A stretch of 64,000 nt of DNA from Desulfovibrio cuneatus DSM 11391 (GTDB lineage: Bacteria > Desulfobacterota > Desulfovibrionia > Desulfovibrionales > Desulfovibrionaceae): assembly GCF_000430005.1 (NCBI RefSeq), contig NZ_AUCY01000010.1, forward strand, positions 62,001 to 126,000. The letters are read 5' to 3'. A program made the position numbers and the translations under genes. The notes under the pieces are model-generated. The model saw only the letters and a list, made by a program, of their open reading frames with translations. It was not told the DNA's origin and made no database searches. Below are positions 1 to 64,000 of the stretch, one piece after another; position 1 is the first letter of the stretch; each line of letters begins with the position of its first letter.

Positions 1-297
1 CCCAGTAACATATCTTTCGTGGTCCAGGCCAAAGTTGAACACGTCCAGGGGGCTATTCCATTCGGCCTGGGGTTCGTCAATGGCGTACAGCTTGATTTTA
101 CCGCCACGGGCAATAACATAGTCATACATTTTGTTCACGTGCAGCATTTCTTCTTCGGCCTGCATACGCATCCAGTGGGCAAAGCCGCTCAGGCCCATAT
201 CTGCAAAATAAGCAGACATGGAAAGGTACAGGTAGCTGGAAAAATATTCGTGCTTGATTTGCTCGTTCAAGGCGGTTAGCATTTCAGTGTTTGCCAT
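1..297 (-). CDS. Ferritin-like protein (partial, runs off window start)
   Basis: Reading leftward from an ATG at 297 gives 99 codons with no stop before the window edge. The product starts MANTEMLTALNEQIKHEYFS and matches the non-heme ferritin fold. Glu17 (in KHEYFSS) and the EEEMLHV segment near residues 48-54 supply the ferroxidase-site glutamates and histidine. The family oxidises Fe(II) and stores iron as a 24-mer in the cytoplasm, protecting anaerobes from oxygen. The C-terminal third is missing only because of the window. The rubrerythrin gene at 1478-1972 fits the same oxygen-defence theme. Confidence 0.9.
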   Translation of the reverse strand, partial: MANTEMLTALNEQIKHEYFSSYLYLSMSAYFADMGLSGFAHWMRMQAEEEMLHVNKMYDYVIARGGKIKLYAIDEPQAEWNSPLDVFNFGLDHERYVTG

Positions 298-384
298 GAT
301 GCAATCCTTTATTAACAGATGGTTAAAGAAACTTGCCTATGCCCATTGCACACGGGCATGAACTGTTCCTCAAGTTTGTTTTAT

Positions 385-390
385 TATAAT
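385..390 (+). promoter_or_regulatory. Possible -10 element before small CxxC gene
   Basis: TATAAT lies 30 bases before the start codon at 420. No good -35 hexamer was seen at 16-18 bases upstream, so this is weak. Confidence 0.25.
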
Positions 391-419
391 CCTTTTTAAG
401 GCCCCTAGCAAGGACACGT

Positions 420-629
420 ATGTGGAAATACACACCCGCACCGCGCAGCGCGCAAACCACCATTCCCTGCTCCTGTTGCTCTACCCCGCTGGAAGCACGC
501 CGTTCCTGCCATGAAGCAACACTTTATTGCCCCAGTTGCAAACGTGCCTTCCCCGTGCAAGACTATGTAAAACACATGGATGAAGCCCTGGAAAATTTCC
601 TTGAAGCATTGCAGTGCAACAGAATTTAA
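420..629 (+). CDS. Small dual-CxxC protein
   Basis: A 69-residue protein begins at an ATG preceded by AAGGA. It carries CSCC near residue 18 and CPSC near residue 39, a spacing expected of a small zinc-ribbon or rubredoxin-like knuckle, followed by a helical tail. The arrangement resembles the dual CXXC motif small (seleno)protein family of deltaproteobacteria, in which one cysteine may be selenocysteine; here all four are cysteine. Function is unknown. It is divergent from the ferritin gene across about 120 bases. Family assignment is from memory of the pattern. Confidence 0.65.
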   Translation: MWKYTPAPRSAQTTIPCSCCSTPLEARRSCHEATLYCPSCKRAFPVQDYVKHMDEALENFLEALQCNRI

Positions 630-701
630 AGCATGGCAGCACAATGAGCCAAGATTCATGCAGCGGCCAGTACAGGCCACGTATCTTCCCAGTAACCGCG
701 C

Positions 702-1181
702 CTATTCTGTTGCAAACGTGAGCAAAATGGGCTCGCGCTTGCCGCGATATTCTTCATACACCACCCCGGCGGCGTCCAGCATTCTTCTGCCTGCCACGGT
801 GGATTCTGCGTCTTTATACTTGTTGGAAAGAAACACCACGCGCACAATGCCTGCCTGAATAATTGCCTTGCAGCATTCGTTGCAGGGGAATAACGAGGCA
901 TACAAGGTGCAGCCTTCCACTTTGCCGCTGGCGTTGAGAATGGCATTGAGCTCCGCATGCACCACATAGGCATATTTCTGATCAAGAAAATCCCCTTCAG
1001 TTTCCCAAGGGAATTGGGCATCGTCGCATCCATTGGGGAAGCCGTTGTACCCAATGCCAATAATGCGCTTATTGGCATTGACAATACAGGCCCCCACCTT
1101 TGTTCTGCGGTCTTTGCTTCTGAATGCGGAAAGCTGGGCAATGCCCATGAAGTATTCGTCCCAGGAAATGACAGCGTTCAT
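702..1181 (-). CDS. dCMP/deoxycytidylate deaminase family protein
   Basis: 159 residues from the ATG at 1181, chosen over a longer upstream start because AAGAAGGTGG sits just before it. The zinc site of the cytidine deaminase fold is complete: HAELNAIL (His ligand and catalytic Glu) followed by PCNECC. Enzymes of this ComEB/dCMP deaminase group convert dCMP to dUMP for thymidylate synthesis in the cytoplasm. Its length is normal for the family. It stands alone: the 3' neighbour (420-629) is convergent and the rubrerythrin gene upstream is separated by about 300 bases. Confidence 0.88.
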   Translation of the reverse strand: MNAVISWDEYFMGIAQLSAFRSKDRRTKVGACIVNANKRIIGIGYNGFPNGCDDAQFPWETEGDFLDQKYAYVVHAELNAILNASGKVEGCTLYASLFPCNECCKAIIQAGIVRVVFLSNKYKDAESTVAGRRMLDAAGVVYEEYRGKREPILLTFATE

Positions 1182-1389
1182 ATGCCACCTTCTTGCAATA
1201 AATAAAAAACGTTCCCAACACAGCACATTCCTTGGAAAAAGGACTGCTGCGCCGCAGGAAGTGCACATGACTAATCGCTACAACAGGCAACAAAGGGCTG
1301 CGCATGTGCTCAATCAAATTTGCACTAGTTTTTCTTTTTTACGCTGTGGGCACTGGGGAGTCAAGAAGGGAACCACCGCACATGCAGCA

Positions 1390-1461
1390 TGGCACCCCAC
1401 AACAGGTCGTGTTGCAAGGTGCCATAAGCTTGCGCAAGTGCCCTTACCTTAAAGGTAAGGG
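1390..1461. other. Two stem-loops downstream of rubrerythrin gene
   Basis: TGGCACC at 1390-1396 pairs with GGTGCCA at 1418-1424. CCCTTACC at 1441-1448 pairs with GGTAAGGG at 1454-1461. Neither has a clear T-tract on either strand, so they may stabilise or end the rubrerythrin transcript without being classic intrinsic terminators. The remaining bases between 1182 and 1477 show no gene. Confidence 0.4.
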
Positions 1462-1477
1462 AGTTGCACGGTAGGTA

Positions 1478-1972
1478 TTAATCTACCTTGTAAAAAGCAG
1501 TAACGGCAGCTTTGCAAATGGGGCACTTGTCTGTGGCTGGGCCTTCATGAATAAACCCGCACACGCTGCAAATGTAGTAATCTACAGCAGCGGTGTTACC
1601 GTTGGCGTCCAGAGCTTTCTGGTACAGGCCAGCGTGGCAGGCTTCTGCTTCGCCCACGTCACCAAAGTGCTTTTTCAGGGCGTTGTTGCCTTCAGCTTCA
1701 GCATCCGCCACCATTTCAGGGTACATCTTGGTAAACTCAAAGGTTTCACCAGAAAGTGCGTCTTTCAGGTTCTCAAGGGTAGTACCAATTTTGCCAGCCT
1801 TACGCAGGTGGGCAAGGGCGTGCAGGGTTTCTGCTTCAGCAGTGGCGCGGAACAGTTTGGCAACCTGGGGCAGACCTTCTTTTTCAGCCTGCTTGGCATA
1901 TGCCAGGTATTTACGGTTTGCTTGAGATTCACCAGCAAATGCAGCCATGAGATTTTCTTGAGTCTTAGACAT
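1478..1972 (-). CDS. rbr: Rubrerythrin
   Basis: 164 residues. The N-terminal four-helix diiron domain carries GESQANRKY (Glu ligand near residue 15), EAETLHALAH near residue 46 and, in the second half, a GEAEACHAG motif. A C-terminal rubredoxin domain follows with CSVCGF and CPICKA, which bind one Fe(Cys)4. Rubrerythrins reduce hydrogen peroxide in the cytoplasm of anaerobes using rubredoxin or NAD(P)H-linked electrons. The length is slightly short of the classical 190 residues and fits the compact rubrerythrin type. AAGGAG lies just upstream of the start. Confidence 0.95.
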   Translation of the reverse strand: MSKTQENLMAAFAGESQANRKYLAYAKQAEKEGLPQVAKLFRATAEAETLHALAHLRKAGKIGTTLENLKDALSGETFEFTKMYPEMVADAEAEGNNALKKHFGDVGEAEACHAGLYQKALDANGNTAAVDYYICSVCGFIHEGPATDKCPICKAAVTAFYKVD

Positions 1973-2015
1973 ATTTGTTCTCCTTGAAAGTAATTAGTTC
2001 GTTATTGTGGCAGTT

Positions 2016-2041
2016 CTTATTAGGAACAACTACTAAATAAG
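2016..2041. promoter_or_regulatory. AT-rich inverted repeat upstream of rubrerythrin
   Basis: CTTATTAG at 2016-2023 faces CTAAATAAG at 2033-2041, a near-palindrome about 45 bases upstream of the rubrerythrin start. This is where a peroxide- or iron-responsive repressor such as PerR could bind. It is a pattern only; no match to an exact PerR consensus is claimed. Confidence 0.3.
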
Positions 2042-2110
2042 GAAAAAATTGCTGGAAGTAAAGTCTTTTTTTTAGTTTTACTTGTATTTCTATAAAATTC
2101 CCTGAAAAGA

Positions 2111-2136
2111 GTAGGTTACAGGCACAGTTACCCTAC
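2111..2136 (-). terminator. Possible intrinsic terminator at radA end
   Basis: On the minus strand GTAGGGTAAC pairs imperfectly with GTAACCTAC and is followed by TCTTTTC. The stem overlaps the radA stop codon. Confidence 0.35.
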
Positions 2137-3573
2137 CCTATTTCCACTGTTGCTGTTGTTCCCGGTGCTGCCGTTGTTCCCGGCAGGGGCAGCGCCACCA
2201 GTGGGCCTGCCAGCAGGCGCTACAGGCTTTTTGCGTGGGGGGAAAAGGTTGCGCTGCATTTCCACCAGGGTGGAACAGCCAGGAAAGCTTCCCCCCACCG
2301 GGCACAGCACCGGGGTGTAACCAAGGCGGGAAGCCTGGGCTTCTCGAATCGTTTGCCCCAACACGGGGCGAATTTGCCCGTTCAGGTCTACCTCGCCCCA
2401 CAGCACGGCCCGCTCCGGCAAGGGCAGGTCGTAAAAAGAAGAAAGCACTGCCGCCACAAGGCCAAGGTCCATGGCCGGGTCTTGCAACTTCATGCCGCCC
2501 CCTACCTTGGCATAAATATCAACCTGCCCAAAGGAAAGGTTCAGGCGTTTTTCCAGCACGGCAAGCAACAGGTGCAGCCTGTTCACATCAAACCCCAGGG
2601 CAGTACGCCGGGGAATGCTCAGGTAGCTGCGGGTTACCAGGGCCTGCACTTCCACCGCCAGGGGGCGCTGTCCGTCCACAGCCATAACCACCGCTGTACC
2701 GGAAAGTGTGGCGTCCCGCGCGCCCAAAAAATAGGTAGAAGGGTCTTCCACCAGTTCCATGCCCTTTTCTGCCATTTGGAAAATAAGCAGTTCCTGGTTT
2801 GGCCCAAAGCGGTTTTTCAAAACACGCAACAGCCGGAACACCTGCTGCCTGTCCCCCTCCAGGCTGATAACGGTATCAACCATGTGCTCCAGCAACCGTG
2901 GGCCAGCCAGGGTGCCTTCTTTGGTAACGTGCCCCACAAGCACCACAGCGGTGCCCACTTTTTTGCAACGCTCCACCACTTCCGTTGCTACGGCCCGCAC
3001 CTGGCTTACGTTGCCAGGCAACCCTTCTGCCCGCAGCGAAGACACAGTTTGCACAGAATCCAGAATAAGCAGGGCTGGCGGGTGGGCGCTTTCCAGCTCT
3101 GTAAAAATATCTTCCACCTGCGAAGTGGCAAGAGCCAGCAGGTTGTCGTGCAGCACCCCAAGGCGCTCTGCCCTGTTTTTGATTTGCGTTAGGGATTCTT
3201 CCCCGGAAAGATACACCACCTTACGGCCGGAAGCGGCCACTGCCCCGGCGGTTTGCAGCAGCAGGGTAGACTTGCCAATACCAGGCTCCCCTCCCAAAAG
3301 CAGGGCTGCCCCCGGCAAAAGCCCCTGCCCAAGTACCCTGTCCAGCGCTTCCAACCCGGTGCTGAACACCGCGCCCCCTGTTTCCGGGGCCTCGGCCAGC
3401 GGGGCAATTTGCTCTGCCCTGCCACTGGCGGGCATGGCCCTGCCGGGGGTGGCCACACTCACCTGCATGGCCTGCAATGAGTTCCAGGCAGAACAGGTGG
3501 GGCATTGCCCCTTCCACTGGCTGGTACGGCTCTGGCACTCTGAACACACATAAATTTCACGCATTTTTGCCAT
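2128..3573 (-). CDS. radA: DNA repair protein RadA
   Basis: 481 residues from the ATG at 3573 (MAKMREIYVC), which has AGGAAA upstream. Domains in order: an N-terminal C4 zinc finger (CSECQ...CPTC), a RecA-like ATPase core with Walker A GGEPGIGKSTLL near residue 100 and the RadA KNRFG motif, and a C-terminal Lon-like domain. RadA is a hexameric branch-migration helicase acting in recombinational repair. The last 25-30 residues form a glycine/asparagine-rich tail beyond the usual end of about 450 residues, probably disordered. The gene upstream is a zinc-ribbon membrane protein in the same direction. Confidence 0.95.
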   Translation of the reverse strand: MAKMREIYVCSECQSRTSQWKGQCPTCSAWNSLQAMQVSVATPGRAMPASGRAEQIAPLAEAPETGGAVFSTGLEALDRVLGQGLLPGAALLLGGEPGIGKSTLLLQTAGAVAASGRKVVYLSGEESLTQIKNRAERLGVLHDNLLALATSQVEDIFTELESAHPPALLILDSVQTVSSLRAEGLPGNVSQVRAVATEVVERCKKVGTAVVLVGHVTKEGTLAGPRLLEHMVDTVISLEGDRQQVFRLLRVLKNRFGPNQELLIFQMAEKGMELVEDPSTYFLGARDATLSGTAVVMAVDGQRPLAVEVQALVTRSYLSIPRRTALGFDVNRLHLLLAVLEKRLNLSFGQVDIYAKVGGGMKLQDPAMDLGLVAAVLSSFYDLPLPERAVLWGEVDLNGQIRPVLGQTIREAQASRLGYTPVLCPVGGSFPGCSTLVEMQRNLFPPRKKPVAPAGRPTGGAAPAGNNGSTGNNSNSGNRVG

Positions 3574-3681
3574 ATTGTTTCCTGCCTTCACCCTGGGGGC
3601 CAGGGGAGGCTATCGTAATTATAAGCACCTGAAAAAGGAAAAATGGGCTGTACGGTCAATGGCCCAGCACACTCCCCCATT

Positions 3682-3704
3682 AAAAATGGCCCCATGCGGG
3701 GCCA
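3682..3704 (-). terminator. Intrinsic terminator
   Basis: On the minus strand TGGCCCC and GGGGCCA form a tight hairpin followed by TTTTT, 25 bases after the stop of the zinc-ribbon protein gene. Confidence 0.7.
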
Positions 3705-3728
3705 CTTTGTGCGCGTACCATGCGCCCC

Positions 3729-4583
3729 TTATTGCCCTTGGGCCGGGGGAATTTCCGCTCGAATGGGGCGCACTTCATAGCTATATAAATCTTCCGGCAC
3801 CCCGCTGAATACCACCAGAAAAGGCACCTGCCCACCGGGAAGGATATTGACATTTTTGCTCAATATGTCCACGGGGTTGTTCAAGGCTTTGCCCAGTTCA
3901 TCCAGGCTGAGCACCTGAAGCTGGGTAAGCATAAGGGAAACCCCTGCCGCCTGCTTGGCCCGGCCAAGCACCTTGCCAGCCTTATCCAGCAAAAGCGCTT
4001 CCACCTCAATAAATTCGCGCGGGCTGTCGTAATCATTTCTGGCGTACCCTTCAATAACCACAAGGGGGCCAATGCGTTTATTTTCCACCACTGTTTGGCG
4101 CACATTAACCAAGGTAATGGAACTTACCTGCGCGTCTTGCTCTTTGCGGTCTTTGGCTTCCTGTTCCCGCGCTTCACGCCGGGCCTTTACGGTATCAATG
4201 GCTTTCTTTTCCGTGTAGGCGTCTTTCAGCAGTAATCCACCAAAAGCAAGCCCTGCAATGCAGGCAAGCGCTACACAGCCAAGCACAATGTATTTTAACC
4301 AGCTTTTTTTTGCTTTCTTGGGGGCAGCCTGGCCTGCCGGGCCAGGGCCCATGGCAAAATCAGCATCATTTGGGGCAGCCCCACCCCCCCCGGAAAATGC
4401 AAGAGATCCAGCAGGCGTTGGGCCAGAACCCCCAACAGGGCCAGCAGAAGCGCCGGGCAAGGCTGGCATGGCAAACACATGACGGCATTGAGAGCAGCGG
4501 GCCTTGCGCCCGGGCCGGTAGGCTTCATCAGCCACCGAAAACGAGGCAGTGCAATGAGGGCAGGTAATAATCATTCGTTTCAT
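3729..4583 (-). CDS. Zinc-ribbon, single-pass membrane protein (DUF3426-like)
   Basis: 284 residues. The N-terminus is an MJ0042-type zinc ribbon, CPHC then CSQC, near residues 8-34. A proline/glycine-rich linker leads to one hydrophobic segment at about residues 95-117, a charged coiled-coil stretch (REAREQEAKDRKEQD) and a beta-rich domain of the DUF3426 type to the end. It is probably anchored in the inner membrane with the zinc ribbon in the cytoplasm; no reaction is known. The start is ambiguous: the ATG at 4583 and one at 4574 (MIITCPHC) are both plausible behind AAGG. Confidence 0.75.
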   Translation of the reverse strand: MKRMIITCPHCTASFSVADEAYRPGRKARCSQCRHVFAMPALPGASAGPVGGSGPTPAGSLAFSGGGGAAPNDADFAMGPGPAGQAAPKKAKKSWLKYIVLGCVALACIAGLAFGGLLLKDAYTEKKAIDTVKARREAREQEAKDRKEQDAQVSSITLVNVRQTVVENKRIGPLVVIEGYARNDYDSPREFIEVEALLLDKAGKVLGRAKQAAGVSLMLTQLQVLSLDELGKALNNPVDILSKNVNILPGGQVPFLVVFSGVPEDLYSYEVRPIRAEIPPAQGQ

Positions 4584-4606
4584 TCACCTTTCAAACGCTG
4601 AAAGTA

Positions 4607-5131
4607 TCACAATTCGGCCACATAAATAGCAGGAAGTTCACGGTAGCGTTCCGCATAGTCCAACCCGTACCCCACAATGAATCCTTCTTGCACGTAAAAG
4701 CCTGCATAGTCAACCTGCACGGCAACCTCACGGCGTTCGTGCTTGTCTACCAGGGCAGCCACTTTAAGCGAGGCAGCCCCGCGTGCAGCCATTTGTGCAA
4801 TAAGAAATTGCATGGTCTGGCCTGAATCTACCACATCTTCAACCAAAAGTACGTGTTTGTCTTGCAGGGAAATTTCCACATCCTTGGTGAAGCTGATGGT
4901 TTTTGTACTGCTGGTACCCATACCATAGCTGGCAACCCGTACAAAATCCACCTCAGGTGAAACGGTCACATGCTTCACAAGGTCGGAAAAAAACATGAAG
5001 GCCCCTTTCAGCACACAAATCATTACCAGGGGCTTGTCCTGATAATCACTGTTAATTTGTGCGGCCAAAAAGCGCACCCGCTGGTCAATTTCTTCTGCAC
5101 TATACTGAACGGAAAGGGATTTTACTTGCAT
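4607..5131 (-). CDS. hpt: Hypoxanthine phosphoribosyltransferase
   Basis: 174 residues from the ATG at 5131, preferred because GGAG lies six bases before it, whereas the ATG at 5143 overlaps that site. The type-I PRTase PRPP loop is visible as LLVEDVVDSGQTM near residue 95, with the PPi loop LKGAFMF earlier and the purine-binding VGYGLDYAERYR near the C-terminus. It salvages hypoxanthine or guanine to IMP or GMP using PRPP, in the cytoplasm. A same-direction acetyltransferase gene lies about 110 bases upstream. Confidence 0.93.
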   Translation of the reverse strand: MQVKSLSVQYSAEEIDQRVRFLAAQINSDYQDKPLVMICVLKGAFMFFSDLVKHVTVSPEVDFVRVASYGMGTSSTKTISFTKDVEISLQDKHVLLVEDVVDSGQTMQFLIAQMAARGAASLKVAALVDKHERREVAVQVDYAGFYVQEGFIVGYGLDYAERYRELPAIYVAEL

Positions 5132-5240
5132 TGTTCGCTCCAAACGCTTGCGGCGGGCGCTGCCACGCAGGCCGCCATTGCGGGCTTCTTGTCTTTCATA
5201 TCGGCAAACAATTTGTTTGCAGTACCTTTACAGAGGGAAT

Positions 5241-5702
5241 TTATAAAGTTCGCTGCATGGCAATTTCATCGCAGTCCGGAAATTTCACGCAGTGAATGCA
5301 GTCGGCCCAAATTTTTTGAGGCAGCGTGTCTTTGCCCACCACATCAAACCCCATGCACCGGAAAAACGCTTCCTGGTAAGTAAGGGCAAATACTTTAATA
5401 ATGCCCAGGCCGCGGGCTTCTTCAATGCACGCTTCCACCAGCTTTCGGCCTAAGCCTCGGCCCCTGGCTTCTGCCACAACGTAGAGGGAGCGAACTTCTG
5501 CCAAATCCTCCCATATAATTGAAAGGGAAGAACAGCCAAGAAAAGTGCCGTCTTCTTCTTCCAGCACCACAAATTCCCGGCTGTGGTTATACAACTGGGA
5601 AAGGGAACGGGGTAAAATAACTCCCTGCCCTGCCCCTTCCAGCAAAGCGGCGTGAATATTCTTCACATCCTTTACAGTGGCATTGCGTAGTAACGCAGAC
5701 AT
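5241..5702 (-). CDS. GNAT acetyltransferase, probable N-acetylglutamate synthase
   Basis: 153 residues from the ATG at 5702 with AAAGGA upstream. A single GNAT domain shows the acetyl-CoA loop GRGLGRKL near residue 85. The line LAEVRSLYVV, the FALTYQEAFF and GFDVVGK segments, and the C-terminal DCIHCVKFPDCDE resemble the acetyltransferase domain of ArgA rather than generic GNATs. I therefore infer acetylation of glutamate in arginine synthesis. A different amino-group substrate cannot be excluded. Acts in the cytoplasm. Confidence 0.78.
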   Translation of the reverse strand: MSALLRNATVKDVKNIHAALLEGAGQGVILPRSLSQLYNHSREFVVLEEEDGTFLGCSSLSIIWEDLAEVRSLYVVAEARGRGLGRKLVEACIEEARGLGIIKVFALTYQEAFFRCMGFDVVGKDTLPQKIWADCIHCVKFPDCDEIAMQRTL

Positions 5703-5740
5703 AACAATCCTTTTGTATACAAAACACAGGCAGAGCACCT

Positions 5741-5786
5741 GAAAAAAGCGAAGCAACGAAGCCAAACGGAATAAATCAGCGTTTCC
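5741..5786 (-). repeat. Hairpin-element family, single left end
   Basis: On the minus strand this reads GGAAACGCTGATTTATTCCG, then TTTGGC and CGTTGCTTC. It is nearly the same as the copy at 50987-51031. It lies between tlpA-like and acetyltransferase genes, in the same direction as both, about 90 bases after the upstream gene's stop. Confidence 0.75.
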
Positions 5787-5801
5787 CCAACAAAAGCAGC
5801 A

Positions 5802-5835
5802 AACCCGGAGCATATACCATAAAATGCTCCGGGTT
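5802..5835 (-). terminator. Strong stem-loop, probable terminator
   Basis: AACCCGGAGCAT at 5802-5813 pairs perfectly with ATGCTCCGGGTT at 5824-5835 across a 10-base loop. On the minus strand it is followed by TTTGCTGCTTTTG. It lies 45 bases after the stop of the thioredoxin-like gene. Confidence 0.55.
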
Positions 5836-5880
5836 GCCAGCAGGCACTTATGTGCCACCGTGGTCAAAAAAGCCTATGGC

Positions 5881-6396
5881 TTACTTGCCTGCTTTCAGTT
5901 TGGTAATAATTTCTTCCACTTCTTCCTGGGAAGCAAATCCTTTGTGCTTCAAAGCAAGCTTGCCTTTTGTGTCGTACACAAAAAGCTGTGGTACAGCGGT
6001 TATACCCACTTCACGCACAAATCCTTCTGCAGCAATAAACACCGGAAAGTTGAAAGACATTTCTGCCATAAAGGCCTGAAGTGCCTTGGAAAACTTGGGT
6101 TCCCCCGGCTTGCCTGCTTCTGTGGCTTCATCAACAGAAACCCCAAGAATGACAACCTCTTCCGGGGAAAACTTTTTCCGTATGGCAATAAGGCCGGGCA
6201 CTTCTTCCCGGCAGGGAGGGCACCAGGAGGCGAAAATATTCACCACAACCACTTTACCCTTGGATTCACTGATTTTTTTCACCAGCCCCTGGGCTGTCAT
6301 TTCCGTCACAGCAGGGGCTGCAACGGCTATGGATACACCCGCAAGAACAAAGGCACACAAAAGAGCCGGCAACACCAGCTTACGAACAGAAAACAT
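5881..6396 (-). CDS. Secreted TlpA/ResA-like thiol-disulfide oxidoreductase
   Basis: 171 residues from the ATG at 6396, chosen because GGAGG precedes it; a longer reading frame upstream lacks a site. A signal peptide covers about residues 1-26 (ending VSIAVA-APA). The thioredoxin fold follows, with the active site WCPPC near residue 61 and the cis-proline in ITAVPQLFVYD. Such proteins reduce or exchange disulfides in the periplasm, for example during cytochrome c maturation. No cytochrome or ccm genes are adjacent, so the partner is unknown. Confidence 0.88.
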   Translation of the reverse strand: MFSVRKLVLPALLCAFVLAGVSIAVAAPAVTEMTAQGLVKKISESKGKVVVVNIFASWCPPCREEVPGLIAIRKKFSPEEVVILGVSVDEATEAGKPGEPKFSKALQAFMAEMSFNFPVFIAAEGFVREVGITAVPQLFVYDTKGKLALKHKGFASQEEVEEIITKLKAGK

Positions 6397-6425
6397 ACAC
6401 CCCTCCTGCAATAAGCATTTTTTAT

Positions 6426-6598
6426 GGAAACGCTGAGTTATCAGTTGTTCCTTGTAGAAAGTTGAGTAATTCATGCACAAAAACTGCCCCAGCAAAGAAA
6501 TGGCATTTTTCTTGTTTGGAAACCGTGCGGTACCTGTGTACCCCAAGCAGACCAAGCCCAAGGGGGAAGTGCGCCAAACGTGAATTAAAGAGATTCTC
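6426..6598. repeat. Degenerate hairpin-element copy
   Basis: One end reads GGAAACGCTGAGTTATCAG; the other (6571-6588) reads GCGCCAAACGTGAATTAA, close to the reverse complement of the family left end. The interior does not pair well. It sits in the 446-base gap between the thioredoxin-like gene and metH. Apart from this and the next copy, that gap shows no gene. Confidence 0.4.
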
Positions 6599-6761
6599 TT
6601 GCATTCAAGCCAGTTGCCCTACTATTGAGGCAAGATTCATGCCTAAGGTAAATTACCTTACACAGTTTCCATAAAAAAATCCACCCTGCGTCATGGCAAT
6701 TACTGACCACAAAATAGCCGTCATTTAGGCAGCCTTAACAAAATCACGGCGCGGGCTCATT

Positions 6762-6842
6762 GGAAACGCTCATGTTTTCGTATGCCAAGCCATAAGCTTT
6801 TTATGAAACGAGTGCTGCCAAACAGAATACCGCAGCGTTTCC
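6762..6842 (-). repeat. Complete short hairpin element at metH stop codon
   Basis: An 81-base copy with both ends. On the minus strand it starts GGAAACGCTG immediately after the TGA stop of metH, continues with CTGTTTGGCAGC, and closes with AAAAAGCTT, CTTGGCATACGAAAAC and GAGCGTTTCC. It lacks the internal insert of the 204-base copy at 48877-49080. Confidence 0.8.
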
Positions 6843-9284
6843 TCACTGGGCAGCAAATAGTTCCTTGGCCAAACGTACCGCGTCCACCGCGTCACTTGAA
6901 TAATGCGCGCCAATGGAACGGGCAAAGGCTTCTGTCACCACAGCCCCCCCCACCAGCACCTTTTTTTCCAGGTTGCGTTCCCGCAGCAGGGCAATAGTGT
7001 CTTGCATGCGCACCATGGTGGTGGTCATCAGGGCGGAAAGACCAATGAGCTTGGCGTTGTGGGTACAAGCAGCTTCCACAATGCGCCCGGCGCTCACGTC
7101 TTTGCCAAGGTCCACCACCTCAAACCCGTGGTTGCTCATAAGCAGGCTGACAATATTTTTGCCAATGTCGTGAATGTCGCCTTCCACTGTAGCCAGTATG
7201 ATAACAGGCTTTTCGGTTGTGCGGGAATCTTTGGCAAGCAGGGGGCGCAAAATGCCAAAAGCTGCCTGCATTGCCTCGGCAGAGCGAATAAGCTGGGGCA
7301 GGAAATATTCCTTACGTTCATACTTGTCTCCCACCTGGGTAATGGCCGGAATGAGCACATCATTTACCAGGGAGAAGGGGTCGTTGCCTGCATCCAGTGC
7401 CGCCTGGGTTAATTCCAGAGTTTTAGCCTTATCCCCTTTAATCACCGCTTCATCCAGGGTTTGGGCTGCCCCGGCAGGGCTGCCTGCCCCCCCTGTTCTA
7501 GGTGCATTCCCGCCGGAAGCGGCCCCGCTCCCTTCCCCGCCAGAATGCTTCCAGCCTGAATAGCGGGCGATGAAGGATTCTGCCCCTTCGTCATTGCCTT
7601 GCAACAGGCGTAGGGTGTCTAGGGCTTCAGCCACTCGCGGTGCCCCTGGGTTGGCAATACAAGCGGAAAGCCCGGCCCCGGTGGCAAGGGTAAGGAACGC
7701 CGCATTCACCAGGTCACGTGCGGGCAGACCAAAGGAAATATTGGAAAGGCCACACACCGTGGGCAGGCCCAGCACGTTTTCACAGTGGCGAATAACTTGT
7801 ACACATTCTGCTGCGGCCTGCTCGCTGGAAGAAATGGTCAAGGCCAGAATATCCACCACAGCCAGGCGGCGCGGCACCCCAAGGGCGTCCATTTCTGCCA
7901 GCAACGCTTCAATAACGGCAATGCGTTCCGCCGCTGTAACGGGCAGGGAGCCGCCCTGCAAGGGCAGCAAAATAAAAGGCGCGCCATAATCGCGGCACAG
8001 CGGCCCAAGGCGGGCCATGCGCCCTGCTTCTCCACTAATGGAGTTTACCAGGGGGGATGCCGGGTACACCCGCAGGGCTGCTTCCACCGCTTCGGGGTTG
8101 GAAGAATCAATTACCAGCGGGGTAGGCACAGCGGAAGCAAGGCGGCTTACCAATTCCGGCAGCAGGCGCACTTCATCCACCATGGGGGCACCCACGTTCA
8201 CATCCAGCACTTTTGCCCCGGCGGCAATCTGCTCTTCAGCAAACTGCATGGCCAATTGCAGTTCCCCTGCCTGCAAGGCCGCAGTAAGCGCCTTTTTCCC
8301 TGTGGGGTTGATGCGCTCGCCAATGAGCTGGTGAGGAAACCCCGCGCCAATGCGCACCAGTGAACTGCGTGTGGTAAGGGCCACACCGGGGAAAACCGGG
8401 CGCGGTTCAAGGGCTGGCAACCCTTCCACAGCATTGCGCAAGGCGCGAATGTGGGCAGGCGTTGTGCCACAGCACCCCCCCACCACCTGGGCCCCGGCCT
8501 TGGCAAACTGTGCCGTGAGGGTGGCAAATTCTTCCGGCCCAAGGGGAAACACCGTGCGCCCGTTTTCAAGCTGGGGCAGGCCTGCATTGGGCTGCACCAA
8601 CACGGGCAAGGGCGATTCTGCCAGCATAGCCGCCACATGGGGGGCCATTTCCACCGGGCCAGCGCTGCAATTCATGCCCACAACGTCCACCCCCATGTTG
8701 GCAAGGGTGGCAATGCACACAGGCACGCCGGAACCTGTCAGGGTCGCGCCATCTTCATAGGTCATGGAAACTACTATGGGTAAACGGCACACTTGCCGGG
8801 CTGCCACCACCGCGGCCCGCACTTCAGCAATGTCGTACTGGGTTTGGATAAAAAGCAGGTCGGCACCACCGTCGGCCAGCCCGCGCATTTGCTCTGCAAA
8901 GGCTTCCACCATGGCCTCAAAGGAAACATCGCCCATGGGGGCAAGAAACACCCCGGTGGGCCCCACGTTCCCCGCAACAAACACAGGCCTGCCAGCCCGG
9001 CTGGCGGCGGCTTTGGCAGTTTGGGCCATGCGTTTGTTGAAGGCGTAAGGTTCCAGCTCCTTGGGCAACTTGTACCGGGAAGCGCCAAAGGTGTTGGTGG
9101 TGAGCAAGTCAGCCCCGGCAGCGACATAGTCGGCATGCACCCCTTCCAAAATTTCCGGGTGTTCAAGGGAAAACAGCTCCGGGCTTTGGCCTGCCACAAG
9201 CCCCCGGCCTTGCAGTTCTGTTCCCATGGCACCATCAAAAAGCAAACGCTTGCGGGCAGCAAGCAGGCTGGCAAATGAATTCAC
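6843..9284 (-). CDS. metH: Cobalamin-dependent methionine synthase, short form
   Basis: 813 residues from a GTG at 9284 that has AGGAG seven bases upstream. Domains in order: homocysteine methyltransferase domain (zinc cysteines in VGMNCSAG near 205 and GGCCGTTP near 271), pterin-binding domain starting GERINPTG near 320, a Gly/Ala-rich linker near 570-605, then B12 cap and binding domain with EGDIHDIGKN near 701 (axial His about 705). Protein ends there: the C-terminal AdoMet-dependent reactivation domain of E. coli MetH is absent. It transfers methyl from methyl-tetrahydrofolate to homocysteine and probably relies on a separate reactivating protein. Confidence 0.92.
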   Translation of the reverse strand: MNSFASLLAARKRLLFDGAMGTELQGRGLVAGQSPELFSLEHPEILEGVHADYVAAGADLLTTNTFGASRYKLPKELEPYAFNKRMAQTAKAAASRAGRPVFVAGNVGPTGVFLAPMGDVSFEAMVEAFAEQMRGLADGGADLLFIQTQYDIAEVRAAVVAARQVCRLPIVVSMTYEDGATLTGSGVPVCIATLANMGVDVVGMNCSAGPVEMAPHVAAMLAESPLPVLVQPNAGLPQLENGRTVFPLGPEEFATLTAQFAKAGAQVVGGCCGTTPAHIRALRNAVEGLPALEPRPVFPGVALTTRSSLVRIGAGFPHQLIGERINPTGKKALTAALQAGELQLAMQFAEEQIAAGAKVLDVNVGAPMVDEVRLLPELVSRLASAVPTPLVIDSSNPEAVEAALRVYPASPLVNSISGEAGRMARLGPLCRDYGAPFILLPLQGGSLPVTAAERIAVIEALLAEMDALGVPRRLAVVDILALTISSSEQAAAECVQVIRHCENVLGLPTVCGLSNISFGLPARDLVNAAFLTLATGAGLSACIANPGAPRVAEALDTLRLLQGNDEGAESFIARYSGWKHSGGEGSGAASGGNAPRTGGAGSPAGAAQTLDEAVIKGDKAKTLELTQAALDAGNDPFSLVNDVLIPAITQVGDKYERKEYFLPQLIRSAEAMQAAFGILRPLLAKDSRTTEKPVIILATVEGDIHDIGKNIVSLLMSNHGFEVVDLGKDVSAGRIVEAACTHNAKLIGLSALMTTTMVRMQDTIALLRERNLEKKVLVGGAVVTEAFARSIGAHYSSDAVDAVRLAKELFAAQ

Positions 9285-9338
9285 AATATTTCTCCTCACG
9301 GTTCAGGCCGTTGCTCCCGCATCTGGCGGTATCTTTAA

Positions 9339-9464
9339 GGAATCGCTGATTAATTGCCATTAATCAGCTCCAGGCCCAACCAAGCAAAATCCGTTTAGTT
9401 GGGAAAGGCACAGAATCCACTCATTATTAGTAGGTTCTCGTCTTTTCGCTCCGTAAAAAAGACG
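9339..9464 (-). other. Structured metH leader with three stem-loops
   Basis: Three inverted repeats lie upstream of metH: GCTGATTAAT/ATTAATCAGC at 9345-9368, CCCAAC/GTTGGG at 9374-9402, and CGTCTTTT/AAAAGACG at 9439-9464. The first begins GGAATCGCTGATTAATT and may be a decayed copy of the hairpin-element family. I recognised no known riboswitch core. The rest of the 357-base gap to rpoH shows no gene. Confidence 0.4.
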
Positions 9465-9641
9465 TAAGAAAACACTCGGGCTGTGCTTCCTTAAAAACAC
9501 CTATACATAACAGGCAAAATAACGTATCCTGTGGCAAGTCAATGCGCCTCGAAGCAGCGGCATTCCACATGCAGCCCATGCAGGCCCACACAGCCCCGGT
9601 ACCCTACCTAGAAATGACATTCTAAACAAATATATAGCGCT

Positions 9642-10796
9642 ATGGCAACTCTGAAAACACCCCCCAAGCAGCAAAAAACTGCTGCCCCCCCCGGCAAAAA
9701 AAAGGGGAAAGCCAAGGCCGAAGCCCCCGCCCCCCCGGACCCGACGGAAGATGAAAGCACGCCTGCAACCCCTGAAGTTGATCTGCTGGAACCAGAAGAG
9801 GACGAAGGCGATGCCCTGGACGACCTGGAAGAAGGTGACGTTCCTGTAGACATTGACCTTTCGGACGAAGCGCTGCAAAAACCCCTGGCCCTTGGCATGA
9901 TGGAAGGGAGGTTTGCCCTTACGCCTGCCCTTGCAGACCAGTCCAAAGATTCCTTGCAGCTTTACCTGCGCGAAATCAGCAAATTCAGCATGTTGCAACC
10001 TGAAGAGGAAATTATGCTGGCCCGCCGGGTGCAGGAAACAGGCGACCCGGACGCAGCGTTCCGTCTTGTTTCTTCGCACCTGCGGCTGGTGGTGCGCATT
10101 GCCATGGACTTTCAGCGCCGCTGGATGCAAAACGTGCTGGACCTTGTGCAGGAAGGGAATGTAGGCCTTGTGAAGGCTGTAAGCAAGTTCGACCCGGAAA
10201 AAGGCATCAAGTTTTCCTATTACGCCAGTTTCTGGATTAAAGCATACATCCTTAAATTTATTATGGATAACTGGCGCATGGTCAAAGTGGGCACAACCCA
10301 GACCCAGCGCAAGCTGTTTTATAACCTTAACAGAGAGCGCCAGCACCTTATTGCCCAGGGGTATGAGCCAGACCCGGAAGTGCTGGCGGAACGCTTGAAC
10401 ACCACCCGTGAACAGATTATTGAAATGGAACAGCGGCTGGACAGCTTTGATATGTCGCTGGATACCCCTGTGAACGAGGATGAATCAGGCGGCAGCACCC
10501 GCATGGACTACCTGCCCGCCCTTGGCCCTGGCATTGAAGAAACCCTGAACAACAAGCAAATGGCCCACCTTGTGCGGGAACGGTTGGAAGACCTGGAACC
10601 TTCCCTTTCAGACAAGGAAAGATACATTCTGCATACCCGCCTTCTTTCCGACGACCCTGTGACCCTGCGGGAAATTGGCGAACATTTTTCCATTACCCGC
10701 GAACGGGTGCGGCAAATTGAAGCACGCCTGCTGCAAAAAGTACGTGACCACCTGCTTAAAAACATTACTGACTTCTCTCAAGAATGGATACACTAA
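9642..10796 (+). CDS. rpoH: RNA polymerase sigma-32 (heat-shock) factor
   Basis: 384 residues. The first 100 are a lysine/proline then acidic extension of low complexity, not found in the 285-residue E. coli protein. Sigma region 1.2/2 starts at SLQLYLREISKF near 105, region 2 includes LVQEGNVGLVKAV and FSYYASFWIKAYIL, and the RpoH box reads QRKLFYNLNRER near 224. The region 4 helix-turn-helix is ITRERVRQIEARLL near 351. It directs RNA polymerase to heat-shock promoters. No strong ribosome site precedes the ATG, so the exact start is less certain. The TPR gene overlaps its end. Confidence 0.9.
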   Translation: MATLKTPPKQQKTAAPPGKKKGKAKAEAPAPPDPTEDESTPATPEVDLLEPEEDEGDALDDLEEGDVPVDIDLSDEALQKPLALGMMEGRFALTPALADQSKDSLQLYLREISKFSMLQPEEEIMLARRVQETGDPDAAFRLVSSHLRLVVRIAMDFQRRWMQNVLDLVQEGNVGLVKAVSKFDPEKGIKFSYYASFWIKAYILKFIMDNWRMVKVGTTQTQRKLFYNLNRERQHLIAQGYEPDPEVLAERLNTTREQIIEMEQRLDSFDMSLDTPVNEDESGGSTRMDYLPALGPGIEETLNNKQMAHLVRERLEDLEPSLSDKERYILHTRLLSDDPVTLREIGEHFSITRERVRQIEARLLQKVRDHLLKNITDFSQEWIH

Positions 10797-12640
10797 ACAT
10801 GCCGCGCCCCTCTTCCTTCGGCTTTCATGGTTCCTTTCCCTTTGGCGCACAAAGCTTTGGCGGTATTACCCCCAGGCTATGCCTGCCTTTTTTAAGTGTT
10901 ATGCTGCTTACCCTGTGCGGGTTCAGCATGGCGGCCTGTGCCGCTTCTCACTCTGGCGGCATTTTCACCAAGGCCCAGGCCCTTTCCCCGGAAGCCCAAC
11001 GCCTGTACCACTACCTTGTTCTTTCGGACGCCACCATTGAAGGCGACAGCCCCTCGGCAGTGCGTGCCCTCAAGTCTCTCATTCGCCTGGATTCTTCCAG
11101 GGAGTTGTACCGCGATGCAGGCACCATTTTGCTGAACTGGAAAAATTACGGTGAAGCAAAAAAAATTACCGCTGAAGGGCTGCAAAAATACCCTGGCGAC
11201 GCCATTCTTACCCTGTTGCTGGCAACTTCCCACAGCGAAACAGGGGAAACACAGGCAGCCATTCAGTTGCTTACCCGTTTTGTTAATACCTACAAGCCCA
11301 CCACGGCAAAAGGCAAAAATGCCACGCTTCCGGCTGGCACCAATGCCACACAAAACGCGGGCAACGAAAAATCGCTCCAGGAATATGCTGCGGTGGTGAA
11401 TGAACTGGTGCGCCTGCACTTAAAAGACAACAACCTGCAAAAAGCCGGGGAACTACTGCCCCGCCTGCCCACAGCAGAAAACCCCCAAACCATGTATTTG
11501 CAAGCCCGCATTCTGCAAAGCACAGGCAAGCTGGACGAAGCCAAAACCGTTCTGCAAGACTTGAGCAAAGCCACCCCGGAAGACCCGGAAGTGTGGATAG
11601 ACCTTGGCTATTTGGCGGAAAAACGCCAAAAGCCGGATGAAGCGGTGCAAGCCTACAGCACCGCCTATTCCCTTGCCCCGGAAGCGCAGGAACTGTTCTT
11701 TCGCATCATTGTGCTGCATATTGAAGCCAAAGAACCACAAAAAGCGGTGGAATTCATCAAGCAGCGGGGGGAAACACCGGGTATTATCATACAGTCGGCC
11801 CTGTTGCTGAGCGAACGTGACCTGCACGACCTGGCCCGGCAAGTGCTGGAATTTGCCAAAACAGCCGGGGCCAAAGCCGACGAAGTGGCCATGGCACTTT
11901 CCATTGTCTACCTCAACGATGGAGACAATACAGAAAAAGCCCTGGAACAGCTCACCCCCATTACGCCCCAAAATCCTTTGTATGAAGAGGCGCTTGAGCG
12001 ACGTACCCGCTTGCACCTTGTGGCAAAACAGTTTGCCAAAGCCGCCACCCTGGCACGGGAAGGACAAAACGCCTTCAAAGAAAACACCGTGTTTTGGGAA
12101 CTGGAAGCGTATGCCAGCATGGCGGAAAGGCGTTTTGACAATGCCCGCAAAATTATTGCCACGGCCTTAAAAACCTTCCCCGGCAATGAAGACCTGCTGT
12201 ACACAATGGCCACAGTGGAAGATGAGGCCGGCAACCCCAAAAAGGCCATGCGCCTGATGGAAGACATTATTGCCCAAAACCCACGCAATTCCCGTGCCCT
12301 GAACTACGTGGGCTACAGTTTGGCGGAAGCTGGCAAAGACTTGCCCCGCGCACTGAAACTGCTTACTGTAGCAGTACAGGAAGACCCGGGGGCGTGGCAA
12401 ATTCTAGATTCCCTTGCCTGGGCACAGTATCGCCTGGGTAACTATAAAGAAGCATGGGGCAGCATTCGCCAGAGCATTGAACTTGGTGCAGATGAACCCA
12501 CCATTTGGGAACATTATGGCGACATTGCCCGCGCCCTGAAGAAAAAGGATGAGGCCATCAAGGGGTACGACGAAGCCCTGAAGCGCTCCCCGGACAACGC
12601 GGTAGAAATTCGCAAAAAACGCGACGCACTGAACAAGTAA
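10784..12640 (+). CDS. Exported TPR-repeat protein
   Basis: 618 residues, or 613 if the ATG at 10799 is used. It overlaps the rpoH stop by 13 bases, or follows it by two, so both are probably cotranscribed. A hydrophobic N-terminal segment ending near CGFSMAACAAS looks like a signal peptide, possibly a lipoprotein one. The rest is built from tetratricopeptide helices, e.g. PEDPEVWIDLGYLAEKRQKP and NSRALNYVGYSLAEAG. TPR proteins scaffold complexes; here it is probably periplasmic or outer-membrane bound with the lipoprotein encoded next. No specific role is visible. Confidence 0.8.
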   Translation: MDTLNMPRPSSFGFHGSFPFGAQSFGGITPRLCLPFLSVMLLTLCGFSMAACAASHSGGIFTKAQALSPEAQRLYHYLVLSDATIEGDSPSAVRALKSLIRLDSSRELYRDAGTILLNWKNYGEAKKITAEGLQKYPGDAILTLLLATSHSETGETQAAIQLLTRFVNTYKPTTAKGKNATLPAGTNATQNAGNEKSLQEYAAVVNELVRLHLKDNNLQKAGELLPRLPTAENPQTMYLQARILQSTGKLDEAKTVLQDLSKATPEDPEVWIDLGYLAEKRQKPDEAVQAYSTAYSLAPEAQELFFRIIVLHIEAKEPQKAVEFIKQRGETPGIIIQSALLLSERDLHDLARQVLEFAKTAGAKADEVAMALSIVYLNDGDNTEKALEQLTPITPQNPLYEEALERRTRLHLVAKQFAKAATLAREGQNAFKENTVFWELEAYASMAERRFDNARKIIATALKTFPGNEDLLYTMATVEDEAGNPKKAMRLMEDIIAQNPRNSRALNYVGYSLAEAGKDLPRALKLLTVAVQEDPGAWQILDSLAWAQYRLGNYKEAWGSIRQSIELGADEPTIWEHYGDIARALKKKDEAIKGYDEALKRSPDNAVEIRKKRDALNK

Positions 12641-12656
12641 TACACATCATTATATT

Positions 12657-13571
12657 ATGAAGTACCCCTTCCCCTTCTCCCGTTCCTGTTGGGCAGGTAT
12701 TAGCCTGTGTGCCTTGCTGTTGGCAAGCGGTTGTGCCACTAACTCAAAACAAACACCCCAAGGCCAGCAACCCGTGCCCAATGCAGGCGCGCAGGCCCAA
12801 GGCGCACCCGGCACCCAGCAAGGCAATGCCCCTGCCAGTGCAGAAAACCAAAAAGCCCAAACCGCATGGCGCAGCTACCTTGTGCGGGCCAAGGCCGTGC
12901 CCAGAACGCAAGGGGCCTTTCGCATCAGCGCATCTGTTCGCTACACCACCCCGCAGGAAACGCAGCGGGTAAGTGCCTTGCTGTGGGGGAACGGCAAGCC
13001 CGGCTCCCCCTACCCTTTGCGGCTGGACTTACTGGCAGGCGTTGGCAGCGTTGTGGCCAAAGTGCGAGAAACAGAACACAGCTTTACCGCCTTTGTGCCC
13101 GATGAAAACGTAGCCTACGTGCACCCCGAGGGGGCCAGCACCCTGGCTTCTTTCGGGGTGCCTATTCCCCTTGATTTACACAGCCTTACCCAAATGCTTA
13201 CCGGGCGGGGCCACGTGCTACTACTGCCTGCCGGGGCCTCCCTTGAAGCGCCCATGCCCTCAGGTTTCATTGTAAGCCAGGAAGGGGTGCGCTTTCCCCT
13301 GCCCACAGCCCCCCTGGGGGGCAGCCTGCTACTTTCCCCTGAAGGGGTCCCCATTGAATGGCAGGAAAATGGAGACAAAGGCTGGGTTATTGGCATTGAA
13401 CCTGAAAAAACAGGCAGCCTGCGCCCCGCAAAATTGCGCATAAGCCACCCCAACGGCTACGGTGCCCTGCTCGTACTCAAGGAAATAGCCGCCATGCCCG
13501 CTCCATTCACCAAAGAAAATATGAGCCTTGTACTGCCCAAAGGCGTAACAGAACGCCCCCTGGAACAGTAG
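12657..13571 (+). CDS. Outer-membrane lipoprotein, LolB-like
   Basis: 304 residues. The signal peptide ends in the lipobox LLASGC with the lipidated Cys near residue 22. A low-complexity Gln/Ala/Pro linker follows (about 25-62), then a beta-rich domain whose pattern (RISASVRYTTP..RVSALLWG..YPLRLDLL) resembles LolA/LolB or DUF4292 lipoproteins. It follows the TPR gene by 16 bases, so the two may form one envelope module. LolB inserts lipoproteins into the outer membrane; that role is inferred from fold resemblance only. Confidence 0.65.
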   Translation: MKYPFPFSRSCWAGISLCALLLASGCATNSKQTPQGQQPVPNAGAQAQGAPGTQQGNAPASAENQKAQTAWRSYLVRAKAVPRTQGAFRISASVRYTTPQETQRVSALLWGNGKPGSPYPLRLDLLAGVGSVVAKVRETEHSFTAFVPDENVAYVHPEGASTLASFGVPIPLDLHSLTQMLTGRGHVLLLPAGASLEAPMPSGFIVSQEGVRFPLPTAPLGGSLLLSPEGVPIEWQENGDKGWVIGIEPEKTGSLRPAKLRISHPNGYGALLVLKEIAAMPAPFTKENMSLVLPKGVTERPLEQ

Positions 13572-13598
13572 TACAAGCAACGTATAATCAAGAACATT

Positions 13599-13851
13599 GG
13601 GGAGGCTCTGCCTCCCCACCCCCCACCGCCAAGGGCATGATGCCCTTGGAACCCGCATCTACGTTTACTTTTCCGCATAGCGGAAAGGTAAACGAAAATG
13701 GGGGTACAACGGCAGCATGCCCTCAAAGCCGACGGCAGTCGCGAGCGTTGCGAGCCGTGGAGTGAGGGCGGAGGGTACTGGCAGCTTTGCTGCCTGTACA
13801 TTTCCACGAAGCCCGAGCGGAAAAAGGCGGGTTTGGGGGACAGCGTCCCCC
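13599..13851. repeat. Cassette of consecutive hairpins with shared 38-base core
   Basis: The 320-base gap before rpiB is packed with inverted repeats. They are GGGGAGG/CCTCCCC (13599-13617), CCAAGGGCAT/ATGCCCTTGG (13629-13649), GTTTAC..TTTCCGC/GCGGAAA..GTAAAC (13663-13693), GGCAGC/GCTGCC (13780-13794) and GGGGGAC/GTCCCCC (13835-13851). Bases 13734-13771 match the reverse complement of 60188-60225 at 35 of 38 positions. No coding potential is apparent. Confidence 0.75.
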
Positions 13852-13891
13852 AATACTATACATAAATTAAACCACGCGCCAAGGAAATACA

Positions 13892-14350
13892 ATGACCGCT
13901 ACTACTCCTTTATATATTGCCTCCGACCACGCAGGGCTGCACCTGAAAAACGCCCTTGTGGAATATTTGCCCACGGTGGGCTTTCAGGCCGAGGATGTGG
14001 GCACCTACACCGGTGAAAGTTGCGACTACCCGGACTTTGCCCACCGCCTGTGCCAAAAAGTACTGGAAACAGGTGGTAAGGGCATTTTGATATGCGGCAC
14101 GGGCATTGGCATGTCCATAGCGGCAAACCGCCATGAAGGCATACGTGCGGCCCTGTGTACCCATGAATTTCATGCCCAGGCCACCCGCGCCCATAACGAC
14201 GCCAATGTGCTGTGCCTTGGTGAACGGGTAACAGCCCCTGGCCTTGCCTGCCTGCTGGCCCGCATTTTTCTGACCACTGCATTTGAAGGCGGCAGGCATG
14301 CAGGCCGCATTGCCAAGCTTGCCCTTAACACCATTACTGCATCAAAATAA
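13892..14350 (+). CDS. rpiB: Ribose 5-phosphate isomerase B
   Basis: 152 residues with AAGGAA before the start. Family signatures are visible: SDHAGLHLKNAL at the N-terminus, the DYPDFAH segment, the catalytic-loop ICGTGIGMSIAANR near residue 70 and HNDANVLCLGER near 110. It interconverts ribose 5-phosphate and ribulose 5-phosphate in the cytoplasmic pentose phosphate pathway. The product feeds prs downstream in the window. cysS follows after 11 bases, probably in one operon. Confidence 0.95.
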   Translation: MTATTPLYIASDHAGLHLKNALVEYLPTVGFQAEDVGTYTGESCDYPDFAHRLCQKVLETGGKGILICGTGIGMSIAANRHEGIRAALCTHEFHAQATRAHNDANVLCLGERVTAPGLACLLARIFLTTAFEGGRHAGRIAKLALNTITASK

Positions 14351-14361
14351 TACAGGTAATT

Positions 14362-15840
14362 ATGCAAATTTATAATACCCTTACCCGCAAGAAAGAACCC
14401 TTTGTTCCCGTAACCCCCGGCAAGGTGGGCATGTATGCCTGCGGTATAACCACTTACGACCTGTGCCATATTGGGCATGGCCGTTCTGCCGTGGTGTTCG
14501 ACGTGCTGGCCCGCTACCTGCGCTCCCTTGGGCTGGAGGTGACGTTTGTGCGCAACTTTACCGACGTGGATGATAAAATCATCAACCGCGCCATTAAAGA
14601 AGGGGCAGAAGGCAAAGCCATTGCAGAACGCTGCGCGGACATTTCCCGCACCTACATTGCCGCCTTCCATGAAGACATGGACCTTTTAGGGGTGCAACGG
14701 GCTGATATTGAGCCAAAAGCTACCGAACATATTGAAGAAATGATTGCCCTGTGCCAAACCCTTATTGGCCAGGGGCACGCCTATGCCACCCCTTCCGGGG
14801 ATGTGTATTTCAAGGTGCGTTCTTTTGAGCCTTACGGCAAACTTTCCGGCAGAAGCCTGGATGAAATGCAGGCAGGCGCACGGGTTGCCCCTGGTGAAGA
14901 AAAGCAGGACCCCATGGACTTTGCCCTGTGGAAAGGCGCAAAGCCAGGAGAACCTTCCTGGCCAAGCCCCTGGGGCCAAGGCCGCCCCGGCTGGCACATT
15001 GAATGCTCTGCCATGACAGAAAAGCACCTTTCCCTGCCCCTGGACATTCACGGCGGCGGGCAAGACCTGGTGTTCCCCCACCATGAAAACGAACTGGCCC
15101 AAACAGAAGCCGCCACCCAGAAAGGATTTGCCCGCTACTGGGTACATAATGGGTTTGTGCAAATCAATGCGGAGAAAATGTCCAAGTCTCTTGGCAACTT
15201 CACCACCCTGCGCGACATTTACAAAACACACCTGCCGGAAGTGCTGCGCTTTTTCCTGCTGGCCCGCCACTACCGCAGCCCCATAGATTTTACGCCAGAA
15301 GCCATGGAAGATGCAGAAAAGAACTGCAAGCGCATGTATGAAACATTGCAGGCCTTGCAGGCAGAACTGGCAAAACCGGAACCCAAAGGCGGCACGGCCC
15401 CCAAAGAACTGGAAGAAGAAGCCGCCAGCCTTATGCGCCAATGGGACGAAGCCATGGCAGACGATTTGAACACCGCCGCAGCCCTTGGCTACATGAACAG
15501 TATGGGCCACCTTATTAACCGGGTACTGGACGACAAAGGCCTGCGCAAAAACGCCGGGGCACGGCACGTGCTGGCCCACATGGCCCAAGCCTTTGCCAAG
15601 GCAAGCGTGGTGCTGGGCCTGTTCAGCCAGCAACCAACAGCTTTTTTACAGGCCCTGCGCAGCATAAAGGCTGCCCGCCTGAACCTGGACATTGCCAAAG
15701 TGGAAACGCTGATGCAAGAGCGCCTTGAAGCCAGAACCAGTAAAGACTTTGCCCGCTCCGATGCCATTCGGGATGCTCTTGCCGAGCTTGGCGTTGCAGT
15801 GCGCGATACCCCAGAGGGTGCGTTATGGGACATAGCCTGA
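14362..15840 (+). CDS. cysS: Cysteinyl-tRNA synthetase
   Basis: 492 residues. Class I synthetase signatures are clear: YACGITTYDLCHIGHGRS with HIGH near residue 36, zinc-binding residues in WHIECSAM and HHENELAQTE, and KMSKSLGNF near residue 272. An anticodon-binding C-terminal domain completes the normal length. It charges tRNA-Cys using ATP in the cytoplasm. The following protease gene starts inside its last codons (overlap of 16 bases). Confidence 0.97.
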   Translation: MQIYNTLTRKKEPFVPVTPGKVGMYACGITTYDLCHIGHGRSAVVFDVLARYLRSLGLEVTFVRNFTDVDDKIINRAIKEGAEGKAIAERCADISRTYIAAFHEDMDLLGVQRADIEPKATEHIEEMIALCQTLIGQGHAYATPSGDVYFKVRSFEPYGKLSGRSLDEMQAGARVAPGEEKQDPMDFALWKGAKPGEPSWPSPWGQGRPGWHIECSAMTEKHLSLPLDIHGGGQDLVFPHHENELAQTEAATQKGFARYWVHNGFVQINAEKMSKSLGNFTTLRDIYKTHLPEVLRFFLLARHYRSPIDFTPEAMEDAEKNCKRMYETLQALQAELAKPEPKGGTAPKELEEEAASLMRQWDEAMADDLNTAAALGYMNSMGHLINRVLDDKGLRKNAGARHVLAHMAQAFAKASVVLGLFSQQPTAFLQALRSIKAARLNLDIAKVETLMQERLEARTSKDFARSDAIRDALAELGVAVRDTPEGALWDIA

Positions 15841-17264
15841 TTACAACGAATTGGGTGCAAAAACTGTGCAGCCGGGCCTTATGCAAGCAGGCATTATGCG
15901 CCGTGCTTGTGCTGCTCCTTTGCCTGCCTGCCCCCATTGCCCATGCATTTTGGGAATTCACGGTAAAAGACGAGGCAGAACTTGGCAAAAAGTTTAATAT
16001 TCTCGTTAAATCCCAACTCCCCCTGGTGCAAGACCCGGAAATAACAGCGTATATTGACGACCTTGTGGCACGGTTGGCCAAAACCATGCCAGCCCAGCCC
16101 TTTCCTTTTACTGCCAGTGTAGTGCGCCACAATGCGGTAAACGCCTTTGCCACCCCCGGTGGCTATGTATTTGTATTCACCGGGCTTATTCTTGCCATGA
16201 GCCATGAGGCTGAACTGGCCGGGGTGCTGGCCCACGAAATGGCCCACGTTACCCAGCGCCACATTGCCAGCCGCATTCAGCAAGGCCGGGTGGTGAGTAT
16301 TCTTTCCATAGTGGGGGCCCTTGCCGGGGCTTTCATGGGGGGGGAAGGCGGTTCCGCAGCCATGGCTGGCTCCATGGCCGCAGGCCAAGCTGCCATGCTC
16401 AGTTACAGCCGGGCAGATGAAAATGAAGCCGACCAAGTGGGCATGAACTACCTGACCAAGGCAGGGTTCAACCCCCAGGGCATGGGCGGCGCGTTCAAGG
16501 TGCTGGGCAGAAAACAAATTATGATGGGAAGCAAAATTCCTTCCTATTATTCCACCCACCCGGATATTCACCAGCGTACAGACAACATGGCCCAGCGCGT
16601 GGCCCGCCTGCCCGAAGGACAGCGTAAAAAGCCGGACAACGACGCACGCTTTCTGCGCATTCAAACCCTGGTGCGTGGGCGCTACAGCGACCCGGACATG
16701 GCCGAACGCGCTTTTGCCAACCAGCTTGAAAAAGGCCCTAACGCCCTGGCCCTTATGGGGCAAGGCATTTTGTGGTCGCGCCTCAACAGAATTAACGACG
16801 CCACAACCGCCTTTGCCAAAGCCATGGAACTGGCCCCAAAAAATGAGTTGATTATTCGGGAAGCAGGGCGCTTTCATTACACCAAAGGCAACCGCGACCA
16901 GGGCGTGGCCCTGCTGCGCCGCGCTGTGGAGATGGATAGCAACGATATTATGGCCCGCTATTACCTTGCCAGGGTGCAGGGGGATGAAGGCAAACTGAAC
17001 GAGGCCATTGCAAACACGCGCCTTGTGCTGCGGGCTGTGCCGGAAGACGTGGAACTGCATGAAATGTTGGCCCGCCTGCATGGGCAAAATAACCAGATGT
17101 TCCTGGCCTATTTACACATGGCCTACGCAGCGTTGTATTCCAATAATAAAATTAAAACAGCCCAACTCTATGAAAAGCTCAACGGCATGCCCAGGCAGGC
17201 TGAAGAAAAAAACCAGTTGGAACGCTTTCAAACAAGCTACAAAGAGCGGCGCGAATTCTGGTAG
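15825..17264 (+). CDS. M48-family periplasmic metalloprotease with TPR domain (BepA-like)
   Basis: 479 residues. A signal peptide spans roughly 1-40 (VLVLLLCLPAPIAHAFW). The zinc protease motif HEMAH lies near residue 142 in VLAHEMAHVTQRH, with the third ligand Glu in DENEADQVG near 203. Tetratricopeptide repeats fill the second half. This layout is that of BepA (YfgC), which degrades or assists misassembled outer-membrane proteins. AGAGGGTG precedes the start, supporting the overlap with cysS. Confidence 0.9.
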   Translation: MGHSLITTNWVQKLCSRALCKQALCAVLVLLLCLPAPIAHAFWEFTVKDEAELGKKFNILVKSQLPLVQDPEITAYIDDLVARLAKTMPAQPFPFTASVVRHNAVNAFATPGGYVFVFTGLILAMSHEAELAGVLAHEMAHVTQRHIASRIQQGRVVSILSIVGALAGAFMGGEGGSAAMAGSMAAGQAAMLSYSRADENEADQVGMNYLTKAGFNPQGMGGAFKVLGRKQIMMGSKIPSYYSTHPDIHQRTDNMAQRVARLPEGQRKKPDNDARFLRIQTLVRGRYSDPDMAERAFANQLEKGPNALALMGQGILWSRLNRINDATTAFAKAMELAPKNELIIREAGRFHYTKGNRDQGVALLRRAVEMDSNDIMARYYLARVQGDEGKLNEAIANTRLVLRAVPEDVELHEMLARLHGQNNQMFLAYLHMAYAALYSNNKIKTAQLYEKLNGMPRQAEEKNQLERFQTSYKERREFW

Positions 17265-17318
17265 TTCACTCCAACAAAACCGAATCGTCCTGAAGGACAC
17301 AATAGTTAAGAGGACTCC

Positions 17319-17870
17319 ATGCAACTTCGTGGTACAACAATTCTTGCGGTAAAAACGAACAATACCGTGGCCCTGGCAGGCGACGGTCAGGTTACCCTTG
17401 GTCAGGCTATTGTTATGAAGCACAGCGCAAAAAAAGTGCGCCGCCTGCACAAAGGTAACATTGTGGCGGGGTTTGCCGGTTCCACAGCAGACGCCTTTAC
17501 CCTGTTTGAACGGTTTGAAGCCAAGCTGGAAACCCACGGGGGCAACCTTGTGCGAGCCGCTGTGGAAATGGCAAAAGACTGGCGGCAAGACAAATACCTG
17601 CGCCGCCTGGAAGCCATGCTGCTGGTGGCAGACGCAACCACCATTCTCATCCTTTCCGGCACAGGGGACGTTATTGAACCAGACGACGGCATAGCAGCCA
17701 TTGGGAGCGGCGGGGCCTATGCCCTGGCCGCAGCCCGCGCCCTTACCCGCAACTGCCCGGATATGTCTGCAGAAGGCGTGGTGCGCAAAGCCATGGACAT
17801 TGCCGCTGAAATTTGTGTGTATACCAACACCCATGTCACGGTGGAAACCATTCCCCCAACAGAAGCGTAA
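17319..17870 (+). CDS. hslV: ATP-dependent protease subunit HslV (ClpQ)
   Basis: 183 residues, with AGAGGA before the start. The proteasome-like fold begins [11 protein letters not shown]: removal of five residues would expose the nucleophilic Thr6, compared with removal of only Met in E. coli. GDGQVT, the [12 protein letters not shown] segment near 128 and IYTN-like C-terminus ([11 protein letters not shown]) match. HslV forms a double hexameric chamber with the HslU ATPase. hslU is not next to it and is not in the window. ispE follows after eight bases. Confidence 0.95.
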
Positions 17871-17878
17871 AACAGCCC

Positions 17879-18868
17879 ATGCCCACAGCCTTTTCCCTTT
17901 GCCCTGAAAGCACGCACGAAACACCCCCCGCAGGCACTGCCACGCGCATTGTAACGGGCTGCAAAATCAATCTGTTTCTGCATGTGCTGGAACGGCTGGG
18001 AAACGGCTACCACACCCTTGAAAGCCTTTTTCTGCCCCTGCACACCCCCCACGACGTGCTTACCGTGCAACAGCTTCCTGAACAGGCCTTGGGGGGCCCA
18101 GGCACACCGCAAGGTGTACAGGCTGGGGGCGTAACGGGGGCAGGGAACCCGCCTGTGCTTACCTGCACGGCACAGGGCATACACCCGCACCACAATACAC
18201 TGACCAAGGCCTGGCACCTGTATGCCCAGGCCACAGGTTTTGCCCCTGCCCTTGCCCTGCACCTGGAAAAAATGGTCCCCATGGGGGCTGGCCTTGGGGG
18301 TGGCAGCGCCAATGCCGCTGGCCTGCTGCTGCATTTGCAACATCTGGCCCAGGCGGCAGGTGTTGCCCCCCTGCCCCACACAGCCTTAAATGCCATGGCT
18401 GCCAAAGTGGGGGCAGATGTACCCTTTTTCCTGCATAATGTGCCTGCCCTGGCCACAGGCATTGGGGAACAGCTTACCCCGGTAGCAAACCCTGTGGCAG
18501 GCTTGTGGCTGCTCCTTGTGTGCCCGGCAGTGGCCGTGAATACGGCCTGGGCATACAACGCTTTAGACACCTTAGGAAAAAAAATTTACGGAAAAAAAAG
18601 AAAGTGCTTGACTTATTCCGAGGTTCTGGATATTTCTTCCTTCGCTGACGGGGTGAAACCGCAGAACGATTTTGAACAAGTCGTTTTTCAAGAATTTCCA
18701 AAGCTTTATACCATAAAGCAGGAACTTGAAGCTGCGGGAGCTATCTATGCACTCATGAGTGGTAGCGGGTCGAGTTTATTTGGCCTGTTCCGCACTGAAG
18801 AGCAAGCCCGAAAAGCGTCGCAGTCCGCCGCAGTGGGTGAGCATATCACTTATTTGCAGGCTGTATAA
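17879..18868 (+). CDS. ispE: 4-diphosphocytidyl-2-C-methyl-D-erythritol kinase
   Basis: 329 residues from the ATG at 17879, eight bases after hslV. The GHMP kinase ATP loop PMGAGLGGGSANAAG lies near residue 137. CKINLFLHVLERLGNGYHTLES near residue 30 is the conserved IspE start. MSGSGSSLFGLF near 290 is motif 3. It phosphorylates CDP-ME in the MEP isoprenoid pathway. A Gly/Thr-rich insertion (about residues 75-98) lengthens it relative to the usual 285. Its stop is five bases before the tRNA. Confidence 0.93.
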   Translation: MPTAFSLCPESTHETPPAGTATRIVTGCKINLFLHVLERLGNGYHTLESLFLPLHTPHDVLTVQQLPEQALGGPGTPQGVQAGGVTGAGNPPVLTCTAQGIHPHHNTLTKAWHLYAQATGFAPALALHLEKMVPMGAGLGGGSANAAGLLLHLQHLAQAAGVAPLPHTALNAMAAKVGADVPFFLHNVPALATGIGEQLTPVANPVAGLWLLLVCPAVAVNTAWAYNALDTLGKKIYGKKRKCLTYSEVLDISSFADGVKPQNDFEQVVFQEFPKLYTIKQELEAAGAIYALMSGSGSSLFGLFRTEEQARKASQSAAVGEHITYLQAV

Positions 18869-18873
18869 AATGC

Positions 18874-18949
18874 AGGGGTGTAGCCAAGTTGGTAAGGCAC
18901 CGGGTTTTGGTCCCGTCATCCGAGGGTTCGAGTCCTTCCGCCCCTGCCA
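18874..18949 (+). tRNA. tRNA-Gln (anticodon TTG)
   Basis: A 76-base cloverleaf: acceptor AGGGGTG pairs with CGCCCCT, D-stem GCC/GGC, anticodon loop TTTTGGT with anticodon TTG (reads CAA), variable loop CATCC, T-stem GAGGG/CCTTC around TTCGAGT. CCA is encoded. The first anticodon-stem pair is a C-T mismatch. It starts five bases after ispE. Confidence 0.95.
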
Positions 18950-18965
18950 AAAATTACTGAAAACT

Positions 18966-18998
18966 ACCGCCGCAATACTCTTGGGGCGGTTTTTTTCT
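18966..18998 (+). terminator. Intrinsic terminator after tRNA-Gln
   Basis: ACCGCC at 18966-18971 pairs with GGCGGT at 18985-18990, followed by a run of T. Confidence 0.85.
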
Positions 18999-19053
18999 TT
19001 TTGGCGTTGTGAAATTTTTTGCCATCAACACTTAGCCGTGGAAGCGCACTGCC

Positions 19054-19995
19054 ATGCAAGGTCCCCTCAAGATACTTACCGGCACATCCAACCCCGCCCT
19101 CGCCAACGCCATATGCGAGCACTTGCAGTGTTCCCTTACCCCGGCCATGTGCGAAACCTTTAGTGATGGTGAAATTCGTGTTGAAGTAGGCGACAATGTG
19201 CGCGGGTGTGACGTATTCGTCATTCAGCCCACATGTGCCCCTGTTAACTTCAACCTTATGCAACTGTGCCTGTTGCTGGACGCCCTCAAGCGCGCCAGCG
19301 TGGGCCGGGTAACGGCTGTGGTGCCTTACTACGGCTATGCCCGCCAAGACAGAAAAGTGAGCCCCCGTGCGCCCATTAGCGCCAAAATGGTGGCAGATTT
19401 TCTGGAAGCTGCCGGCATGCACCGCCTTGTTACCGTAGACCTGCACGCAGGCCAGATTCAGGGCTTCTTTAACGGCCCGGTGGACAACCTGTTTGCTGGC
19501 CCTGTTATGCTTGACCACATTCGCCAGCTTGGTAAAGAATTTGTGGTGGTTTCCCCCGATGCTGGTGGTGTAGAGCGCGCCCGTGCCTATGCCAAGCGCA
19601 TGGGAGCTGGCCTTGCCATTATTGACAAACGCCGCGACCGCCCCAACCAGGCCAGCGCCATGCACGTAATTGGCGATGTGCAAGGCAAAGCCGCCCTCAT
19701 TGTGGACGACATGGTAGACACGGCAGGCACCATGGTGGCAGCAGGCGAAGTACTGCTGAAAAATGGTGCTACAGAAGTTATGGCCTGCGCAACCCACCCT
19801 GTGCTTTCAGGCCCAGCCCTGGACCGCCTGTGTAATTCCGCATTTTCCCAAATTTTCGTTACAGACACCATTCCTCTTGGTGACAAACAGCAAATTTGCT
19901 CCAAAATCAAAGTGATTTCGGTAGCAGGCCTTCTGGCCAAAGCAATTCGTAACATTCATACTGAATCCTCCGTCAGTGTCCTTTTTAATGAATAA
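19054..19995 (+). CDS. prs: Ribose-phosphate pyrophosphokinase (PRPP synthetase)
   Basis: 313 residues, the normal family length. [11 protein letters not shown] opens the first domain, [10 protein letters not shown] near residue 96 is the flexible ATP loop, HAGQIQGFF with the preceding VDLHAG near 130 gives the metal site, and [13 protein letters not shown] near 220 is the PRPP loop. It makes PRPP from ribose 5-phosphate and ATP for nucleotide, His and Trp synthesis. It provides the PRPP used by hpt; PhnN offers a second route. rplY follows. Confidence 0.97.
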
Positions 19996-20004
19996 CAGCC
20001 TTTT

Positions 20005-20036
20005 TTCACCTAAAGAGTATATGTACTCTAAGTGAA
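20005..20036 (+). other. Stem-loop between prs and rplY
   Basis: TTCACCTAAAGAGTA pairs with TACTCTAAGTGAA around TATG with small bulges. No T-tract follows, so it may be a processing or stabilising hairpin between the two genes. Confidence 0.45.
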
Positions 20037-20105
20037 TCTGTTCTTATTAAAAAGGTCCGTCAGCAACGGCGCTCCGTCATGGCTGAGGTTCCCAAGGAGA
20101 AACAC

Positions 20106-20702
20106 ATGTCCCGACTGCAACTGAAAGCAACTGTTCGCACCACCAAGGGTAAAAACGCATGCCGCAAACTGCGCGCCGTAGGGCAAATTCCGGCTGTATT
20201 CTACACCCCTGAAGGCAAAACCGCTTCTGTACAGGTGCGTGAATCTGAACTGATGCGTGTATACAACACCACTGGCCGTACTGCCATTTTCGACCTGGAA
20301 ATTGACGACAACGGCAAAACCACCACCTGCCCCTGTCTGGTGTGGGACGCAGAATACTACCCCACCAAGCAGCGCTTCCAGCACGTTGACTTTTACGGCG
20401 TGGACATGAACAAAGAAGTGCGCGTGCGCGTACCCCTTGAGTTTGTGGGCACACCCAAGGGTGTAAAAGTGGGTGGTAAAATGGACCTGTACCGCGACCA
20501 GATTCATATTTTCTGCAAGCCTGGCGATTTGGTACAAAAAGTTGTGGTTGATATCAACAAGTTTGACATCAACACAGGCATGCGCATTGCTGACCTGCCC
20601 CTGCCCCAGGGCGTGCGTGCCAGCTTTGACGACAACTACCCCATTCTGTTTGTGGCTGCCCCTGGCGGCGCGCCTGAAGAAGACACAAAGGGCGGCAAGT
20701 AA
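20106..20702 (+). CDS. rplY: 50S ribosomal protein L25 (CTC form)
   Basis: 198 residues from the ATG at 20106, which has AAGGAG six bases upstream; an in-frame ATG at 20079 lacks one. The N-terminal domain binding 5S rRNA (KATVRTTKGKNACRKLRAVGQIPAVFY) is followed by the extended TL5-type C-terminal beta domain, ending PEEDTKGGK. The long CTC form also relates to general stress proteins. prs-rplY is a common order in bacteria. An intrinsic terminator follows. Confidence 0.95.
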   Translation: MSRLQLKATVRTTKGKNACRKLRAVGQIPAVFYTPEGKTASVQVRESELMRVYNTTGRTAIFDLEIDDNGKTTTCPCLVWDAEYYPTKQRFQHVDFYGVDMNKEVRVRVPLEFVGTPKGVKVGGKMDLYRDQIHIFCKPGDLVQKVVVDINKFDINTGMRIADLPLPQGVRASFDDNYPILFVAAPGGAPEEDTKGGK

Positions 20703-20728
20703 CACCTGCTGCTTCCTGAATACAACAA

Positions 20729-20757
20729 AGGCCGGGCTTGTCCCGGCTTTTATTGTT
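20729..20757 (+). terminator. Intrinsic terminator after rplY
   Basis: GCCGGG at 20731-20736 pairs with CCCGGC at 20742-20747, then TTTTATTGTTT. Confidence 0.8.
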
Positions 20758-20951
20758 TAGGAAAACGCCTTCAGCCCCTCCCCCATGGCCTACTGGCTCC
20801 TCAGGGACCACTGCTCAAGTGGCACTGCTCAGCCCCATGCCCAGGCAAGTGAAAATCCCATGTTTGAAGAAAGCACATAATCCACACATTTTACAGGACA
20901 AATGAATTCTAATTATGGGTGGATTATGGTCTTTTTACTTTGCCACAAGAC

Positions 20952-20980
20952 ATAGGGAAACACGTAAACAGTGTTTCCCT
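20952..20980. repeat. Inverted repeat AGGGAAACAC/GTGTTTCCCT
   Basis: A perfect 10-base inverted repeat around a 7-base loop, 135 bases before ppaC. Its arms resemble the ends of the hairpin-element family and it could be a minimal relative, or an operator. The rest of the 411-base gap between rplY and ppaC shows only the rplY terminator. Confidence 0.5.
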
Positions 20981-21113
20981 TATAAAAAAATCCAGAAAAA
21001 CCGCAGGAAGGACTTGGCAAGCAAAGCACTTTGTGCTATTTTACACAAATTCAAGCGGCATATTTTTGCGCGACTTGCGCATGCACTCCCCAAATTCCTT
21101 ACGGAGGAAACTC

Positions 21114-22028
21114 ATGGCAGCTCTTGTCATCGGTCACAAAAACCCGGACACCGATAGCGTTATTTCCGCCATTGCGGTTGCAGACCTTATGTCAAAACGC
21201 GGTACAGCTTGCCAGGCTGCTGCCCAGGGCGCACCCACTCCTGAAACCGTATTTGTTCTGGAAAAATTTGGGCTGAAGGCACCGGAAGTAGTTACTTCTG
21301 TTGCTGGTAAGCAAGTAGTGCTGGTTGACCATTCCGACCTGCCCCAGGCCCCGGCCGACCTGAAAGATGCAGAATTGATTGCTGTGGTAGACCACCACAA
21401 ACTGGGCGATGTAACCACTTCCAGCCCACTGCTTATGTGGGTTTGGCCTGTGGGCTGCACCTGCACTGTCATTAAAAACATGTACGACTTTTACGGCATT
21501 GAAATTCCCAAAAATATTGCCGGTGGCCTGCTCTGCGCCATTCTTTCCGACACCGTTATCTTCAAGTCCCCCACCACCACGGATGAAGACAAGAAAGCTG
21601 TGGAAGGCCTGGCAAAAATTGCTGGCGTAACAGACTACAAAGCCCTTGGCATGGATATGTTCAAGGTAAAATCTGCTGTAGACGGCGTGCCCGCCCGCGA
21701 CCTTGTGTTCCGCGACTACAAAGACTTTGACATGAGCGGCAAAAAAGTGGGCATTGGCCAGCTTGAAGTTATCGACCTTGCCATGCTGGACGGCATTAAA
21801 GCCGAACTGGCAGCCGAGCTTGCAAAGGTAAAGGGCGAAGGCCGCCACAGCGCCTTCCTGCTGCTTACCGACATCATGAAAGAAGGCTCGGAAATGCTTA
21901 TTTGCACAGACTGCCCTGATATTGTGGAAAAAGCCTTTGGTGTAAAAGCCGACAAAAGCGTGTGGCTGCCCAAAGTAATGAGCCGCAAAAAAGACGTTGT
22001 GCCCAAGTTTGAAGCTGCTTTTAAATAA
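21114..22028 (+). CDS. ppaC: Manganese-dependent inorganic pyrophosphatase (family II)
   Basis: 304 residues from the ATG at 21114, which has GGAGG upstream; the frame is open for 65 codons further but without a site. DHH-superfamily metal motifs are seen: GHKNPDTDSVISA near residue 7, VDHSDLPQ near 74 and VVDHHKLGD near 95. The DHHA2 substrate motif is SRKKD near the C-terminus. It hydrolyses PPi, pulling forward biosynthesis and, in sulfate reducers, ATP sulfurylase. A terminator follows. Confidence 0.95.
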   Translation: MAALVIGHKNPDTDSVISAIAVADLMSKRGTACQAAAQGAPTPETVFVLEKFGLKAPEVVTSVAGKQVVLVDHSDLPQAPADLKDAELIAVVDHHKLGDVTTSSPLLMWVWPVGCTCTVIKNMYDFYGIEIPKNIAGGLLCAILSDTVIFKSPTTTDEDKKAVEGLAKIAGVTDYKALGMDMFKVKSAVDGVPARDLVFRDYKDFDMSGKKVGIGQLEVIDLAMLDGIKAELAAELAKVKGEGRHSAFLLLTDIMKEGSEMLICTDCPDIVEKAFGVKADKSVWLPKVMSRKKDVVPKFEAAFK

Positions 22029-22050
22029 GCACCTGCTGCCATGTATTGTA

Positions 22051-22076
22051 AAAGGCCGCCCTTGGGGCGGCCTTTT
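22051..22076 (+). terminator. Intrinsic terminator after ppaC
   Basis: AAAGGCCGCC pairs with GGCGGCCTTTT around a short loop, 25 bases after the ppaC stop. Confidence 0.75.
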
Positions 22077-22181
22077 CGCGTTATTGCTTCGTGCTGCCCT
22101 GTAGCACCATGTTGGCACTCTTCCCCAGGGGAGCACACGTTCCCACTTGATTCTCATCCCCCCGCAGTATACACTGCTAGG

Positions 22182-23195
22182 ATGCGTATATATTACCACA
22201 TTAGCAAATATATCAGCCACAGCACGGCCGGGGTTGCCTTCATTCGTGCCTTACGTGCAAACGGGGTTGAAGTTCTCACCGGGGAAAGTGATGCGACAGG
22301 CTGCCAAGCCGCTATCATTCACGACGACCCCTTGCACCTGCCCATTCTGTTTAGCCAGCGCCCAGATGTGGCGGGGCTGCCCTTTGCGGCTTATGCGGTG
22401 TGGGAAGGAAGCGAACTACCCGCCAGCTACCCGGAACTGTTGGCCCCTGCCGCCCAGGTTTGGACATGTTCGCACTTCAGCCAAAGCCTTTTTTTACCCC
22501 ATTTGCCAAACACCCATGTGGTGCCACACATTGTGACGCGGCCTGTTCCTTCCGCAGCAGACGTGCGCTATGCCAGGGAAGCCACCGGTGCAGACGATGG
22601 GGCCATTCTGTTTTTCTCTATTATTGACGGCTTAAACCCCAGAAAAAACCTGGAAGGGCTTCTTGCCGCATTCAATGCCTTGCGCACCAGGGTTTGTGTG
22701 CCTGTGCGCCTGGTGATAAAGCAATATCGTGTTACCCTTCCGTTGCAGCATATTCCCGGTGTTCGCAGCATGGAAGGAGACCTGACCCCAGGCCAAATAG
22801 GTGCCTTGCACGCCATTTCCCATGCCTATGTCAGTGCGCACCACGCTGAAGGCTGGGGCCTGGGACTTTCTGAAGCCATGGCCTTTGGCAAGCCCGTTAT
22901 TGCCACAGGCTATTCCGGGAACATGGAATTTATGGACGCAAGCAACAGTATTCCCCTGCCATACACCATGGTTCCCGTTTCCCAGCGCATGTGTTCCCTG
23001 CTCCCTGTGTTTACCCCGCAAATGCATTGGGCCGACGTGGACATACGCAGAATGACAGACGCCATGAAACTTGTGGTAGACAAACGCCTGCCCACAGAGA
23101 TGTGCCGCAATGCCGCAGCCATTACCCAGCGCTTTTCCCAAGAACTCATTGGTGCGCATATGCACTCCCTTCTCCAACAATTTGCAACGCCATAA
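22182..23195 (+). CDS. Glycosyltransferase, GT4/GT1-like
   Basis: 337 residues from the ATG at 22182. The C-terminal Rossmann domain has the GT4 donor-site pattern: HHAEGWGLGLSEAMAFGKPVIATGYSG, with the conserved E-x7-E arrangement near residues 220-235. LNPRKNLEGLLAAF near 150 is the nucleotide-binding loop. It probably transfers a sugar from an NDP-sugar to a surface glycan in the cytoplasm. Acceptor and sugar are unknown. A second, unrelated-length GT4 gene lies at 25371. Confidence 0.82.
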   Translation: MRIYYHISKYISHSTAGVAFIRALRANGVEVLTGESDATGCQAAIIHDDPLHLPILFSQRPDVAGLPFAAYAVWEGSELPASYPELLAPAAQVWTCSHFSQSLFLPHLPNTHVVPHIVTRPVPSAADVRYAREATGADDGAILFFSIIDGLNPRKNLEGLLAAFNALRTRVCVPVRLVIKQYRVTLPLQHIPGVRSMEGDLTPGQIGALHAISHAYVSAHHAEGWGLGLSEAMAFGKPVIATGYSGNMEFMDASNSIPLPYTMVPVSQRMCSLLPVFTPQMHWADVDIRRMTDAMKLVVDKRLPTEMCRNAAAITQRFSQELIGAHMHSLLQQFATP

Positions 23196-23202
23196 CGTTG
23201 TT

Positions 23203-24525
23203 TTACCGAAGCGCTCGGTTTTCCCGAACCCAGCGCACAAGCCCCTCCATCTCTTGCAGCAGTAGCGGGTAATCAATGGTGGTATAGCGGCCATCCTGGT
23301 ACACAATGCGCCCGTCCACTACTGTCAGGCACACTTCATGGGCTGAAGCGGCATACACCACCTGGGAAACCGGGGTAAAACAGGGCTGCATGTTGGGGCG
23401 GCGCATATCCAAAGCAATCACATCTGCCGGGGCCCCCGGTTGCAAGCAACCAAGGCCTTCCCAGGCCAGGGCCGTGGCCCCACCCAAAGTTGCCATGTCC
23501 AGCACGGCCTGGGCTGGCACAAGGGTGGGGTTTTGCCCCACAACTTTGTGCAGCAAAGCACACTCATTCATTTCAGCAAACATGTTCAGGGCGTTATTGC
23601 TGGCAGCGCCATCCGTACCCAGGGCCACAGGTACCCCTGCCGCCAGCAAGGCTGGCACCGGGGCCACGCCAGAGGCCAACTTCATGTTACTTTTGGGGTT
23701 ATGCACCACGCATACCCCCCGCTGGGCTAACAGGGCTATTTCTTCAGGCAACAGCTCAACGCCATGGGCAATGCTGGTGCCCGGCATCAAAAGCCCCAGG
23801 CGTTCAGCATAGGCCACAGGCCGCAGCCCATGCAGACTCTGGCTTTGCTCTGTTTCCGTGGCTGTTTCCGCAAGGTGAATGTGCAGGGGCAGGTTATGCT
23901 GGTGGGCAAAAGCCATGCACCGTTCCAGCAATGGGGCTGTGGTGGTGTACACACTGTGCGGGGCCACCACAAGGCGCACCCGTTCATGCCCTTGCCAGTA
24001 TTTTACCTGTTCTTGCAGCAAGGCAAATGCCTCTTCTTCCGTGGCATAGGCCGGGGAAGGGAAGGAAAAAATTCCCTCCCCTACCCGCGCTTTTATGCCA
24101 GCAGCCCCCATGGCCCTGCTGGCCGCCTGGGTGAACAAATACATATCCTGGCAGGCGGTAGTGCCTGTGGCCAACATTTCCGCGCAGCCAAGCAGGGTGC
24201 CAATTTCCACAATTTCTTCTGTCAGGTGTTTTTCCACAGGGAAAATATGGTTGGTCAGCCAGTCCATGAGGGGTAAATCATCTGCCATGCCGCGCAAAAA
24301 GGTCATGGCAGCATGGGTGTGCCCGTTTACCAGTCCGGGCATAAGCAGGGTATGCTCAAGGTGCACGGTGTTGCCTGCCGTACATTGCTCAAAGCTGGCA
24401 GCAGGGCCAAGGGCCGCCACCTTGCCCTGGGAAATGGCCAGGCAGGCATCTTCCAGCACCTCACGGGAGCTATTTTGGGTCAGTATATATTTGGCAAAGA
24501 GCAGCATGTCATATTGTGGGTGCAT
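23203..24525 (-). CDS. mtaD: 5-methylthioadenosine / S-adenosylhomocysteine deaminase
   Basis: 440 residues from the ATG at 24525 with AGGAGG upstream. Amidohydrolase metal ligands are present: GLVNGHTHAAMTFLRG (HxH near residue 67), HIHLAET, AHGVEL and GTDGAASNN. The pattern matches MTA/SAH deaminases, which convert SAH to S-inosylhomocysteine or MTA to methylthioinosine. That would clear the methylation by-product SAH. A chlorohydrolase/guanine deaminase role is less likely. It converges with the glycosyltransferase upstream in the window (7-base gap). Confidence 0.88.
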   Translation of the reverse strand: MHPQYDMLLFAKYILTQNSSREVLEDACLAISQGKVAALGPAASFEQCTAGNTVHLEHTLLMPGLVNGHTHAAMTFLRGMADDLPLMDWLTNHIFPVEKHLTEEIVEIGTLLGCAEMLATGTTACQDMYLFTQAASRAMGAAGIKARVGEGIFSFPSPAYATEEEAFALLQEQVKYWQGHERVRLVVAPHSVYTTTAPLLERCMAFAHQHNLPLHIHLAETATETEQSQSLHGLRPVAYAERLGLLMPGTSIAHGVELLPEEIALLAQRGVCVVHNPKSNMKLASGVAPVPALLAAGVPVALGTDGAASNNALNMFAEMNECALLHKVVGQNPTLVPAQAVLDMATLGGATALAWEGLGCLQPGAPADVIALDMRRPNMQPCFTPVSQVVYAASAHEVCLTVVDGRIVYQDGRYTTIDYPLLLQEMEGLVRWVRENRALR

Positions 24526-24700
24526 GGGGCCTCCTGTAGTTGCGAATAGCAAGGGGAACAAATTGCAATCCTTGAATTATACCTGCACAGCGGGCGCTTT
24601 TCAAAGAAAAAATAGCATGCGGCAAAACACGGCCGATGGAACCGGCGTTTGCTTAATACTCATGCGTGGCAAAATATCACAGGCAAACCGGGCAAGTACC

Positions 24701-24729
24701 TTGTCAAGCACGGAAAAACTGTCTAAGAT
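24701..24729 (+). promoter_or_regulatory. Candidate sigma-70 promoter
   Basis: TTGTCA at 24701-24706 and TAAGAT at 24724-24729 are 17 bases apart, 127 bases before the gene at 24856. The rest of the 330-base gap is unremarkable. Confidence 0.4.
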
Positions 24730-24855
24730 GCTTACTCTCTCAATAGCGCAGAAGAACCTCTTTTCCCTGCAAGCCGCCTTGCACACACAATGCCAGCAAG
24801 GCACTGGGCAATGCAACCAAAATTGTGCTTGTGGCACAAGGCAAAACGAGCAAAC

Positions 24856-25293
24856 ATGAAAACAGACCAAAGGCGCCAGCTTGTATTTACCACCCTTATG
24901 GGGCGCTTTGCCAGCAACCATGCACGCCGCCACGAAGCATTAAGCGACGTGCTGGGCCTTACCGTGCCGGGGGTAGACGAAACCGCCGCCCAGAACATTG
25001 CACGCCTGGTACCCATGCTGCCTCAAAGTTTGTATGAAAAATGGGTAAACCTGTTTTGCGACACCTTTTTTGCCACCACACCAGAAAGCCAACTGACCCA
25101 TTTATGCACCCCAGGGGAAGAAAATGAAGCCGTGCTGGCTTTGGTGTTCCTCATGTTTATGGAATCTGCCCGCATGGAACAGACAATTGCGGAAGATTTA
25201 CGCACCCTGGGCATTGCCGTGGGGAACAACGATGAGGAAGGAACAGCCCTTGGCTTGTGGTTGCGACAAAAAATGACAGCAGGCAGCCACTAA
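24856..25293 (+). CDS. Conserved-looking hypothetical protein
   Basis: 145 residues from the ATG at 24856; a longer frame upstream has no ribosome site. It is predicted mostly alpha-helical (e.g. NHARRHEALSDVLGLT, LALVFLMFMESARMEQTIAEDL), without signal peptide, membrane segment or known motif. It probably is a cytoplasmic soluble protein. The codon use resembles its neighbours. It is followed directly by a degenerate hairpin-element end and then a glycosyltransferase gene. I do not recognise the family. Confidence 0.6.
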   Translation: MKTDQRRQLVFTTLMGRFASNHARRHEALSDVLGLTVPGVDETAAQNIARLVPMLPQSLYEKWVNLFCDTFFATTPESQLTHLCTPGEENEAVLALVFLMFMESARMEQTIAEDLRTLGIAVGNNDEEGTALGLWLRQKMTAGSH

Positions 25294-25325
25294 GGAAACA
25301 CTGCGTTATTACGCTTTGAAAGCGC
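25294..25325 (+). repeat. Degenerate hairpin-element left end at stop codon
   Basis: GGAAACACTGCGTTATTACG starts immediately after the TAA of the preceding gene and resembles the family left end with several changes. No right end is seen before 25371. Confidence 0.5.
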
Positions 25326-25370
25326 GGCTCCACTTACCTTCAATCCCAGCCAGGTGCTGCACACATACGT

Positions 25371-26705
25371 ATGAACATACTTTTTATTCATCAAAATTTT
25401 CCTGGGCAATTTTTACACCTTGCCCGGTACGCCGCAGCCCAGCCCGGCAACAAGGTTATTGGCCTTGGTGAAGCGGAAAACATTATGCGCCGCGGTTCCC
25501 TGCCGGGCATTACCACCCTTGGCTATGCCAAGCCCGCCGGGGCCGGGAACGAAACGCACCATTACTTGCAAAACACGGAAGCCGAAACACGGCGCGGCCA
25601 AACGGTGTTGCGTTCATTGGTTACCTTGCGCAAACAACATTTTGAGCCAGACGTTATTTGCCTGCACCCCGGCTGGGGTGAAGGGCTGTTCATACGCGAC
25701 CTGTTCCCCCACACGCCTGTGATTATGCTGGCGGAATTCTTTTTCCGCTCTGGCGAGGCAGACATTGGCTTTGACCCGGAATTTCCCGTTTCCCTGGACT
25801 GGCTGTGCAGCGTGCGTTTGCGCAACACTACCCAGCTTATTTCCCTGGAACAGGCCAATGTATGCTCAAGCCCCACGGCATGGCAGGCTTCCCGCTACCC
25901 CTGGTACATTCAGGAACGCTCTGTGGTGCAGCATGACGGTATTGACACAACCTTTATGTGCCCAAACCCCCATGAAACACTCACCATTCAGCCCCTTGCC
26001 ACCCCTGGCGACAGCATGGTGGTGGCCGTGAATGAAACCCCCATTCCCAGCACAGCAGAAGGACAGCAGCAGCCCAAGGGGGCACCCATTACCTTTACCC
26101 GGGAAACCCCTGTTATTACCTACATGGCGCGTAACCTGGAACCGTACCGGGGCTTTCATACTTTCATGCGGGCCTTGCCCCAAATTCAAAAAAACCACCC
26201 CGATGCCCACATTCTTATTGTGGGGGGCACCAGCACAAGTTACAGCCCGGCACCTGCCACTGCCAAAAACTACAAAGAGCAGTACCTTACAGAACTGCAC
26301 AACCAGCTCGACCTTTCCCGCATCCACTTTCTTGGGCGCATACCGTACCTGGCACTTCGGGCCATGTTCCGCATTTCCAGGGCCCACGTGTACCTTACCT
26401 ACCCCTTTGTGCTTTCCTGGTCTGTGCTGGAAGCCATGGCCTGCGAAACGCCCCTTGTGGCTTCCAACACAGCCCCGGTGCAAGAAGTGGCCACCCACGA
26501 AAAAACCGCCCTGCTGGTGGACTTTTTTGACCCGGCAGCTGTTGCCGCAACCATCCAGCGCACCGTGAATTGCCCGGAGGAAATAGCCCCCATGCGCCGT
26601 GCAGCACGCCAGGTGGTTGTGGAGCGCTACGAACTGAAAAACTGCCTTGCAGCAAACTATGACCTGCTGCAAAAAGCCGCAGCCGGGGCCTTTCCCTTAC
26701 GCTAA
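25371..26705 (+). CDS. Glycosyltransferase, GT4-like
   Basis: 444 residues beginning MNILFIHQNFPGQFLHLARY, the usual opening of GT4 enzymes. The C-terminal donor domain includes VITYMARNLEPYRGFHTFMRAL near residue 245, HFLGRIPYLALRAMFRIS near 320 and SWSVLEAMACETPLVAS near 355. It should transfer a sugar from an NDP-sugar to a glycan in the cytoplasm. A 20-residue Pro/Gln-rich insert lies near 220. No clear ribosome site was seen. With the gene at 22182 it suggests a small dispersed surface-glycan set. Confidence 0.85.
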   Translation: MNILFIHQNFPGQFLHLARYAAAQPGNKVIGLGEAENIMRRGSLPGITTLGYAKPAGAGNETHHYLQNTEAETRRGQTVLRSLVTLRKQHFEPDVICLHPGWGEGLFIRDLFPHTPVIMLAEFFFRSGEADIGFDPEFPVSLDWLCSVRLRNTTQLISLEQANVCSSPTAWQASRYPWYIQERSVVQHDGIDTTFMCPNPHETLTIQPLATPGDSMVVAVNETPIPSTAEGQQQPKGAPITFTRETPVITYMARNLEPYRGFHTFMRALPQIQKNHPDAHILIVGGTSTSYSPAPATAKNYKEQYLTELHNQLDLSRIHFLGRIPYLALRAMFRISRAHVYLTYPFVLSWSVLEAMACETPLVASNTAPVQEVATHEKTALLVDFFDPAAVAATIQRTVNCPEEIAPMRRAARQVVVERYELKNCLAANYDLLQKAAAGAFPLR

Positions 26706-26720
26706 TAGCAACCAATGCGG

Positions 26721-28127
26721 CTATGGTTCCAGCAGGCTTGCCAATTTGCGGTACAGCGTTTTACGGGAAATGCCAAGCAACAGGGCCGCCTGGCGTTTAT
26801 TGCCATGGGTACTTGCCAGCACCGCCTGAATATGGCGCAGTTCCATGGCAGCCAGGGGGGAAAGCCTTTCTTGTGGGCTTGCGGCACCCGCCTGGGGCAC
26901 GGCCCCCAGCGGTTGAGCTTGCGGCATGGTGTCAGGCAACTCAGGCACGGCGGTACGCAACAATTCCTGCGGCAGGCAGTCCGGGGTAATTATTCCCTGT
27001 TCCGCCAAAATCAGCCCCCGTTCCATCACATTACGCAGTTCCCGAATATTGCCGGGCCACGAATAGGCCAGTAAATGGACCATGGCTTCCGGCGTTACCT
27101 GGCCTGAATTTGGCCCCTTATGCAGCATGGCAAGGAAGTGGCTGACCAGGGCTGGAATATCTTCCTGGCGCTTGGCAAGTGGGGGCAGATGAATGCGGAA
27201 CACGTTGATGCGGTGGAACAGCGCCTCATGAAAACGCCCCTGGGCCACTTCTTCTGCCAAGTCCCTGTTGGTAGCAAACAAAAAGCGTACGTCTGCGTGG
27301 CGTTCCTCTTTTTCCCCCACCCGGCGGTAGCGCTTATTTTCCAGCACCCGCAAAAGCTGGGCCTGCACATCCAGGGAAAGTTCCCCTACTTCATCAAGAA
27401 ACAGCGTGCCCCGGTGGGCATGGCTTAACAGTCCTTCTGTCGCACTCACGGCATGGGTAAACGCCCCTTTGGCGTGGCCGAACAATTCTGTCCGGGCCAG
27501 TTCCGGCTGCAAGCCCGCACAATTCTTCACCACAAAAGGCATGGCAGCCCGCAGGCTGGCCCGGTGCAACGCAACTGCCGTAACGTCTTTACCGGTGCCG
27601 GAAGCACCCGTTATAAGCACAGGCACATCTGTGGGGGCCACCTTTTCCACAAGCAGGCGCACCTGCTGCACCGGGGGAGTGTGCCCCACCATGGTAGATA
27701 TATTCCCCTTGGCGGCAAAGCGCAGCCCGGCGTTTTCCCGCTCCAGGCGGGCATGTTCCAGGGCCCTGCACAGCACCACTTCCAGCTTTTCCAGGGGAAA
27801 CGGCTTGGTCACAAAATCATAGGCTCCCTCGCGCATGGCCCGCACTGCCAGTTCCACATCGGCGTAGCCTGTCATCACCACCACCTTGGCCTGGGGGCAA
27901 CAGCGCCGCACAAAGGGCAAAAGGTCAAGGCCGTTGCCATCGGGCAGGCGTACATCCAGGAGCAGTGCATCAAACGGCTCGCGCTCGCACAGGGCACGCG
28001 CTTCTGTTAAAGAGCCCACAGCACGCACCTGCCGGGCCGGGGTTGCCAGTTCCTTTTGCAGCAAGCGGCAAATGGATTCTTCGTCATCCACCACCAGCAC
28101 AGAACACATGGAAACATCAACCGCCAT
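26721..28127 (-). CDS. Sigma-54-dependent response regulator (NtrC type)
   Basis: 468 residues from the ATG at 28127. Domains in order: receiver (SVLVVDDEESICRLL, phospho-acceptor Asp near 55 in ALLLDVRLPDG), AAA+ ATPase (Walker A GASGTGKD near 175, Walker B TLFLDEVGEL), and a Fis-type helix-turn-helix (GNKRQAALLLGISRKTLYRKL). The sigma-54 contact loop reads GAFTHA near 222 instead of GAFTGA. It should activate a sigma-54 promoter when phosphorylated by the overlapping kinase. The best target is the alcohol dehydrogenase at 30917-32098. Confidence 0.92.
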   Translation of the reverse strand: MAVDVSMCSVLVVDDEESICRLLQKELATPARQVRAVGSLTEARALCEREPFDALLLDVRLPDGNGLDLLPFVRRCCPQAKVVVMTGYADVELAVRAMREGAYDFVTKPFPLEKLEVVLCRALEHARLERENAGLRFAAKGNISTMVGHTPPVQQVRLLVEKVAPTDVPVLITGASGTGKDVTAVALHRASLRAAMPFVVKNCAGLQPELARTELFGHAKGAFTHAVSATEGLLSHAHRGTLFLDEVGELSLDVQAQLLRVLENKRYRRVGEKEERHADVRFLFATNRDLAEEVAQGRFHEALFHRINVFRIHLPPLAKRQEDIPALVSHFLAMLHKGPNSGQVTPEAMVHLLAYSWPGNIRELRNVMERGLILAEQGIITPDCLPQELLRTAVPELPDTMPQAQPLGAVPQAGAASPQERLSPLAAMELRHIQAVLASTHGNKRQAALLLGISRKTLYRKLASLLEP

Positions 28128-29388
28128 ATACCCCCCTGCCTGTGCCCGGCCCGGTGGCAAGGCCTTCTCCCTCACCTGCTGGGGTATTTATCCCTTCACC
28201 CGCAAGGGGCAACCGAACAGAGGCACACGTGGCCCCCTGGGGGGTGCTTGCCAGGGCAATACGCCCGCCATGGGCCTGCACCATGGTGTAACACATGGAA
28301 AGCCCAAGCCCCAGCCCCTTGGGCTTGGTGGTGAAGAACGGTTCAAAGACGGAGGCCAGATTCTCCTGGGCAATGCCTTTGCCGGAATCTTCCACTTCCA
28401 GCACCACTTCCCCCTGTTCCACACGGGTACGCACAGTAATAACCCCTGTACCACCTTCTTCGCCCGCTGCGCTTACGGCATCAAGGGCGTTGGTCACCAG
28501 GTTCAGCAACACCTGGCGCAACTGGGTGTCGTCTGCATAAATTTTGGGTAAACCGCTGGCAAGGTCAAGACAAAATAATACCCTGTGATGCAATTTTATG
28601 TTGTGGCGTAATAGGGAAAGTGTTTCTTCTATCAACGAATGCAAGCACACAAGACGTAGCAGTGGCGCGGAGCGGCTAAAATTCATCAGGGTTTGCACAA
28701 TGTCGCGGCAGCGAATGCATTCGCGCACAATGGTGTCGGTATATTCTGCAAGGTCACGCCGCAATTCTTCCGGCACAGTGTCTTCCAGCAGGGGCAACCG
28801 CCTCTTAATGCCTTCGGCAAAGCCGCTTACTGCGGTGAGTGGGTTATTGATTTCATGAGCCACCCCGGCAGCCAGCATGCCCACGGAAGCCATTTTTTCC
28901 GTCTGGTACATTTGGGCCTGCATCTGTTTTTGCAGGGTCACATCGCGCTTGAACACCAGCACACCGCGCCCCTGTTCCCCCGGCAGGGGGGAAGCCACCA
29001 TGTCGAAATGCATGGTTTTGTCGTGAACATGAAAAATAGCGGTTTCCCGGCACACATCACCGCTGTGCAGGGAACGCAGCGCCGGGCAGCCTGGGCACAC
29101 CCCACCCCTGGCATGGAAAAACTGGTGGCAGAACTTGCCCACAACGTCTTCATTGGGAAACAGAGAGTGGAATACCCGATTTACGGAAACAATACGCAAC
29201 TCTTCATCCAGCACCATCATCAGGTCGGCAATACCTTCTAAAATGGCCTGGTTGGCAAGGCGCTGGTGTTCCGAGGCCGCGTGGGCCTTGCGCAGCTCCA
29301 CCATTTTCCGCTGCCATTCGCTGTAAAAGCCAAGCTTTGTCTGGCTTACGCCCAGCACATCTTCAATGGAAGGAAGGTGGTTCACCAT
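28117..29388 (-). CDS. PAS-domain sensor histidine kinase
   Basis: About 423 residues; the start is uncertain among ATG 29388, GTG 29385 or a later codon, since AGGAGG lies unusually close. A PAS domain (about 45-150) holds the pair CPGC in GGVCPGCPAL, seen in several deltaproteobacterial kinases. The phospho-acceptor is in VAHEINNPL near 178, the N-box is NLVTNALDA, and G-boxes are DSGKGIA and GLGLGL. No membrane segment is seen, so it senses a cytoplasmic signal. It overlaps the regulator by 11 bases and the dehydrogenase by 7. Confidence 0.9.
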   Translation of the reverse strand: MVNHLPSIEDVLGVSQTKLGFYSEWQRKMVELRKAHAASEHQRLANQAILEGIADLMMVLDEELRIVSVNRVFHSLFPNEDVVGKFCHQFFHARGGVCPGCPALRSLHSGDVCRETAIFHVHDKTMHFDMVASPLPGEQGRGVLVFKRDVTLQKQMQAQMYQTEKMASVGMLAAGVAHEINNPLTAVSGFAEGIKRRLPLLEDTVPEELRRDLAEYTDTIVRECIRCRDIVQTLMNFSRSAPLLRLVCLHSLIEETLSLLRHNIKLHHRVLFCLDLASGLPKIYADDTQLRQVLLNLVTNALDAVSAAGEEGGTGVITVRTRVEQGEVVLEVEDSGKGIAQENLASVFEPFFTTKPKGLGLGLSMCYTMVQAHGGRIALASTPQGATCASVRLPLAGEGINTPAGEGEGLATGPGTGRGVYGG

Positions 29389-30530
29389 GCCTCCTGGCAA
29401 ATTTCAAGCAATTGCTCTGCCCCGGCTGGGCGTGGGTTGGTCAGCATGCAGGCATCCTTCACCGCAGCCTGGCACAGCTCTGGCAGTTGCTCCTTGGCCT
29501 GCGGCGGCAACACAGCCCCAAGGCGCACAGGTGCCCCCAGGGTGCTGAAGCGCTCATAGAGCAAGGCAATACCCTGCTCCACTGCCGCCGGGCCGGCAAA
29601 GGAATGGTCAGGAAACAGCAAGCCCAATATTTCCGCTGTTTTTGCCGGGCTGTGGGACGCATTAAACCGCAAGACAACAGGCAGCAAAATAGCGTGCATA
29701 CCACCATGGGGCATGTCAAAACGCCCGCCAAAGGCGTGGGCCAGGGCGTGCCCCACCCCAAGGCTGGCATTGCTAAAGGACATGCTGGCCGCAGCACTGG
29801 CAAGGCACAGCCCTTCCAGGGCGGCAGGTTCCCCGGCAAAGCAGCCCCGTTCCGCATGTTCGTTCCACAAGCGCAGGGCCAGCCGGGCCTGGGTTTCCGT
29901 AAAGGGGGAAGCTGCCGTGGAAATGAACGATTCCACTGCATGGGCGAGGGCGTCTATGCACGAATCCACCAGCAGCCCACGCCCGGCAGACTGCAAAAAA
30001 TCGGGGTCAATAATAGAAATGTTGGGAATAAGCGAGCGGCTGATGAGAGACATTTTGAGCTTGCGCTGCACATCGGTAATAATAGCAAACTGGGAAAGGT
30101 CGGAACCGCTGCCCGCAGTGGTGGGCATAAACAACATGGGGGGCAAGGGGTGGGTTACCCGGTTGGCCCCTTCATACTCTGCAATATTCCCCCCATTGCT
30201 TACAAGAATGCCAATGCCCTTGGCCGTGTCCATGGGGCTGCCACCCCCAACGGCCACAATAACGTCTGCGCCGGATTCACGGTATAACGCCGCCCCGGCG
30301 TGCACCTGGCAATCACGCGGGTTGGGCTGCACCTGCAAAAACTCCACACAGGTTAGCCCGGCCTGAGCAAGGTGGCCACGTACCACATCCAGCCAGCCAG
30401 CCTGAGCAAGGCCTGGGTCGCTTACCAGAAACACCGTTTCCCCGCCAAGGGCCGCTGCACAGGCACCCACATGGGCCATGCTGCCCCTGCCAAACAAAAT
30501 TTCCGGTATGGCAAACTTGGTAATACGCAC
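29382..30530 (-). CDS. Iron-containing alcohol dehydrogenase
   Basis: 382 residues from a GTG at 30530 with GGAGG close upstream; an ATG at 30554 would add eight residues. Group III features: GGGSPMDTAKG (NAD site) near residue 93, TTAGSGSD, and metal ligands in DSCIDALAHAVE, GHALAHAFGG and MPHGGMHA. It oxidises a primary alcohol or reduces an aldehyde with NAD(H) in the cytoplasm. It is the first gene of an operon with the kinase and sigma-54 regulator. The natural substrate is not decided. Confidence 0.9.
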   Translation of the reverse strand: MRITKFAIPEILFGRGSMAHVGACAAALGGETVFLVSDPGLAQAGWLDVVRGHLAQAGLTCVEFLQVQPNPRDCQVHAGAALYRESGADVIVAVGGGSPMDTAKGIGILVSNGGNIAEYEGANRVTHPLPPMLFMPTTAGSGSDLSQFAIITDVQRKLKMSLISRSLIPNISIIDPDFLQSAGRGLLVDSCIDALAHAVESFISTAASPFTETQARLALRLWNEHAERGCFAGEPAALEGLCLASAAASMSFSNASLGVGHALAHAFGGRFDMPHGGMHAILLPVVLRFNASHSPAKTAEILGLLFPDHSFAGPAAVEQGIALLYERFSTLGAPVRLGAVLPPQAKEQLPELCQAAVKDACMLTNPRPAGAEQLLEICQEAW

Positions 30531-30771
30531 AAACCCTCCCAAACGGCTACGCATTGTGGCTACGCCTTACTTTACACACACCCAGTGGCATAGCTGCTTT
30601 CACAAAAAACTGACTGCTGCGCGGTGCTGCAATACGCACACTCACATCCCGTTAGTTGTACATGCCCCACCCCCAGGAAGCAAGCCTGGCCTGCGGGGGA
30701 AACAGGGCCTGCACACGCTGCCGGGTAAACAGCAAAGCCCCCCACTGCGTACCGCTGAACCACCAATGAAA

Positions 30772-30819
30772 AATGCCCTTCTAAGCAGTGTTACCCGTTA
30801 CGGCAGCACCCTTAGAAGG
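30772..30819 (-). terminator. Probable intrinsic terminator of second dehydrogenase
   Basis: CCTTCTAAG at 30777-30785 pairs with CTTAGAAGG at 30811-30819. On the minus strand GCATTTTTC follows. A second inverted repeat, GGCACCAG/CTGGTGCC at 30843-30883, lies closer to the gene. The rest of the 386-base gap shows no gene. Confidence 0.5.
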
Positions 30820-30916
30820 ACAGATCATATTACGATGAGGGAGGCACCAGAGAAGTCGCGCAGGAGCGCAACCCTGGTGCCCATGACCCTACAAAACAAA
30901 GACGGCAAGGCAAATG

Positions 30917-32098
30917 CTACAGGGCAGACTGGTAAATGGCTGCGATTTGGGCATCATTAGCTTTACGCGGGTTAGTAAGCATGCAGGCATCGCGCTGGGC
31001 GTTTTTGGTCATGATGTCAATGTCTTTTGCCTGCACGTTTTTCCCGTAGCGCTTGCCAAGTTCCACAAGGCCGGAAGGAATGCCTACGTCTGCTGAAAGG
31101 GTACGAATGGCTTCAATACCTTTCAGGGCAGCTTCACGCGGGGTCAGCCCAGCGGTGTTTTCGTCTAACAGGCGGGCAATAGTGCCGTAGCGGCCCATGC
31201 GGGCAATAAAGTTGAACTGGCACACATGGGGCAACAGAATGGCGTTGCATTCACCATGGGGCAAGTCATAAAAACCGCCAAGCTGGTGGGCCATGGCATG
31301 CACATAGCCAAGGCTGGCGTTGTTAAAGGCCATGCCTGCCAGGAACTGGGCGTGGGCCATTTGTTCACGCGCTTCCATGTTGGAACCGTCGCCCACGGCT
31401 TTGCGCAGGTATTTGGCAATAAGCACAATGGCTTTTTCCGCGCATGCGTCTGTCATGTGGGTGGCTGCGGTGGAAACAAATGCCTCCACTGCGTGGGTCA
31501 GGGCGTCCATGCCTGTAGCTGCGGTAAGGGACGGGGGCATGCCTACCATGAGCAGGGGGTCGTCAATGGCGGTGTTGGGGGTAACACGCCAATCCACAAT
31601 GGCCATCTTCACCTTGCGGCTGGTGTCGGTAATAATGCAAAAGCGGGTCATTTCCGAAGCGGTGCCCGCGGTGGTGTTCACGGCAAGGTACGGGGGCAAA
31701 GATTTTTTCGATTTATCCAGCCCTTCATAATCATGAATTGCGCCACCATTGCTTACCACAAGGCCAATGCCCTTGCCACAGTCGTGGGAGCTACCGCCGC
31801 CAAGGGTAATCAGGGAATCGCACTTGTTGTCTTTGTAAACCTGCACGCCTTTTGCCACGTTAACGTCTGTGGGGTTGGGCACGGTTTCATCGTAAATGGC
31901 ATAATTCAATTTGGCGGCTTTCAGTTGCGCCTCTATTTGGGCGGTAATGCCGCAGGCGGTAATGCCCTTATCTGTTACCAAAAGAGGTTTTTTGGCACCA
32001 AGGGCCTTAATGCGGGCGGGAATTTCCTTGTGTGCGCCAATACCAATAAGGGTTACCCGGGGCATAAAAAAGCCGGATACTTGTTCAATGCTAGCCAT
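30917..32098 (-). CDS. Iron-containing alcohol dehydrogenase, Desulfovibrio type
   Basis: 393 residues with AGGAGA before the start. LGGGSSHDCGKGIG near residue 100 binds NAD, TTAGTASEMTRF follows, and the metal ligands are in GMDALTHAVEAF, HAMAHQLGGF and LPHGECNA. This is the abundant class III enzyme of Desulfovibrio, acting on ethanol and related alcohols. A sulfoacetaldehyde reductase role, known for relatives in Bilophila, cannot be excluded. It is only moderately similar to the neighbouring dehydrogenase. A sigma-54 promoter lies upstream, and a regulator of that class is encoded nearby. Confidence 0.92.
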   Translation of the reverse strand: MASIEQVSGFFMPRVTLIGIGAHKEIPARIKALGAKKPLLVTDKGITACGITAQIEAQLKAAKLNYAIYDETVPNPTDVNVAKGVQVYKDNKCDSLITLGGGSSHDCGKGIGLVVSNGGAIHDYEGLDKSKKSLPPYLAVNTTAGTASEMTRFCIITDTSRKVKMAIVDWRVTPNTAIDDPLLMVGMPPSLTAATGMDALTHAVEAFVSTAATHMTDACAEKAIVLIAKYLRKAVGDGSNMEAREQMAHAQFLAGMAFNNASLGYVHAMAHQLGGFYDLPHGECNAILLPHVCQFNFIARMGRYGTIARLLDENTAGLTPREAALKGIEAIRTLSADVGIPSGLVELGKRYGKNVQAKDIDIMTKNAQRDACMLTNPRKANDAQIAAIYQSAL

Positions 32099-32205
32099 AC
32101 GATCTCTCCTGTTGTAGGGGCATGCCGCGCATGTTTACCCACCATGGGGAAAATGACTGCGGCACGCCTGGATTCACAAAGGGTCATTCCAATTGCCTAC
32201 AAGGT

Positions 32206-32222
32206 AGCAAAAACAATGCCGT
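32206..32222 (-). promoter_or_regulatory. Sigma-54 (-24/-12) promoter of alcohol dehydrogenase
   Basis: On the minus strand CGGCATTGTTTTTGCT matches TGGCACG-N4-TTGC at GG and GC with the required ten bases between them. Three other positions differ. It would give a leader of about 95 bases before the start at 32098. Confidence 0.6.
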
Positions 32223-32406
32223 TTTTTACACCAAGGGCGTGTGCAGGAGAAATAAGTACAAAAATATATGGACTTGCGCCGCAACCCCTTGGGCGACCAG
32301 CGTTTTGAAATAAACAAAATAATAACCACAACAACACCTGCCGCTGCCTGCACGGCAACTTCCCATAAAAACAGCTCCTTCCACATAAGGACAGGTGCAG
32401 CAAAAA

Positions 32407-32443
32407 GACACACACATGTATCATAAGGTAACATGTGTGTGTC
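32407..32443. promoter_or_regulatory. 13-base perfect inverted repeat, candidate activator site
   Basis: GACACACACATGT at 32407-32419 faces ACATGTGTGTGTC at 32431-32443 around 11 bases. It lies about 200 bases upstream of the -12/-24 promoter, a usual distance for a sigma-54 activator site, and 235 bases before the chemoreceptor gene. The 579-base gap holds no gene. Confidence 0.5.
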
Positions 32444-32592
32444 ACACAGAAAGAAGGGGTACCCAGCCCCAAAAGTATTGCCAAGCATCCAGAAAAAGCA
32501 AAGCCTTGCAGCTACCTTCCGCAAGATGGCATGTGCCTTTATACTGCCCCCCTCTGCCGCCATGCAATCGCTGCTAAACTTTATTTGCACAA

Positions 32593-32640
32593 ATGTCGAT
32601 ATGACATTACACTTAAAGAATTCACCTTCCACATCGACAT
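32593..32640. repeat. Inverted ATGTCGAT copies before chemoreceptor
   Basis: ATGTCGAT at 32593-32600 recurs inverted as ATCGACAT at 32633-32640, and AATGTC/GACATT flank GATAT at 32592-32608. These could be regulatory sites for the chemoreceptor gene at 32678. Confidence 0.3.
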
Positions 32641-32677
32641 ATACTGCGTTGCGTTAGCAACGCTTCAGAGGTGCCCT

Positions 32678-34786
32678 GTGTCAATTCGTACCAGAATAGT
32701 CATGCTTGTTTCCCTCAGTGTGCTCATTATAGTATGCCTTGCATCCGCTATAATATACCGCACTGCTTCCAGAAATGCCTTACGCCAGTTTGAGCAACAG
32801 TCACAAAGCCAATTGCTCCGCATTGATGATATCATTGCCACGTACCTGAGCAGTGGGCAAACCATTGTTACCACCCTGGCTGCCAAACAGGAACTGCTTG
32901 ATGCCCACGACAAGCTGACTGATTATTCCCAAACGCAAGAAGCCACCCCCCTGGTTGTGGATGAAATGGCACCCGAAGTAAAAGCCGTTTATACCCTGCT
33001 CAGCAACACCAAAAACCTGGCACCCAATGTCGACTTGGTGTTGTTTGGCACCCTGAACAAAGGCTACATCCGCGGCCCTGCCAAAAACGTTGCCAAAGGG
33101 TACGACCCCACAACCCGTGGCTGGTTCAAGTTGGCTGCCTCCGGCAACAGCCCCTATACCATTACAGACCCGTATGTTTCCACCACCGGGCAAATGGTTA
33201 TTACCGTTTCTGCCCCTGTGCGCCTCAGTGGCAAAATAATTGGCGTAACCGGGGTAGACTTCAGCCTGCAACCCCTTGTAGACAGGCTGACAGCAACAAA
33301 AATCGGCCAAACAGGCCACATTGTCTTGTTTGATAAAGCCGGAAGGGTCTTTGTAGACCCCCACACAAAAACAGACGCTATTGCAGGCCAGTTCCGCAAC
33401 AACACAACGTTGCAAGAAAGCGCCCTGCTTGAGCTTGGCAAAATGCAACCCGGCACCACCACAATCAACAGGCTTGGCACAAGCTACATGGTTAATGTTG
33501 TGCAGTTTGCGGATACGGGCTGGCGGGGCGCTGTGCTCATAAGCCAGGAAGAAGTCATGGCAGACACCAACAAGCTCATCAGCCAGGTGCTTATGGGCTG
33601 TGGCGTTGCCGGGCTTATTCTTATTCTTGCGGGCATGGCCATTGCCGCAGGCATTACCAACCCGCTGTATACTTTAATGAACAAGGTGAACAAGGTGGCC
33701 ACAGGCGACTTTACGGCCTTTGACAACCAAGCCTTGCCAAAAATGCCTGAAGTAAAGAACCTGACGGAAAACATTCAGCGCATGATAGGCCAAATTGTGG
33801 GGCTTATTTCTTCCACCCAGGCTAAAGCCAAAGAAGCGGAAGAGAACAGCCTTGCCGCCCGCAATGCCCTGAAAGCCGCCGAAGCAGCCCAGGAACAGGC
33901 TAACAGAGCAACCCATGAAGGCCGGGTGCAGGCGGCAGGCAAGCTGGAAAACATTGTGGAACAGGCCGCCCATGCTGCCACTTCCCTTACCAGCCAAATT
34001 GAAGCCACCGTTGACAGCGCCCAAATGCAGTTGCGAAAAACGGAAGAATCGGAACATGCCATTGGTTCCATGCTGAATATGGTTTCCGACGTGGCCCGTT
34101 ACGCCCAAGATGCAGGCGCAAGCACAGAAGAAACGCGCCACAATGCCAAAGAAGGCGAACAAATAGTCACCAAAGTAAAAGATATTATTCATGACGTGGA
34201 CACCCACACCGAGCAGCTTAGTGAAAGCCTGGGAGCCTTGGGCGATAAAGCGCAAGGCATTGGCAACATCATGGTTGTTATTACAGACATTGCCGACCAG
34301 ACCAACCTTTTGGCCCTGAATGCCGCCATTGAAGCCGCGCGAGCAGGTGAGGCCGGGCGCGGGTTTGCCGTGGTGGCAGACGAAGTGCGTAAACTGGCAG
34401 AAAAAACCATGGTGGCCACCAAAGAAGTGGGCGACGCCGTGAAAGCCATTCAGCAGGGAACAAACCTCAGCATTTCCCTTGCAGAACAATCGGGCACCAT
34501 TGTGAAGCAGTGTACGGAACTGGCCCAAAATGCAGCGGATGCCCTGAACAACATTGTAAAAGCCGCAGAACGCAGCAGCATGCAAGTGGAAGCCATTAAT
34601 GACTTTTCCACAAAACAGACCAGGGCCAGCGACGAATTAAGCCGCAATACAGAGGAAATATCCATGGTGGCCAACACCAGCGTTGTGCTGATGCAGGAAT
34701 CGCAACAGGCTGTTATGGCAATTTCCGATCTGATTATTCAGATTAAAGATTTTATTGAGGAACTGAAAGCCAATACCCAGGCATAG
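32678..34786 (+). CDS. Methyl-accepting chemotaxis protein with dCACHE sensor
   Basis: 702 residues from a GTG at 32678 with GAGGTG upstream; the frame is open further 5' but without a site. Order: transmembrane helix near 7-28, periplasmic dCACHE domain (about 30-300, with [11 protein letters not shown] and [13 protein letters not shown]), second helix near 300-322 ([18 protein letters not shown]), HAMP, coiled coil, and the signalling tip [21 protein letters not shown] near 540. It relays an extracellular ligand to CheA. The ligand is unknown. It is divergent from the alcohol dehydrogenase and is followed by a terminator. Confidence 0.93.
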
Positions 34787-34893
34787 TCCTTAATACACAG
34801 CATACACCAACGACAGATGTGGAGTTGATCCACAAGCAACTGAAATAACAAAACGTTGGGTTATTCCCCTTGGTCCCATAAGAGAAAGAACAT

Positions 34894-34938
34894 AAACGAG
34901 CTGGCGTGCGGTGTTGCCGTGCCAGCTCGTTTATTGTT
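34894..34938 (+). terminator. Intrinsic terminator after chemoreceptor
   Basis: AAACGAGCTGGC at 34894-34905 pairs with GCCAGCTCGTTT at 34921-34932, followed by ATTGTT. Confidence 0.75.
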
Positions 34939-34989
34939 ACAACGCACAACACAGGCAATAACGCTTCACCCCATAAACCAAGAGGCCTT

Positions 34990-35433
34990 ATGCGTCCAAT
35001 ACAGTTGATTTTTTTTGGTTTGATTATGTACGTAGCAACACCAGCGCTTGCCGCCTCAACAGACCCTGTTCTTGGGGAGCGGGCCTTGCGTGAGGAATGC
35101 AGTGCCTTCCCCCAAGCAGAAATGCACGTCTGCCTGGCGCAGAAAGCCGAAAGCAGCGAGAAGGCGTTGCGGCAAGCCGAGGATGAGGTAGCTCGCCTCC
35201 TCTCAAAATGGGATGAGGATAAACAGTACGTTAACCAAGCCAAAGAAAAACTTGCCACATCCAACAAAAATTTCTCCAACTACCGTGATTCCCAATGCCA
35301 ATTCCTGGCTTCGCTCAGTGGAGGTGGCGCTGGCAACGCGCACGAAATACGCCGCCTGGCATGCATTGCGGAACTCAATAACAGACGAACCCAGCAACTA
35401 CGCGACGCGGTGTCTGATTTGCCATTACAATAG
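34990..35433 (+). CDS. Periplasmic LprI-like protein (DUF1311)
   Basis: 147 residues from the ATG at 34990 with AGAGG upstream. A signal peptide covers about 1-22 (VATPALA-AS). The remaining pattern, with CSAFPQAEMHVCLAQKAE, a helical middle, YRDSQCQFLASLSGGGAG and ACIAELNNRRTQQL, fits the lysozyme-inhibitor LprI/DUF1311 family with four paired cysteines. Some members inhibit lysozyme; that role here is only inferred. It starts the accessory stretch of small genes. Confidence 0.7.
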   Translation: MRPIQLIFFGLIMYVATPALAASTDPVLGERALREECSAFPQAEMHVCLAQKAESSEKALRQAEDEVARLLSKWDEDKQYVNQAKEKLATSNKNFSNYRDSQCQFLASLSGGGAGNAHEIRRLACIAELNNRRTQQLRDAVSDLPLQ

Positions 35434-35464
35434 CTCACATGCGGGAGCAGGTCTGGCGATATTC

Positions 35465-35743
35465 ATGCGCCCGGTTCTGCACGTTATCGCAAAAGCTTTG
35501 AGCTTGGGCGTTACGTTCATTTACATAGCAGATAGCTCCATTACATTGATTTTGCTAACAATGTACGTTGTGACAACAATTCAAAATGTAGCGGGAATGC
35601 AGCAAGATAGCTTAGAAAGAGTGTTGCTTTGTGTGACGGCAGGCGGCATTGCTATCTATGCTTTTGTTACAGAAGCAATGAAGAATACAAGAAAGTTTGA
35701 TGCATATACTGAAAAGATGCATAGACACATTGCGGAAGTGTAG
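35465..35743 (+). CDS. Small two-helix membrane protein
   Basis: 92 residues from the ATG at 35465. Two hydrophobic stretches (about 8-33, ALSLGVTFIYIADSSITLIL, and 50-70, VLLCVTAGGIAIYAF) predict an inner-membrane hairpin, followed by a charged tail. A GGAG lies rather far upstream (about 18 bases), so an internal start is possible. Base composition is lower in GC than the flanking housekeeping genes. The next gene starts two bases after its stop. The family is not recognised. Confidence 0.55.
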   Translation: MRPVLHVIAKALSLGVTFIYIADSSITLILLTMYVVTTIQNVAGMQQDSLERVLLCVTAGGIAIYAFVTEAMKNTRKFDAYTEKMHRHIAEV

Positions 35744-35744
35744 C

Positions 35745-35963
35745 ATGTACGCAGTAATAGGAATTACATTGATAGTGTTCACGATTGCAAGCGGTTTTTA
35801 TCTTGACAGGCAACAATTCAACAGAAAAAATATTGCCGGAGTGCAGGAATTTAGCAGTTACGGCTCACTTGTAAAAACACGCATAATAGAAGGCACAATA
35901 AAAGCAATGAGTATTGCATCTGGGCTTGCAGGCATCGGCTTCATCATTGTACATTTTTCGTGA
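35745..35963 (+). CDS. Small two-helix membrane protein
   Basis: 72 residues from the ATG at 35745, immediately after the preceding stop (TAGCATG), with GGAAG upstream. Hydrophobic segments at about 2-18 (AVIGITLIVFTIASGFY) and 52-71 (AMSIASGLAGIGFIIVHF) suggest two membrane passes. The tight junction implies cotranslation with the previous gene, and the pair may act together. No family is recognised. Confidence 0.55.
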   Translation: MYAVIGITLIVFTIASGFYLDRQQFNRKNIAGVQEFSSYGSLVKTRIIEGTIKAMSIASGLAGIGFIIVHFS

Positions 35964-35982
35964 AACACAACAGAGTAGCAAA

Positions 35983-36011
35983 AAAGGGGCATCCAGGAGG
36001 GTGCCCCTTCA
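35983..36011. terminator. Stem-loop, terminator-like
   Basis: AAGGGGCA pairs with TGCCCCTT around TCCAGGAGGG. A T-run is present on the minus strand; on the plus strand it is weak. It closely resembles the hairpin at 36606-36632. Confidence 0.55.
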
Positions 36012-36106
36012 TAAAAGAACTTTATATAAAAATGCTCCCTATCCTCCCATACTAGACATATGATACTTAATTATGCTTTATTTATACAAAAGCAAAGGAG
36101 GAATAA

Positions 36107-36565
36107 ATGCCAATCCGTTACAAGGCCATCGGTTTTTCATATGAGGAACACAAAAAATACGCTCAATTATGCAAAATAGTGCGTATGTATGCACCTTGGT
36201 CTAATTATTGTAATAAGCTTCATTGGGAAATGGAAAAGTTACTTGCTCATGAAGGGTATAAAATCGACTTTTGCCGGGGCCGGAGGCACCCGCCTGAAGA
36301 GGGAAATTATTATAGCCCCTACCTGGAAGGCCCAGATCCAGTTTTACCAATTTATTCATTGGATGAATGTTACAAAGAACTGCACCTACTAATCACGAAC
36401 CTTGAAACATCAGATGCTCCAACATGTGCGACCAATGCAATAAAATATGCACACAAAGCCATAGAGCACCTCCAACGGTCCAGTAGGACCAAGTACTTTC
36501 CTCAGTATATTAAGTGGGTCAATAAATTAAATCCAAACAATATAGTGAATAATGAGTGCAAATAA
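36107..36565 (+). CDS. Hypothetical protein, AT-rich gene
   Basis: 152 residues with an excellent AAAGGAGGAATAA ribosome site. The protein is rich in Tyr, Lys and Asn, with no signal peptide or membrane segment. It carries HWEMEKLLAHEGYKIDF near 40 and YAHKAIEHLQRSSRTKYF near 120, suggesting an alpha-helical cytoplasmic protein. AT-rich codons contrast with the flanking chromosome, pointing to transfer. Near-identical hairpins bracket it on both sides. No function is recognised. Confidence 0.65.
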   Translation: MPIRYKAIGFSYEEHKKYAQLCKIVRMYAPWSNYCNKLHWEMEKLLAHEGYKIDFCRGRRHPPEEGNYYSPYLEGPDPVLPIYSLDECYKELHLLITNLETSDAPTCATNAIKYAHKAIEHLQRSSRTKYFPQYIKWVNKLNPNNIVNNECK

Positions 36566-36605
36566 CAAGTGGCTATATCAAATGATATTCAGTAGTCAGA
36601 AAGAA

Positions 36606-36640
36606 ATAAGGGCACCCTGTTGGATGCCCTTATTTATATT
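36606..36640. terminator. Bidirectional intrinsic terminator
   Basis: AATAAGGGCA pairs with TGCCCTTATT around a short loop, with T-rich sequence on both strands. It separates two convergent small genes. Confidence 0.7.
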
Positions 36641-36642
36641 TC

Positions 36643-36873
36643 TTAATCATCATTCTCTGCATAACTTTCTCTTACAGTACCTATCTTTGTTTGCCCTGGA
36701 ACGTGGTTCCCGTCTCCGTCAAGAACATCTACAGTAAGACCAGGATATTGCTTACTAAAGCGACGATCTTTCCATTCTTTAACGGTCATATCATTTTTTG
36801 CCGCATTTACCATGCCATACTGTGGCAAATTAGCTTTATCCGAGCGCAAGTTTTTACTTTCAGAAGTTTTCAT
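36643..36873 (-). CDS. Small hypothetical protein
   Basis: 76 residues, hydrophilic and charged (MKTSESKNLRSDKANLPQY, then WKDRRFSKQYPGLTVDVLDGDG). The Asp/Gly-rich VLDGDGNHV segment could bind a metal or form a turn. No good ribosome site is close to the ATG, so it may be expressed poorly or start elsewhere. It ends just inside the shared terminator. Family not recognised. Confidence 0.4.
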   Translation of the reverse strand: MKTSESKNLRSDKANLPQYGMVNAAKNDMTVKEWKDRRFSKQYPGLTVDVLDGDGNHVPGQTKIGTVRESYAENDD

Positions 36874-37025
36874 AACTACAGAAAACCCTTCAACATCCCA
36901 AATTTTTTTTCAACAGACTTAACTCTTGCCACATTATCTCCTTAAAATTTGGCCTATGTGAAACCATATTGTTTTCAAGATTTTGAACTTCCATCGAAGT
37001 CCATTTTTGCCCTAAGTACCTAGAA

Positions 37026-37310
37026 CTATTCCTGCATACGACCTGGAGCATCAAATTTATCCCGCAACCGCCACATCCGTTCTCCACGATCCCAGATTAC
37101 AATATTATCAGATATCTTTCTGAATATCTTCAATATATCCCTATGAATAGCTTGATTACCATTATCATTAAGATATGAGAACTCCTCCCCGAAGTTTAAT
37201 ATAATAGATGATACGGCATGATCTTGGTACAAGGCACCGTCTTTTTCAACTGTGGCAATCATCCATTCTGCTATTTGCTGGGGCGTAATTTCTTTTGGCT
37301 CTTTTGGCAT
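37026..37310 (-). CDS. DUF6953-like small protein
   Basis: 94 residues. The pattern ITPQQIAEWMIATVEKDGALYQ, FGEEFSYLNDNGNQAI and VIWDRGERMWRLR with a terminal DAPGR resembles the DUF6953 family as I recall it; the biochemical role is unknown. It looks like a compact winged-helix-sized domain. It starts six bases after the stop of the YodC-like gene, so the two are probably one operon. The gene is AT-rich. Confidence 0.55.
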   Translation of the reverse strand: MPKEPKEITPQQIAEWMIATVEKDGALYQDHAVSSIILNFGEEFSYLNDNGNQAIHRDILKIFRKISDNIVIWDRGERMWRLRDKFDAPGRMQE

Positions 37311-37316
37311 ATAAGG

Positions 37317-37511
37317 TTATTTTTTGGGCTCAGGTTCAACGTATGATTGCAACGCCTCATAATTAAAATTCTCTTTATTACTCTTTGTCCCTGCAAACCA
37401 TACACACGTGCATGAAAGCGGAAATGTGACAGAATTAACAGTCATTTTCGGGCCTCCAGATTTAAGCTGGACAAGGTCGCCAATTTTAAATTTTTGCTTG
37501 TTATCGGTCAT
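37317..37511 (-). CDS. YodC-family protein (DUF2158)
   Basis: 64 residues from the ATG at 37511 (GGA at seven bases), with an alternative ATG at 37526. FKIGDLVQLKSGGPKMTVNSV near residues 7-27 is the family signature, followed by CTCVWFAGTKSNKENFNYEAL. The fold is a small beta-barrel seen in phage and accessory DNA; function unknown. It is followed closely by the DUF6953-like gene. Confidence 0.75.
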   Translation of the reverse strand: MTDNKQKFKIGDLVQLKSGGPKMTVNSVTFPLSCTCVWFAGTKSNKENFNYEALQSYVEPEPKK

Positions 37512-37583
37512 GATATTTCCATGCATAGTTATAGGTTGTCTTGAAAATTTTAGTTAAAACAACGTTCCACTCAGCTATCAAGC

Positions 37584-37832
37584 TTAACGTTCTTTATTTG
37601 ATTGAACTAAAACAGAAGCCGCAAGTTCTTTTGTAAGTTCGCTAGACCGAATACTCTTCAACGCCGCAGAAGCCTTTGCTTCCATATCTGCCCCAGTTTG
37701 CTTACCCGAAGCAGCTTGTGCTAATGCAGAAGCTGCAAGGCTCCTCTGGATTGCAGAAGCATTTTCATCTTGTAAGACTTGCCCCGCAATGCTTGCAATC
37801 TTCTGCGAAGTTTTCTTTTTATTTTCTGCCAT
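37584..37832 (-). CDS. Small alanine-rich hypothetical protein
   Basis: 82 residues with GGGAG before the start. A lysine-rich N-terminus (MAENKKKTSQKIAS) is followed by an alanine/serine helical stretch (SLAASALAQAASGK). Short proteins with the opening KKTSKKVAS-type motif are common on mobile and plasmid DNA; function unknown. It lies 72 bases upstream of the YodC-like gene in the same direction. Confidence 0.6.
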   Translation of the reverse strand: MAENKKKTSQKIASIAGQVLQDENASAIQRSLAASALAQAASGKQTGADMEAKASAALKSIRSSELTKELAASVLVQSNKER

Positions 37833-38132
37833 AAAAACTCCCGTAGTAGATTATTTTTGCCATAGATTTTTATAATGACCACAAAATAATTATATTAAAA
37901 ATAATGCGTTATTTCAAGAAGTCAATAGTCATTTCCTGAATAAATACTGCATGAGCTATTGATCGTTCTTATCCGTTCCATTTCATGGTGCGCATCCGCA
38001 CAACTCTCACGCCAAAGCCTCACAAATATGTATATTCACTTATTTCACTATAGAAGTAAACCCTTCTCCCAAAAACACCCAAGGCATATGGTAACAGCAA
38101 GCGCTTACCCCCCCCGCCGTATACACATTGTA

Positions 38133-38161
38133 TTGACATCATCCCCCGCAGGCTTTATCTT
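38133..38161 (+). promoter_or_regulatory. Sigma-70 promoter of toxin-antitoxin pair
   Basis: TTGACA at 38133-38138 and TATCTT at 38156-38161 with 17 bases between, 24 bases before the antitoxin start. The gap 37833-38132 is AT-rich and shows no gene. Confidence 0.6.
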
Positions 38162-38184
38162 TCCTCAACAAGGAAGGACACGCC

Positions 38185-38457
38185 ATGAGCGCCACAGCCA
38201 CCATAAATTTACGTATATCCGACGAGGAAAAAGCCCTTATCGACCATGCCGCGCAGAGCATGGGCAAAAGCCGCACGGCCTTTATTCTTGAAAATGCGGT
38301 ACGTTGTGCGCAAGAAGCCTTGCTCGACCGCACCCGTTTTGTGCTTGATAGCAGCCAGTGGGAGCAGATTAATGCCGCCATGGACGCCCCCCCTACAGAA
38401 GGGCAGATTCAGGGTTTGCGTAAGCTGTTTGCCGCCCAAGCGCCATGGCAGAACTAA
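38185..38457 (+). CDS. TacA-type antitoxin (DUF1778)
   Basis: 90 residues with AAGGA upstream. A ribbon-helix-helix DNA-binding domain is seen at NLRISDEEKALIDHAAQSMGKSRTAFILENAVR (about 8-40); the C-terminal half would wrap the toxin. It represses its own operon and neutralises the acetyltransferase toxin encoded by the next gene, which starts 13 bases before its stop. This arrangement is typical for DUF1778/GNAT modules. Confidence 0.88.
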   Translation: MSATATINLRISDEEKALIDHAAQSMGKSRTAFILENAVRCAQEALLDRTRFVLDSSQWEQINAAMDAPPTEGQIQGLRKLFAAQAPWQN

Positions 38458-38960
38458 GTCGCGCCATGCTTTCAGTCCCCGCACCGCTCACCAAAGCCCA
38501 CGCTCTCTCCCACTTTTCGTGCGGGGAGCATTTACTGGATGACTGGCTACGCCAACGGGCCATGAAGAATGAACTCTCCGGCGCAACCCGCACCTATGTG
38601 GTGTGTTCCGGTAAGGCGGTGGTGGGTTATTATTCGCTGGCAGTGGGCAGTATTGAACACCAATTCACACCGGGCAGTATCAGGCGCAATATGCCACAAC
38701 CCATTCCTGTAATGCTTCTGGCCCGCTTGGCGGTGGACCAAAACCACACAGGGCAGAACATGGGCACTGGTATGCTGCGTGATGCCCTGCTGCGCACCCT
38801 GCAAGCGGCAACCATTGCTGGCATCAGGGCGCTACTTGTCCATGCCCTGCACGAAAGAGCTGCGTCATTCTACCTGAACCGGGGTTTTATAGTATCACCC
38901 TTTGACCCCTTGGTTCTGTTATTGAATCTTGACCATGCCAGGGCAACAATAGCCCCCTAA
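38445..38960 (+). CDS. TacT-type GNAT toxin
   Basis: 171 residues. The GNAT toxin pattern is seen: LSHFSCGEHLLDDWLRQRAMKNE near residue 20, VGYYSLAVGSIEH, then VMLLARLAVDQNHTGQNMGTGML near 88 with the acetyl-CoA loop, and a terminal region with RGFIVSPFDPLVLLLNL. Such toxins acetylate the amino group of charged tRNAs and stop translation. The overlap with the antitoxin gene supports coupled expression. The catalytic tyrosine is probably in SFYLNRGF. Confidence 0.88.
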   Translation: MAELSRAMLSVPAPLTKAHALSHFSCGEHLLDDWLRQRAMKNELSGATRTYVVCSGKAVVGYYSLAVGSIEHQFTPGSIRRNMPQPIPVMLLARLAVDQNHTGQNMGTGMLRDALLRTLQAATIAGIRALLVHALHERAASFYLNRGFIVSPFDPLVLLLNLDHARATIAP

Positions 38961-39011
38961 CAAGACAAAGGCTTTTACTTCATAGATGCAACCCGTAAAC
39001 TGCTCATAACC

Positions 39012-39037
39012 AACCGTCCGCAAGGATGGTTTTTTTT
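39012..39037 (+). terminator. Intrinsic terminator after tacT
   Basis: AACCGTCC pairs with GGATGGTT around GCAA and is followed by a T-run. Confidence 0.8.
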
Positions 39038-39139
39038 GCCCTTCTCTTGCACACCCTTGCCATTTCCCCACCATGAACCCAAAGCCCTAAATACAGAAAA
39101 AGCCCTTACAGCGTTTCCACTGCAAGGGCCTAATTTCTA

Positions 39140-39158
39140 TGGTTGCGGGAGCAGGATT
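39140..39158 (-). other. tRNA-fMet 3'-end fragment, candidate attachment site
   Basis: TGGTTGCGGGAGCAGGATT is the reverse complement of a tRNA 3' end terminating CCCGCAACCA. The A72 and A73 with CCA fit initiator tRNA. The rest of a tRNA is absent: bases to the right are AT-rich DNA. Such fragments are left where elements integrate at tRNA ends. The surrounding 584-base gap holds no gene other than this, the tacT terminator and the Pho box. Confidence 0.65.
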
Positions 39159-39375
39159 AAAATTTAAAACATAACATGTTGATACTTTTCAGATAAAATA
39201 AAAAATTAAAAACTGATACCCCCTCAAATACCCCCATATTATCTTGATGTGAAAAGATTTGGTTACACAAAGTGGGACAGAAATCGCCCACAGGTATATG
39301 CCATATACAAAAAACAAGCAGAGAGAAGAAAGAAAACCTGGAGTATTCCAGCAAGTGCACGCAGGAATAACGGAA

Positions 39376-39404
39376 AAGTCACGCTAATGTCACAAAAATG
39401 TCAT
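39376..39404 (+). promoter_or_regulatory. Pho-box-like repeats upstream of chemoreceptor
   Basis: Three heptamers at 11-base spacing: AAGTCAC (39376), ATGTCAC (39387) and ATGTCAT (39398), consensus CTGTCAT. TAAATT at 39404-39409 could be the -10 when the first two repeats act as the box. PhoB-type regulators bind such repeats. Confidence 0.6.
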
Positions 39405-39544
39405 AAATTATCCATGGCAAAGCGTGTTTGCTGCCGATATGCAATAATAAGCTCTGAGGTGCATTGCCCAAACAGGCCAATAACACTCTCATTCAAACAT
39501 GTTCTTATTTTTGCCTGTAAATATACCGGAAGGATGGTCTTTTC

Positions 39545-41323
39545 ATGTCTGTACGGACAAAGATTCTGCTTGGCATCTCGTTTCTGTTGGGGCTTCTCTT
39601 GCTTTCAGGGGGTGCAGGCTACTACGGCGTGCGTTCGCTTTGGGCAGAAACAGCAGCTATACGGGGGCAAGAAACCCAGCTTGTACAAGCTGCTAACGCG
39701 GCCCATATTTCCATGCTCACCCACAGGCGGTTTGAAAAAGACCTGCTGCTGAATGCAGGAGCAACTGAAAAACAAAAAGATTACTTGCAACGCTTCATGG
39801 CAGAAAATGACCGCTTGCAGCGCATACTCCAGAGCCTGCTGCAACTTGCTAGGAATGACGCCAGCATGCCGCGTGAAACCCGTGAAATGCTGGATTCTGC
39901 CCCAAACGACCTGAGTGTGTATATACAGGGGGTTAAGGGCGTGGCCGCCGAACTGTTTGCCCACCCGGAACTTACCCCGCAGCAGGGTAATAGCAAGATA
40001 GGGCAATTCAAAACGGCAACCTACCGCATTGAGCAGGCAGTAAATGCCGTGCTTACCTACAGTGCTGAAGCCATAAGCAGGCGCGAAGCCGAGCAGCAGG
40101 AAAACAATGAAAACATCAGCAGTCTCATCCTGCTTGTCCTTGCTGCGGGGGCCGGGAGTTCGCTGGTTATTGCCCTTGTGTTGCTCCGTTCTGTGACGCA
40201 GCCGATAATTGGGCTGATAAACTTTGCCCAAAATGTGGAAAAAGGCAATTTGGAAGCTGTTGCCCGTGGAACATATAAGGCTGACATGCTTGTTCTAAAA
40301 CAGGCACTTGAGGCCATGGTAGCTTCATTGCGCACAGAAATGGCAGCTGCTGCAACGCAAGCCAGGGCAGCCCAGGTGGCAACCCAGGCAGCAAAAGAAG
40401 CTCAGGCTAAAACGGAAGAAGCCATGCGGCAGGCTGAAACCGCCAAGCAGGAAGGCATGGCCCAGGCAGGCAAGGCGCTGCAAGGTGTTATGCAGGAATT
40501 GCGCGCTACGGCAAAGGCTATTGAGCAATGTGTTGGCACAGCCAGTGATGGCACTCGTAAGCAGCAGGATCATACCCAGGGTATGGCAGGTGCCATTGGG
40601 CAAATGCGGGCCAGTGTGGAAGTAGTGGCCCAGCGGGGGGCCACCACTGCGGCGGAAAGCACCACGGCCTATACCGCCGCAACGAAAGGCCTGCAACGGG
40701 TGGAAGCCTTGGCAGGCTCCATGCAGGAAATATCGCAGCAGGTGGAAAACACTCGCCTTGGCCTGGGTGCGCTGGAAGAGAAAATGAACGGCATTGTGCA
40801 GATTTTGGGTAGTATTCGGGAAATTGCCGACCAAACCAATTTGCTGGCCCTGAATGCCGCCATTGAAGCTGCCCGCGCTGGTGAAAGTGGGCGCGGGTTT
40901 GCTGTGGTGGCTGATGAAGTGCGCAAACTGGCTGAAAAAACCATGACAGCCACAGGGGAAGTGCAGTCAGTTGTGAACAGCATTGGCACCGAAGTTGGTC
41001 ATGTGGCAGAATGTATGCGCCTTTCCATTGCCTCTGTGGAAAAAGGGGTAAACCTGAGTCAGGAAACGGAGCACCATATTCGAGACATTGCTCATTCTAC
41101 ACAAGAAGCTGCCACCCAGGTGCAAAGCATTGCTGCGGCAGTGCAGGAACAAGCCGTCAGCAGTGAGGCGATAGAAAGAAATGCCACCGAAGTACACTCC
41201 ATTGCCAGTGAAACGTTTACCTTAATGCACGAAGCTGAAACCAGAGTCGGCCACATCGGTTCCAGCGTGGCAACGCTGGAAACACTCGCAGCACAACTTA
41301 TATCCGGTAAACAGATGCATTAA
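39545..41323 (+). CDS. Methyl-accepting chemotaxis protein
   Basis: 592 residues, AAGGATGG upstream. A first membrane helix (about 8-30), a helical periplasmic domain (about 31-195, four-helix type, rich in Gln/Glu), a second helix near 198-218 ([21 protein letters not shown]), HAMP and the signalling domain with [21 protein letters not shown] near 425 are seen. It should report an extracytoplasmic signal to CheA. Pho-box-like repeats upstream suggest induction by phosphate limitation. The terminator after it separates it from the phn operon. Confidence 0.92.
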
Positions 41324-41350
41324 TAACAGCAGGTTGGCATGGAGCCATTC

Positions 41351-41390
41351 AAGGCCGAACTCTTCTTTTGCAGGAGTTCGGCCTTTTTCT
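41351..41390 (+). terminator. Intrinsic terminator after chemoreceptor
   Basis: AAGGCCGAACTC pairs with GAGTTCGGCCTT and is followed by TTTCTTTTC. Confidence 0.85.
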
Positions 41391-41419
41391 TTTCTTTTCT
41401 TTTTCTTCTCCCGTGTTCC

Positions 41420-41448
41420 CTGTCACCAAAATGTCATGGGTCTGCCAT
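41420..41448 (+). promoter_or_regulatory. Pho box of the phn operon
   Basis: CTGTCACCAAAATGTCAT at 41420-41437 is close to the E. coli PHO consensus. A third heptamer CTGCCAT follows at 41442, giving three repeats at 11-base spacing, about 90 bases before phnG. Confidence 0.75.
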
Positions 41449-41535
41449 TGTTTATTCACACAGGTTTCATACAAACTATTGCAGCAGCCAATGCGGCTGC
41501 GTGTTGTGTGAACTTCCATACGAGCAGGCAGAACC

Positions 41536-42003
41536 ATGAATATATCTTGCTGCGGCAGTACAGAGCCACTTACCAGGGCGCAATGGATGCGCCTTCTGGC
41601 CCTTGCCCCAGAACAATTACTTGATGCATTTATCCGTCCGGTAGCCCAGCGCGCCGCCTATTCTTTTTTGCGCAAGCCCGAAGCTGGGCTTGTGATGGTG
41701 GAAGGCCAAACAGGAGCCACCCGGTTTAATCTTGGTGAAATGCTGGTTACCCGCTGCACCGTGCGTTTGCAAGGCGAACAGGAATGCCTTGGCTATGCCT
41801 GGGTGCAAGGTAACAAGCCAGAACATGCCACACTTGCTGCTTTGGGCGATGCCTTTATGCAGCTTGCTGAATATAATAAGCCGTTTACAGAGCAGCTATT
41901 TTCTGTGCTGCAACAAAAAGAAGCTGAGCGCACACTGGCTCAGGAACAGGAAGTAGCCCCAACGCGGGTAGAATTTTTTACCATGGTACGGGGGGAAGAC
42001 TAA
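41536..42003 (+). CDS. phnG: C-P lyase subunit PhnG
   Basis: 155 residues. The pattern LTRAQWMRLLALAPEQLLDAF, then FLRKPEAGLVMVEGQTGATRFNLGEMLVTRCTV fits PhnG. It is part of the PhnGHIJ core complex that, with PhnI and PhnL, attaches phosphonate to the C1' of ATP, releasing adenine. First gene of the operon, behind a Pho box. Its stop overlaps the phnH start (TAATG). Confidence 0.95.
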   Translation: MNISCCGSTEPLTRAQWMRLLALAPEQLLDAFIRPVAQRAAYSFLRKPEAGLVMVEGQTGATRFNLGEMLVTRCTVRLQGEQECLGYAWVQGNKPEHATLAALGDAFMQLAEYNKPFTEQLFSVLQQKEAERTLAQEQEVAPTRVEFFTMVRGED

Positions 42004-42659
42004 TGAGTACACTTGTTCCCGGTTTTGCCAGCCCAGTGCATGAGGCGCAGCAATGCTTCCACACTGTGCTCCATGCCATGAGCACCCCCTGCACGCTGCA
42101 TACCTTGCCTGTGTTGCCCCCCCAGCCTGAAGCCGAGGGCAAATTCAGCGCAGGCATGGCCGCCCTGGCCCTTGCCCTGTGCGACGGGGAAACACCCCTG
42201 TGGTTGCAGCCAGAGTTAGATACTGAACCCCTGCGCCGCTACCTGCGGTTTCATTGCGGGGCCGTGTTTGCACCTTCCCCTGAAAATGCCGCCTTCGCCT
42301 TTATTGCCATGCCACAAACCATGCCCAGCCTGAATGCTTTTTGCCAAGGCACTGCCATGTACCCGGAAACCAGTACCACCGTCATCATTGCTACTTCCTT
42401 TGCTGGGGCAAGCGGCCTTGTGGTCCAAGGCCCCGGCATTGGTGGGGCGCATGGTAAGCAGCGCCCCGTGCCAGTAGCCGAGTTGCCAGAACTTTTTTGG
42501 CAACAGTGGCGGGAAAATAACCGCAGTTTCCCCTTGGGGGTGGATGTGGTTTTTATTGAAAATACGACGAATACAGCCATGCCCCGCATTATGGGCTTGC
42601 CCAGAACCACGGTTGTGCAGGCCGCCACAGTTACACAGGAGGCCATGCCATGTATGTAG
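42003..42659 (+). CDS. phnH: C-P lyase subunit PhnH
   Basis: 218 residues. PVHEAQQCFHTVLHAMSTPC near residue 10 and GPGIGGAHG near 147 are PhnH-typical. PhnH is a structural member of the core complex. The gene overlaps phnG by one base and phnI by ten, showing coupled translation. Confidence 0.94.
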   Translation: MSTLVPGFASPVHEAQQCFHTVLHAMSTPCTLHTLPVLPPQPEAEGKFSAGMAALALALCDGETPLWLQPELDTEPLRRYLRFHCGAVFAPSPENAAFAFIAMPQTMPSLNAFCQGTAMYPETSTTVIIATSFAGASGLVVQGPGIGGAHGKQRPVPVAELPELFWQQWRENNRSFPLGVDVVFIENTTNTAMPRIMGLPRTTVVQAATVTQEAMPCM

Positions 42660-43804
42660 CCGTAAAAGGGGGCGAAAAAGCCATTGACGCCGCCCATGCC
42701 TTGCTTGCCCAAAAACGCCGGGGCAACCCTGCTGTGCCGGAAGTTGGCATAGAACAAATAACCGAACAGCTTTCCCTGGCAGTGGACAGAGTTATGGCGG
42801 AAGGTTCCCTGTATGCCCCGGAACTGGCAGCCCTTGCAGTCAAGCAGGCCAGGGGTGACATGGTGGAAGCCATTTTTCTGCTCCGTGCCTTTCGTACCAC
42901 CCTTACCCGTTTTGGCTCTTCCTTGCCTGTGGCAACAGAAACCATGCAGGTGCAGCGGCGTATTTCTGCCGCCTATAAAGACATTCCCGGCGGGCAGGTG
43001 CTTGGCCCCACGTTTGATTACACCCACCGCTTATTGGATGCCTCCCTGCTGACTCCTTCTGCCACGACAGAAGACGTATCTGCCATGGCACAAGAACAGG
43101 CGCATGCCACAGTAAATAACGTAACCTACCCTAAAGTTATGGGATTCCTGGAGCAGGAAGGACTGTTGCCGCAAGCAAGCAATACAGAGCCACCTGCTGC
43201 ACCGGAAGACATTACCCGCAACCCCCTTACCCTGCCCGCAGGGCGCGATGTGCGTCTGCAAAACCTGGCTCGCAGTGATGAAGGGTTGTTGCTTGCCCTT
43301 GCCTACTCCACCCAGCGCGGCTTTGGTTCCACCCATCCCTTTGCCGGGGAAATTCGCATGGGTACGGTGGAAGTGAGTTTTGTGCCGGAAGAGTTGGGCT
43401 TTCCTGTAGTGCTTGGGGAAATGTTTCTTACGGAGTGTGAAACGGTGAACAAGTTTCACGGTGGCGCGGGGATAGAGCCTTGCTTTACCAGAGGCTATGG
43501 CCTTGCCTTTGGGGAAAACGAACGCAAAGCCCTGAGCATGGCCTTAGTAGACCGTGCCTTGCAAGCCCCGGAGCTGGGGGAAGCCGTCATGGCCCCGGCC
43601 CAAGACCAGGAATTTGTTTTGTACCATAGCGACAACGTAGAAGCTTCCGGCTTTGTGCAGCATTTAAAGTTGCCCCATTATGTGGACTTTCAGGCGGAAC
43701 TTGGCCTTGTTCGTGGCATGCGCGAGGCATTTGCCCGGCACCAGGCCAGCGCCCAGGCTACCACACAGGCAAATGCAGCAACCGGTACGGAGGAAGGCAT
43801 ATGA
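42650..43804 (+). CDS. phnI: C-P lyase subunit PhnI
   Basis: 384 residues, starting MYVAVKGGEKAIDAA. YSTQRGFGSTHPFAGEIRMG near 220 and the GFVQHLKLPHYVDFQAEL region near 330 are conserved. PhnI, with PhnG, H and L, catalyses the nucleosidase-type attack that yields ribose triphosphate-linked phosphonate. It overlaps phnJ by four bases (ATGA). Confidence 0.95.
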   Translation: MYVAVKGGEKAIDAAHALLAQKRRGNPAVPEVGIEQITEQLSLAVDRVMAEGSLYAPELAALAVKQARGDMVEAIFLLRAFRTTLTRFGSSLPVATETMQVQRRISAAYKDIPGGQVLGPTFDYTHRLLDASLLTPSATTEDVSAMAQEQAHATVNNVTYPKVMGFLEQEGLLPQASNTEPPAAPEDITRNPLTLPAGRDVRLQNLARSDEGLLLALAYSTQRGFGSTHPFAGEIRMGTVEVSFVPEELGFPVVLGEMFLTECETVNKFHGGAGIEPCFTRGYGLAFGENERKALSMALVDRALQAPELGEAVMAPAQDQEFVLYHSDNVEASGFVQHLKLPHYVDFQAELGLVRGMREAFARHQASAQATTQANAATGTEEGI

Positions 43805-44736
43805 CCGCCCAAACAGACACAATGCACAGCATGGAAAACCATGCCGAGGCATGTTTTCAATACAATTTTGCCTACCTGGACGAACAAACAAAACGCATGG
43901 TGCGCCGGGCCTTGCTCAAAGCCGTTGCCGTGCCGGGTTACCAGGTACCCTTTGGCAGCCGTGAAATGCCCATGCCGTATGGCTGGGGGACGGGGGGCAT
44001 TCAGATTTCTGCCGCCATTATGGGCCAGGATGATGTGCTGAAGGTGATTGACCAGGGGTCAGACGACACCACCAACGCTGTTTCCATTCGCAGCTTTTTC
44101 CGCAAGGTTGCCGGGGTTGCCACCACAACGCATACAAGCGAGGCAACCATTATCCAAACCCGCCACCGTATTCCTGAAGAAGCCCTGCAAGAGGGGCAGG
44201 TTATGGTGTACCAGGTGCCCATTCCTGAACCTTTACGCTGGCTGGAACCCAGCGAAACCGAAACACGTACCATGCACGCCCTGGAAGAATACGGCATCAT
44301 GCATGTGAAACTGTATGAAGACATTGCCCGCCATGGGGAAATTGCCACCAGCTACGATTACCCCGTGCTGGTGGGGGGGCGCTATGTGATGAGCCCTTCC
44401 CCCCTGCCCAAGTTTGACAACCCCAAAATGGACAACTGCCCGGCCCTGCAACTGTTTGGGGCAGGCAGGGAAAAACGGGTGTATGCCATTCCGCCCTATA
44501 CCACAGTAAAAAGCCTTGATTTTGAAGACCACCCCTTTGCCGTGCAAACGTGGCTGCGCCCTTGCGCCCTGTGCGGCAGCACAGAAAGTTACCTGGACGA
44601 AGTGATTGTGGATGATGCCGGGGCGCGATTGTATGTGTGTTCAGACTCTGACTACTGTGCGGCCCGCCAGGCCCAGGGCCATGTGGGTGACGGTATGCCC
44701 GTTGCTGCCCCGCAGGGTACAGGGAAGGAAGCATAG
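43801..44736 (+). CDS. phnJ: C-P lyase radical SAM enzyme PhnJ
   Basis: 311 residues. The N-terminal body contains YAFLDEQ-like FAYLDEQTKRM and GYQVPFGSREMPMPYGWGTGG near residue 50. C-terminal cysteines CALCG near 259 and CSDSDYC near 280 supply the 4Fe-4S cluster and the radical-carrying Cys. It cleaves the C-P bond of 5-phosphoribose-1-alkylphosphonate, giving the alkane and the cyclic ribose phosphate. The C-terminal tail is longer than the 281-residue E. coli protein. phnK follows after two bases. Confidence 0.96.
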   Translation: MTAQTDTMHSMENHAEACFQYNFAYLDEQTKRMVRRALLKAVAVPGYQVPFGSREMPMPYGWGTGGIQISAAIMGQDDVLKVIDQGSDDTTNAVSIRSFFRKVAGVATTTHTSEATIIQTRHRIPEEALQEGQVMVYQVPIPEPLRWLEPSETETRTMHALEEYGIMHVKLYEDIARHGEIATSYDYPVLVGGRYVMSPSPLPKFDNPKMDNCPALQLFGAGREKRVYAIPPYTTVKSLDFEDHPFAVQTWLRPCALCGSTESYLDEVIVDDAGARLYVCSDSDYCAARQAQGHVGDGMPVAAPQGTGKEA

Positions 44737-44738
44737 CT

Positions 44739-45566
44739 ATGAGTACAGTATCTTCACAATACCCAACCACGATGGAGCCCATGAATACCAGTACAGAACA
44801 GCCTTTGTTGCAGGTGGAAAATGTGGCCCACTATTATGGTAGCCGGGTAGGCTGTGCCAAGGTCTCATTTTCTTTGTGGCCGGGAGAAGTGCTCGCCATT
44901 GTGGGGGAATCCGGTTCTGGCAAAAGCACGTTGCTCAACATTATTTCAGGCCGCCTTGCCTTGAGCGAAGGGTCTATTACCTACCGTGATGCCGCTGGGC
45001 AGCCATACGACATTGCTAACCTGCCGGAAGGGGCAAAACGCCGCCTGTTGCGTACGGAGTGGGGTTTTGTACACCAGCACCCGCGTGATGGTTTGCGCAT
45101 GGCGGTGAGCGCCGGGGGGAACATTGGGGAACGCCTTATGGCTTGTGGTGAGCGGCATTATGGCACCATTCGCAATGCAGGCAAGGAATGGTTGCACCGG
45201 GTGGAAATTCCGGAAAACCGGCTGGATGACACCCCAGCCTCCTATTCCGGCGGTATGCAGCAGCGTTTGCAAATTGCCCGTAACCTTGTGTCTTCCCCAC
45301 GGCTGGTGTTCATGGATGAGCCCACAGGCGGGCTGGATGTTTCTGTGCAAGCAAAGTTGCTTGACCTGCTCCGCCACCTGGTGCGCAACCTTGGGCTTGC
45401 TGTGGTGCTTGTTACCCACGACCTTGCAGTGGCCCGCCTGCTGGCAGACAGAATGCTGGTGATGCACCAGGGTGCGGTGGTGGAAGCAGGCCTGGCAGAC
45501 CAAGTGCTGGACGACCCACACCACCCATACACCCAGTTACTTGTTTCCTCCATTTTGCAAGGATAA
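44739..45566 (+). CDS. phnK: C-P lyase ABC-type protein PhnK
   Basis: 275 residues. ABC ATPase motifs: Walker A GESGSGKS near residue 57, signature YSGGMQQRL near 170 and Walker B RLVFMDEPTGGLD near 192. PhnK binds the core C-P lyase complex rather than a transporter. The exact start is unclear since in-frame ATG codons follow at 44772 and 44781. phnL is next. Confidence 0.94.
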   Translation: MSTVSSQYPTTMEPMNTSTEQPLLQVENVAHYYGSRVGCAKVSFSLWPGEVLAIVGESGSGKSTLLNIISGRLALSEGSITYRDAAGQPYDIANLPEGAKRRLLRTEWGFVHQHPRDGLRMAVSAGGNIGERLMACGERHYGTIRNAGKEWLHRVEIPENRLDDTPASYSGGMQQRLQIARNLVSSPRLVFMDEPTGGLDVSVQAKLLDLLRHLVRNLGLAVVLVTHDLAVARLLADRMLVMHQGAVVEAGLADQVLDDPHHPYTQLLVSSILQG

Positions 45567-45572
45567 TGCGCC

Positions 45573-46301
45573 ATGACCATTTCCGCTGTACCCACAAATA
45601 CCCCGCCTGCACTGGCAGTGCGCAATCTTTCCAAAACATTCACCCTGCACACCCAGGGCGGCGTGCGCATTGAGGCCTTCAATAACCTGAACCTTGAAGC
45701 CCATTATGGCAAATGCCTTGTGTTACACGGGCCTTCCGGGGCGGGTAAATCCACCCTGTTGCGCTCCATGTATGCCAACTATAAGCCGTGTTCCGGCAGC
45801 ATTGTGGTGCAGCATGGGAAAGAAGTGGTGGATATAGCCACCGCAACACCCCGGGAAATATTGGCGATACGCCGCGACACCATCGGTTATGTCAGCCAGT
45901 TTTTGCGGGTTATTCCCCGTGTAAGCACCCTAGATATTGTGGCAGAGCGCTGCCTGAGCATGGGGGAAGACAAGGCCTTGGCAGAAGAAAAGGCCGTGGC
46001 CCTGCTACGCCGCCTGCGTATTCCAGAACGGCTCTGGCGCATTGCCCCTGCCACCTTTTCCGGCGGGGAACAACAACGAGTGAACATTGCCCGTGGGTTT
46101 ATTCGCTCCTACCCGGTGCTGCTGCTGGATGAGCCCACAGCTTCACTGGACGCCACCAACAGACAAACAGTTATTGAACTTATACAGGAAGCCAAGGCCA
46201 ATGGTTGCGCGGTAGTGGGCATTTTCCACGATGAAGCCGTGCGCCATGCCGTGGCAGACACCCTTTTTCAAGTACAATCAGGAACAACCAATGCTGCGTG
46301 A
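45573..46301 (+). CDS. phnL: C-P lyase ABC-type protein PhnL
   Basis: 242 residues. Walker A GPSGAGKS near 53, signature [14 protein letters not shown] near 164 and Walker [13 protein letters not shown] near 187. PhnL is needed with PhnGHI for formation of the ribose-triphosphate phosphonate. It overlaps phnM by 11 bases. Confidence 0.94.
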
Positions 46302-47451
46302 ACTGTGCCTTGTAAATGCAAAAATTGTCACCCCTTTTTCCGTAATAGAGGGGCATGTCCATATCCAAGATGGCAAAATTGCCCATGTGGAAGCAGGCCC
46401 TCTGCCTTCCCTGCACCTGCAAAACGGGTGCACTGTGGAAGACTGCCAGGGCGATTACCTTATTCCTGGCCTTGTGGAACTGCACACCGACAACCTTGAA
46501 AAGCATATGATGCCACGGCCCAAGGTTATTTGGCCTTCTGCCAAGTCGGCTTTTTTGGCGCACGACGCCCAGCTTGCCGCAGCAGGCATAACCACCGTGT
46601 TTGACTCTGTATGTATTGGCGAAACCCAGGACAAAGGCCGTTACCCCATGCTCAAAATGGCGGTAAAGGCGTTTGATGAATGCGCCCATGAAGACGACAT
46701 GCGCGTGGACCACCGCTTGCATTTGCGGTGCGAACTGAACGACCCCAACATGTGGGACATGTTTGAACCCCTTGCCCAATCAGCGGGTTTGCAGCTTGTT
46801 TCCTTGATGGACCATACGCCGGGGCAGCGCCAATGGCGTAATACCGACGCCTACCGCACTTACTACAGCACTTCAAAGATGTGGAGTGAAGAAGAATTTG
46901 CTGAAACTGTTGCCATATTGCAGGAAAGGCAACGCCGTTACACACCCTTGCACACCCGCATGGTGATGGAGTTTTGTGCCCAGCGCAACCTGCCCATGGC
47001 CAGCCACGACGACACCACCACAATGGATGTGGACGATGCGCTGAAAATGGGCATAGGCATCAGTGAATTTCCCACCACCCTTGAAGCCGCACAACACGCT
47101 CATGCCCATGGCATGACAGTACTTATGGGTTCGCCCAATGTGGTGCGCGGGCAGTCGCATTCCGGCAATGTCAGCGCCCTGGAAATAGCCAGGGCTGGCT
47201 GGCTTGGGGGCCTTTCATCCGACTATGTTCCTGCAAGCCTGCTGCACGGGGCTTTTGTGCTGCACCAGCAAGCGGGCCTTTCCTTGCCCGCAGCCATTGC
47301 CTTAGTAACCAAAAATAATGCCGATGCTGTGGGCCTGAAAGACAGGGGTGCCATTGCCCCTGGCTTGCGGGCAGACATGGTGCGGGTTGCCCTGCGGGGC
47401 GATTTGCCCGTTGTACGCCGGGTGTTGGTACAAGGCCAATTGGTATTTTAA
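46291..47451 (+). CDS. phnM: Alpha-D-ribose 1-methylphosphonate 5-triphosphate diphosphatase PhnM
   Basis: 386 residues from the ATG at 46291 (AGGAA upstream); a longer frame lies inside phnL. Amidohydrolase features: [12 protein letters not shown] near 55, [10 protein letters not shown] near 230 and [12 protein letters not shown] near 310. It removes PPi from ribose-phosphonate triphosphate. It overlaps phnN by one base. Confidence 0.94.
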
Positions 47452-48053
47452 TGAAACAGTATTCCGGACTTCTCGTGTATGTGGTTGGTCCTTCCGGGGC
47501 TGGCAAGGACAGTTTGCTTTCCTTTGCCAAAAGCCATTTTGCCCAGAACAGGCAGGGCAGCCAGCCCATGCATTTTGTCCGGCGGCACATTACGCGCCCA
47601 GCAAAAGCTGGGCATGAAGATCACATACCCCTTTCCTCTTCCCAGTTCACCGCACTTTCCCAGGATGATGCCTTTATTCTGGAGTGGCACAGCCACGGGC
47701 TTTCCTACGGCATTCACCGCAACATACTGGAACGCCTCAAGCAGGGTGGCATTGTTGTCATGAACGGCTCACGAGCCTACGCCCAAGAAGCTGCCCGGCG
47801 CATTCAGCCCATGCTTGTTGTTGAAATTACTGTGCAGCGGGAAGTTCTGCGCCAGCGCCTTGCGGCCAGGGGCAGAGAAAGCGAAGAAGGTATTGAAGCC
47901 CGCCTGGAACGGGCTGGCCTGGAACTTCCTCCCCTTCCAAACCATATACGCATTGATAATTCGCTGGCGCTGGAAACTGCCCAGCATGCGTTTGTGCAAA
48001 CCCTTGCCAATTCTTGGCAATACGTTCTTCATAAGGAGACTACTCATGATTAA
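47451..48053 (+). CDS. phnN: Ribose 1,5-bisphosphokinase PhnN
   Basis: 200 residues. P-loop [10 protein letters not shown] near residue 13 and guanylate-kinase-like [15 protein letters not shown] near 44. It converts ribose 1,5-bisphosphate and ATP to PRPP, completing the path. It overlaps phnC by eight bases. Confidence 0.93.
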
Positions 48054-48876
48054 GGTCAAGAATCTCTCCCGTTCCTTTGGTTCCCACCGTGCTCTCAACG
48101 ATATATCCCTTTCCATCAATAAAGGGGAAATGGTGGCCCTTATTGGCGCTTCCGGTTCCGGCAAATCTACCTTGCTGCGCCACATTTCCGGCCTTACTCA
48201 GGCAGATAAGGAAGGCGGCTCAGTGCGCGTTTTGGGTGACGTTGTACAACATAACGGTAGGGTTACCCCGAGCATCCGTAAAACCCGTGTGAACATTGGC
48301 GTTATCTTTCAGCAATTCAACTTGGTGGAGCGGCTATCCGTACAAACCAACGTTATGCTGGGGGCGTTGGGGCGCGTTCCTTTGTGGCGTTCCTTTTTCG
48401 GTATGTTTCCGGAAAAAGTGCGTAAAGATGCCTTGCAAGCCCTTGTGCGTGTTGGGATTATAGACAAAGCATTTCAGCGTGCTTCCACTCTTTCCGGCGG
48501 GCAACAGCAACGCGCTGCTATTGCAAGAGCCATGGTGCAAAAGGCCAAAGTGCTTCTGGCAGATGAACCCATTGCTTCCCTTGACCCTGAATCTTCCCGC
48601 CGGGTTATGGAACTGCTTGCCGAAGTGAACCAGAAAGACGGCGTTACCGTGGTGGTAACCCTGCACCAGGTAGACTTTGCCATTAAATACTGCCCGCGCA
48701 CGGTAGCCTTGAAAGATGGCGTGGTGGTATACGACGGCCCTTCCGACAGACTGACCCCTGCCTTTTTACAGGAAATCTACGGCGCAGCCAGTGCGGAAAT
48801 GTTTGCTCATGCCACTTCGCAGGAAACTGAACATAACTATGCACCATCCATGCAGCTTGCCCACGGGGCTGCATAG
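48046..48876 (+). CDS. phnC: Phosphonate ABC transporter ATP-binding protein PhnC
   Basis: 276 residues from the ATG at 48046 with AAGGAG upstream, inside the end of phnN. Walker A GASGSGKS near 34, signature [14 protein letters not shown] near 150 and Walker [14 protein letters not shown] near 173. It powers phosphonate import with PhnD and PhnE. A hairpin element starts directly after its TAG. Confidence 0.95.
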
Positions 48877-49080
48877 GGAAACGCTGATTAATTCCGTTTG
48901 GCGGCGTTGCTCGTTTTTTTTGAAGCGGGGCAGGACCGAAGAGTTGACTCGGCCCGTCCTGGGCCTCGGCCTTCGGCTCCCGCCCTCCGGGCGGTTCCCA
49001 ATTCCGCTTTCCTGCGGAATTGTCAGCACCCGCCTCAAAAAAAGCTCGTGCCTTGCCAAACGAAACAACTGAGCGTTTCC
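48877..49080 (+). repeat. Complete 204-base hairpin element between phnC and phnD
   Basis: Begins GGAAACGCTGATTAATTCCG right after the phnC stop and ends AACTGAGCGTTTCC. The ends are long imperfect inverted repeats. The interior carries extra hairpins, e.g. CCGCCCGGAGGGCGG-like and AATTCCGC/GCGGAATT at about 49000-49022. It has no coding potential. Confidence 0.85.
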
Positions 49081-49138
49081 CCCAATGGCCATGTAATCAA
49101 TGTGTTTCAAATTTTTATCAATCTTATTGGAGTGCCCC

Positions 49139-50143
49139 ATGAAACTATCCCGTATACTGGCTTTAGCCCTTACTGTGGCCTGCGTTACCGGTTTTTCCCT
49201 TCCTGGTGTGGCAGCCGCCCCCAAGGAACTGGATTTTGGTATTATCAGCACGGAATCTTCCCAGAACCTGAAATCACAGTGGCTCCCCTTTTTAAAGCGG
49301 ATGGAAGAAGAAACGGGCATGAAAATTAATGCCTTTTTTGCCCCGGACTACGCAGGCATCATTACCGGTATGCAGTACAATAAAGTACAGCTTGCCTGGT
49401 TTGGCAACAAGTCTGCCATTGAAGCTGTAGACAGAGCTGATGGCGAAGTATTTGCCAAAACCATGGATAAGGCGGGCATTGGTGGGTATTACGCCCACCT
49501 GGTGGTGCGCAAAGACTCCCCACTGAACTCAGTTGAAGACGTGCTGAAAAATGCCAAGAACCTTACGTTCAGCAATGGCGACCCCAACTCTACCTCCGGC
49601 TTTGTGGTGCCTGGGTATTATGTATTTGCCAAAAACAACGTAGACCCCAAAAAAGCATTTAAGCGCACTGTAAACGCAAACCATGAAACCAACGCCATGG
49701 CTGTTGCCAACAAGCAGGTAGATGTAGCCACTTGCAACAGTGAAACCTTGACAAACCTGCGCAGAAGTAACCCCGCCAAAGTAGATGAAATCAAAGTTAT
49801 CTGGACTTCCCCCCTTATTCCCGGCGACCCACTGGTGTGGCGTAAAGACCTGCCCAAGGAAACTAAAGAAACCATTGCCAACTTCATCTTCAATTTTGGA
49901 GTAAAAGGCCCAAAGGTGGAAGAAGACAAGAAAATTCTTGCCAACCTGGATTGGGCTCCTTTCCAGCCTGCCACCAACGACCATTCCATTCCCATTCGCC
50001 AGCTCGAATTGTTTAAAGACCGTTCAAAGGTTGAAGGCAACGCCAACCTGAGCGATGCGGAAAAGAAAGAGAAATTGGCTGCCATTGACGCTGCCCTGGC
50101 AAAACTGGATGCCCGCGCCAATGAGCTGAAAAAGGCCAAGTAA
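49139..50143 (+). CDS. phnD: Phosphonate-binding protein PhnD
   Basis: 334 residues from the ATG at 49139 with GGAGTG upstream. A signal peptide (about 1-26, ending GVAAA) precedes a type 2 periplasmic binding fold with FGIISTESSQNLKSQW near 32 and FSNGDPNSTSGFVVPG near 141. It captures phosphonates in the periplasm. A hairpin without T-tract follows before phnE. Confidence 0.95.
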   Translation: MKLSRILALALTVACVTGFSLPGVAAAPKELDFGIISTESSQNLKSQWLPFLKRMEEETGMKINAFFAPDYAGIITGMQYNKVQLAWFGNKSAIEAVDRADGEVFAKTMDKAGIGGYYAHLVVRKDSPLNSVEDVLKNAKNLTFSNGDPNSTSGFVVPGYYVFAKNNVDPKKAFKRTVNANHETNAMAVANKQVDVATCNSETLTNLRRSNPAKVDEIKVIWTSPLIPGDPLVWRKDLPKETKETIANFIFNFGVKGPKVEEDKKILANLDWAPFQPATNDHSIPIRQLELFKDRSKVEGNANLSDAEKKEKLAAIDAALAKLDARANELKKAK

Positions 50144-50162
50144 TCTTTGTTATGACTGTTAA

Positions 50163-50187
50163 AGAGCCCGGTTACAAGCCGGGCTCT
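50163..50187 (+). other. Intercistronic hairpin between phnD and phnE
   Basis: AGAGCCCGG pairs with CCGGGCTCT around TTACAAG. No T-run follows, so it may protect the phnD message from degradation rather than stop transcription. Confidence 0.65.
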
Positions 50188-50206
50188 TGTATAGAAAGGA
50201 AAGAGT

Positions 50207-50986
50207 ATGACCAATGCTACGTTACTCGCTCCCAAGCGATCCTGGTTTCCTATGTTTCTTTGGGGAGGTTGCCTTGCTGTGCTGGCCCTCTCTTGGAATG
50301 GGGCAGACATGCGCCCCATGGCCCTGTTTACCGATGGTGCCAACATGGGGTCTTTTGCCAAGGGGTTCTTCCCGCCAGATTTTGCCGACTGGCGGCTGTA
50401 CCTGGAAGAAATGGTAGTAACCATTCAGGTTGCCTTGTGGGGTACGGCCCTGGCTGTGGTGTTTGCTGTGCCTTGCGGCATTTTAAGTTCTGAAAACCTG
50501 GTGCCCTGGTGGGTGTACCAACCCATGCGCCGCCTTATGGATGCCTGCCGCGCCATCAATGAAATGGTGTTTGCCATGCTGTTTGTAGTAGCAGTGGGGC
50601 TTGGCCCATTTGCCGGGGTTATGGCCCTGTTCGTCCATACCACAGGTGTTCTGGCAAAGCTGTTTTCCGAAGCCGTGGAAGCTATTGACCCGCACCCGGT
50701 AGAAGGTATCCGCTCCACAGGTGCCCTGGGTATTGAAGAAATTCTGTACGGCGTTATCCCGCAGGTTCTGCCTTTGTGGATTTCCTTCTCCCTGTATCGC
50801 CTGGAATCCAACATCCGTTCTGCCACTGTGGTGGGTATGGTGGGTGCAGGTGGCATTGGTGTGGTGCTGTGGGAGTTAATACGCGGGTTCTATTTTGCCC
50901 AAACCGCTGCGGTTATGCTGGTTATTATTGCCGTGGTTATTTTGTTTGACGTGCTTTCCCAATTCATTCGCAAGCGGTTTGTATAG
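50207..50986 (+). CDS. phnE: Phosphonate ABC transporter permease PhnE
   Basis: 259 residues with AAGGAAAG upstream. About six hydrophobic segments lie between 18 and 250 and an EAA-like loop is seen in [20 protein letters not shown] near 163. It forms the membrane channel with PhnC and PhnD. A hairpin-element end begins directly after its TAG. Confidence 0.95.
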
Positions 50987-51031
50987 GGAAACGCTGATTA
51001 ATTCCGTTTGGCGGCGTTGCTTCACTTTTCT
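50987..51031 (+). repeat. Hairpin-element left end at phnE stop codon
   Basis: GGAAACGCTGATTAATTCCG and the following bases are identical to the copy at 48877 for about 37 bases, ending in the leader of the next gene. No right end is seen. The plain copy at 5741-5786 is similar. Confidence 0.8.
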
Positions 51032-51052
51032 TACCAAAACTCAGAGCAGAAT

Positions 51053-51811
51053 ATGGAATACCGCTACGCTATCTATTATATCCCCAAGCATGAAACCCCC
51101 CTGTATTCTCGTGGGGCAGCCTTGCTTGGCTATGATGTGTATACAGGCCATCAGTTGCCTTCAATCAAGGCTGCCCTGCCAAGGCCCCTGGCAGAGGATG
51201 CCCTGACGCAAGAGCCAGCCCGCTACGGCCTGCACGCAACCGTAGTGGCCCCTTTCTTTATCGCCTCCCTTACAGAAGAAGAATTGCTGGCAGAAGCGGC
51301 TGCTTTTTGCCTCCGGGCAAGTTCCGTGGTGTTACCGCATGTCCAGCTTGTCATGCACCGGGGGTTCTTTGCTTTGCGCCCGGCCCAGGTTTCCGCGCGG
51401 GAGCGCACAGCCTATGCCCAGTTGATGCAGCTTGCGGCGCTTGCTGTGCGCTTTTTTCATCCCCTTCAGGCTCCGCTTGAAGAAGTTGAACTGCGCCGCA
51501 GAGGCGGGCATTCCCTTACCCCACGGCAACAGGCCAACCTCACACGTTGGAACTACCCCTACGTGCTGGATGAGTATGAATTTCATATAACCCTAACCGG
51601 GAAGATTGCGGAAGGGCAGGAAAACAGCCTGGTATTGCCACTTAATTCATATTTCGCTCCACTCCTGATGGATCCACTGGAAATAGGCAGCTTGTGTGTG
51701 TGCCGCCAGCCCGTTACCCCGGAAGAAAAACGTGAAAGCCGCTACGCTTCCCCCTTTACGGTAGTGGCGCACTTTCCCCTTGAAGGCACAGTGGAAAGGA
51801 ATGCCCTATGA
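51053..51811 (+). CDS. DUF1045 phosphonate-operon protein (2H phosphoesterase-like)
   Basis: 252 residues from the ATG at 51053. Two histidine motifs, GLHATVVAPF near 62 and EFHITLTG near 178, match the 2H phosphoesterase superfamily (DUF1045, a C-P lyase operon family). A likely role is opening the cyclic ribose 1,2-phosphate made by PhnJ, a job done by PhnP where that is present; no phnP is in this window. This is inference from context. It overlaps the next gene by four bases. Confidence 0.8.
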   Translation: MEYRYAIYYIPKHETPLYSRGAALLGYDVYTGHQLPSIKAALPRPLAEDALTQEPARYGLHATVVAPFFIASLTEEELLAEAAAFCLRASSVVLPHVQLVMHRGFFALRPAQVSARERTAYAQLMQLAALAVRFFHPLQAPLEEVELRRRGGHSLTPRQQANLTRWNYPYVLDEYEFHITLTGKIAEGQENSLVLPLNSYFAPLLMDPLEIGSLCVCRQPVTPEEKRESRYASPFTVVAHFPLEGTVERNAL

Positions 51812-52470
51812 AGCAAGAAACTACAGCCTCCAATACAGCAGGCACGACCATGCTTCACCCGGAACCTTCCGTGGCACCCTGTGCCAAATTGCATGAAACC
51901 GTGTTGGGAAAATGGACAGAAGTGGGGGAACGCTGCCAACTGCACGGGGTAACCTTGGGTGATTATAGCTATGTTTGCAATGATTCCGACATTATGTACG
52001 CATCCATCGGCAATTTTGTTTCCATTGCTTCCCATGTGCGCATAAACCCCAGTAACCACCCCTGGTGGCGGCCCACGCTGCACCACTTTACATACAGGCC
52101 GGGGAAATACGGCTTCCAGCATACCGGGGTAACAGACGAAACGGTGTTTACCTGGCGCCGGGAAGACGGCGTGCGTATTGGGCATGATGTGTGGATAGGC
52201 CATGGGGCCATTTTGCTGCCCGGTGTGCAGGTGGGTAATGGAGCCATTATTGGGGCAGGCAGTGTGGTAACAAAAGATGTACCTGCCTGGCATGTGGTGG
52301 TGGGCAACCCTGGCCGGGCGCTACGCCCCCGGTTTGCCAACCCTGCCATAGCCGAAGCGCTGGAACAGCTTGCCTGGTGGCACTGGCCGGAAGAAACCCT
52401 GAGTGCACGCTGGCATTTGTTTTGCGAAGATGCACCAACCTTTTTAGAAAAAGTTGGCCAATTTCTGTAA
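51808..52470 (+). CDS. Left-handed beta-helix acetyltransferase of phosphonate operon
   Basis: 220 residues. Hexapeptide repeats (VRIGHDVWIGHGAILLPGVQVGNGAIIGAGSVVTKD near 125-160) build a left-handed beta-helix trimer, as in DapH/chloramphenicol-type acetyltransferases. Members of this subfamily accompany phosphonate operons and may acetylate an aminophosphonate. PhnO is absent here, so it could have that job. Last gene of the operon. A terminator follows. Confidence 0.8.
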   Translation: MKQETTASNTAGTTMLHPEPSVAPCAKLHETVLGKWTEVGERCQLHGVTLGDYSYVCNDSDIMYASIGNFVSIASHVRINPSNHPWWRPTLHHFTYRPGKYGFQHTGVTDETVFTWRREDGVRIGHDVWIGHGAILLPGVQVGNGAIIGAGSVVTKDVPAWHVVVGNPGRALRPRFANPAIAEALEQLAWWHWPEETLSARWHLFCEDAPTFLEKVGQFL

Positions 52471-52551
52471 TGCGCGGCTCCTGCACGTTCTTCATGGGAA
52501 CATAACCAGGCTGTCATAGCAATAGTCTTCTGCTATTAGGTGAATATAGAA

Positions 52552-52600
52552 AACGCCACGCCCCACCCTTAAGCCGGGAGGAGCATGGCGTTCTTGTTTT
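52552..52600 (+). terminator. Intrinsic terminator of phn operon
   Basis: AACGCCACGCCCC pairs with GGAGCATGGCGTT with one mismatch, followed by CTTGTTTTG. Confidence 0.75.
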
Positions 52601-52752
52601 GTTACGCGAGTGGAGCAATACTGTAACCTGTTTGCAACGTGAACTTCCTATGCTTTTTGCCTCTGGCGTATCTCAACCAGAGCATATCTGACAAGTTCCA
52701 CTGGCAGCAGCCCCTGGCGCACCCACCACTTTTCCACCGTTACGGAGCATTT

Positions 52753-53667
52753 ATGCAAACACCGCGTATATTTTCAAGCTCCATTGCAAAAATCCGGCGC
52801 AAAGAAGAACAGGAACTTATTGCTCTTATCCACACATGCAATGTGTACAGCGTGCTCCAACCTATCATCTCTCTTCAGGATGGTTCTGTTTTTGGCTATG
52901 AAGCGCTGGGCCGGGGGCCAGCAGGCAGCCTTCTGGAAAACCCAGAAGCCCTTATACGCTGTGCCACAAAAAATTGCCGTTTATTTGCTGTGGAATACCT
53001 GTTTCGCGACGCCGCCTTGGTGGCGGCACGGCAAATTCCGGTTGGGCTGCGTTTGTTTATTAACGTGAACCCCAACATCATACACGAACCACAGTTTCGC
53101 AGTGGCCTAACCCTGGAGCGGTTGCAAGAATATGCTCTTTCTGCTGAGCACGTTGTTTTTGAACTGACTGAACGCGAAGCCGTGCAGCACCCGGAAAATT
53201 TCAAGCGTATGCTTGCCCACTATAAGCAGCAAGGTTACCACATTGCCATTGATGATGCCGGAGCAGGGTATTCCGGGCTGAATCTTATCTCTGATGTGCA
53301 GCCACACTTTGTAAAGCTTGATATGTGCCTTATTCGCTCCATTGACCGCGACAAAATTAAGCAGGCCCTAGTAAAAGGCATGCAAGAATTTGCCAAGCTC
53401 ACCAATACAATGCTTGTTGCCGAGGGCATTGAAACCGAGGCCGAACTTGCCACACTCATTGCTTTGGGGGTTCCTTTAGGGCAGGGCTACTTTATTCAGC
53501 GGCCCAGTGCTGTTGTGCAGCCCATTACACCCCACGTAATCGCTGCAATACAGCAATATGCAGCATTGAAAATGATCAAGGAACAAAGGCAGCCATGCAC
53601 TTGCCCTTATAAAAACGCCGCACCAGGAAAGTTGCTTTCTTGTCAAAAGATGTGCTGCCAATTATGA
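52753..53667 (+). CDS. EAL-domain phosphodiesterase
   Basis: 304 residues from the ATG at 52753 with ACGGAG upstream. YEALGRGP near 59 is the EAL motif (EALxR). INVNPNIIHE, FELTERE, IDDAGAGYSGLN near 170, FVKLDMCLIRS and AEGIETEAEL supply the remaining metal and substrate residues. It should hydrolyse cyclic di-GMP. A Cys-rich tail (CTCPYK, CQKMCC) is unusual. No GGDEF or sensor domain is present. Confidence 0.9.
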   Translation: MQTPRIFSSSIAKIRRKEEQELIALIHTCNVYSVLQPIISLQDGSVFGYEALGRGPAGSLLENPEALIRCATKNCRLFAVEYLFRDAALVAARQIPVGLRLFINVNPNIIHEPQFRSGLTLERLQEYALSAEHVVFELTEREAVQHPENFKRMLAHYKQQGYHIAIDDAGAGYSGLNLISDVQPHFVKLDMCLIRSIDRDKIKQALVKGMQEFAKLTNTMLVAEGIETEAELATLIALGVPLGQGYFIQRPSAVVQPITPHVIAAIQQYAALKMIKEQRQPCTCPYKNAAPGKLLSCQKMCCQL

Positions 53668-53741
53668 AAATATGGCTATGAACAAGAACACTTAATCCTC
53701 TATTCTCCTTACACTACCATTCTTGCTCAAAGGAAACATAT

Positions 53742-54974
53742 ATGCGCCATGCTTTGGCAAGTTTGAAAGAGCTTCCCATTCCCTGCATCATATCCCTTGG
53801 GTGTAGCCAGATTATTGCGTGGGCTTCTTCCTACTATTTACCGGCGGTTATTGCCAAACCCATGGCCAACGCATTGGGTATTTCTCTTTCCTGCGTTTAT
53901 GGCGCATTTTCTGTGGCGCTTGTAGTTGCCGCACTCACGGCTCCGTTTGCAGGGAGATGTATAGACCGCTTTGGAGGAAAGAAAGTACTTGTTCTTTCCA
54001 ATGTGCTTTTTGCAGGGGGGCTGTTGTTTCTTGCGCACGTTCAGGGACTTTTTTCGCTTTATCTTGCCTGGGCATGCCTTGGTATGGCCATGGGAGCAGG
54101 GCTTTATGACATGGCCTTTGCAACAGTTGTGCGGGCGTATGGCATAGCTTCTTCTGGCATTATTGCCGGCATAACCCTGCTGGGCGGCTTTGCCAGCACA
54201 GTGGGCTGGCCTCTTTCCCACTTTTTGCTGGAACAGTTTGGTTGGCAGAACACGCTGCTTGTGTGGGCCTGCCTGCATCTTGCTGTGGCCCTTCCCTGCA
54301 ACATGTCTCTTGTTTTGCCAAAAAGGCAAAGCATCCTCTGCCCCAACCCGCAAGTGGTATCACACCGCAAAGAAGAAACAGACAAAAGTAACATCATATT
54401 TATCCTTCTTGCTGTTACTTTTGCATGCACTACCTTTAGCACTACAGTTATGGCAAGCCACATGCCTGCGCTACTTCATCTTTACGGAGTAACCGCCTCA
54501 GCCAGCATTGTGGCAGGCATGCTTTTTGGCCCGGCCCAGGTAAGCGCCCGCATTGTGCAGCTTACCCTTTTGCGCTCTTGTAACCCTGCCTCAGTCGCAT
54601 TTTTTGCTGCGCTCGTTATTCCTTTGGGGGCTGTATCTCTTTTGGTATGGGGGCCAGGGGCCGCGTTGCTGGTGGGAATATTCCACGGGTTGGGAAACGG
54701 CACAATGACCATTATAAAAGGTACATTGCCATTACAAATTTTTGGGAAAGAAGGGTATGGACAACGGCAAGGCTGGCTTTTTTTACCGGCAGGCATAGTG
54801 CAGGCTTGCGCCCCTTTTTTGTTTAGCCTTTGCATTGAGCATATAGGGAAAAATGCTCTATTTGTGTATATTTCCTGTTCTCTGGTGGCGGCGGTTTTTT
54901 TTGCTGTACTGGGCAAGCTACAAAAACAGAGTACTCGGATGTCCGTTTTGATACATTCAGACATGAGTGCGTGA
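53742..54974 (+). CDS. Major facilitator superfamily transporter
   Basis: 410 residues with AAAGGAAAC upstream. About 12 hydrophobic segments are seen; RCIDRFGGKKV near 69 is the loop 2-3 signature of the family. The hydrophilic middle loop is near 200-215. It is probably an inner-membrane exporter or importer; the substrate is unknown. Its position between the phn operon and the phosphatase does not decide it. Confidence 0.87.
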   Translation: MRHALASLKELPIPCIISLGCSQIIAWASSYYLPAVIAKPMANALGISLSCVYGAFSVALVVAALTAPFAGRCIDRFGGKKVLVLSNVLFAGGLLFLAHVQGLFSLYLAWACLGMAMGAGLYDMAFATVVRAYGIASSGIIAGITLLGGFASTVGWPLSHFLLEQFGWQNTLLVWACLHLAVALPCNMSLVLPKRQSILCPNPQVVSHRKEETDKSNIIFILLAVTFACTTFSTTVMASHMPALLHLYGVTASASIVAGMLFGPAQVSARIVQLTLLRSCNPASVAFFAALVIPLGAVSLLVWGPGAALLVGIFHGLGNGTMTIIKGTLPLQIFGKEGYGQRQGWLFLPAGIVQACAPFLFSLCIEHIGKNALFVYISCSLVAAVFFAVLGKLQKQSTRMSVLIHSDMSA

Positions 54975-55012
54975 TACAAGAAAAGGCCTGTTTTTTGCCT
55001 ATACTGCGTGCC

Positions 55013-55052
55013 ATGCAAAAAAGCAGCACGTCCCTCCATTGCAGGAGTAGAG
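55013..55052 (-). terminator. Intrinsic terminator of DJ-1-type gene
   Basis: AGCAGCAC pairs with GTGCTGCT, and on the minus strand TTTTTT follows. Confidence 0.6.
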
Positions 55053-55084
55053 AAGTGCTGCTCATTAAGTGAATAAATTACCCA

Positions 55085-55789
55085 CTACGGGCGCAGTAAC
55101 CGCACTATGGCTTCCCCAACTGCCGTGGCAGACTGAGGGTTTTGCCCTGTAACCAGGCGTTGGTCCACTGTCACGTGCGGCTCAAACAGGCCGGAATGTT
55201 CAAATATGGCCCCACGTTCTTGCAGGGTTGTTTGCAGCATAAAAGGAACCACATTTTCAAGAGCAACGGCGCGTTCTTCGTCATCGGTAAAGCTGTTCAC
55301 GCGCTTACCTGCAACAAGAAATTCGCCATTACTGAGGCGCACATTCACAAGCCCAGCCGGGCCGTGGCACACAGCGGAAACTATTCCACCCTGCTCATAT
55401 ATGTTCCGGGTAATTGCAGCCAGCTCCTGGTTTTCCGGGAAATCCCACATGGTGCCGTGCCCACCTGCAAAAAATATGGCTTCATAGTCTGCCGGGTTCA
55501 CCTCGGAAGGTTTTTTGCTTGCCTCAATTTTTGCGCGCTCGGCTGCATTGTTCCAAAAGGCCGCATTTGTGGTGTCTTCCAGGTCGAAGCCATCAACAGT
55601 AGATTGCCCCCCCTTTGGGCTTACATAGTCCATGGTAAACCCTGCTTTGGTAAGCACAGCCCAGGGGTGGGCCACTTCGCTCAGGTAATACCCGGTATCT
55701 TTGCCTGTATTCCCTACTTTGCTATGGCTGGTGATGACAAAAAGAATTTTCCCGCTTTTAGGAGTAGTTGTAATTGCTTGTGCAGACAT
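55085..55789 (-). CDS. DJ-1/PfpI family protein (Hsp31-like)
   Basis: 234 residues with AGGAA upstream. The nucleophile elbow SAVCHGPAGL has the Cys near 140; VGNTGKDTGYYLSEVAHPW near 25 carries the conserved Glu. FFAGGHGTMWDFP is the loop around residue 106. Relatives act as glyoxalase III or chaperone/deglycase in aldehyde stress. The divergent AraC-type gene probably controls it. Substrate not decided. Confidence 0.85.
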   Translation of the reverse strand: MSAQAITTTPKSGKILFVITSHSKVGNTGKDTGYYLSEVAHPWAVLTKAGFTMDYVSPKGGQSTVDGFDLEDTTNAAFWNNAAERAKIEASKKPSEVNPADYEAIFFAGGHGTMWDFPENQELAAITRNIYEQGGIVSAVCHGPAGLVNVRLSNGEFLVAGKRVNSFTDDEERAVALENVVPFMLQTTLQERGAIFEHSGLFEPHVTVDQRLVTGQNPQSATAVGEAIVRLLRP

Positions 55790-56041
55790 GATACATTCCT
55801 ATGGTATGGGTGCTTGTAACAACACCGTTAGAGTAGTGATGGTATATATACGGCAGCATGGTACGGTTGCTTATTTCCCGCCAGCCGTTTGCCTTTCATT
55901 AATATAGGCATTGCCCGTCTGCGTTTGAAGCTGTAATCCTGCCTGTTTTTTGCCTAATTCTCTCGCAGCCCTTTGCAAAAAACTACAAGGTGGCTACATT
56001 GCTGCCATAGACATTCTTATTTCAGCTACAGGAAGAACACT

Positions 56042-56962
56042 GTGAACAACGTAATCATCCCACAGGACGAGCGAAAGCACATTCTGGAAATCAATTCCCG
56101 CTTGAAAGAAAACCTGATGCGCTATTGCCTGAATCCAGGAACCCATTGCCCAACAGCCATCACGGGGCTCAATGTTGCCATGTGTACAGAGCAAAACCAT
56201 ATTGGCGCATGCTTCGATGAGCCTACCATTGGCTTTGTCGTTCAGGGAAAAAAAGAATTTCTCGCGGAACATGGGCAACTTCAGTATGAGGCGTTGGATG
56301 CGTTTGTAGTGGGTGTGGATATGCCTAACGTGAACCGAACGATTCTTTCTTCAAAAGAACAGCCATTTCTTGCTGTAAAGCTGAGCATGGACAAGCTGCT
56401 GGGGGCGCAATTGTGCGCTGATATGCCCAAACCCAACAGGCAAGCTGCAACGGCACATTGCGGCATGGCGGTTGCCCCTGCTTCCGCTGCCCTGCTGGAG
56501 GCCGTTGCCCGGCTTGTTGACCTGCTGGATAAGCCAGAGCAAGCCCCTGTTTTGGCCCCCATGTATATTCGTGAAATACATTACCATACCCTTCTTGGCC
56601 CGTTGGGGGAAACTATGCGGGCTTTTTGCACCTTGGGCTCCCAAAGCAATCAAATTGCCGAGGCCGTAACGTGGCTTCGCAATAACTTTTCCAGCCCTAC
56701 AACCATTGATGATTTGGCCCGCCATGCCCACATGGGGGTATCTACTTTTCATAGACATTTTAAGGCAGTCACCAGGGTAAGCCCATTGCAATTTCAGAAA
56801 AAATTGCGCCTGCATGAAGCCCGAAGACTGATGCTGACACAAGGGCAAGACGCGGGTAACGCAAGCTATGCTGTTGGCTATGAAAGCCAAACCCAGTTTA
56901 ACAGGGAATATAAACGCCTGTTTGGTGAACCGCCGCACAGGGATGTAAGCCGGTTACGGTAG
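56042..56962 (+). CDS. AraC-family transcriptional regulator
   Basis: 306 residues from a GTG at 56042 with AGGA eight bases upstream. The N-terminal effector domain of the AraC_N type spans about 20-180. The C-terminal double helix-turn-helix includes TTIDDLARHAHMGVSTFHRHFK near 228 and SYAVGYESQTQFNREYKRLFG near 278. Divergent from the DJ-1-type gene, 250 bases apart, so it may activate it on aldehyde stress. Confidence 0.9.
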   Translation: MNNVIIPQDERKHILEINSRLKENLMRYCLNPGTHCPTAITGLNVAMCTEQNHIGACFDEPTIGFVVQGKKEFLAEHGQLQYEALDAFVVGVDMPNVNRTILSSKEQPFLAVKLSMDKLLGAQLCADMPKPNRQAATAHCGMAVAPASAALLEAVARLVDLLDKPEQAPVLAPMYIREIHYHTLLGPLGETMRAFCTLGSQSNQIAEAVTWLRNNFSSPTTIDDLARHAHMGVSTFHRHFKAVTRVSPLQFQKKLRLHEARRLMLTQGQDAGNASYAVGYESQTQFNREYKRLFGEPPHRDVSRLR

Positions 56963-57040
56963 CCGCAGGGTACCTCTGGTTGAACAATATGAAGTGCTGT
57001 ATATGGCAGCATACATTGTGCTGCAACATTTTCATATCAC

Positions 57041-57078
57041 AACGGGGCAGCTCCTTGCAGCGCTGCCCCGTTGTTTTT
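57041..57078 (+). terminator. Intrinsic terminator after araC-type gene
   Basis: ACGGGGCAGC pairs with GCTGCCCCGT, followed by TGTTTTT. Confidence 0.8.
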
Positions 57079-57140
57079 CGTAACTAAACGTTGCCTGGTC
57101 AAAGTCATGCGACTTTGCCAAACAGCATAAGAACCATTAT

Positions 57141-58319
57141 TTACTGTGCCTTGGCTGCAACGGCAATGGCAATTGTCTTGCTTTCGCCCCAGGTAATGCC
57201 TGGCTGCTCAGGTGTGGCGTTCCACAGCACTTCGCGCACCGTCATTTGGTTGGTCGCTGTATCAATGCTTACAAACTGGAAGGAAAGCTTCGTTTCATCT
57301 TTAGAAGAAACATTGCCTTTCATGGAAGAATCCACCCGGAAAACGGGCATGGCAATGGTGTTGTCCGGCCCTTTCCATTCATAAAATTCATTATAGTTTT
57401 CATTGCCGTGGAAGTAGGCCACAATGTTTGGTTGGGCTTGTAAAAAGTTGGCTAAATCACGATGTTCTTTTACCGGAATTTCTTTGGCCTTGGTAACGCT
57501 GGATGTGTCGGCAAGCAGGTTCTCAAATTTATCGTTGCCGTTAATGCTGTGGTCGCCATTGGGGTTACGCAGGTGTTTTGCCTCCACATCTGGCTGGTCG
57601 TGGGTAAACAGCAATACAGGTGTTCCCTTGGGGAGTTTGACAATTTCCTTGGCAAGCCAGGCCCGAGTGGGGGTGTCTGGCCACATTTGGGCAAGCAGCA
57701 GGTGCACCCCGTCCAGTTGTTTGCTTATAAGCACCTTATGCTCATCAAATACATACTGTTCTGGGGTAATGGCGGTGTTGTTGGCTTTGTTGTACATGGC
57801 CACAACGGACGAGGCATCTGTTGCCGGAACCATGGGCCGGTGAAAGCCAACGGCATTGGTTACATCGTGGTTGCCGGGCACAACAAGCAGCAGTGGGGCT
57901 TTTCCCTTGCCGTTGGTCAGGGAGAGTTGCTTTGTATACTGCTCGTTAAACGTATTCCAGCACTGCGCAGCAGTTGCAACGGCTTGCGGGTCTGTTCCTT
58001 CCATACGGTTGGCAATGTCCCCTGTAGAAATAACAACATCTGCCCAGCCCACTTTTTCTCCAGCATCAACCCCGCTATCATTGGGAAATACCATACTCGG
58101 TAAGGAATTAATGGCCTGCACCATGGCAGCGTTTACGTCTGTGGCAGAAACATTTTCCCTGCCCCGAAACGTTTTGCGGGTAATGCCATAATGCTGATCA
58201 GAAGTGTATACAAGGTGCAATGACTCTGCGAAAGCAGACGTCATGCTCAAAACAAGCAATACCCATGCAGCCAAAGAAGTGGCAATGGAGCGTTTACCCA
58301 ACGAAGAAAGAGAAACCAT
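57141..58319 (-). CDS. Secreted calcineurin-like metallophosphoesterase
   Basis: 392 residues from the ATG at 58319 (GAGGAG about ten bases upstream). A signal peptide spans about 1-31 (STMTSAFAES-like end). Metal motifs: SDQHYG near 38, STGDIAN near 98, VPGNHDV near 155, FTHDQPD near 260 and HGNENYNEF near 320, the last in place of GHxH. It probably releases phosphate from an organic ester in the periplasm. A Pho box and a TATAAT lie upstream. Confidence 0.88.
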   Translation of the reverse strand: MVSLSSLGKRSIATSLAAWVLLVLSMTSAFAESLHLVYTSDQHYGITRKTFRGRENVSATDVNAAMVQAINSLPSMVFPNDSGVDAGEKVGWADVVISTGDIANRMEGTDPQAVATAAQCWNTFNEQYTKQLSLTNGKGKAPLLLVVPGNHDVTNAVGFHRPMVPATDASSVVAMYNKANNTAITPEQYVFDEHKVLISKQLDGVHLLLAQMWPDTPTRAWLAKEIVKLPKGTPVLLFTHDQPDVEAKHLRNPNGDHSINGNDKFENLLADTSSVTKAKEIPVKEHRDLANFLQAQPNIVAYFHGNENYNEFYEWKGPDNTIAMPVFRVDSSMKGNVSSKDETKLSFQFVSIDTATNQMTVREVLWNATPEQPGITWGESKTIAIAVAAKAQ

Positions 58320-58368
58320 GTTTGTATACTCCTCATGTAATGATGGTGAAGGTAGCAAGTTTTAACTA

Positions 58369-58402
58369 ATTATACAGTCTCTCTGTGACGTTTTTGTTGC
58401 AG
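58369..58402 (-). promoter_or_regulatory. Pho-box promoter of metallophosphoesterase
   Basis: On the minus strand CTGCAAC and ACGTCAC, four bases apart (58385-58402), are followed after ten bases by TATAAT at 58369-58374. That spacing is as expected for a PhoB-dependent promoter. Confidence 0.65.
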
Positions 58403-58494
58403 ATGAATGAAGATTACGCGGCTAACGGGGTAATTGCGGTTCCTGTTGGCAGTAGTATCTTCTGCGCATGAACTGTAATAGAATCTCAATGAAA

Positions 58495-58512
58495 TTGACA
58501 TGATACCGTCAC
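58495..58512 (+). promoter_or_regulatory. Pho-box-like site of porin
   Basis: TTGACATGATACCGTCAC reads as two heptamers separated by four bases, 5/7 matches each to CTGTCAT, 60 bases before the porin start. It is the weakest of the five. Confidence 0.45.
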
Positions 58513-58572
58513 ACTCCTACTTGTATACAGCCACATAACCTGTTTCATACCCTATTAATCAAGGAGGAATGT

Positions 58573-60057
58573 ATGAAACGTCTTTCAACTCTGTTGCTTT
58601 CGGCTGCCATGTTTTTAGGCACCGTGGGCGCAGCACAGGCTGTGGATATCAAGGCCAAAGGGCAGTTTGAATTTGCGTTTGGCTGGGCCAAAAACCAGGC
58701 TGGGGCCAAGGGCTTCAATAGCGGTAACGCCCACCAGGATTTCATTGCCCGCCAGCGCATTCGCACCCAGGTCAACTTCATTGCATCAGAATCCCTTCAA
58801 GGTGTTTTGATGTTTGAAATTGGTGATACTGACTGGGGCCGCACCAAAAGTGGCAACTATGGCGGTGGCTCTGGCGGTGCGCTGGATGCCGACGGCGTGA
58901 ACGTGGAAACCAAGCGCGCCTATATTGACTGGATGGTACCCAACACAGACCTTTCTGTACGCATGGGTATTCAGGGCCTGGCGTTGCCTTCTGCCACCAA
59001 ATTTGGAAATCCGGTATTTGATGCCGACGTAGCAGGCATTACCGCCAGTTACAAGATTAACAGCATGTTTGGCCTCACCGCCTTCTGGGCACGTCCCTTT
59101 GATGCGTTTTCCAACCACAACTCTAGCGACGTGACCTACAAGGAAACTCGTCGGCTGGACGATTCCCTGGACATATTCGGCCTTGTGGCCCCCATTACGG
59201 GGAGTGGCTGGGGCATTACCCCCTGGACAGCCATGGCCAACATTGGCAACCAGTCTGGTTATTCAGAGTACCTTTTTGAAAAAACGAACCCCATCACCGC
59301 TACACGTGACGTGGAAAACGACCGTGCGTTTGCCTGGTGGATGGGCACAGGGTTTGAGCTGACCATGTTCGACCCCCTTACCTTTGGCATGGACGTGATG
59401 TATGGCCGTATGAATGACCTGGAAGGCATGGGCAACATGGGCAAACTGAGCGGTGCTGATAAACTTGCCACTGTGCGTGCTCGTGGCTGGTTCCTGGACG
59501 CCCGCCTGGATTACAAAATGGATTGGGCCACTGCCGGCCTGTTCGGCTGGTGGAGCACAGGCGACGACGCCAGCGACCAGCGTAATGGCCACGTGAAGCT
59601 TGGCCGCATGCCCGTTGTGGGTGTAGACGGTGGCTTTAACCCCACCTCCTTCGGCTTTGGCGGTAAAAAAATTCGTGGCGACGCCAACGCCATTAGCCAA
59701 ACAGCCCAGGGTACCTGGGGCATTGGCACACAACTGGCTGACATGAGCTTTATTCAAGACCTAAAGCACACCCTGCGTGTTGCGTACATTAAAGGCACCA
59801 ACGACCGCGACCTGGCTCGCGTAGGCGCTAATAACAAAGCATGGGCTGAAGAAACCCGTTATGGTGTAGACAACCTGTACCTGACCACGGGCGATGCTGC
59901 CTGGGAAGTCAACTTTGACCACCAGTACAAGATTTATGAAAACCTTACTGCTTACCTTGAGCTTGGCTACATTAACCTCGACTTGATTAAAAACCACTTC
60001 CAGAGCGATTCCGACGATGCTTGGAAGGCTCAGGTTGGCTTCAAGTACGAATTCTAG
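58573..60057 (+). CDS. Outer-membrane homotrimeric porin, Desulfovibrio type
   Basis: 494 residues with AAGGAGGAATGT upstream. A signal peptide (about 1-23, ending AQA) precedes a 16-strand-like beta-barrel pattern with many aromatic alternations. It ends QVGFKYEF with the terminal Phe needed for outer-membrane assembly. It gives passive uptake of small solutes. The Pho-box-like site suggests phosphate-linked control. A hairpin element starts at its TAG. Confidence 0.93.
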   Translation: MKRLSTLLLSAAMFLGTVGAAQAVDIKAKGQFEFAFGWAKNQAGAKGFNSGNAHQDFIARQRIRTQVNFIASESLQGVLMFEIGDTDWGRTKSGNYGGGSGGALDADGVNVETKRAYIDWMVPNTDLSVRMGIQGLALPSATKFGNPVFDADVAGITASYKINSMFGLTAFWARPFDAFSNHNSSDVTYKETRRLDDSLDIFGLVAPITGSGWGITPWTAMANIGNQSGYSEYLFEKTNPITATRDVENDRAFAWWMGTGFELTMFDPLTFGMDVMYGRMNDLEGMGNMGKLSGADKLATVRARGWFLDARLDYKMDWATAGLFGWWSTGDDASDQRNGHVKLGRMPVVGVDGGFNPTSFGFGGKKIRGDANAISQTAQGTWGIGTQLADMSFIQDLKHTLRVAYIKGTNDRDLARVGANNKAWAEETRYGVDNLYLTTGDAAWEVNFDHQYKIYENLTAYLELGYINLDLIKNHFQSDSDDAWKAQVGFKYEF

Positions 60058-60182
60058 GAAACGCTCATTTTTTCCGTTTGGCGGCGTTACTGCGTTTTTT
60101 TGGAAAGGGGGCAGGGCCAAAGAGCCCACCCCCCTTTCCAAAAAAACTTGCGCCTTGCCAAACGAAAAAACTGAGCGCTTCC
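60057..60182 (+). repeat. Hairpin element at porin stop codon
   Basis: Left end GGAAACGCTC with ATTTTTTCCGTTTGGC, right end AACTGAGCGCTTCC. The interior pairs TTTTTTTGGAAAGGGGG with CCCCCTTTCCAAAAAAA. Its first base is the last base of the TAG stop. Confidence 0.85.
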
Positions 60183-60319
60183 TTTCCCCGCCCTCACTCC
60201 ACGGCTCGCGATGGTCGCGACTGCCGGCGGATTTAGGGAGTAGGAGATAGGAAGGAATCGGTAGCACTCGCTTCAAAAAAAAGCTGGTGCCTTGCCAAAC
60301 GAAATAACTGAGCGTTTCC
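60183..60319 (+). repeat. Second right end and 38-base shared core
   Basis: A second family right end (CTTGCCAAACGAAATAACTG, then AGCGTTTCC) closes at 60319. The block 60188-60225 is an inverted copy of 13734-13771. This makes the region a nested composite. The remaining gap to 60436 holds only the terminator. Confidence 0.8.
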
Positions 60320-60368
60320 AATACGCTGATTTGCGAGCGTTTTTCTAAGTTTTGTTTCACTTGCACGT

Positions 60369-60399
60369 CCGGGGGCTGTATGGCCCCCGGATTATTTTT
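60369..60399 (+). terminator. Intrinsic terminator
   Basis: CCGGGGGC pairs with GCCCCCGG around TGTATG, followed by ATTATTTTT. It probably ends porin transcripts that read through the hairpin elements. Confidence 0.8.
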
Positions 60400-60436
60400 A
60401 GTGAATTACGCTATGCGCTGCCAGCCTGCACACAAA

Positions 60437-61261
60437 CTATTCACTAAACCGGGCCGTGCCCCAGGCAATAAGCAAAATATAGCACCCGGCAAGAACGCAC
60501 AGGGCAGCACTTATATGATAGGGCGCTTCAAGGGCCACACGCATTATCAACGTGCTAACGGCATACCCGGAGTTTCTGAAGGTAATATGAAAGCTGGGCA
60601 GAAAATATTGGCCTACAAGAATAATCAGAATATCAGCAAATATAAGTGTGGTGTAAAAGTGGTGGAAAAAGTTGGAAGGCACAGCACGGAAAACAACCGT
60701 GTAGCTGTCGTATATGCCAATGCCAACAAAGGCCACAAGCAAGGCAAGGGCCACACACTTTTTCACGGCAAGGTAATGCTCCATGGCGGTGTATTGCTGC
60801 ACATAGTGCATCTTCCAAAAAAGGCCGCGAATAATAAACAGTATATACCCACCCAAAGCAACACTGACCATCTGTAAAAGTAACATGCCATGGTCTGCCA
60901 GGTTCAGCGGACCATTTAACTGGCTGATGGCCTTGAAAACGTCACGGAGCAAAATAAGGGACATAATTTCTAGCTGTTTGCGCACAGCAAGTGCAACAGA
61001 ATCGGCAAGAGCAAAAATAAGTTCCACCATTTCCACCAGTAGCACCATGGTGAATACTATTTGGATAGAGGCAAAATAATTGGTAGGCACCCACGTTGCC
61101 AGCCACGTTGGCAACAGGGCCATTTTGTTTGCCCAAATAGTCACGCCGGAGCACACAAAGGCAATGGCGGCAAACATGGCTGTTTTACGAATAATACTAT
61201 ATTTGCCCCATGCGCTGTGTATGCTGTCATACAGGGCACAACAAAGACGAATAAACGGCAT
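60437..61261 (-). CDS. Integral membrane protein of unknown function
   Basis: 274 residues with AGTAGGAA upstream. Hydrophobic segments at about 28-47, 60-85, 125-145, 168-188, 205-228 and 245-268 predict about six passes. PTWLATWVPTNYF near 50 and VVFRAVPSNFFHHFYTTLIF near 187 lie in loops. The overall look recalls PsiE-like membrane proteins, but I cannot assign it. A DksA-like gene lies 170 bases upstream in the same direction. Confidence 0.65.
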   Translation of the reverse strand: MPFIRLCCALYDSIHSAWGKYSIIRKTAMFAAIAFVCSGVTIWANKMALLPTWLATWVPTNYFASIQIVFTMVLLVEMVELIFALADSVALAVRKQLEIMSLILLRDVFKAISQLNGPLNLADHGMLLLQMVSVALGGYILFIIRGLFWKMHYVQQYTAMEHYLAVKKCVALALLVAFVGIGIYDSYTVVFRAVPSNFFHHFYTTLIFADILIILVGQYFLPSFHITFRNSGYAVSTLIMRVALEAPYHISAALCVLAGCYILLIAWGTARFSE

Positions 61262-61432
61262 AAATAATTCCTACTCCTTTTAGTATGGTTTCATGCGATA
61301 GCACACTGGCTTTTTACTACAAAACTCATTGTGCAAAGTGCAAGGCCTATGGTGGTTTGCACGCGCATGAACAGGAGCAGGCCATTGTGCACGAAAAGAC
61401 CCATGGTAAGGGGAACTGGAATAGGTTTTGCC

Positions 61433-61834
61433 TTATCGTAGAAACTCCTTACTGGGCTTTGGCGTGCCATTTTTGGGTGGGGGCATTGTTGCCTTGGCAA
61501 GTTCATCTTGCTCTTCTTCCCATTCTTCCTGGCAGCGTGTGCAGCGCAAGGTATCTGGCCGGGCAAGCAGGCGCTGGGGGGCAATTTCTTCTCCACAATC
61601 CTGGCACAGCGTACTGATCTGGTTTTCAAGAGCAGTAATGGTGCTTTCAAGGTTCACAAGTCGCTCTTGGGAACGGTGCATCAATAAGGTCATCATGTTG
61701 ATATGTTCATGCAGTAAGGCGGTATCATTTTCATCCGCACAGGGTGAAACCTGAAAAGCCTGCTGTGCTTCAGCCAATAGCTGACGTTCTGCTTGGACAT
61801 AACCTCGTAAAACTTGAATACGTTGCTGGTGCAT
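61433..61834 (-). CDS. DksA/TraR-type zinc-finger protein
   Basis: 133 residues with a full AAAGGAGG site. A helical coiled-coil half (about 1-75) is followed by the four-cysteine finger CQDCGEEIAPQRLL...CTRC near 78-100, then an acidic tail. This is the DksA/TraR layout, whose members bind the RNA polymerase secondary channel and tune transcription with ppGpp. The DxxDxA tip motif is not clear, so a structural role is possible. Confidence 0.78.
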   Translation of the reverse strand: MHQQRIQVLRGYVQAERQLLAEAQQAFQVSPCADENDTALLHEHINMMTLLMHRSQERLVNLESTITALENQISTLCQDCGEEIAPQRLLARPDTLRCTRCQEEWEEEQDELAKATMPPPKNGTPKPSKEFLR

Positions 61835-62027
61835 GAGAAACCTCCTTTGCTTCGTGAAGACATTGAGGAACTACTGAGAATAAAATGAACATGCACACGT
61901 CTCAAGAGTGTTACTGTTTTGTTACAGAGTAGTGAATAGATATTAAATGTATAAAATATAGTTACCTGCACTTCCTATTTTCTCCATTGTGCCATATCAC
62001 CGCTTCAAAATCGGATACATTTACTCC

Positions 62028-62056
62028 ACGTCACAAAAATGTCATGTGGCTGTCAC
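62028..62056 (+). promoter_or_regulatory. Three-unit Pho box of ABC importer
   Basis: ACGTCAC (62028), ATGTCAT (62039) and CTGTCAC (62050), exactly 11 bases apart, about 70 bases before the binding-protein gene. The rest of the 293-base gap shows no gene. Confidence 0.75.
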
Positions 62057-62127
62057 TATATGGCATTTATTCCTCCTGTATTTCTTCATTATGTCTTCAA
62101 TGAAAGCATAACCTTAAGGAGAAACAC

Positions 62128-63666
62128 ATGAATTGTATAAAGAAAATGGCATCATTGCTTTTGGTTGCAGCAACATGCACCATGGGCTGGGTTGCCCATG
62201 CTGAAGCCCGCAACCTTATTGTGGCAGTGCCCAGCTTGCCCCCCACCCTGGAACCTATGGGAGAAAATGCGAACCGCATTTCAAGGGTTACCTATAGCAT
62301 TTTTGAAACACTTATTCGGTTGGATCAATTCACCGGCGAAATGTTGCCCAGCCTTGCTGAATCGTGGAAGCGCATTGACCCGCGTACAGTGGAATTCAAA
62401 CTTCGTAAGGGAGTGAAGTTCCATGATGGCAGTGAATTGACTGCTGAAGATGTTGTGTTCTCCTTTGGTCCCGAGCGTTTTCTCTCCGAAAAGGCTCCTG
62501 GTCGCATTCTGGCGGCATCGTTCCTGGGTGTTGTGGAAAAGGTCGAAGCAATTGACCCTTATACCGTAAGAATTCACACCAACGTTCCAGACCCGCTGCT
62601 GGAAAACCGCTTTGCCTCACGCATGGCGGAAATCATTTCCAAAAAAGCGTACCTTGCTGCCGGAGGCTGGGATAAATGGAGCCAAAAGCCTGTTGGCACT
62701 GGCCCGTATAAAATATCCTCTTTTGCCCTAAACAATCGGTTAGACCTGCAACGGTTTGATGGGTATTGGGACGCCGCTGCTCCGACTGAAAAGCTCTCGT
62801 TTATTGAAGTGCCGGAACTTTCCGCACGCATTGCCGGGCTGCGTTCTGGCGAGTTTGATGTCATTACCGAACTGGCCCCAGACCAAATAGCTACACTTGA
62901 TAATGTCAAGAATGTTGAGGTGGCTGGAGGGCCTGTGGAAAATATTTACGGGCTTGTGTTTGATACCTTGAGCAGCCCCACCTTAAAAGATCCTCGCATT
63001 CGTCAAGCCATTTCCCATGCCATAGACCGCAAAGCCATTGTGGATGCGTTGTTCATGGGGCGTACAACAGTTGCTAATTCCTGGCAGATGAAAACCTTCG
63101 GGAATATGTTCTTTCCTGAAATGGATAAAGAACAGCTCAACAAAGACTTGGCCAAAAAGCTGGTGAAAGAATCTGGCTACAAAGGTGACCCCATTGTGTG
63201 GCGTTTACTGCCCGGCTACTACACACTTGAAGTGCCTGTCACCCAGGCCATTGAGCAAATGCTGCGTGAGGTTGGCCTAAACATCAAGCTGGAAATCAAG
63301 GAAAACTGGGAGCAGGTGGAAGCCAAAACACCTTCCCGTATGATCAACAACGCTTCTGTTACCGGCTACTACCAGGACCCTGTGGGGCAACTGTGGCGTC
63401 GCTTCAAGCCGGAAGCCCCATGGCGTAAAAAAGACTTTTTCACCATGTCCCAGCGGTTTGACAGCCTGGGCGCTATTCTTGAAAGCTCTGTAGACCTGAA
63501 AGAGCGCCAGGTGGCCTTTAAAGGCATGCTGGAAGAAATGGCCGCAAACCCCACAGGCGTGCCGCTGTATATGCTGCCCATGTTTTACGCCAAAAAAACA
63601 GACTTTCAATGGAAAGCCGGTGTCATGGAGTTTATGGATTTTTCCGCGCGGAACCTGAAGTTTTAA
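62128..63666 (+). CDS. Peptide-type ABC transporter substrate-binding protein
   Basis: 512 residues, AAGGAG upstream. A signal peptide spans about 1-27. The SBP_bac_5 fold starts LIVAVPSLPPTLEPMGENANRIS and includes AESWKRIDPRTVEFKLRKGVKFHDGSELTAEDVVFSF near 75-110. The class binds peptides, nickel or other solutes. The Pho box hints at a phosphorus-containing ligand, which is inference. The ATPase gene follows. Confidence 0.92.
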   Translation: MNCIKKMASLLLVAATCTMGWVAHAEARNLIVAVPSLPPTLEPMGENANRISRVTYSIFETLIRLDQFTGEMLPSLAESWKRIDPRTVEFKLRKGVKFHDGSELTAEDVVFSFGPERFLSEKAPGRILAASFLGVVEKVEAIDPYTVRIHTNVPDPLLENRFASRMAEIISKKAYLAAGGWDKWSQKPVGTGPYKISSFALNNRLDLQRFDGYWDAAAPTEKLSFIEVPELSARIAGLRSGEFDVITELAPDQIATLDNVKNVEVAGGPVENIYGLVFDTLSSPTLKDPRIRQAISHAIDRKAIVDALFMGRTTVANSWQMKTFGNMFFPEMDKEQLNKDLAKKLVKESGYKGDPIVWRLLPGYYTLEVPVTQAIEQMLREVGLNIKLEIKENWEQVEAKTPSRMINNASVTGYYQDPVGQLWRRFKPEAPWRKKDFFTMSQRFDSLGAILESSVDLKERQVAFKGMLEEMAANPTGVPLYMLPMFYAKKTDFQWKAGVMEFMDFSARNLKF

Positions 63667-63695
63667 CGCAGGTTATTCGGTTCGTGGGTATAATC

Positions 63696-63720
63696 ACGGT
63701 GCGGCTTTGCGCCGCACCGT
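63696..63720 (+). other. Intercistronic hairpin after binding-protein gene
   Basis: ACGGTGCGGC pairs perfectly with GCCGCACCGT around TTTGC; no T-run follows. Same position in the operon as the phnD-phnE hairpin, behind a periplasmic binding-protein gene. Confidence 0.65.
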
Positions 63721-63740
63721 GTACACAGGAGTGTTACACT

Positions 63741-64000
63741 ATGTCACAACCATTACTGCAAATTCAATCTTTTTCCGTTTCTTTCGGTGCCTTCCGTGTG
63801 CTGAACAATATACACCTCACCTTGGCTCCTGGTGAATCACTGGCCCTTGTGGGTGAATCCGGTTCTGGCAAAAGTGTTTTGGCTCGAAGCATTATTGGCT
63901 GTGCAGGGGCAGGAGCCCGGCAAGAGGGTACTGTACTCTTTCGTGAAACAAACCTCACCTCCGCTTCAGACCAGACACTGACCTCTTTACGTGGCGGGAA
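63741..64000 (+). CDS. ABC transporter ATP-binding protein (partial, runs off window end)
   Basis: 86 codons are visible from the ATG at 63741, AGGAG upstream. Opening MSQPLLQIQSFSVSFGAFRV and Walker A GESGSGKS near 37 identify the peptide-type (Dpp/Opp) ATPase family. It would power the importer whose binding protein is encoded just before it. Signature and Walker B motifs lie beyond the window. Confidence 0.9.
   Translation, partial: MSQPLLQIQSFSVSFGAFRVLNNIHLTLAPGESLALVGESGSGKSVLARSIIGCAGAGARQEGTVLFRETNLTSASDQTLTSLRGG

Follow-up and report, generated by a model that had tools for sequence, protein, structure and literature searches.

The lone 3' end of a tRNA-fMet gene at position 39140 of the Desulfovibrio cuneatus DSM 11391 sequence raises the question of which kind of boundary it marks, and whether the phosphonate (phn) genes located to its right entered the chromosome as part of an integrated island. 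The window (the whole stretch of DNA analysed, 64,000 nucleotides of contig C5) includes the following features at this junction:

39085 to 39139, minus strand: duplicate of the tRNA-fMet terminator, immediately 3' of the scar, recognised by homology to contigs C43 and C16 and by its hairpin
39140 to 39158, minus strand: tRNA-fMet 3' end AATCCTGCTCCCGCAACCA (19 nt), the proposed attR core of an island to the right, from genome-wide exact matches and side-by-side comparison of cores
39217 to 39236, minus strand: GGGGTA-N6-GGGGTA pair GGGGGTATTTGAGGGGGTAT, candidate arm-type sites for an integrase on the distal arm, with the same motif and spacing found elsewhere

The initial annotation of the window had described a tRNA-fMet 3' end without its body, and this description was upheld. 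In the 3.36-Mb genome (76 contigs) exact copies of the last 18 nt of AATCCTGCTCCCGCAACCA are present at three sites, on C16, on C43 and in the window, and the single intact tRNA-fMet gene of the genome is located at C16:54735-54812 (plus strand). The homology runs leftward past the tRNA end into the terminator, with 98.5% identity to the C43 scar over 66 nt (39093-39158) and, for scar plus terminator, 88% identity over 69 nt to the DNA downstream of the intact gene on C16. Folding analysis gives a strong terminator-like hairpin for the 55 nt adjoining the scar on the left (-27.8 kcal/mol, z -6.9), and the tRNA body and 5' part are absent from the flank to the right. Allowing up to 3 mismatches, 0.06 matches to the scar would be expected by chance in the window. 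Bacteria may have several tRNA-fMet genes and tRNA pseudogenes occur, which would favor a chance or degenerate tRNA-fMet duplicate with no integration junction. Such a duplicate needs the tRNA 5' part in the right flank, where there is none, and both the 66-nt match to another scar and the specific arm pair, placed where a distal att site should have it, speak against this disfavored reading, which retains hardly any probability. On these sequence comparisons the scar is confirmed as a genuine tRNA-fMet integration remnant, better supported than at first described, and the scar with its terminator corresponds to the displaced tRNA 3' fragment, in the correct orientation, that tRNA-integrated genomic islands carry at their distal end.

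The paired ACCCCC runs at 39217-39236, previously assigned to the type seen near integrase starts, correspond to GGGGTA-N6-GGGGTA on the tRNA strand (39234-39217). This pattern occurs 6 times in the genome, versus 2 for the reversed control pattern, and was never obtained when the local 200 bases were shuffled 200,000 times. For three of the five other genomic pairs, a tRNA 3' end or core lies about 115-130 nt upstream and an Arm-DNA-bind_3 integrase follows shortly downstream; this integrase is complete on C51 but shortened on C17 and C52. The assignment of the window pair to integrase-associated repeats is supported; several GGGGTA pairs sit within genes and are unlike the att-associated ones. 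The repeats are putative arm sites that would bind the arm domain of the integrase. Most of the six spacer bases differ between the window pair and the C51 pair, which counts against the explanation preferred below.

The same arrangement recurs elsewhere in this bacterial order. At four loci of relatives (L081, L083, L088 and L096) the order is tRNA, pair and long frame, and L091 is organized likewise with a shorter frame. Three other loci (L080, L085 and L075) show the mirror case, as in the window, with the pair followed after 50-150 nt by a bare tRNA 3' end and no integrase; the tRNA remnants at these distal ends are CGATTCCCGCCCCGGGCACCA in L080 and TCCCTCTCCGCCA in L085, the latter with a terminator-like hairpin after it, and the window and L085 have CATGTTATG in common, located between arm and core. 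Since a pair that precedes a tRNA remnant without an integrase is also present at the distal ends of relatives, the window junction is read as a distal att site (attR) with its island to the right. A distal end would also account for the lack of an integrase beside the window pair, which had been observed correctly from the start. At locus L084 (C1:338856-338873) a GGGGTA-N6-GGGGTA pair is followed after about 75 nt by a sequence ending in GAGACACCA and by a terminator-like hairpin, perhaps another distal island end.

The placement of the element on the tRNA-body side, proposed earlier from the usual geometry of such integrations, agrees with an arm pair located right of the core as in the distal ends of relatives, and both the scar and its polarity have good support. 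The left flank includes the following feature:

38185 to 38960, plus strand: TacA-like antitoxin and GNAT acetyltransferase toxin-like gene (PF08681, PF13508), left of the scar and outside it

An island lying to the left, in which the terminator and the TacA/GNAT pair would be another tandem element and the right side old chromosome, was also considered. The TacA/GNAT region looks mobile and similar DNA is found in several relatives (G002, G003, G006 and G008), the G+C content falls to 0.38 at 36-38 kb, and in tandem arrays an island may lie on both sides of a scar. Against it, the arm repeats are present only right of the scar, which is the tRNA-body side in all three distal analogues, and neither an integrase nor repeat arms were recognised on the left; a fourth unit could lie there, and the right-hand island would stay. 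An island on the left in place of the right one is therefore very improbable. A further mobile unit may exist at 34800-38000, where the G+C content drops to 0.38 beside the TacA/GNAT pair.

A second part of the evidence comes from contig C51. The segment C51:9371-9423 is fMet-like up to GGTTCAAATCCT and then continues with ACTCCCTCCGCCA, the end of tRNA-Ser(TGA). After this hybrid core, C51 matches the DNA beside the tRNA-Ser gene on C17 (350 bp, 97%), and beyond it a profile search identified an intact integrase of 393 aa with Arm-DNA-bind_3 (90.7 bits) and Phage_integrase domains; the C51 pair (C51:9537-9554) is located between the hybrid core and this integrase. When the cores are compared, C51 has fMet sequence left of AATCCT and Ser sequence right of it, and the window has arm sequence on the left and fMet sequence on the right, so that both look like the reciprocal products of one crossover within AATCCT. 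The window scar is the sole available complement of the C51 hybrid, because the 18-nt fMet end is found only on C16, on C43 and in the window.

At the tRNA-Ser(TGA) gene on C17 (C17:28787-29308), att-flanking DNA is followed by a P4-type integrase cut to a 68-aa frame and joined to a repeat. By sequence this site is a relic from the same island family as the C51 integrase end. A complete sister island on C17 was rejected, since its integrase is truncated and the genome contains neither a distal tRNA-Ser scar nor any further copy of the tRNA-Ser end. For the tRNA-Ser island of relative G022, no distal scar was found within 60 kb.

The most probable explanation, held with considerable though incomplete confidence, is that the scar is the attR of a P4/CP4-type tyrosine integrase island, termed E3, which lies to the right, most likely carries the phn genes and has its integrase end on C51. 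Islands of the P4/CP4 type have an integrase with an Arm-DNA-bind_3 (DUF4102) N-terminal domain, as the C51 integrase does, its assignment to E3 being indirect; they also have a core in the T-stem/3'-end region with arm-like repeats on both sides, for which the counterparts here are the 19-nt core and the pairs at 39217-39234 and C51:9537-9554. The proposed extent of E3 in the window and its contents are listed below:

39159 to 64000, no strand: proposed right-hand part of E3, from the C51/C5 overlap, the reciprocal att halves and sparse conservation in relatives
39388 to 39403, plus strand: Pho-box-like pair TGTCA-N6-TGTCA upstream of the chemotaxis and phn genes, from an exact pattern scan
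39545 to 41323, plus strand: methyl-accepting chemotaxis protein (MCP), first gene inside the island end (PF00015)
41536 to 48053, plus strand: C-P lyase genes phnG, phnH, phnI, phnJ, phnK-like and phnL-like ABC ATPases, phnM-like amidohydrolase and phnN (Pfam, NCBIfam)
47815 to 52470, plus strand: phosphonate transport ATPase, PhnD-type binding protein, permease, DUF1045 protein and TIGR03308 hexapeptide transferase (Pfam/NCBIfam)
58573 to 60057, plus strand: outer membrane homotrimeric porin DESULF_POR1 (NF033939, 499.8 bits), with paralogs on C9
62128 to 63666, plus strand: SBP_bac_5 binding protein for a peptide-type ABC transporter, preceded by a Pho box (profile match)

Further exact Pho-box-like pairs are located at 41421 and 62040. 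The true start of the phosphonate transport ATPase is probably later than 47815, and the SBP_bac_5 operon extends past the window and includes a type I phosphodiesterase. Other proposed cargo of E3 comprises EAL, MFS, AraC-type regulator and TIR-domain proteins; genes for transfer or replication were not recognised there, a point against E3. Two repeats were found among these genes. One of about 205 bp (48876-49096, separating the genes for the phosphonate transport ATPase and PhnD) recurs with 86-94% identity in at least 8 other places of the genome, is also present in G011 and occurs in part on C51 and C17. The other, of about 128 bp (C5:122056-122183, approximately window 60056-60183, C5:122056 corresponding to about window 60056), follows the porin gene and has many copies in this genome and also in G004, G009 and G011.

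Beyond the window, E3 would continue to the C5 end (window coordinate about 75763), then through an IS200-like element into C51 with its integrase. As a check, an intact tRNA-fMet and an integrase had been looked for to the right, as the earlier note advised, and this was not what was found: C5 stops within an IS200-like copy that lies 36.6 kb to the right of the scar and has no tRNA on this side. The better reading of the sequences is that the tRNA-side end of E3 would be the hybrid fMet/Ser core on C51, rather than an intact tRNA-fMet. The C51 end has the 5' half and the C5 end the 3' half of the transposase, which we take to be IS200-like at the C5 end by eye from its translation, with matching orientation and a 27-bp overlap. 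A C5 end at a ribosomal RNA operon was discarded, as it matched no rRNA family and consists of the transposase half. Contig ends with IS200-like halves are not unique (three 5' halves and five 3' halves), and the C51-C5 join is consequently no more than probable; the repeat by itself would give it a chance of about one in five, which the fit of the att halves increases. If both contigs join, the size of E3 would be about 38.9 kb. Location of the phn region inside the element, suggested earlier, is likely from the reciprocal att halves and the 27-bp overlap, and depends on this join in a draft rather than a closed assembly.

Alternatively, the scar could be the attR of a P4-type tRNA-fMet island whose remainder has been deleted or rearranged, with the MCP and phn genes as resident DNA that arrived later. 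Island relics do exist in this genome, as at the C17 tRNA-Ser site with only the first part of an integrase (68-aa frame), and the phn clusters of relatives are at other genomic places where examined. In the same-genus relative G011, for example, the cluster is presumably near fliM, fur and tRNA-Asn (gene names by eye from translations), and no GGGGTA-N6-GGGGTA pair was found near the phn clusters of G006, G008, G011 and G022. This alternative has to set aside the intact integrase on C51, with its complementary att half and a contig end fitting C5, and the 36.6 kb right of the scar, in which no core gene was recognised and little is conserved within the genus. It is considered unlikely, with more weight than the other two alternatives. 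Also in favor of E3 is the distribution of phnI, present in 3 of the 14 relatives from the same genus (70-72% identity) and in 7 of 40 genomes overall; the phn gene order is nearly colinear with that of relatives. Against E3, the G+C content right of the scar (0.47-0.57) is not clearly foreign, and neither the left flank nor the upstream flank on C16 gave a useful synteny match with the tRNA-fMet loci of the relatives examined, so no empty site was found among them. Comparison of the junction with a phage collection gave no relevant match.

At tRNA-fMet, E3 would be the last in a stack of three islands. Beyond the intact gene, C16 continues for 6 kb through DNA containing TTTCTAACC repeats and shares an exact overlap of 247 bp with C43, and past this overlap C43 has an integrase with TTTCTAACC repeats and a 46-nt fMet half, which closes a first island, E1, of about 14 kb (13,955 bp). 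Beyond its scar, C43 contains TCCTCTCCCCATCCTCTCCCC and several genes, among them those for a DUF3987 and a YagK/YfjJ-type protein. On C51, just before another fMet half, there is a second integrase with TTCTCCCCATTCTCTCCCC repeats, and TCTCCCCAT repeats are found at both proposed ends of a second island, E2, on C43 and C51, with an assembly gap between them across which continuity would be assumed. Read away from the intact tRNA-fMet gene, the array would then consist of E1 (about 14 kb) ending at the C43 scar, E2 ending at the hybrid, and E3 (about 38.9 kb) ending at the window scar, beyond which comes the old flank. Within the proposed E2, the region L068 (C51, 222-6429) has short repeated genes with a CdiA_C match that resemble contact-dependent inhibition cassettes.

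According to the proposed mechanism, the E3 attP would carry a tRNA-Ser 3' end and would have recombined, within the shared AATCCT, with the displaced tRNA-fMet 3' fragment that an earlier island had left behind. One junction (C51) would then join the fMet 5' part to the Ser end, and the other (window) the E3 distal arm to the fMet end and terminator. On balance, and with less confidence than for the island end itself, a tRNA-Ser(TGA) P4-type integrase appears to have used the displaced tRNA-fMet fragment of an unrelated island, sharing as little as AATCCT-N-CTCCC. Earlier scars would thus provide spare, harmless landing sites at which islands of different tRNA specificity are stacked, here with a Pho-controlled phosphorus-scavenging set.

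An island end at a tRNA scar is an ordinary kind of object, and the hybrid landing is an unusual twist of a known kind. E3 resembles the islands of the Islander collection (PMC4383910) in its tRNA 3' fragment at the distal end and in its proposed tyrosine integrase and tandem arrangement; those islands include crossover classes A (anticodon) and J (T-stem region). Tandem arrays of three or more islands were reported there in 4 cases in 2168 genomes, and the genome with most islands (19) was that of Desulfovibrio magneticus (PMC4383910). A textbook tRNA island has the restored cognate tRNA at its other end, whereas here a hybrid fMet/Ser core is proposed, as for a tandem or secondary-site insertion, and the integrase that such islands carry would be that of C51, linked through an ambiguous IS200-like overlap. 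Islander pairs each tRNA with its own fragment (PMC4383910), while E3 would have fMet sequence at one end and the hybrid at the other; with this core at one end, E3 could escape a cognate-pair search, which would explain why island finders of this design could miss such islands. Salmonella genomic island 1 (PMC2297512) is similar to the proposed E3 in its imperfect secondary site, its mixed end cores that locate the strand exchange and its tandem copies, but it integrates at the last 18 bp of thdF and has an intergenic second site, whereas E3 would use a fragment of another tRNA gene and is known from its sequence only. In a limited literature search, no description was found of a displaced tRNA fragment used by an integrase of other specificity, and this locus suggests that such fragments may serve as secondary attachment sites.

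The sulfate reducer Desulfotignum phosphitoxidans (PMC4046663) has phnGHIJKLM and a phosphonate transporter, as here; in the portion of that source considered, its reduced-phosphorus island carries the phosphite (ptx/ptd) operon and phn is not placed on a tRNA-bounded island. With the scar described here, the left end of the phosphonate region is placed precisely, and the acquisition of C-P lyase by a member of Desulfovibrionaceae can be cast in a testable model. Stacked scars at tRNA-fMet are also present in the relatives G022 and G017. In G022 (L061/L062, C1:2644847-2673680), the intact tRNA-fMet is accompanied by two stacked 3'-half scars 13 and 16 kb apart, forming another fMet tandem array.
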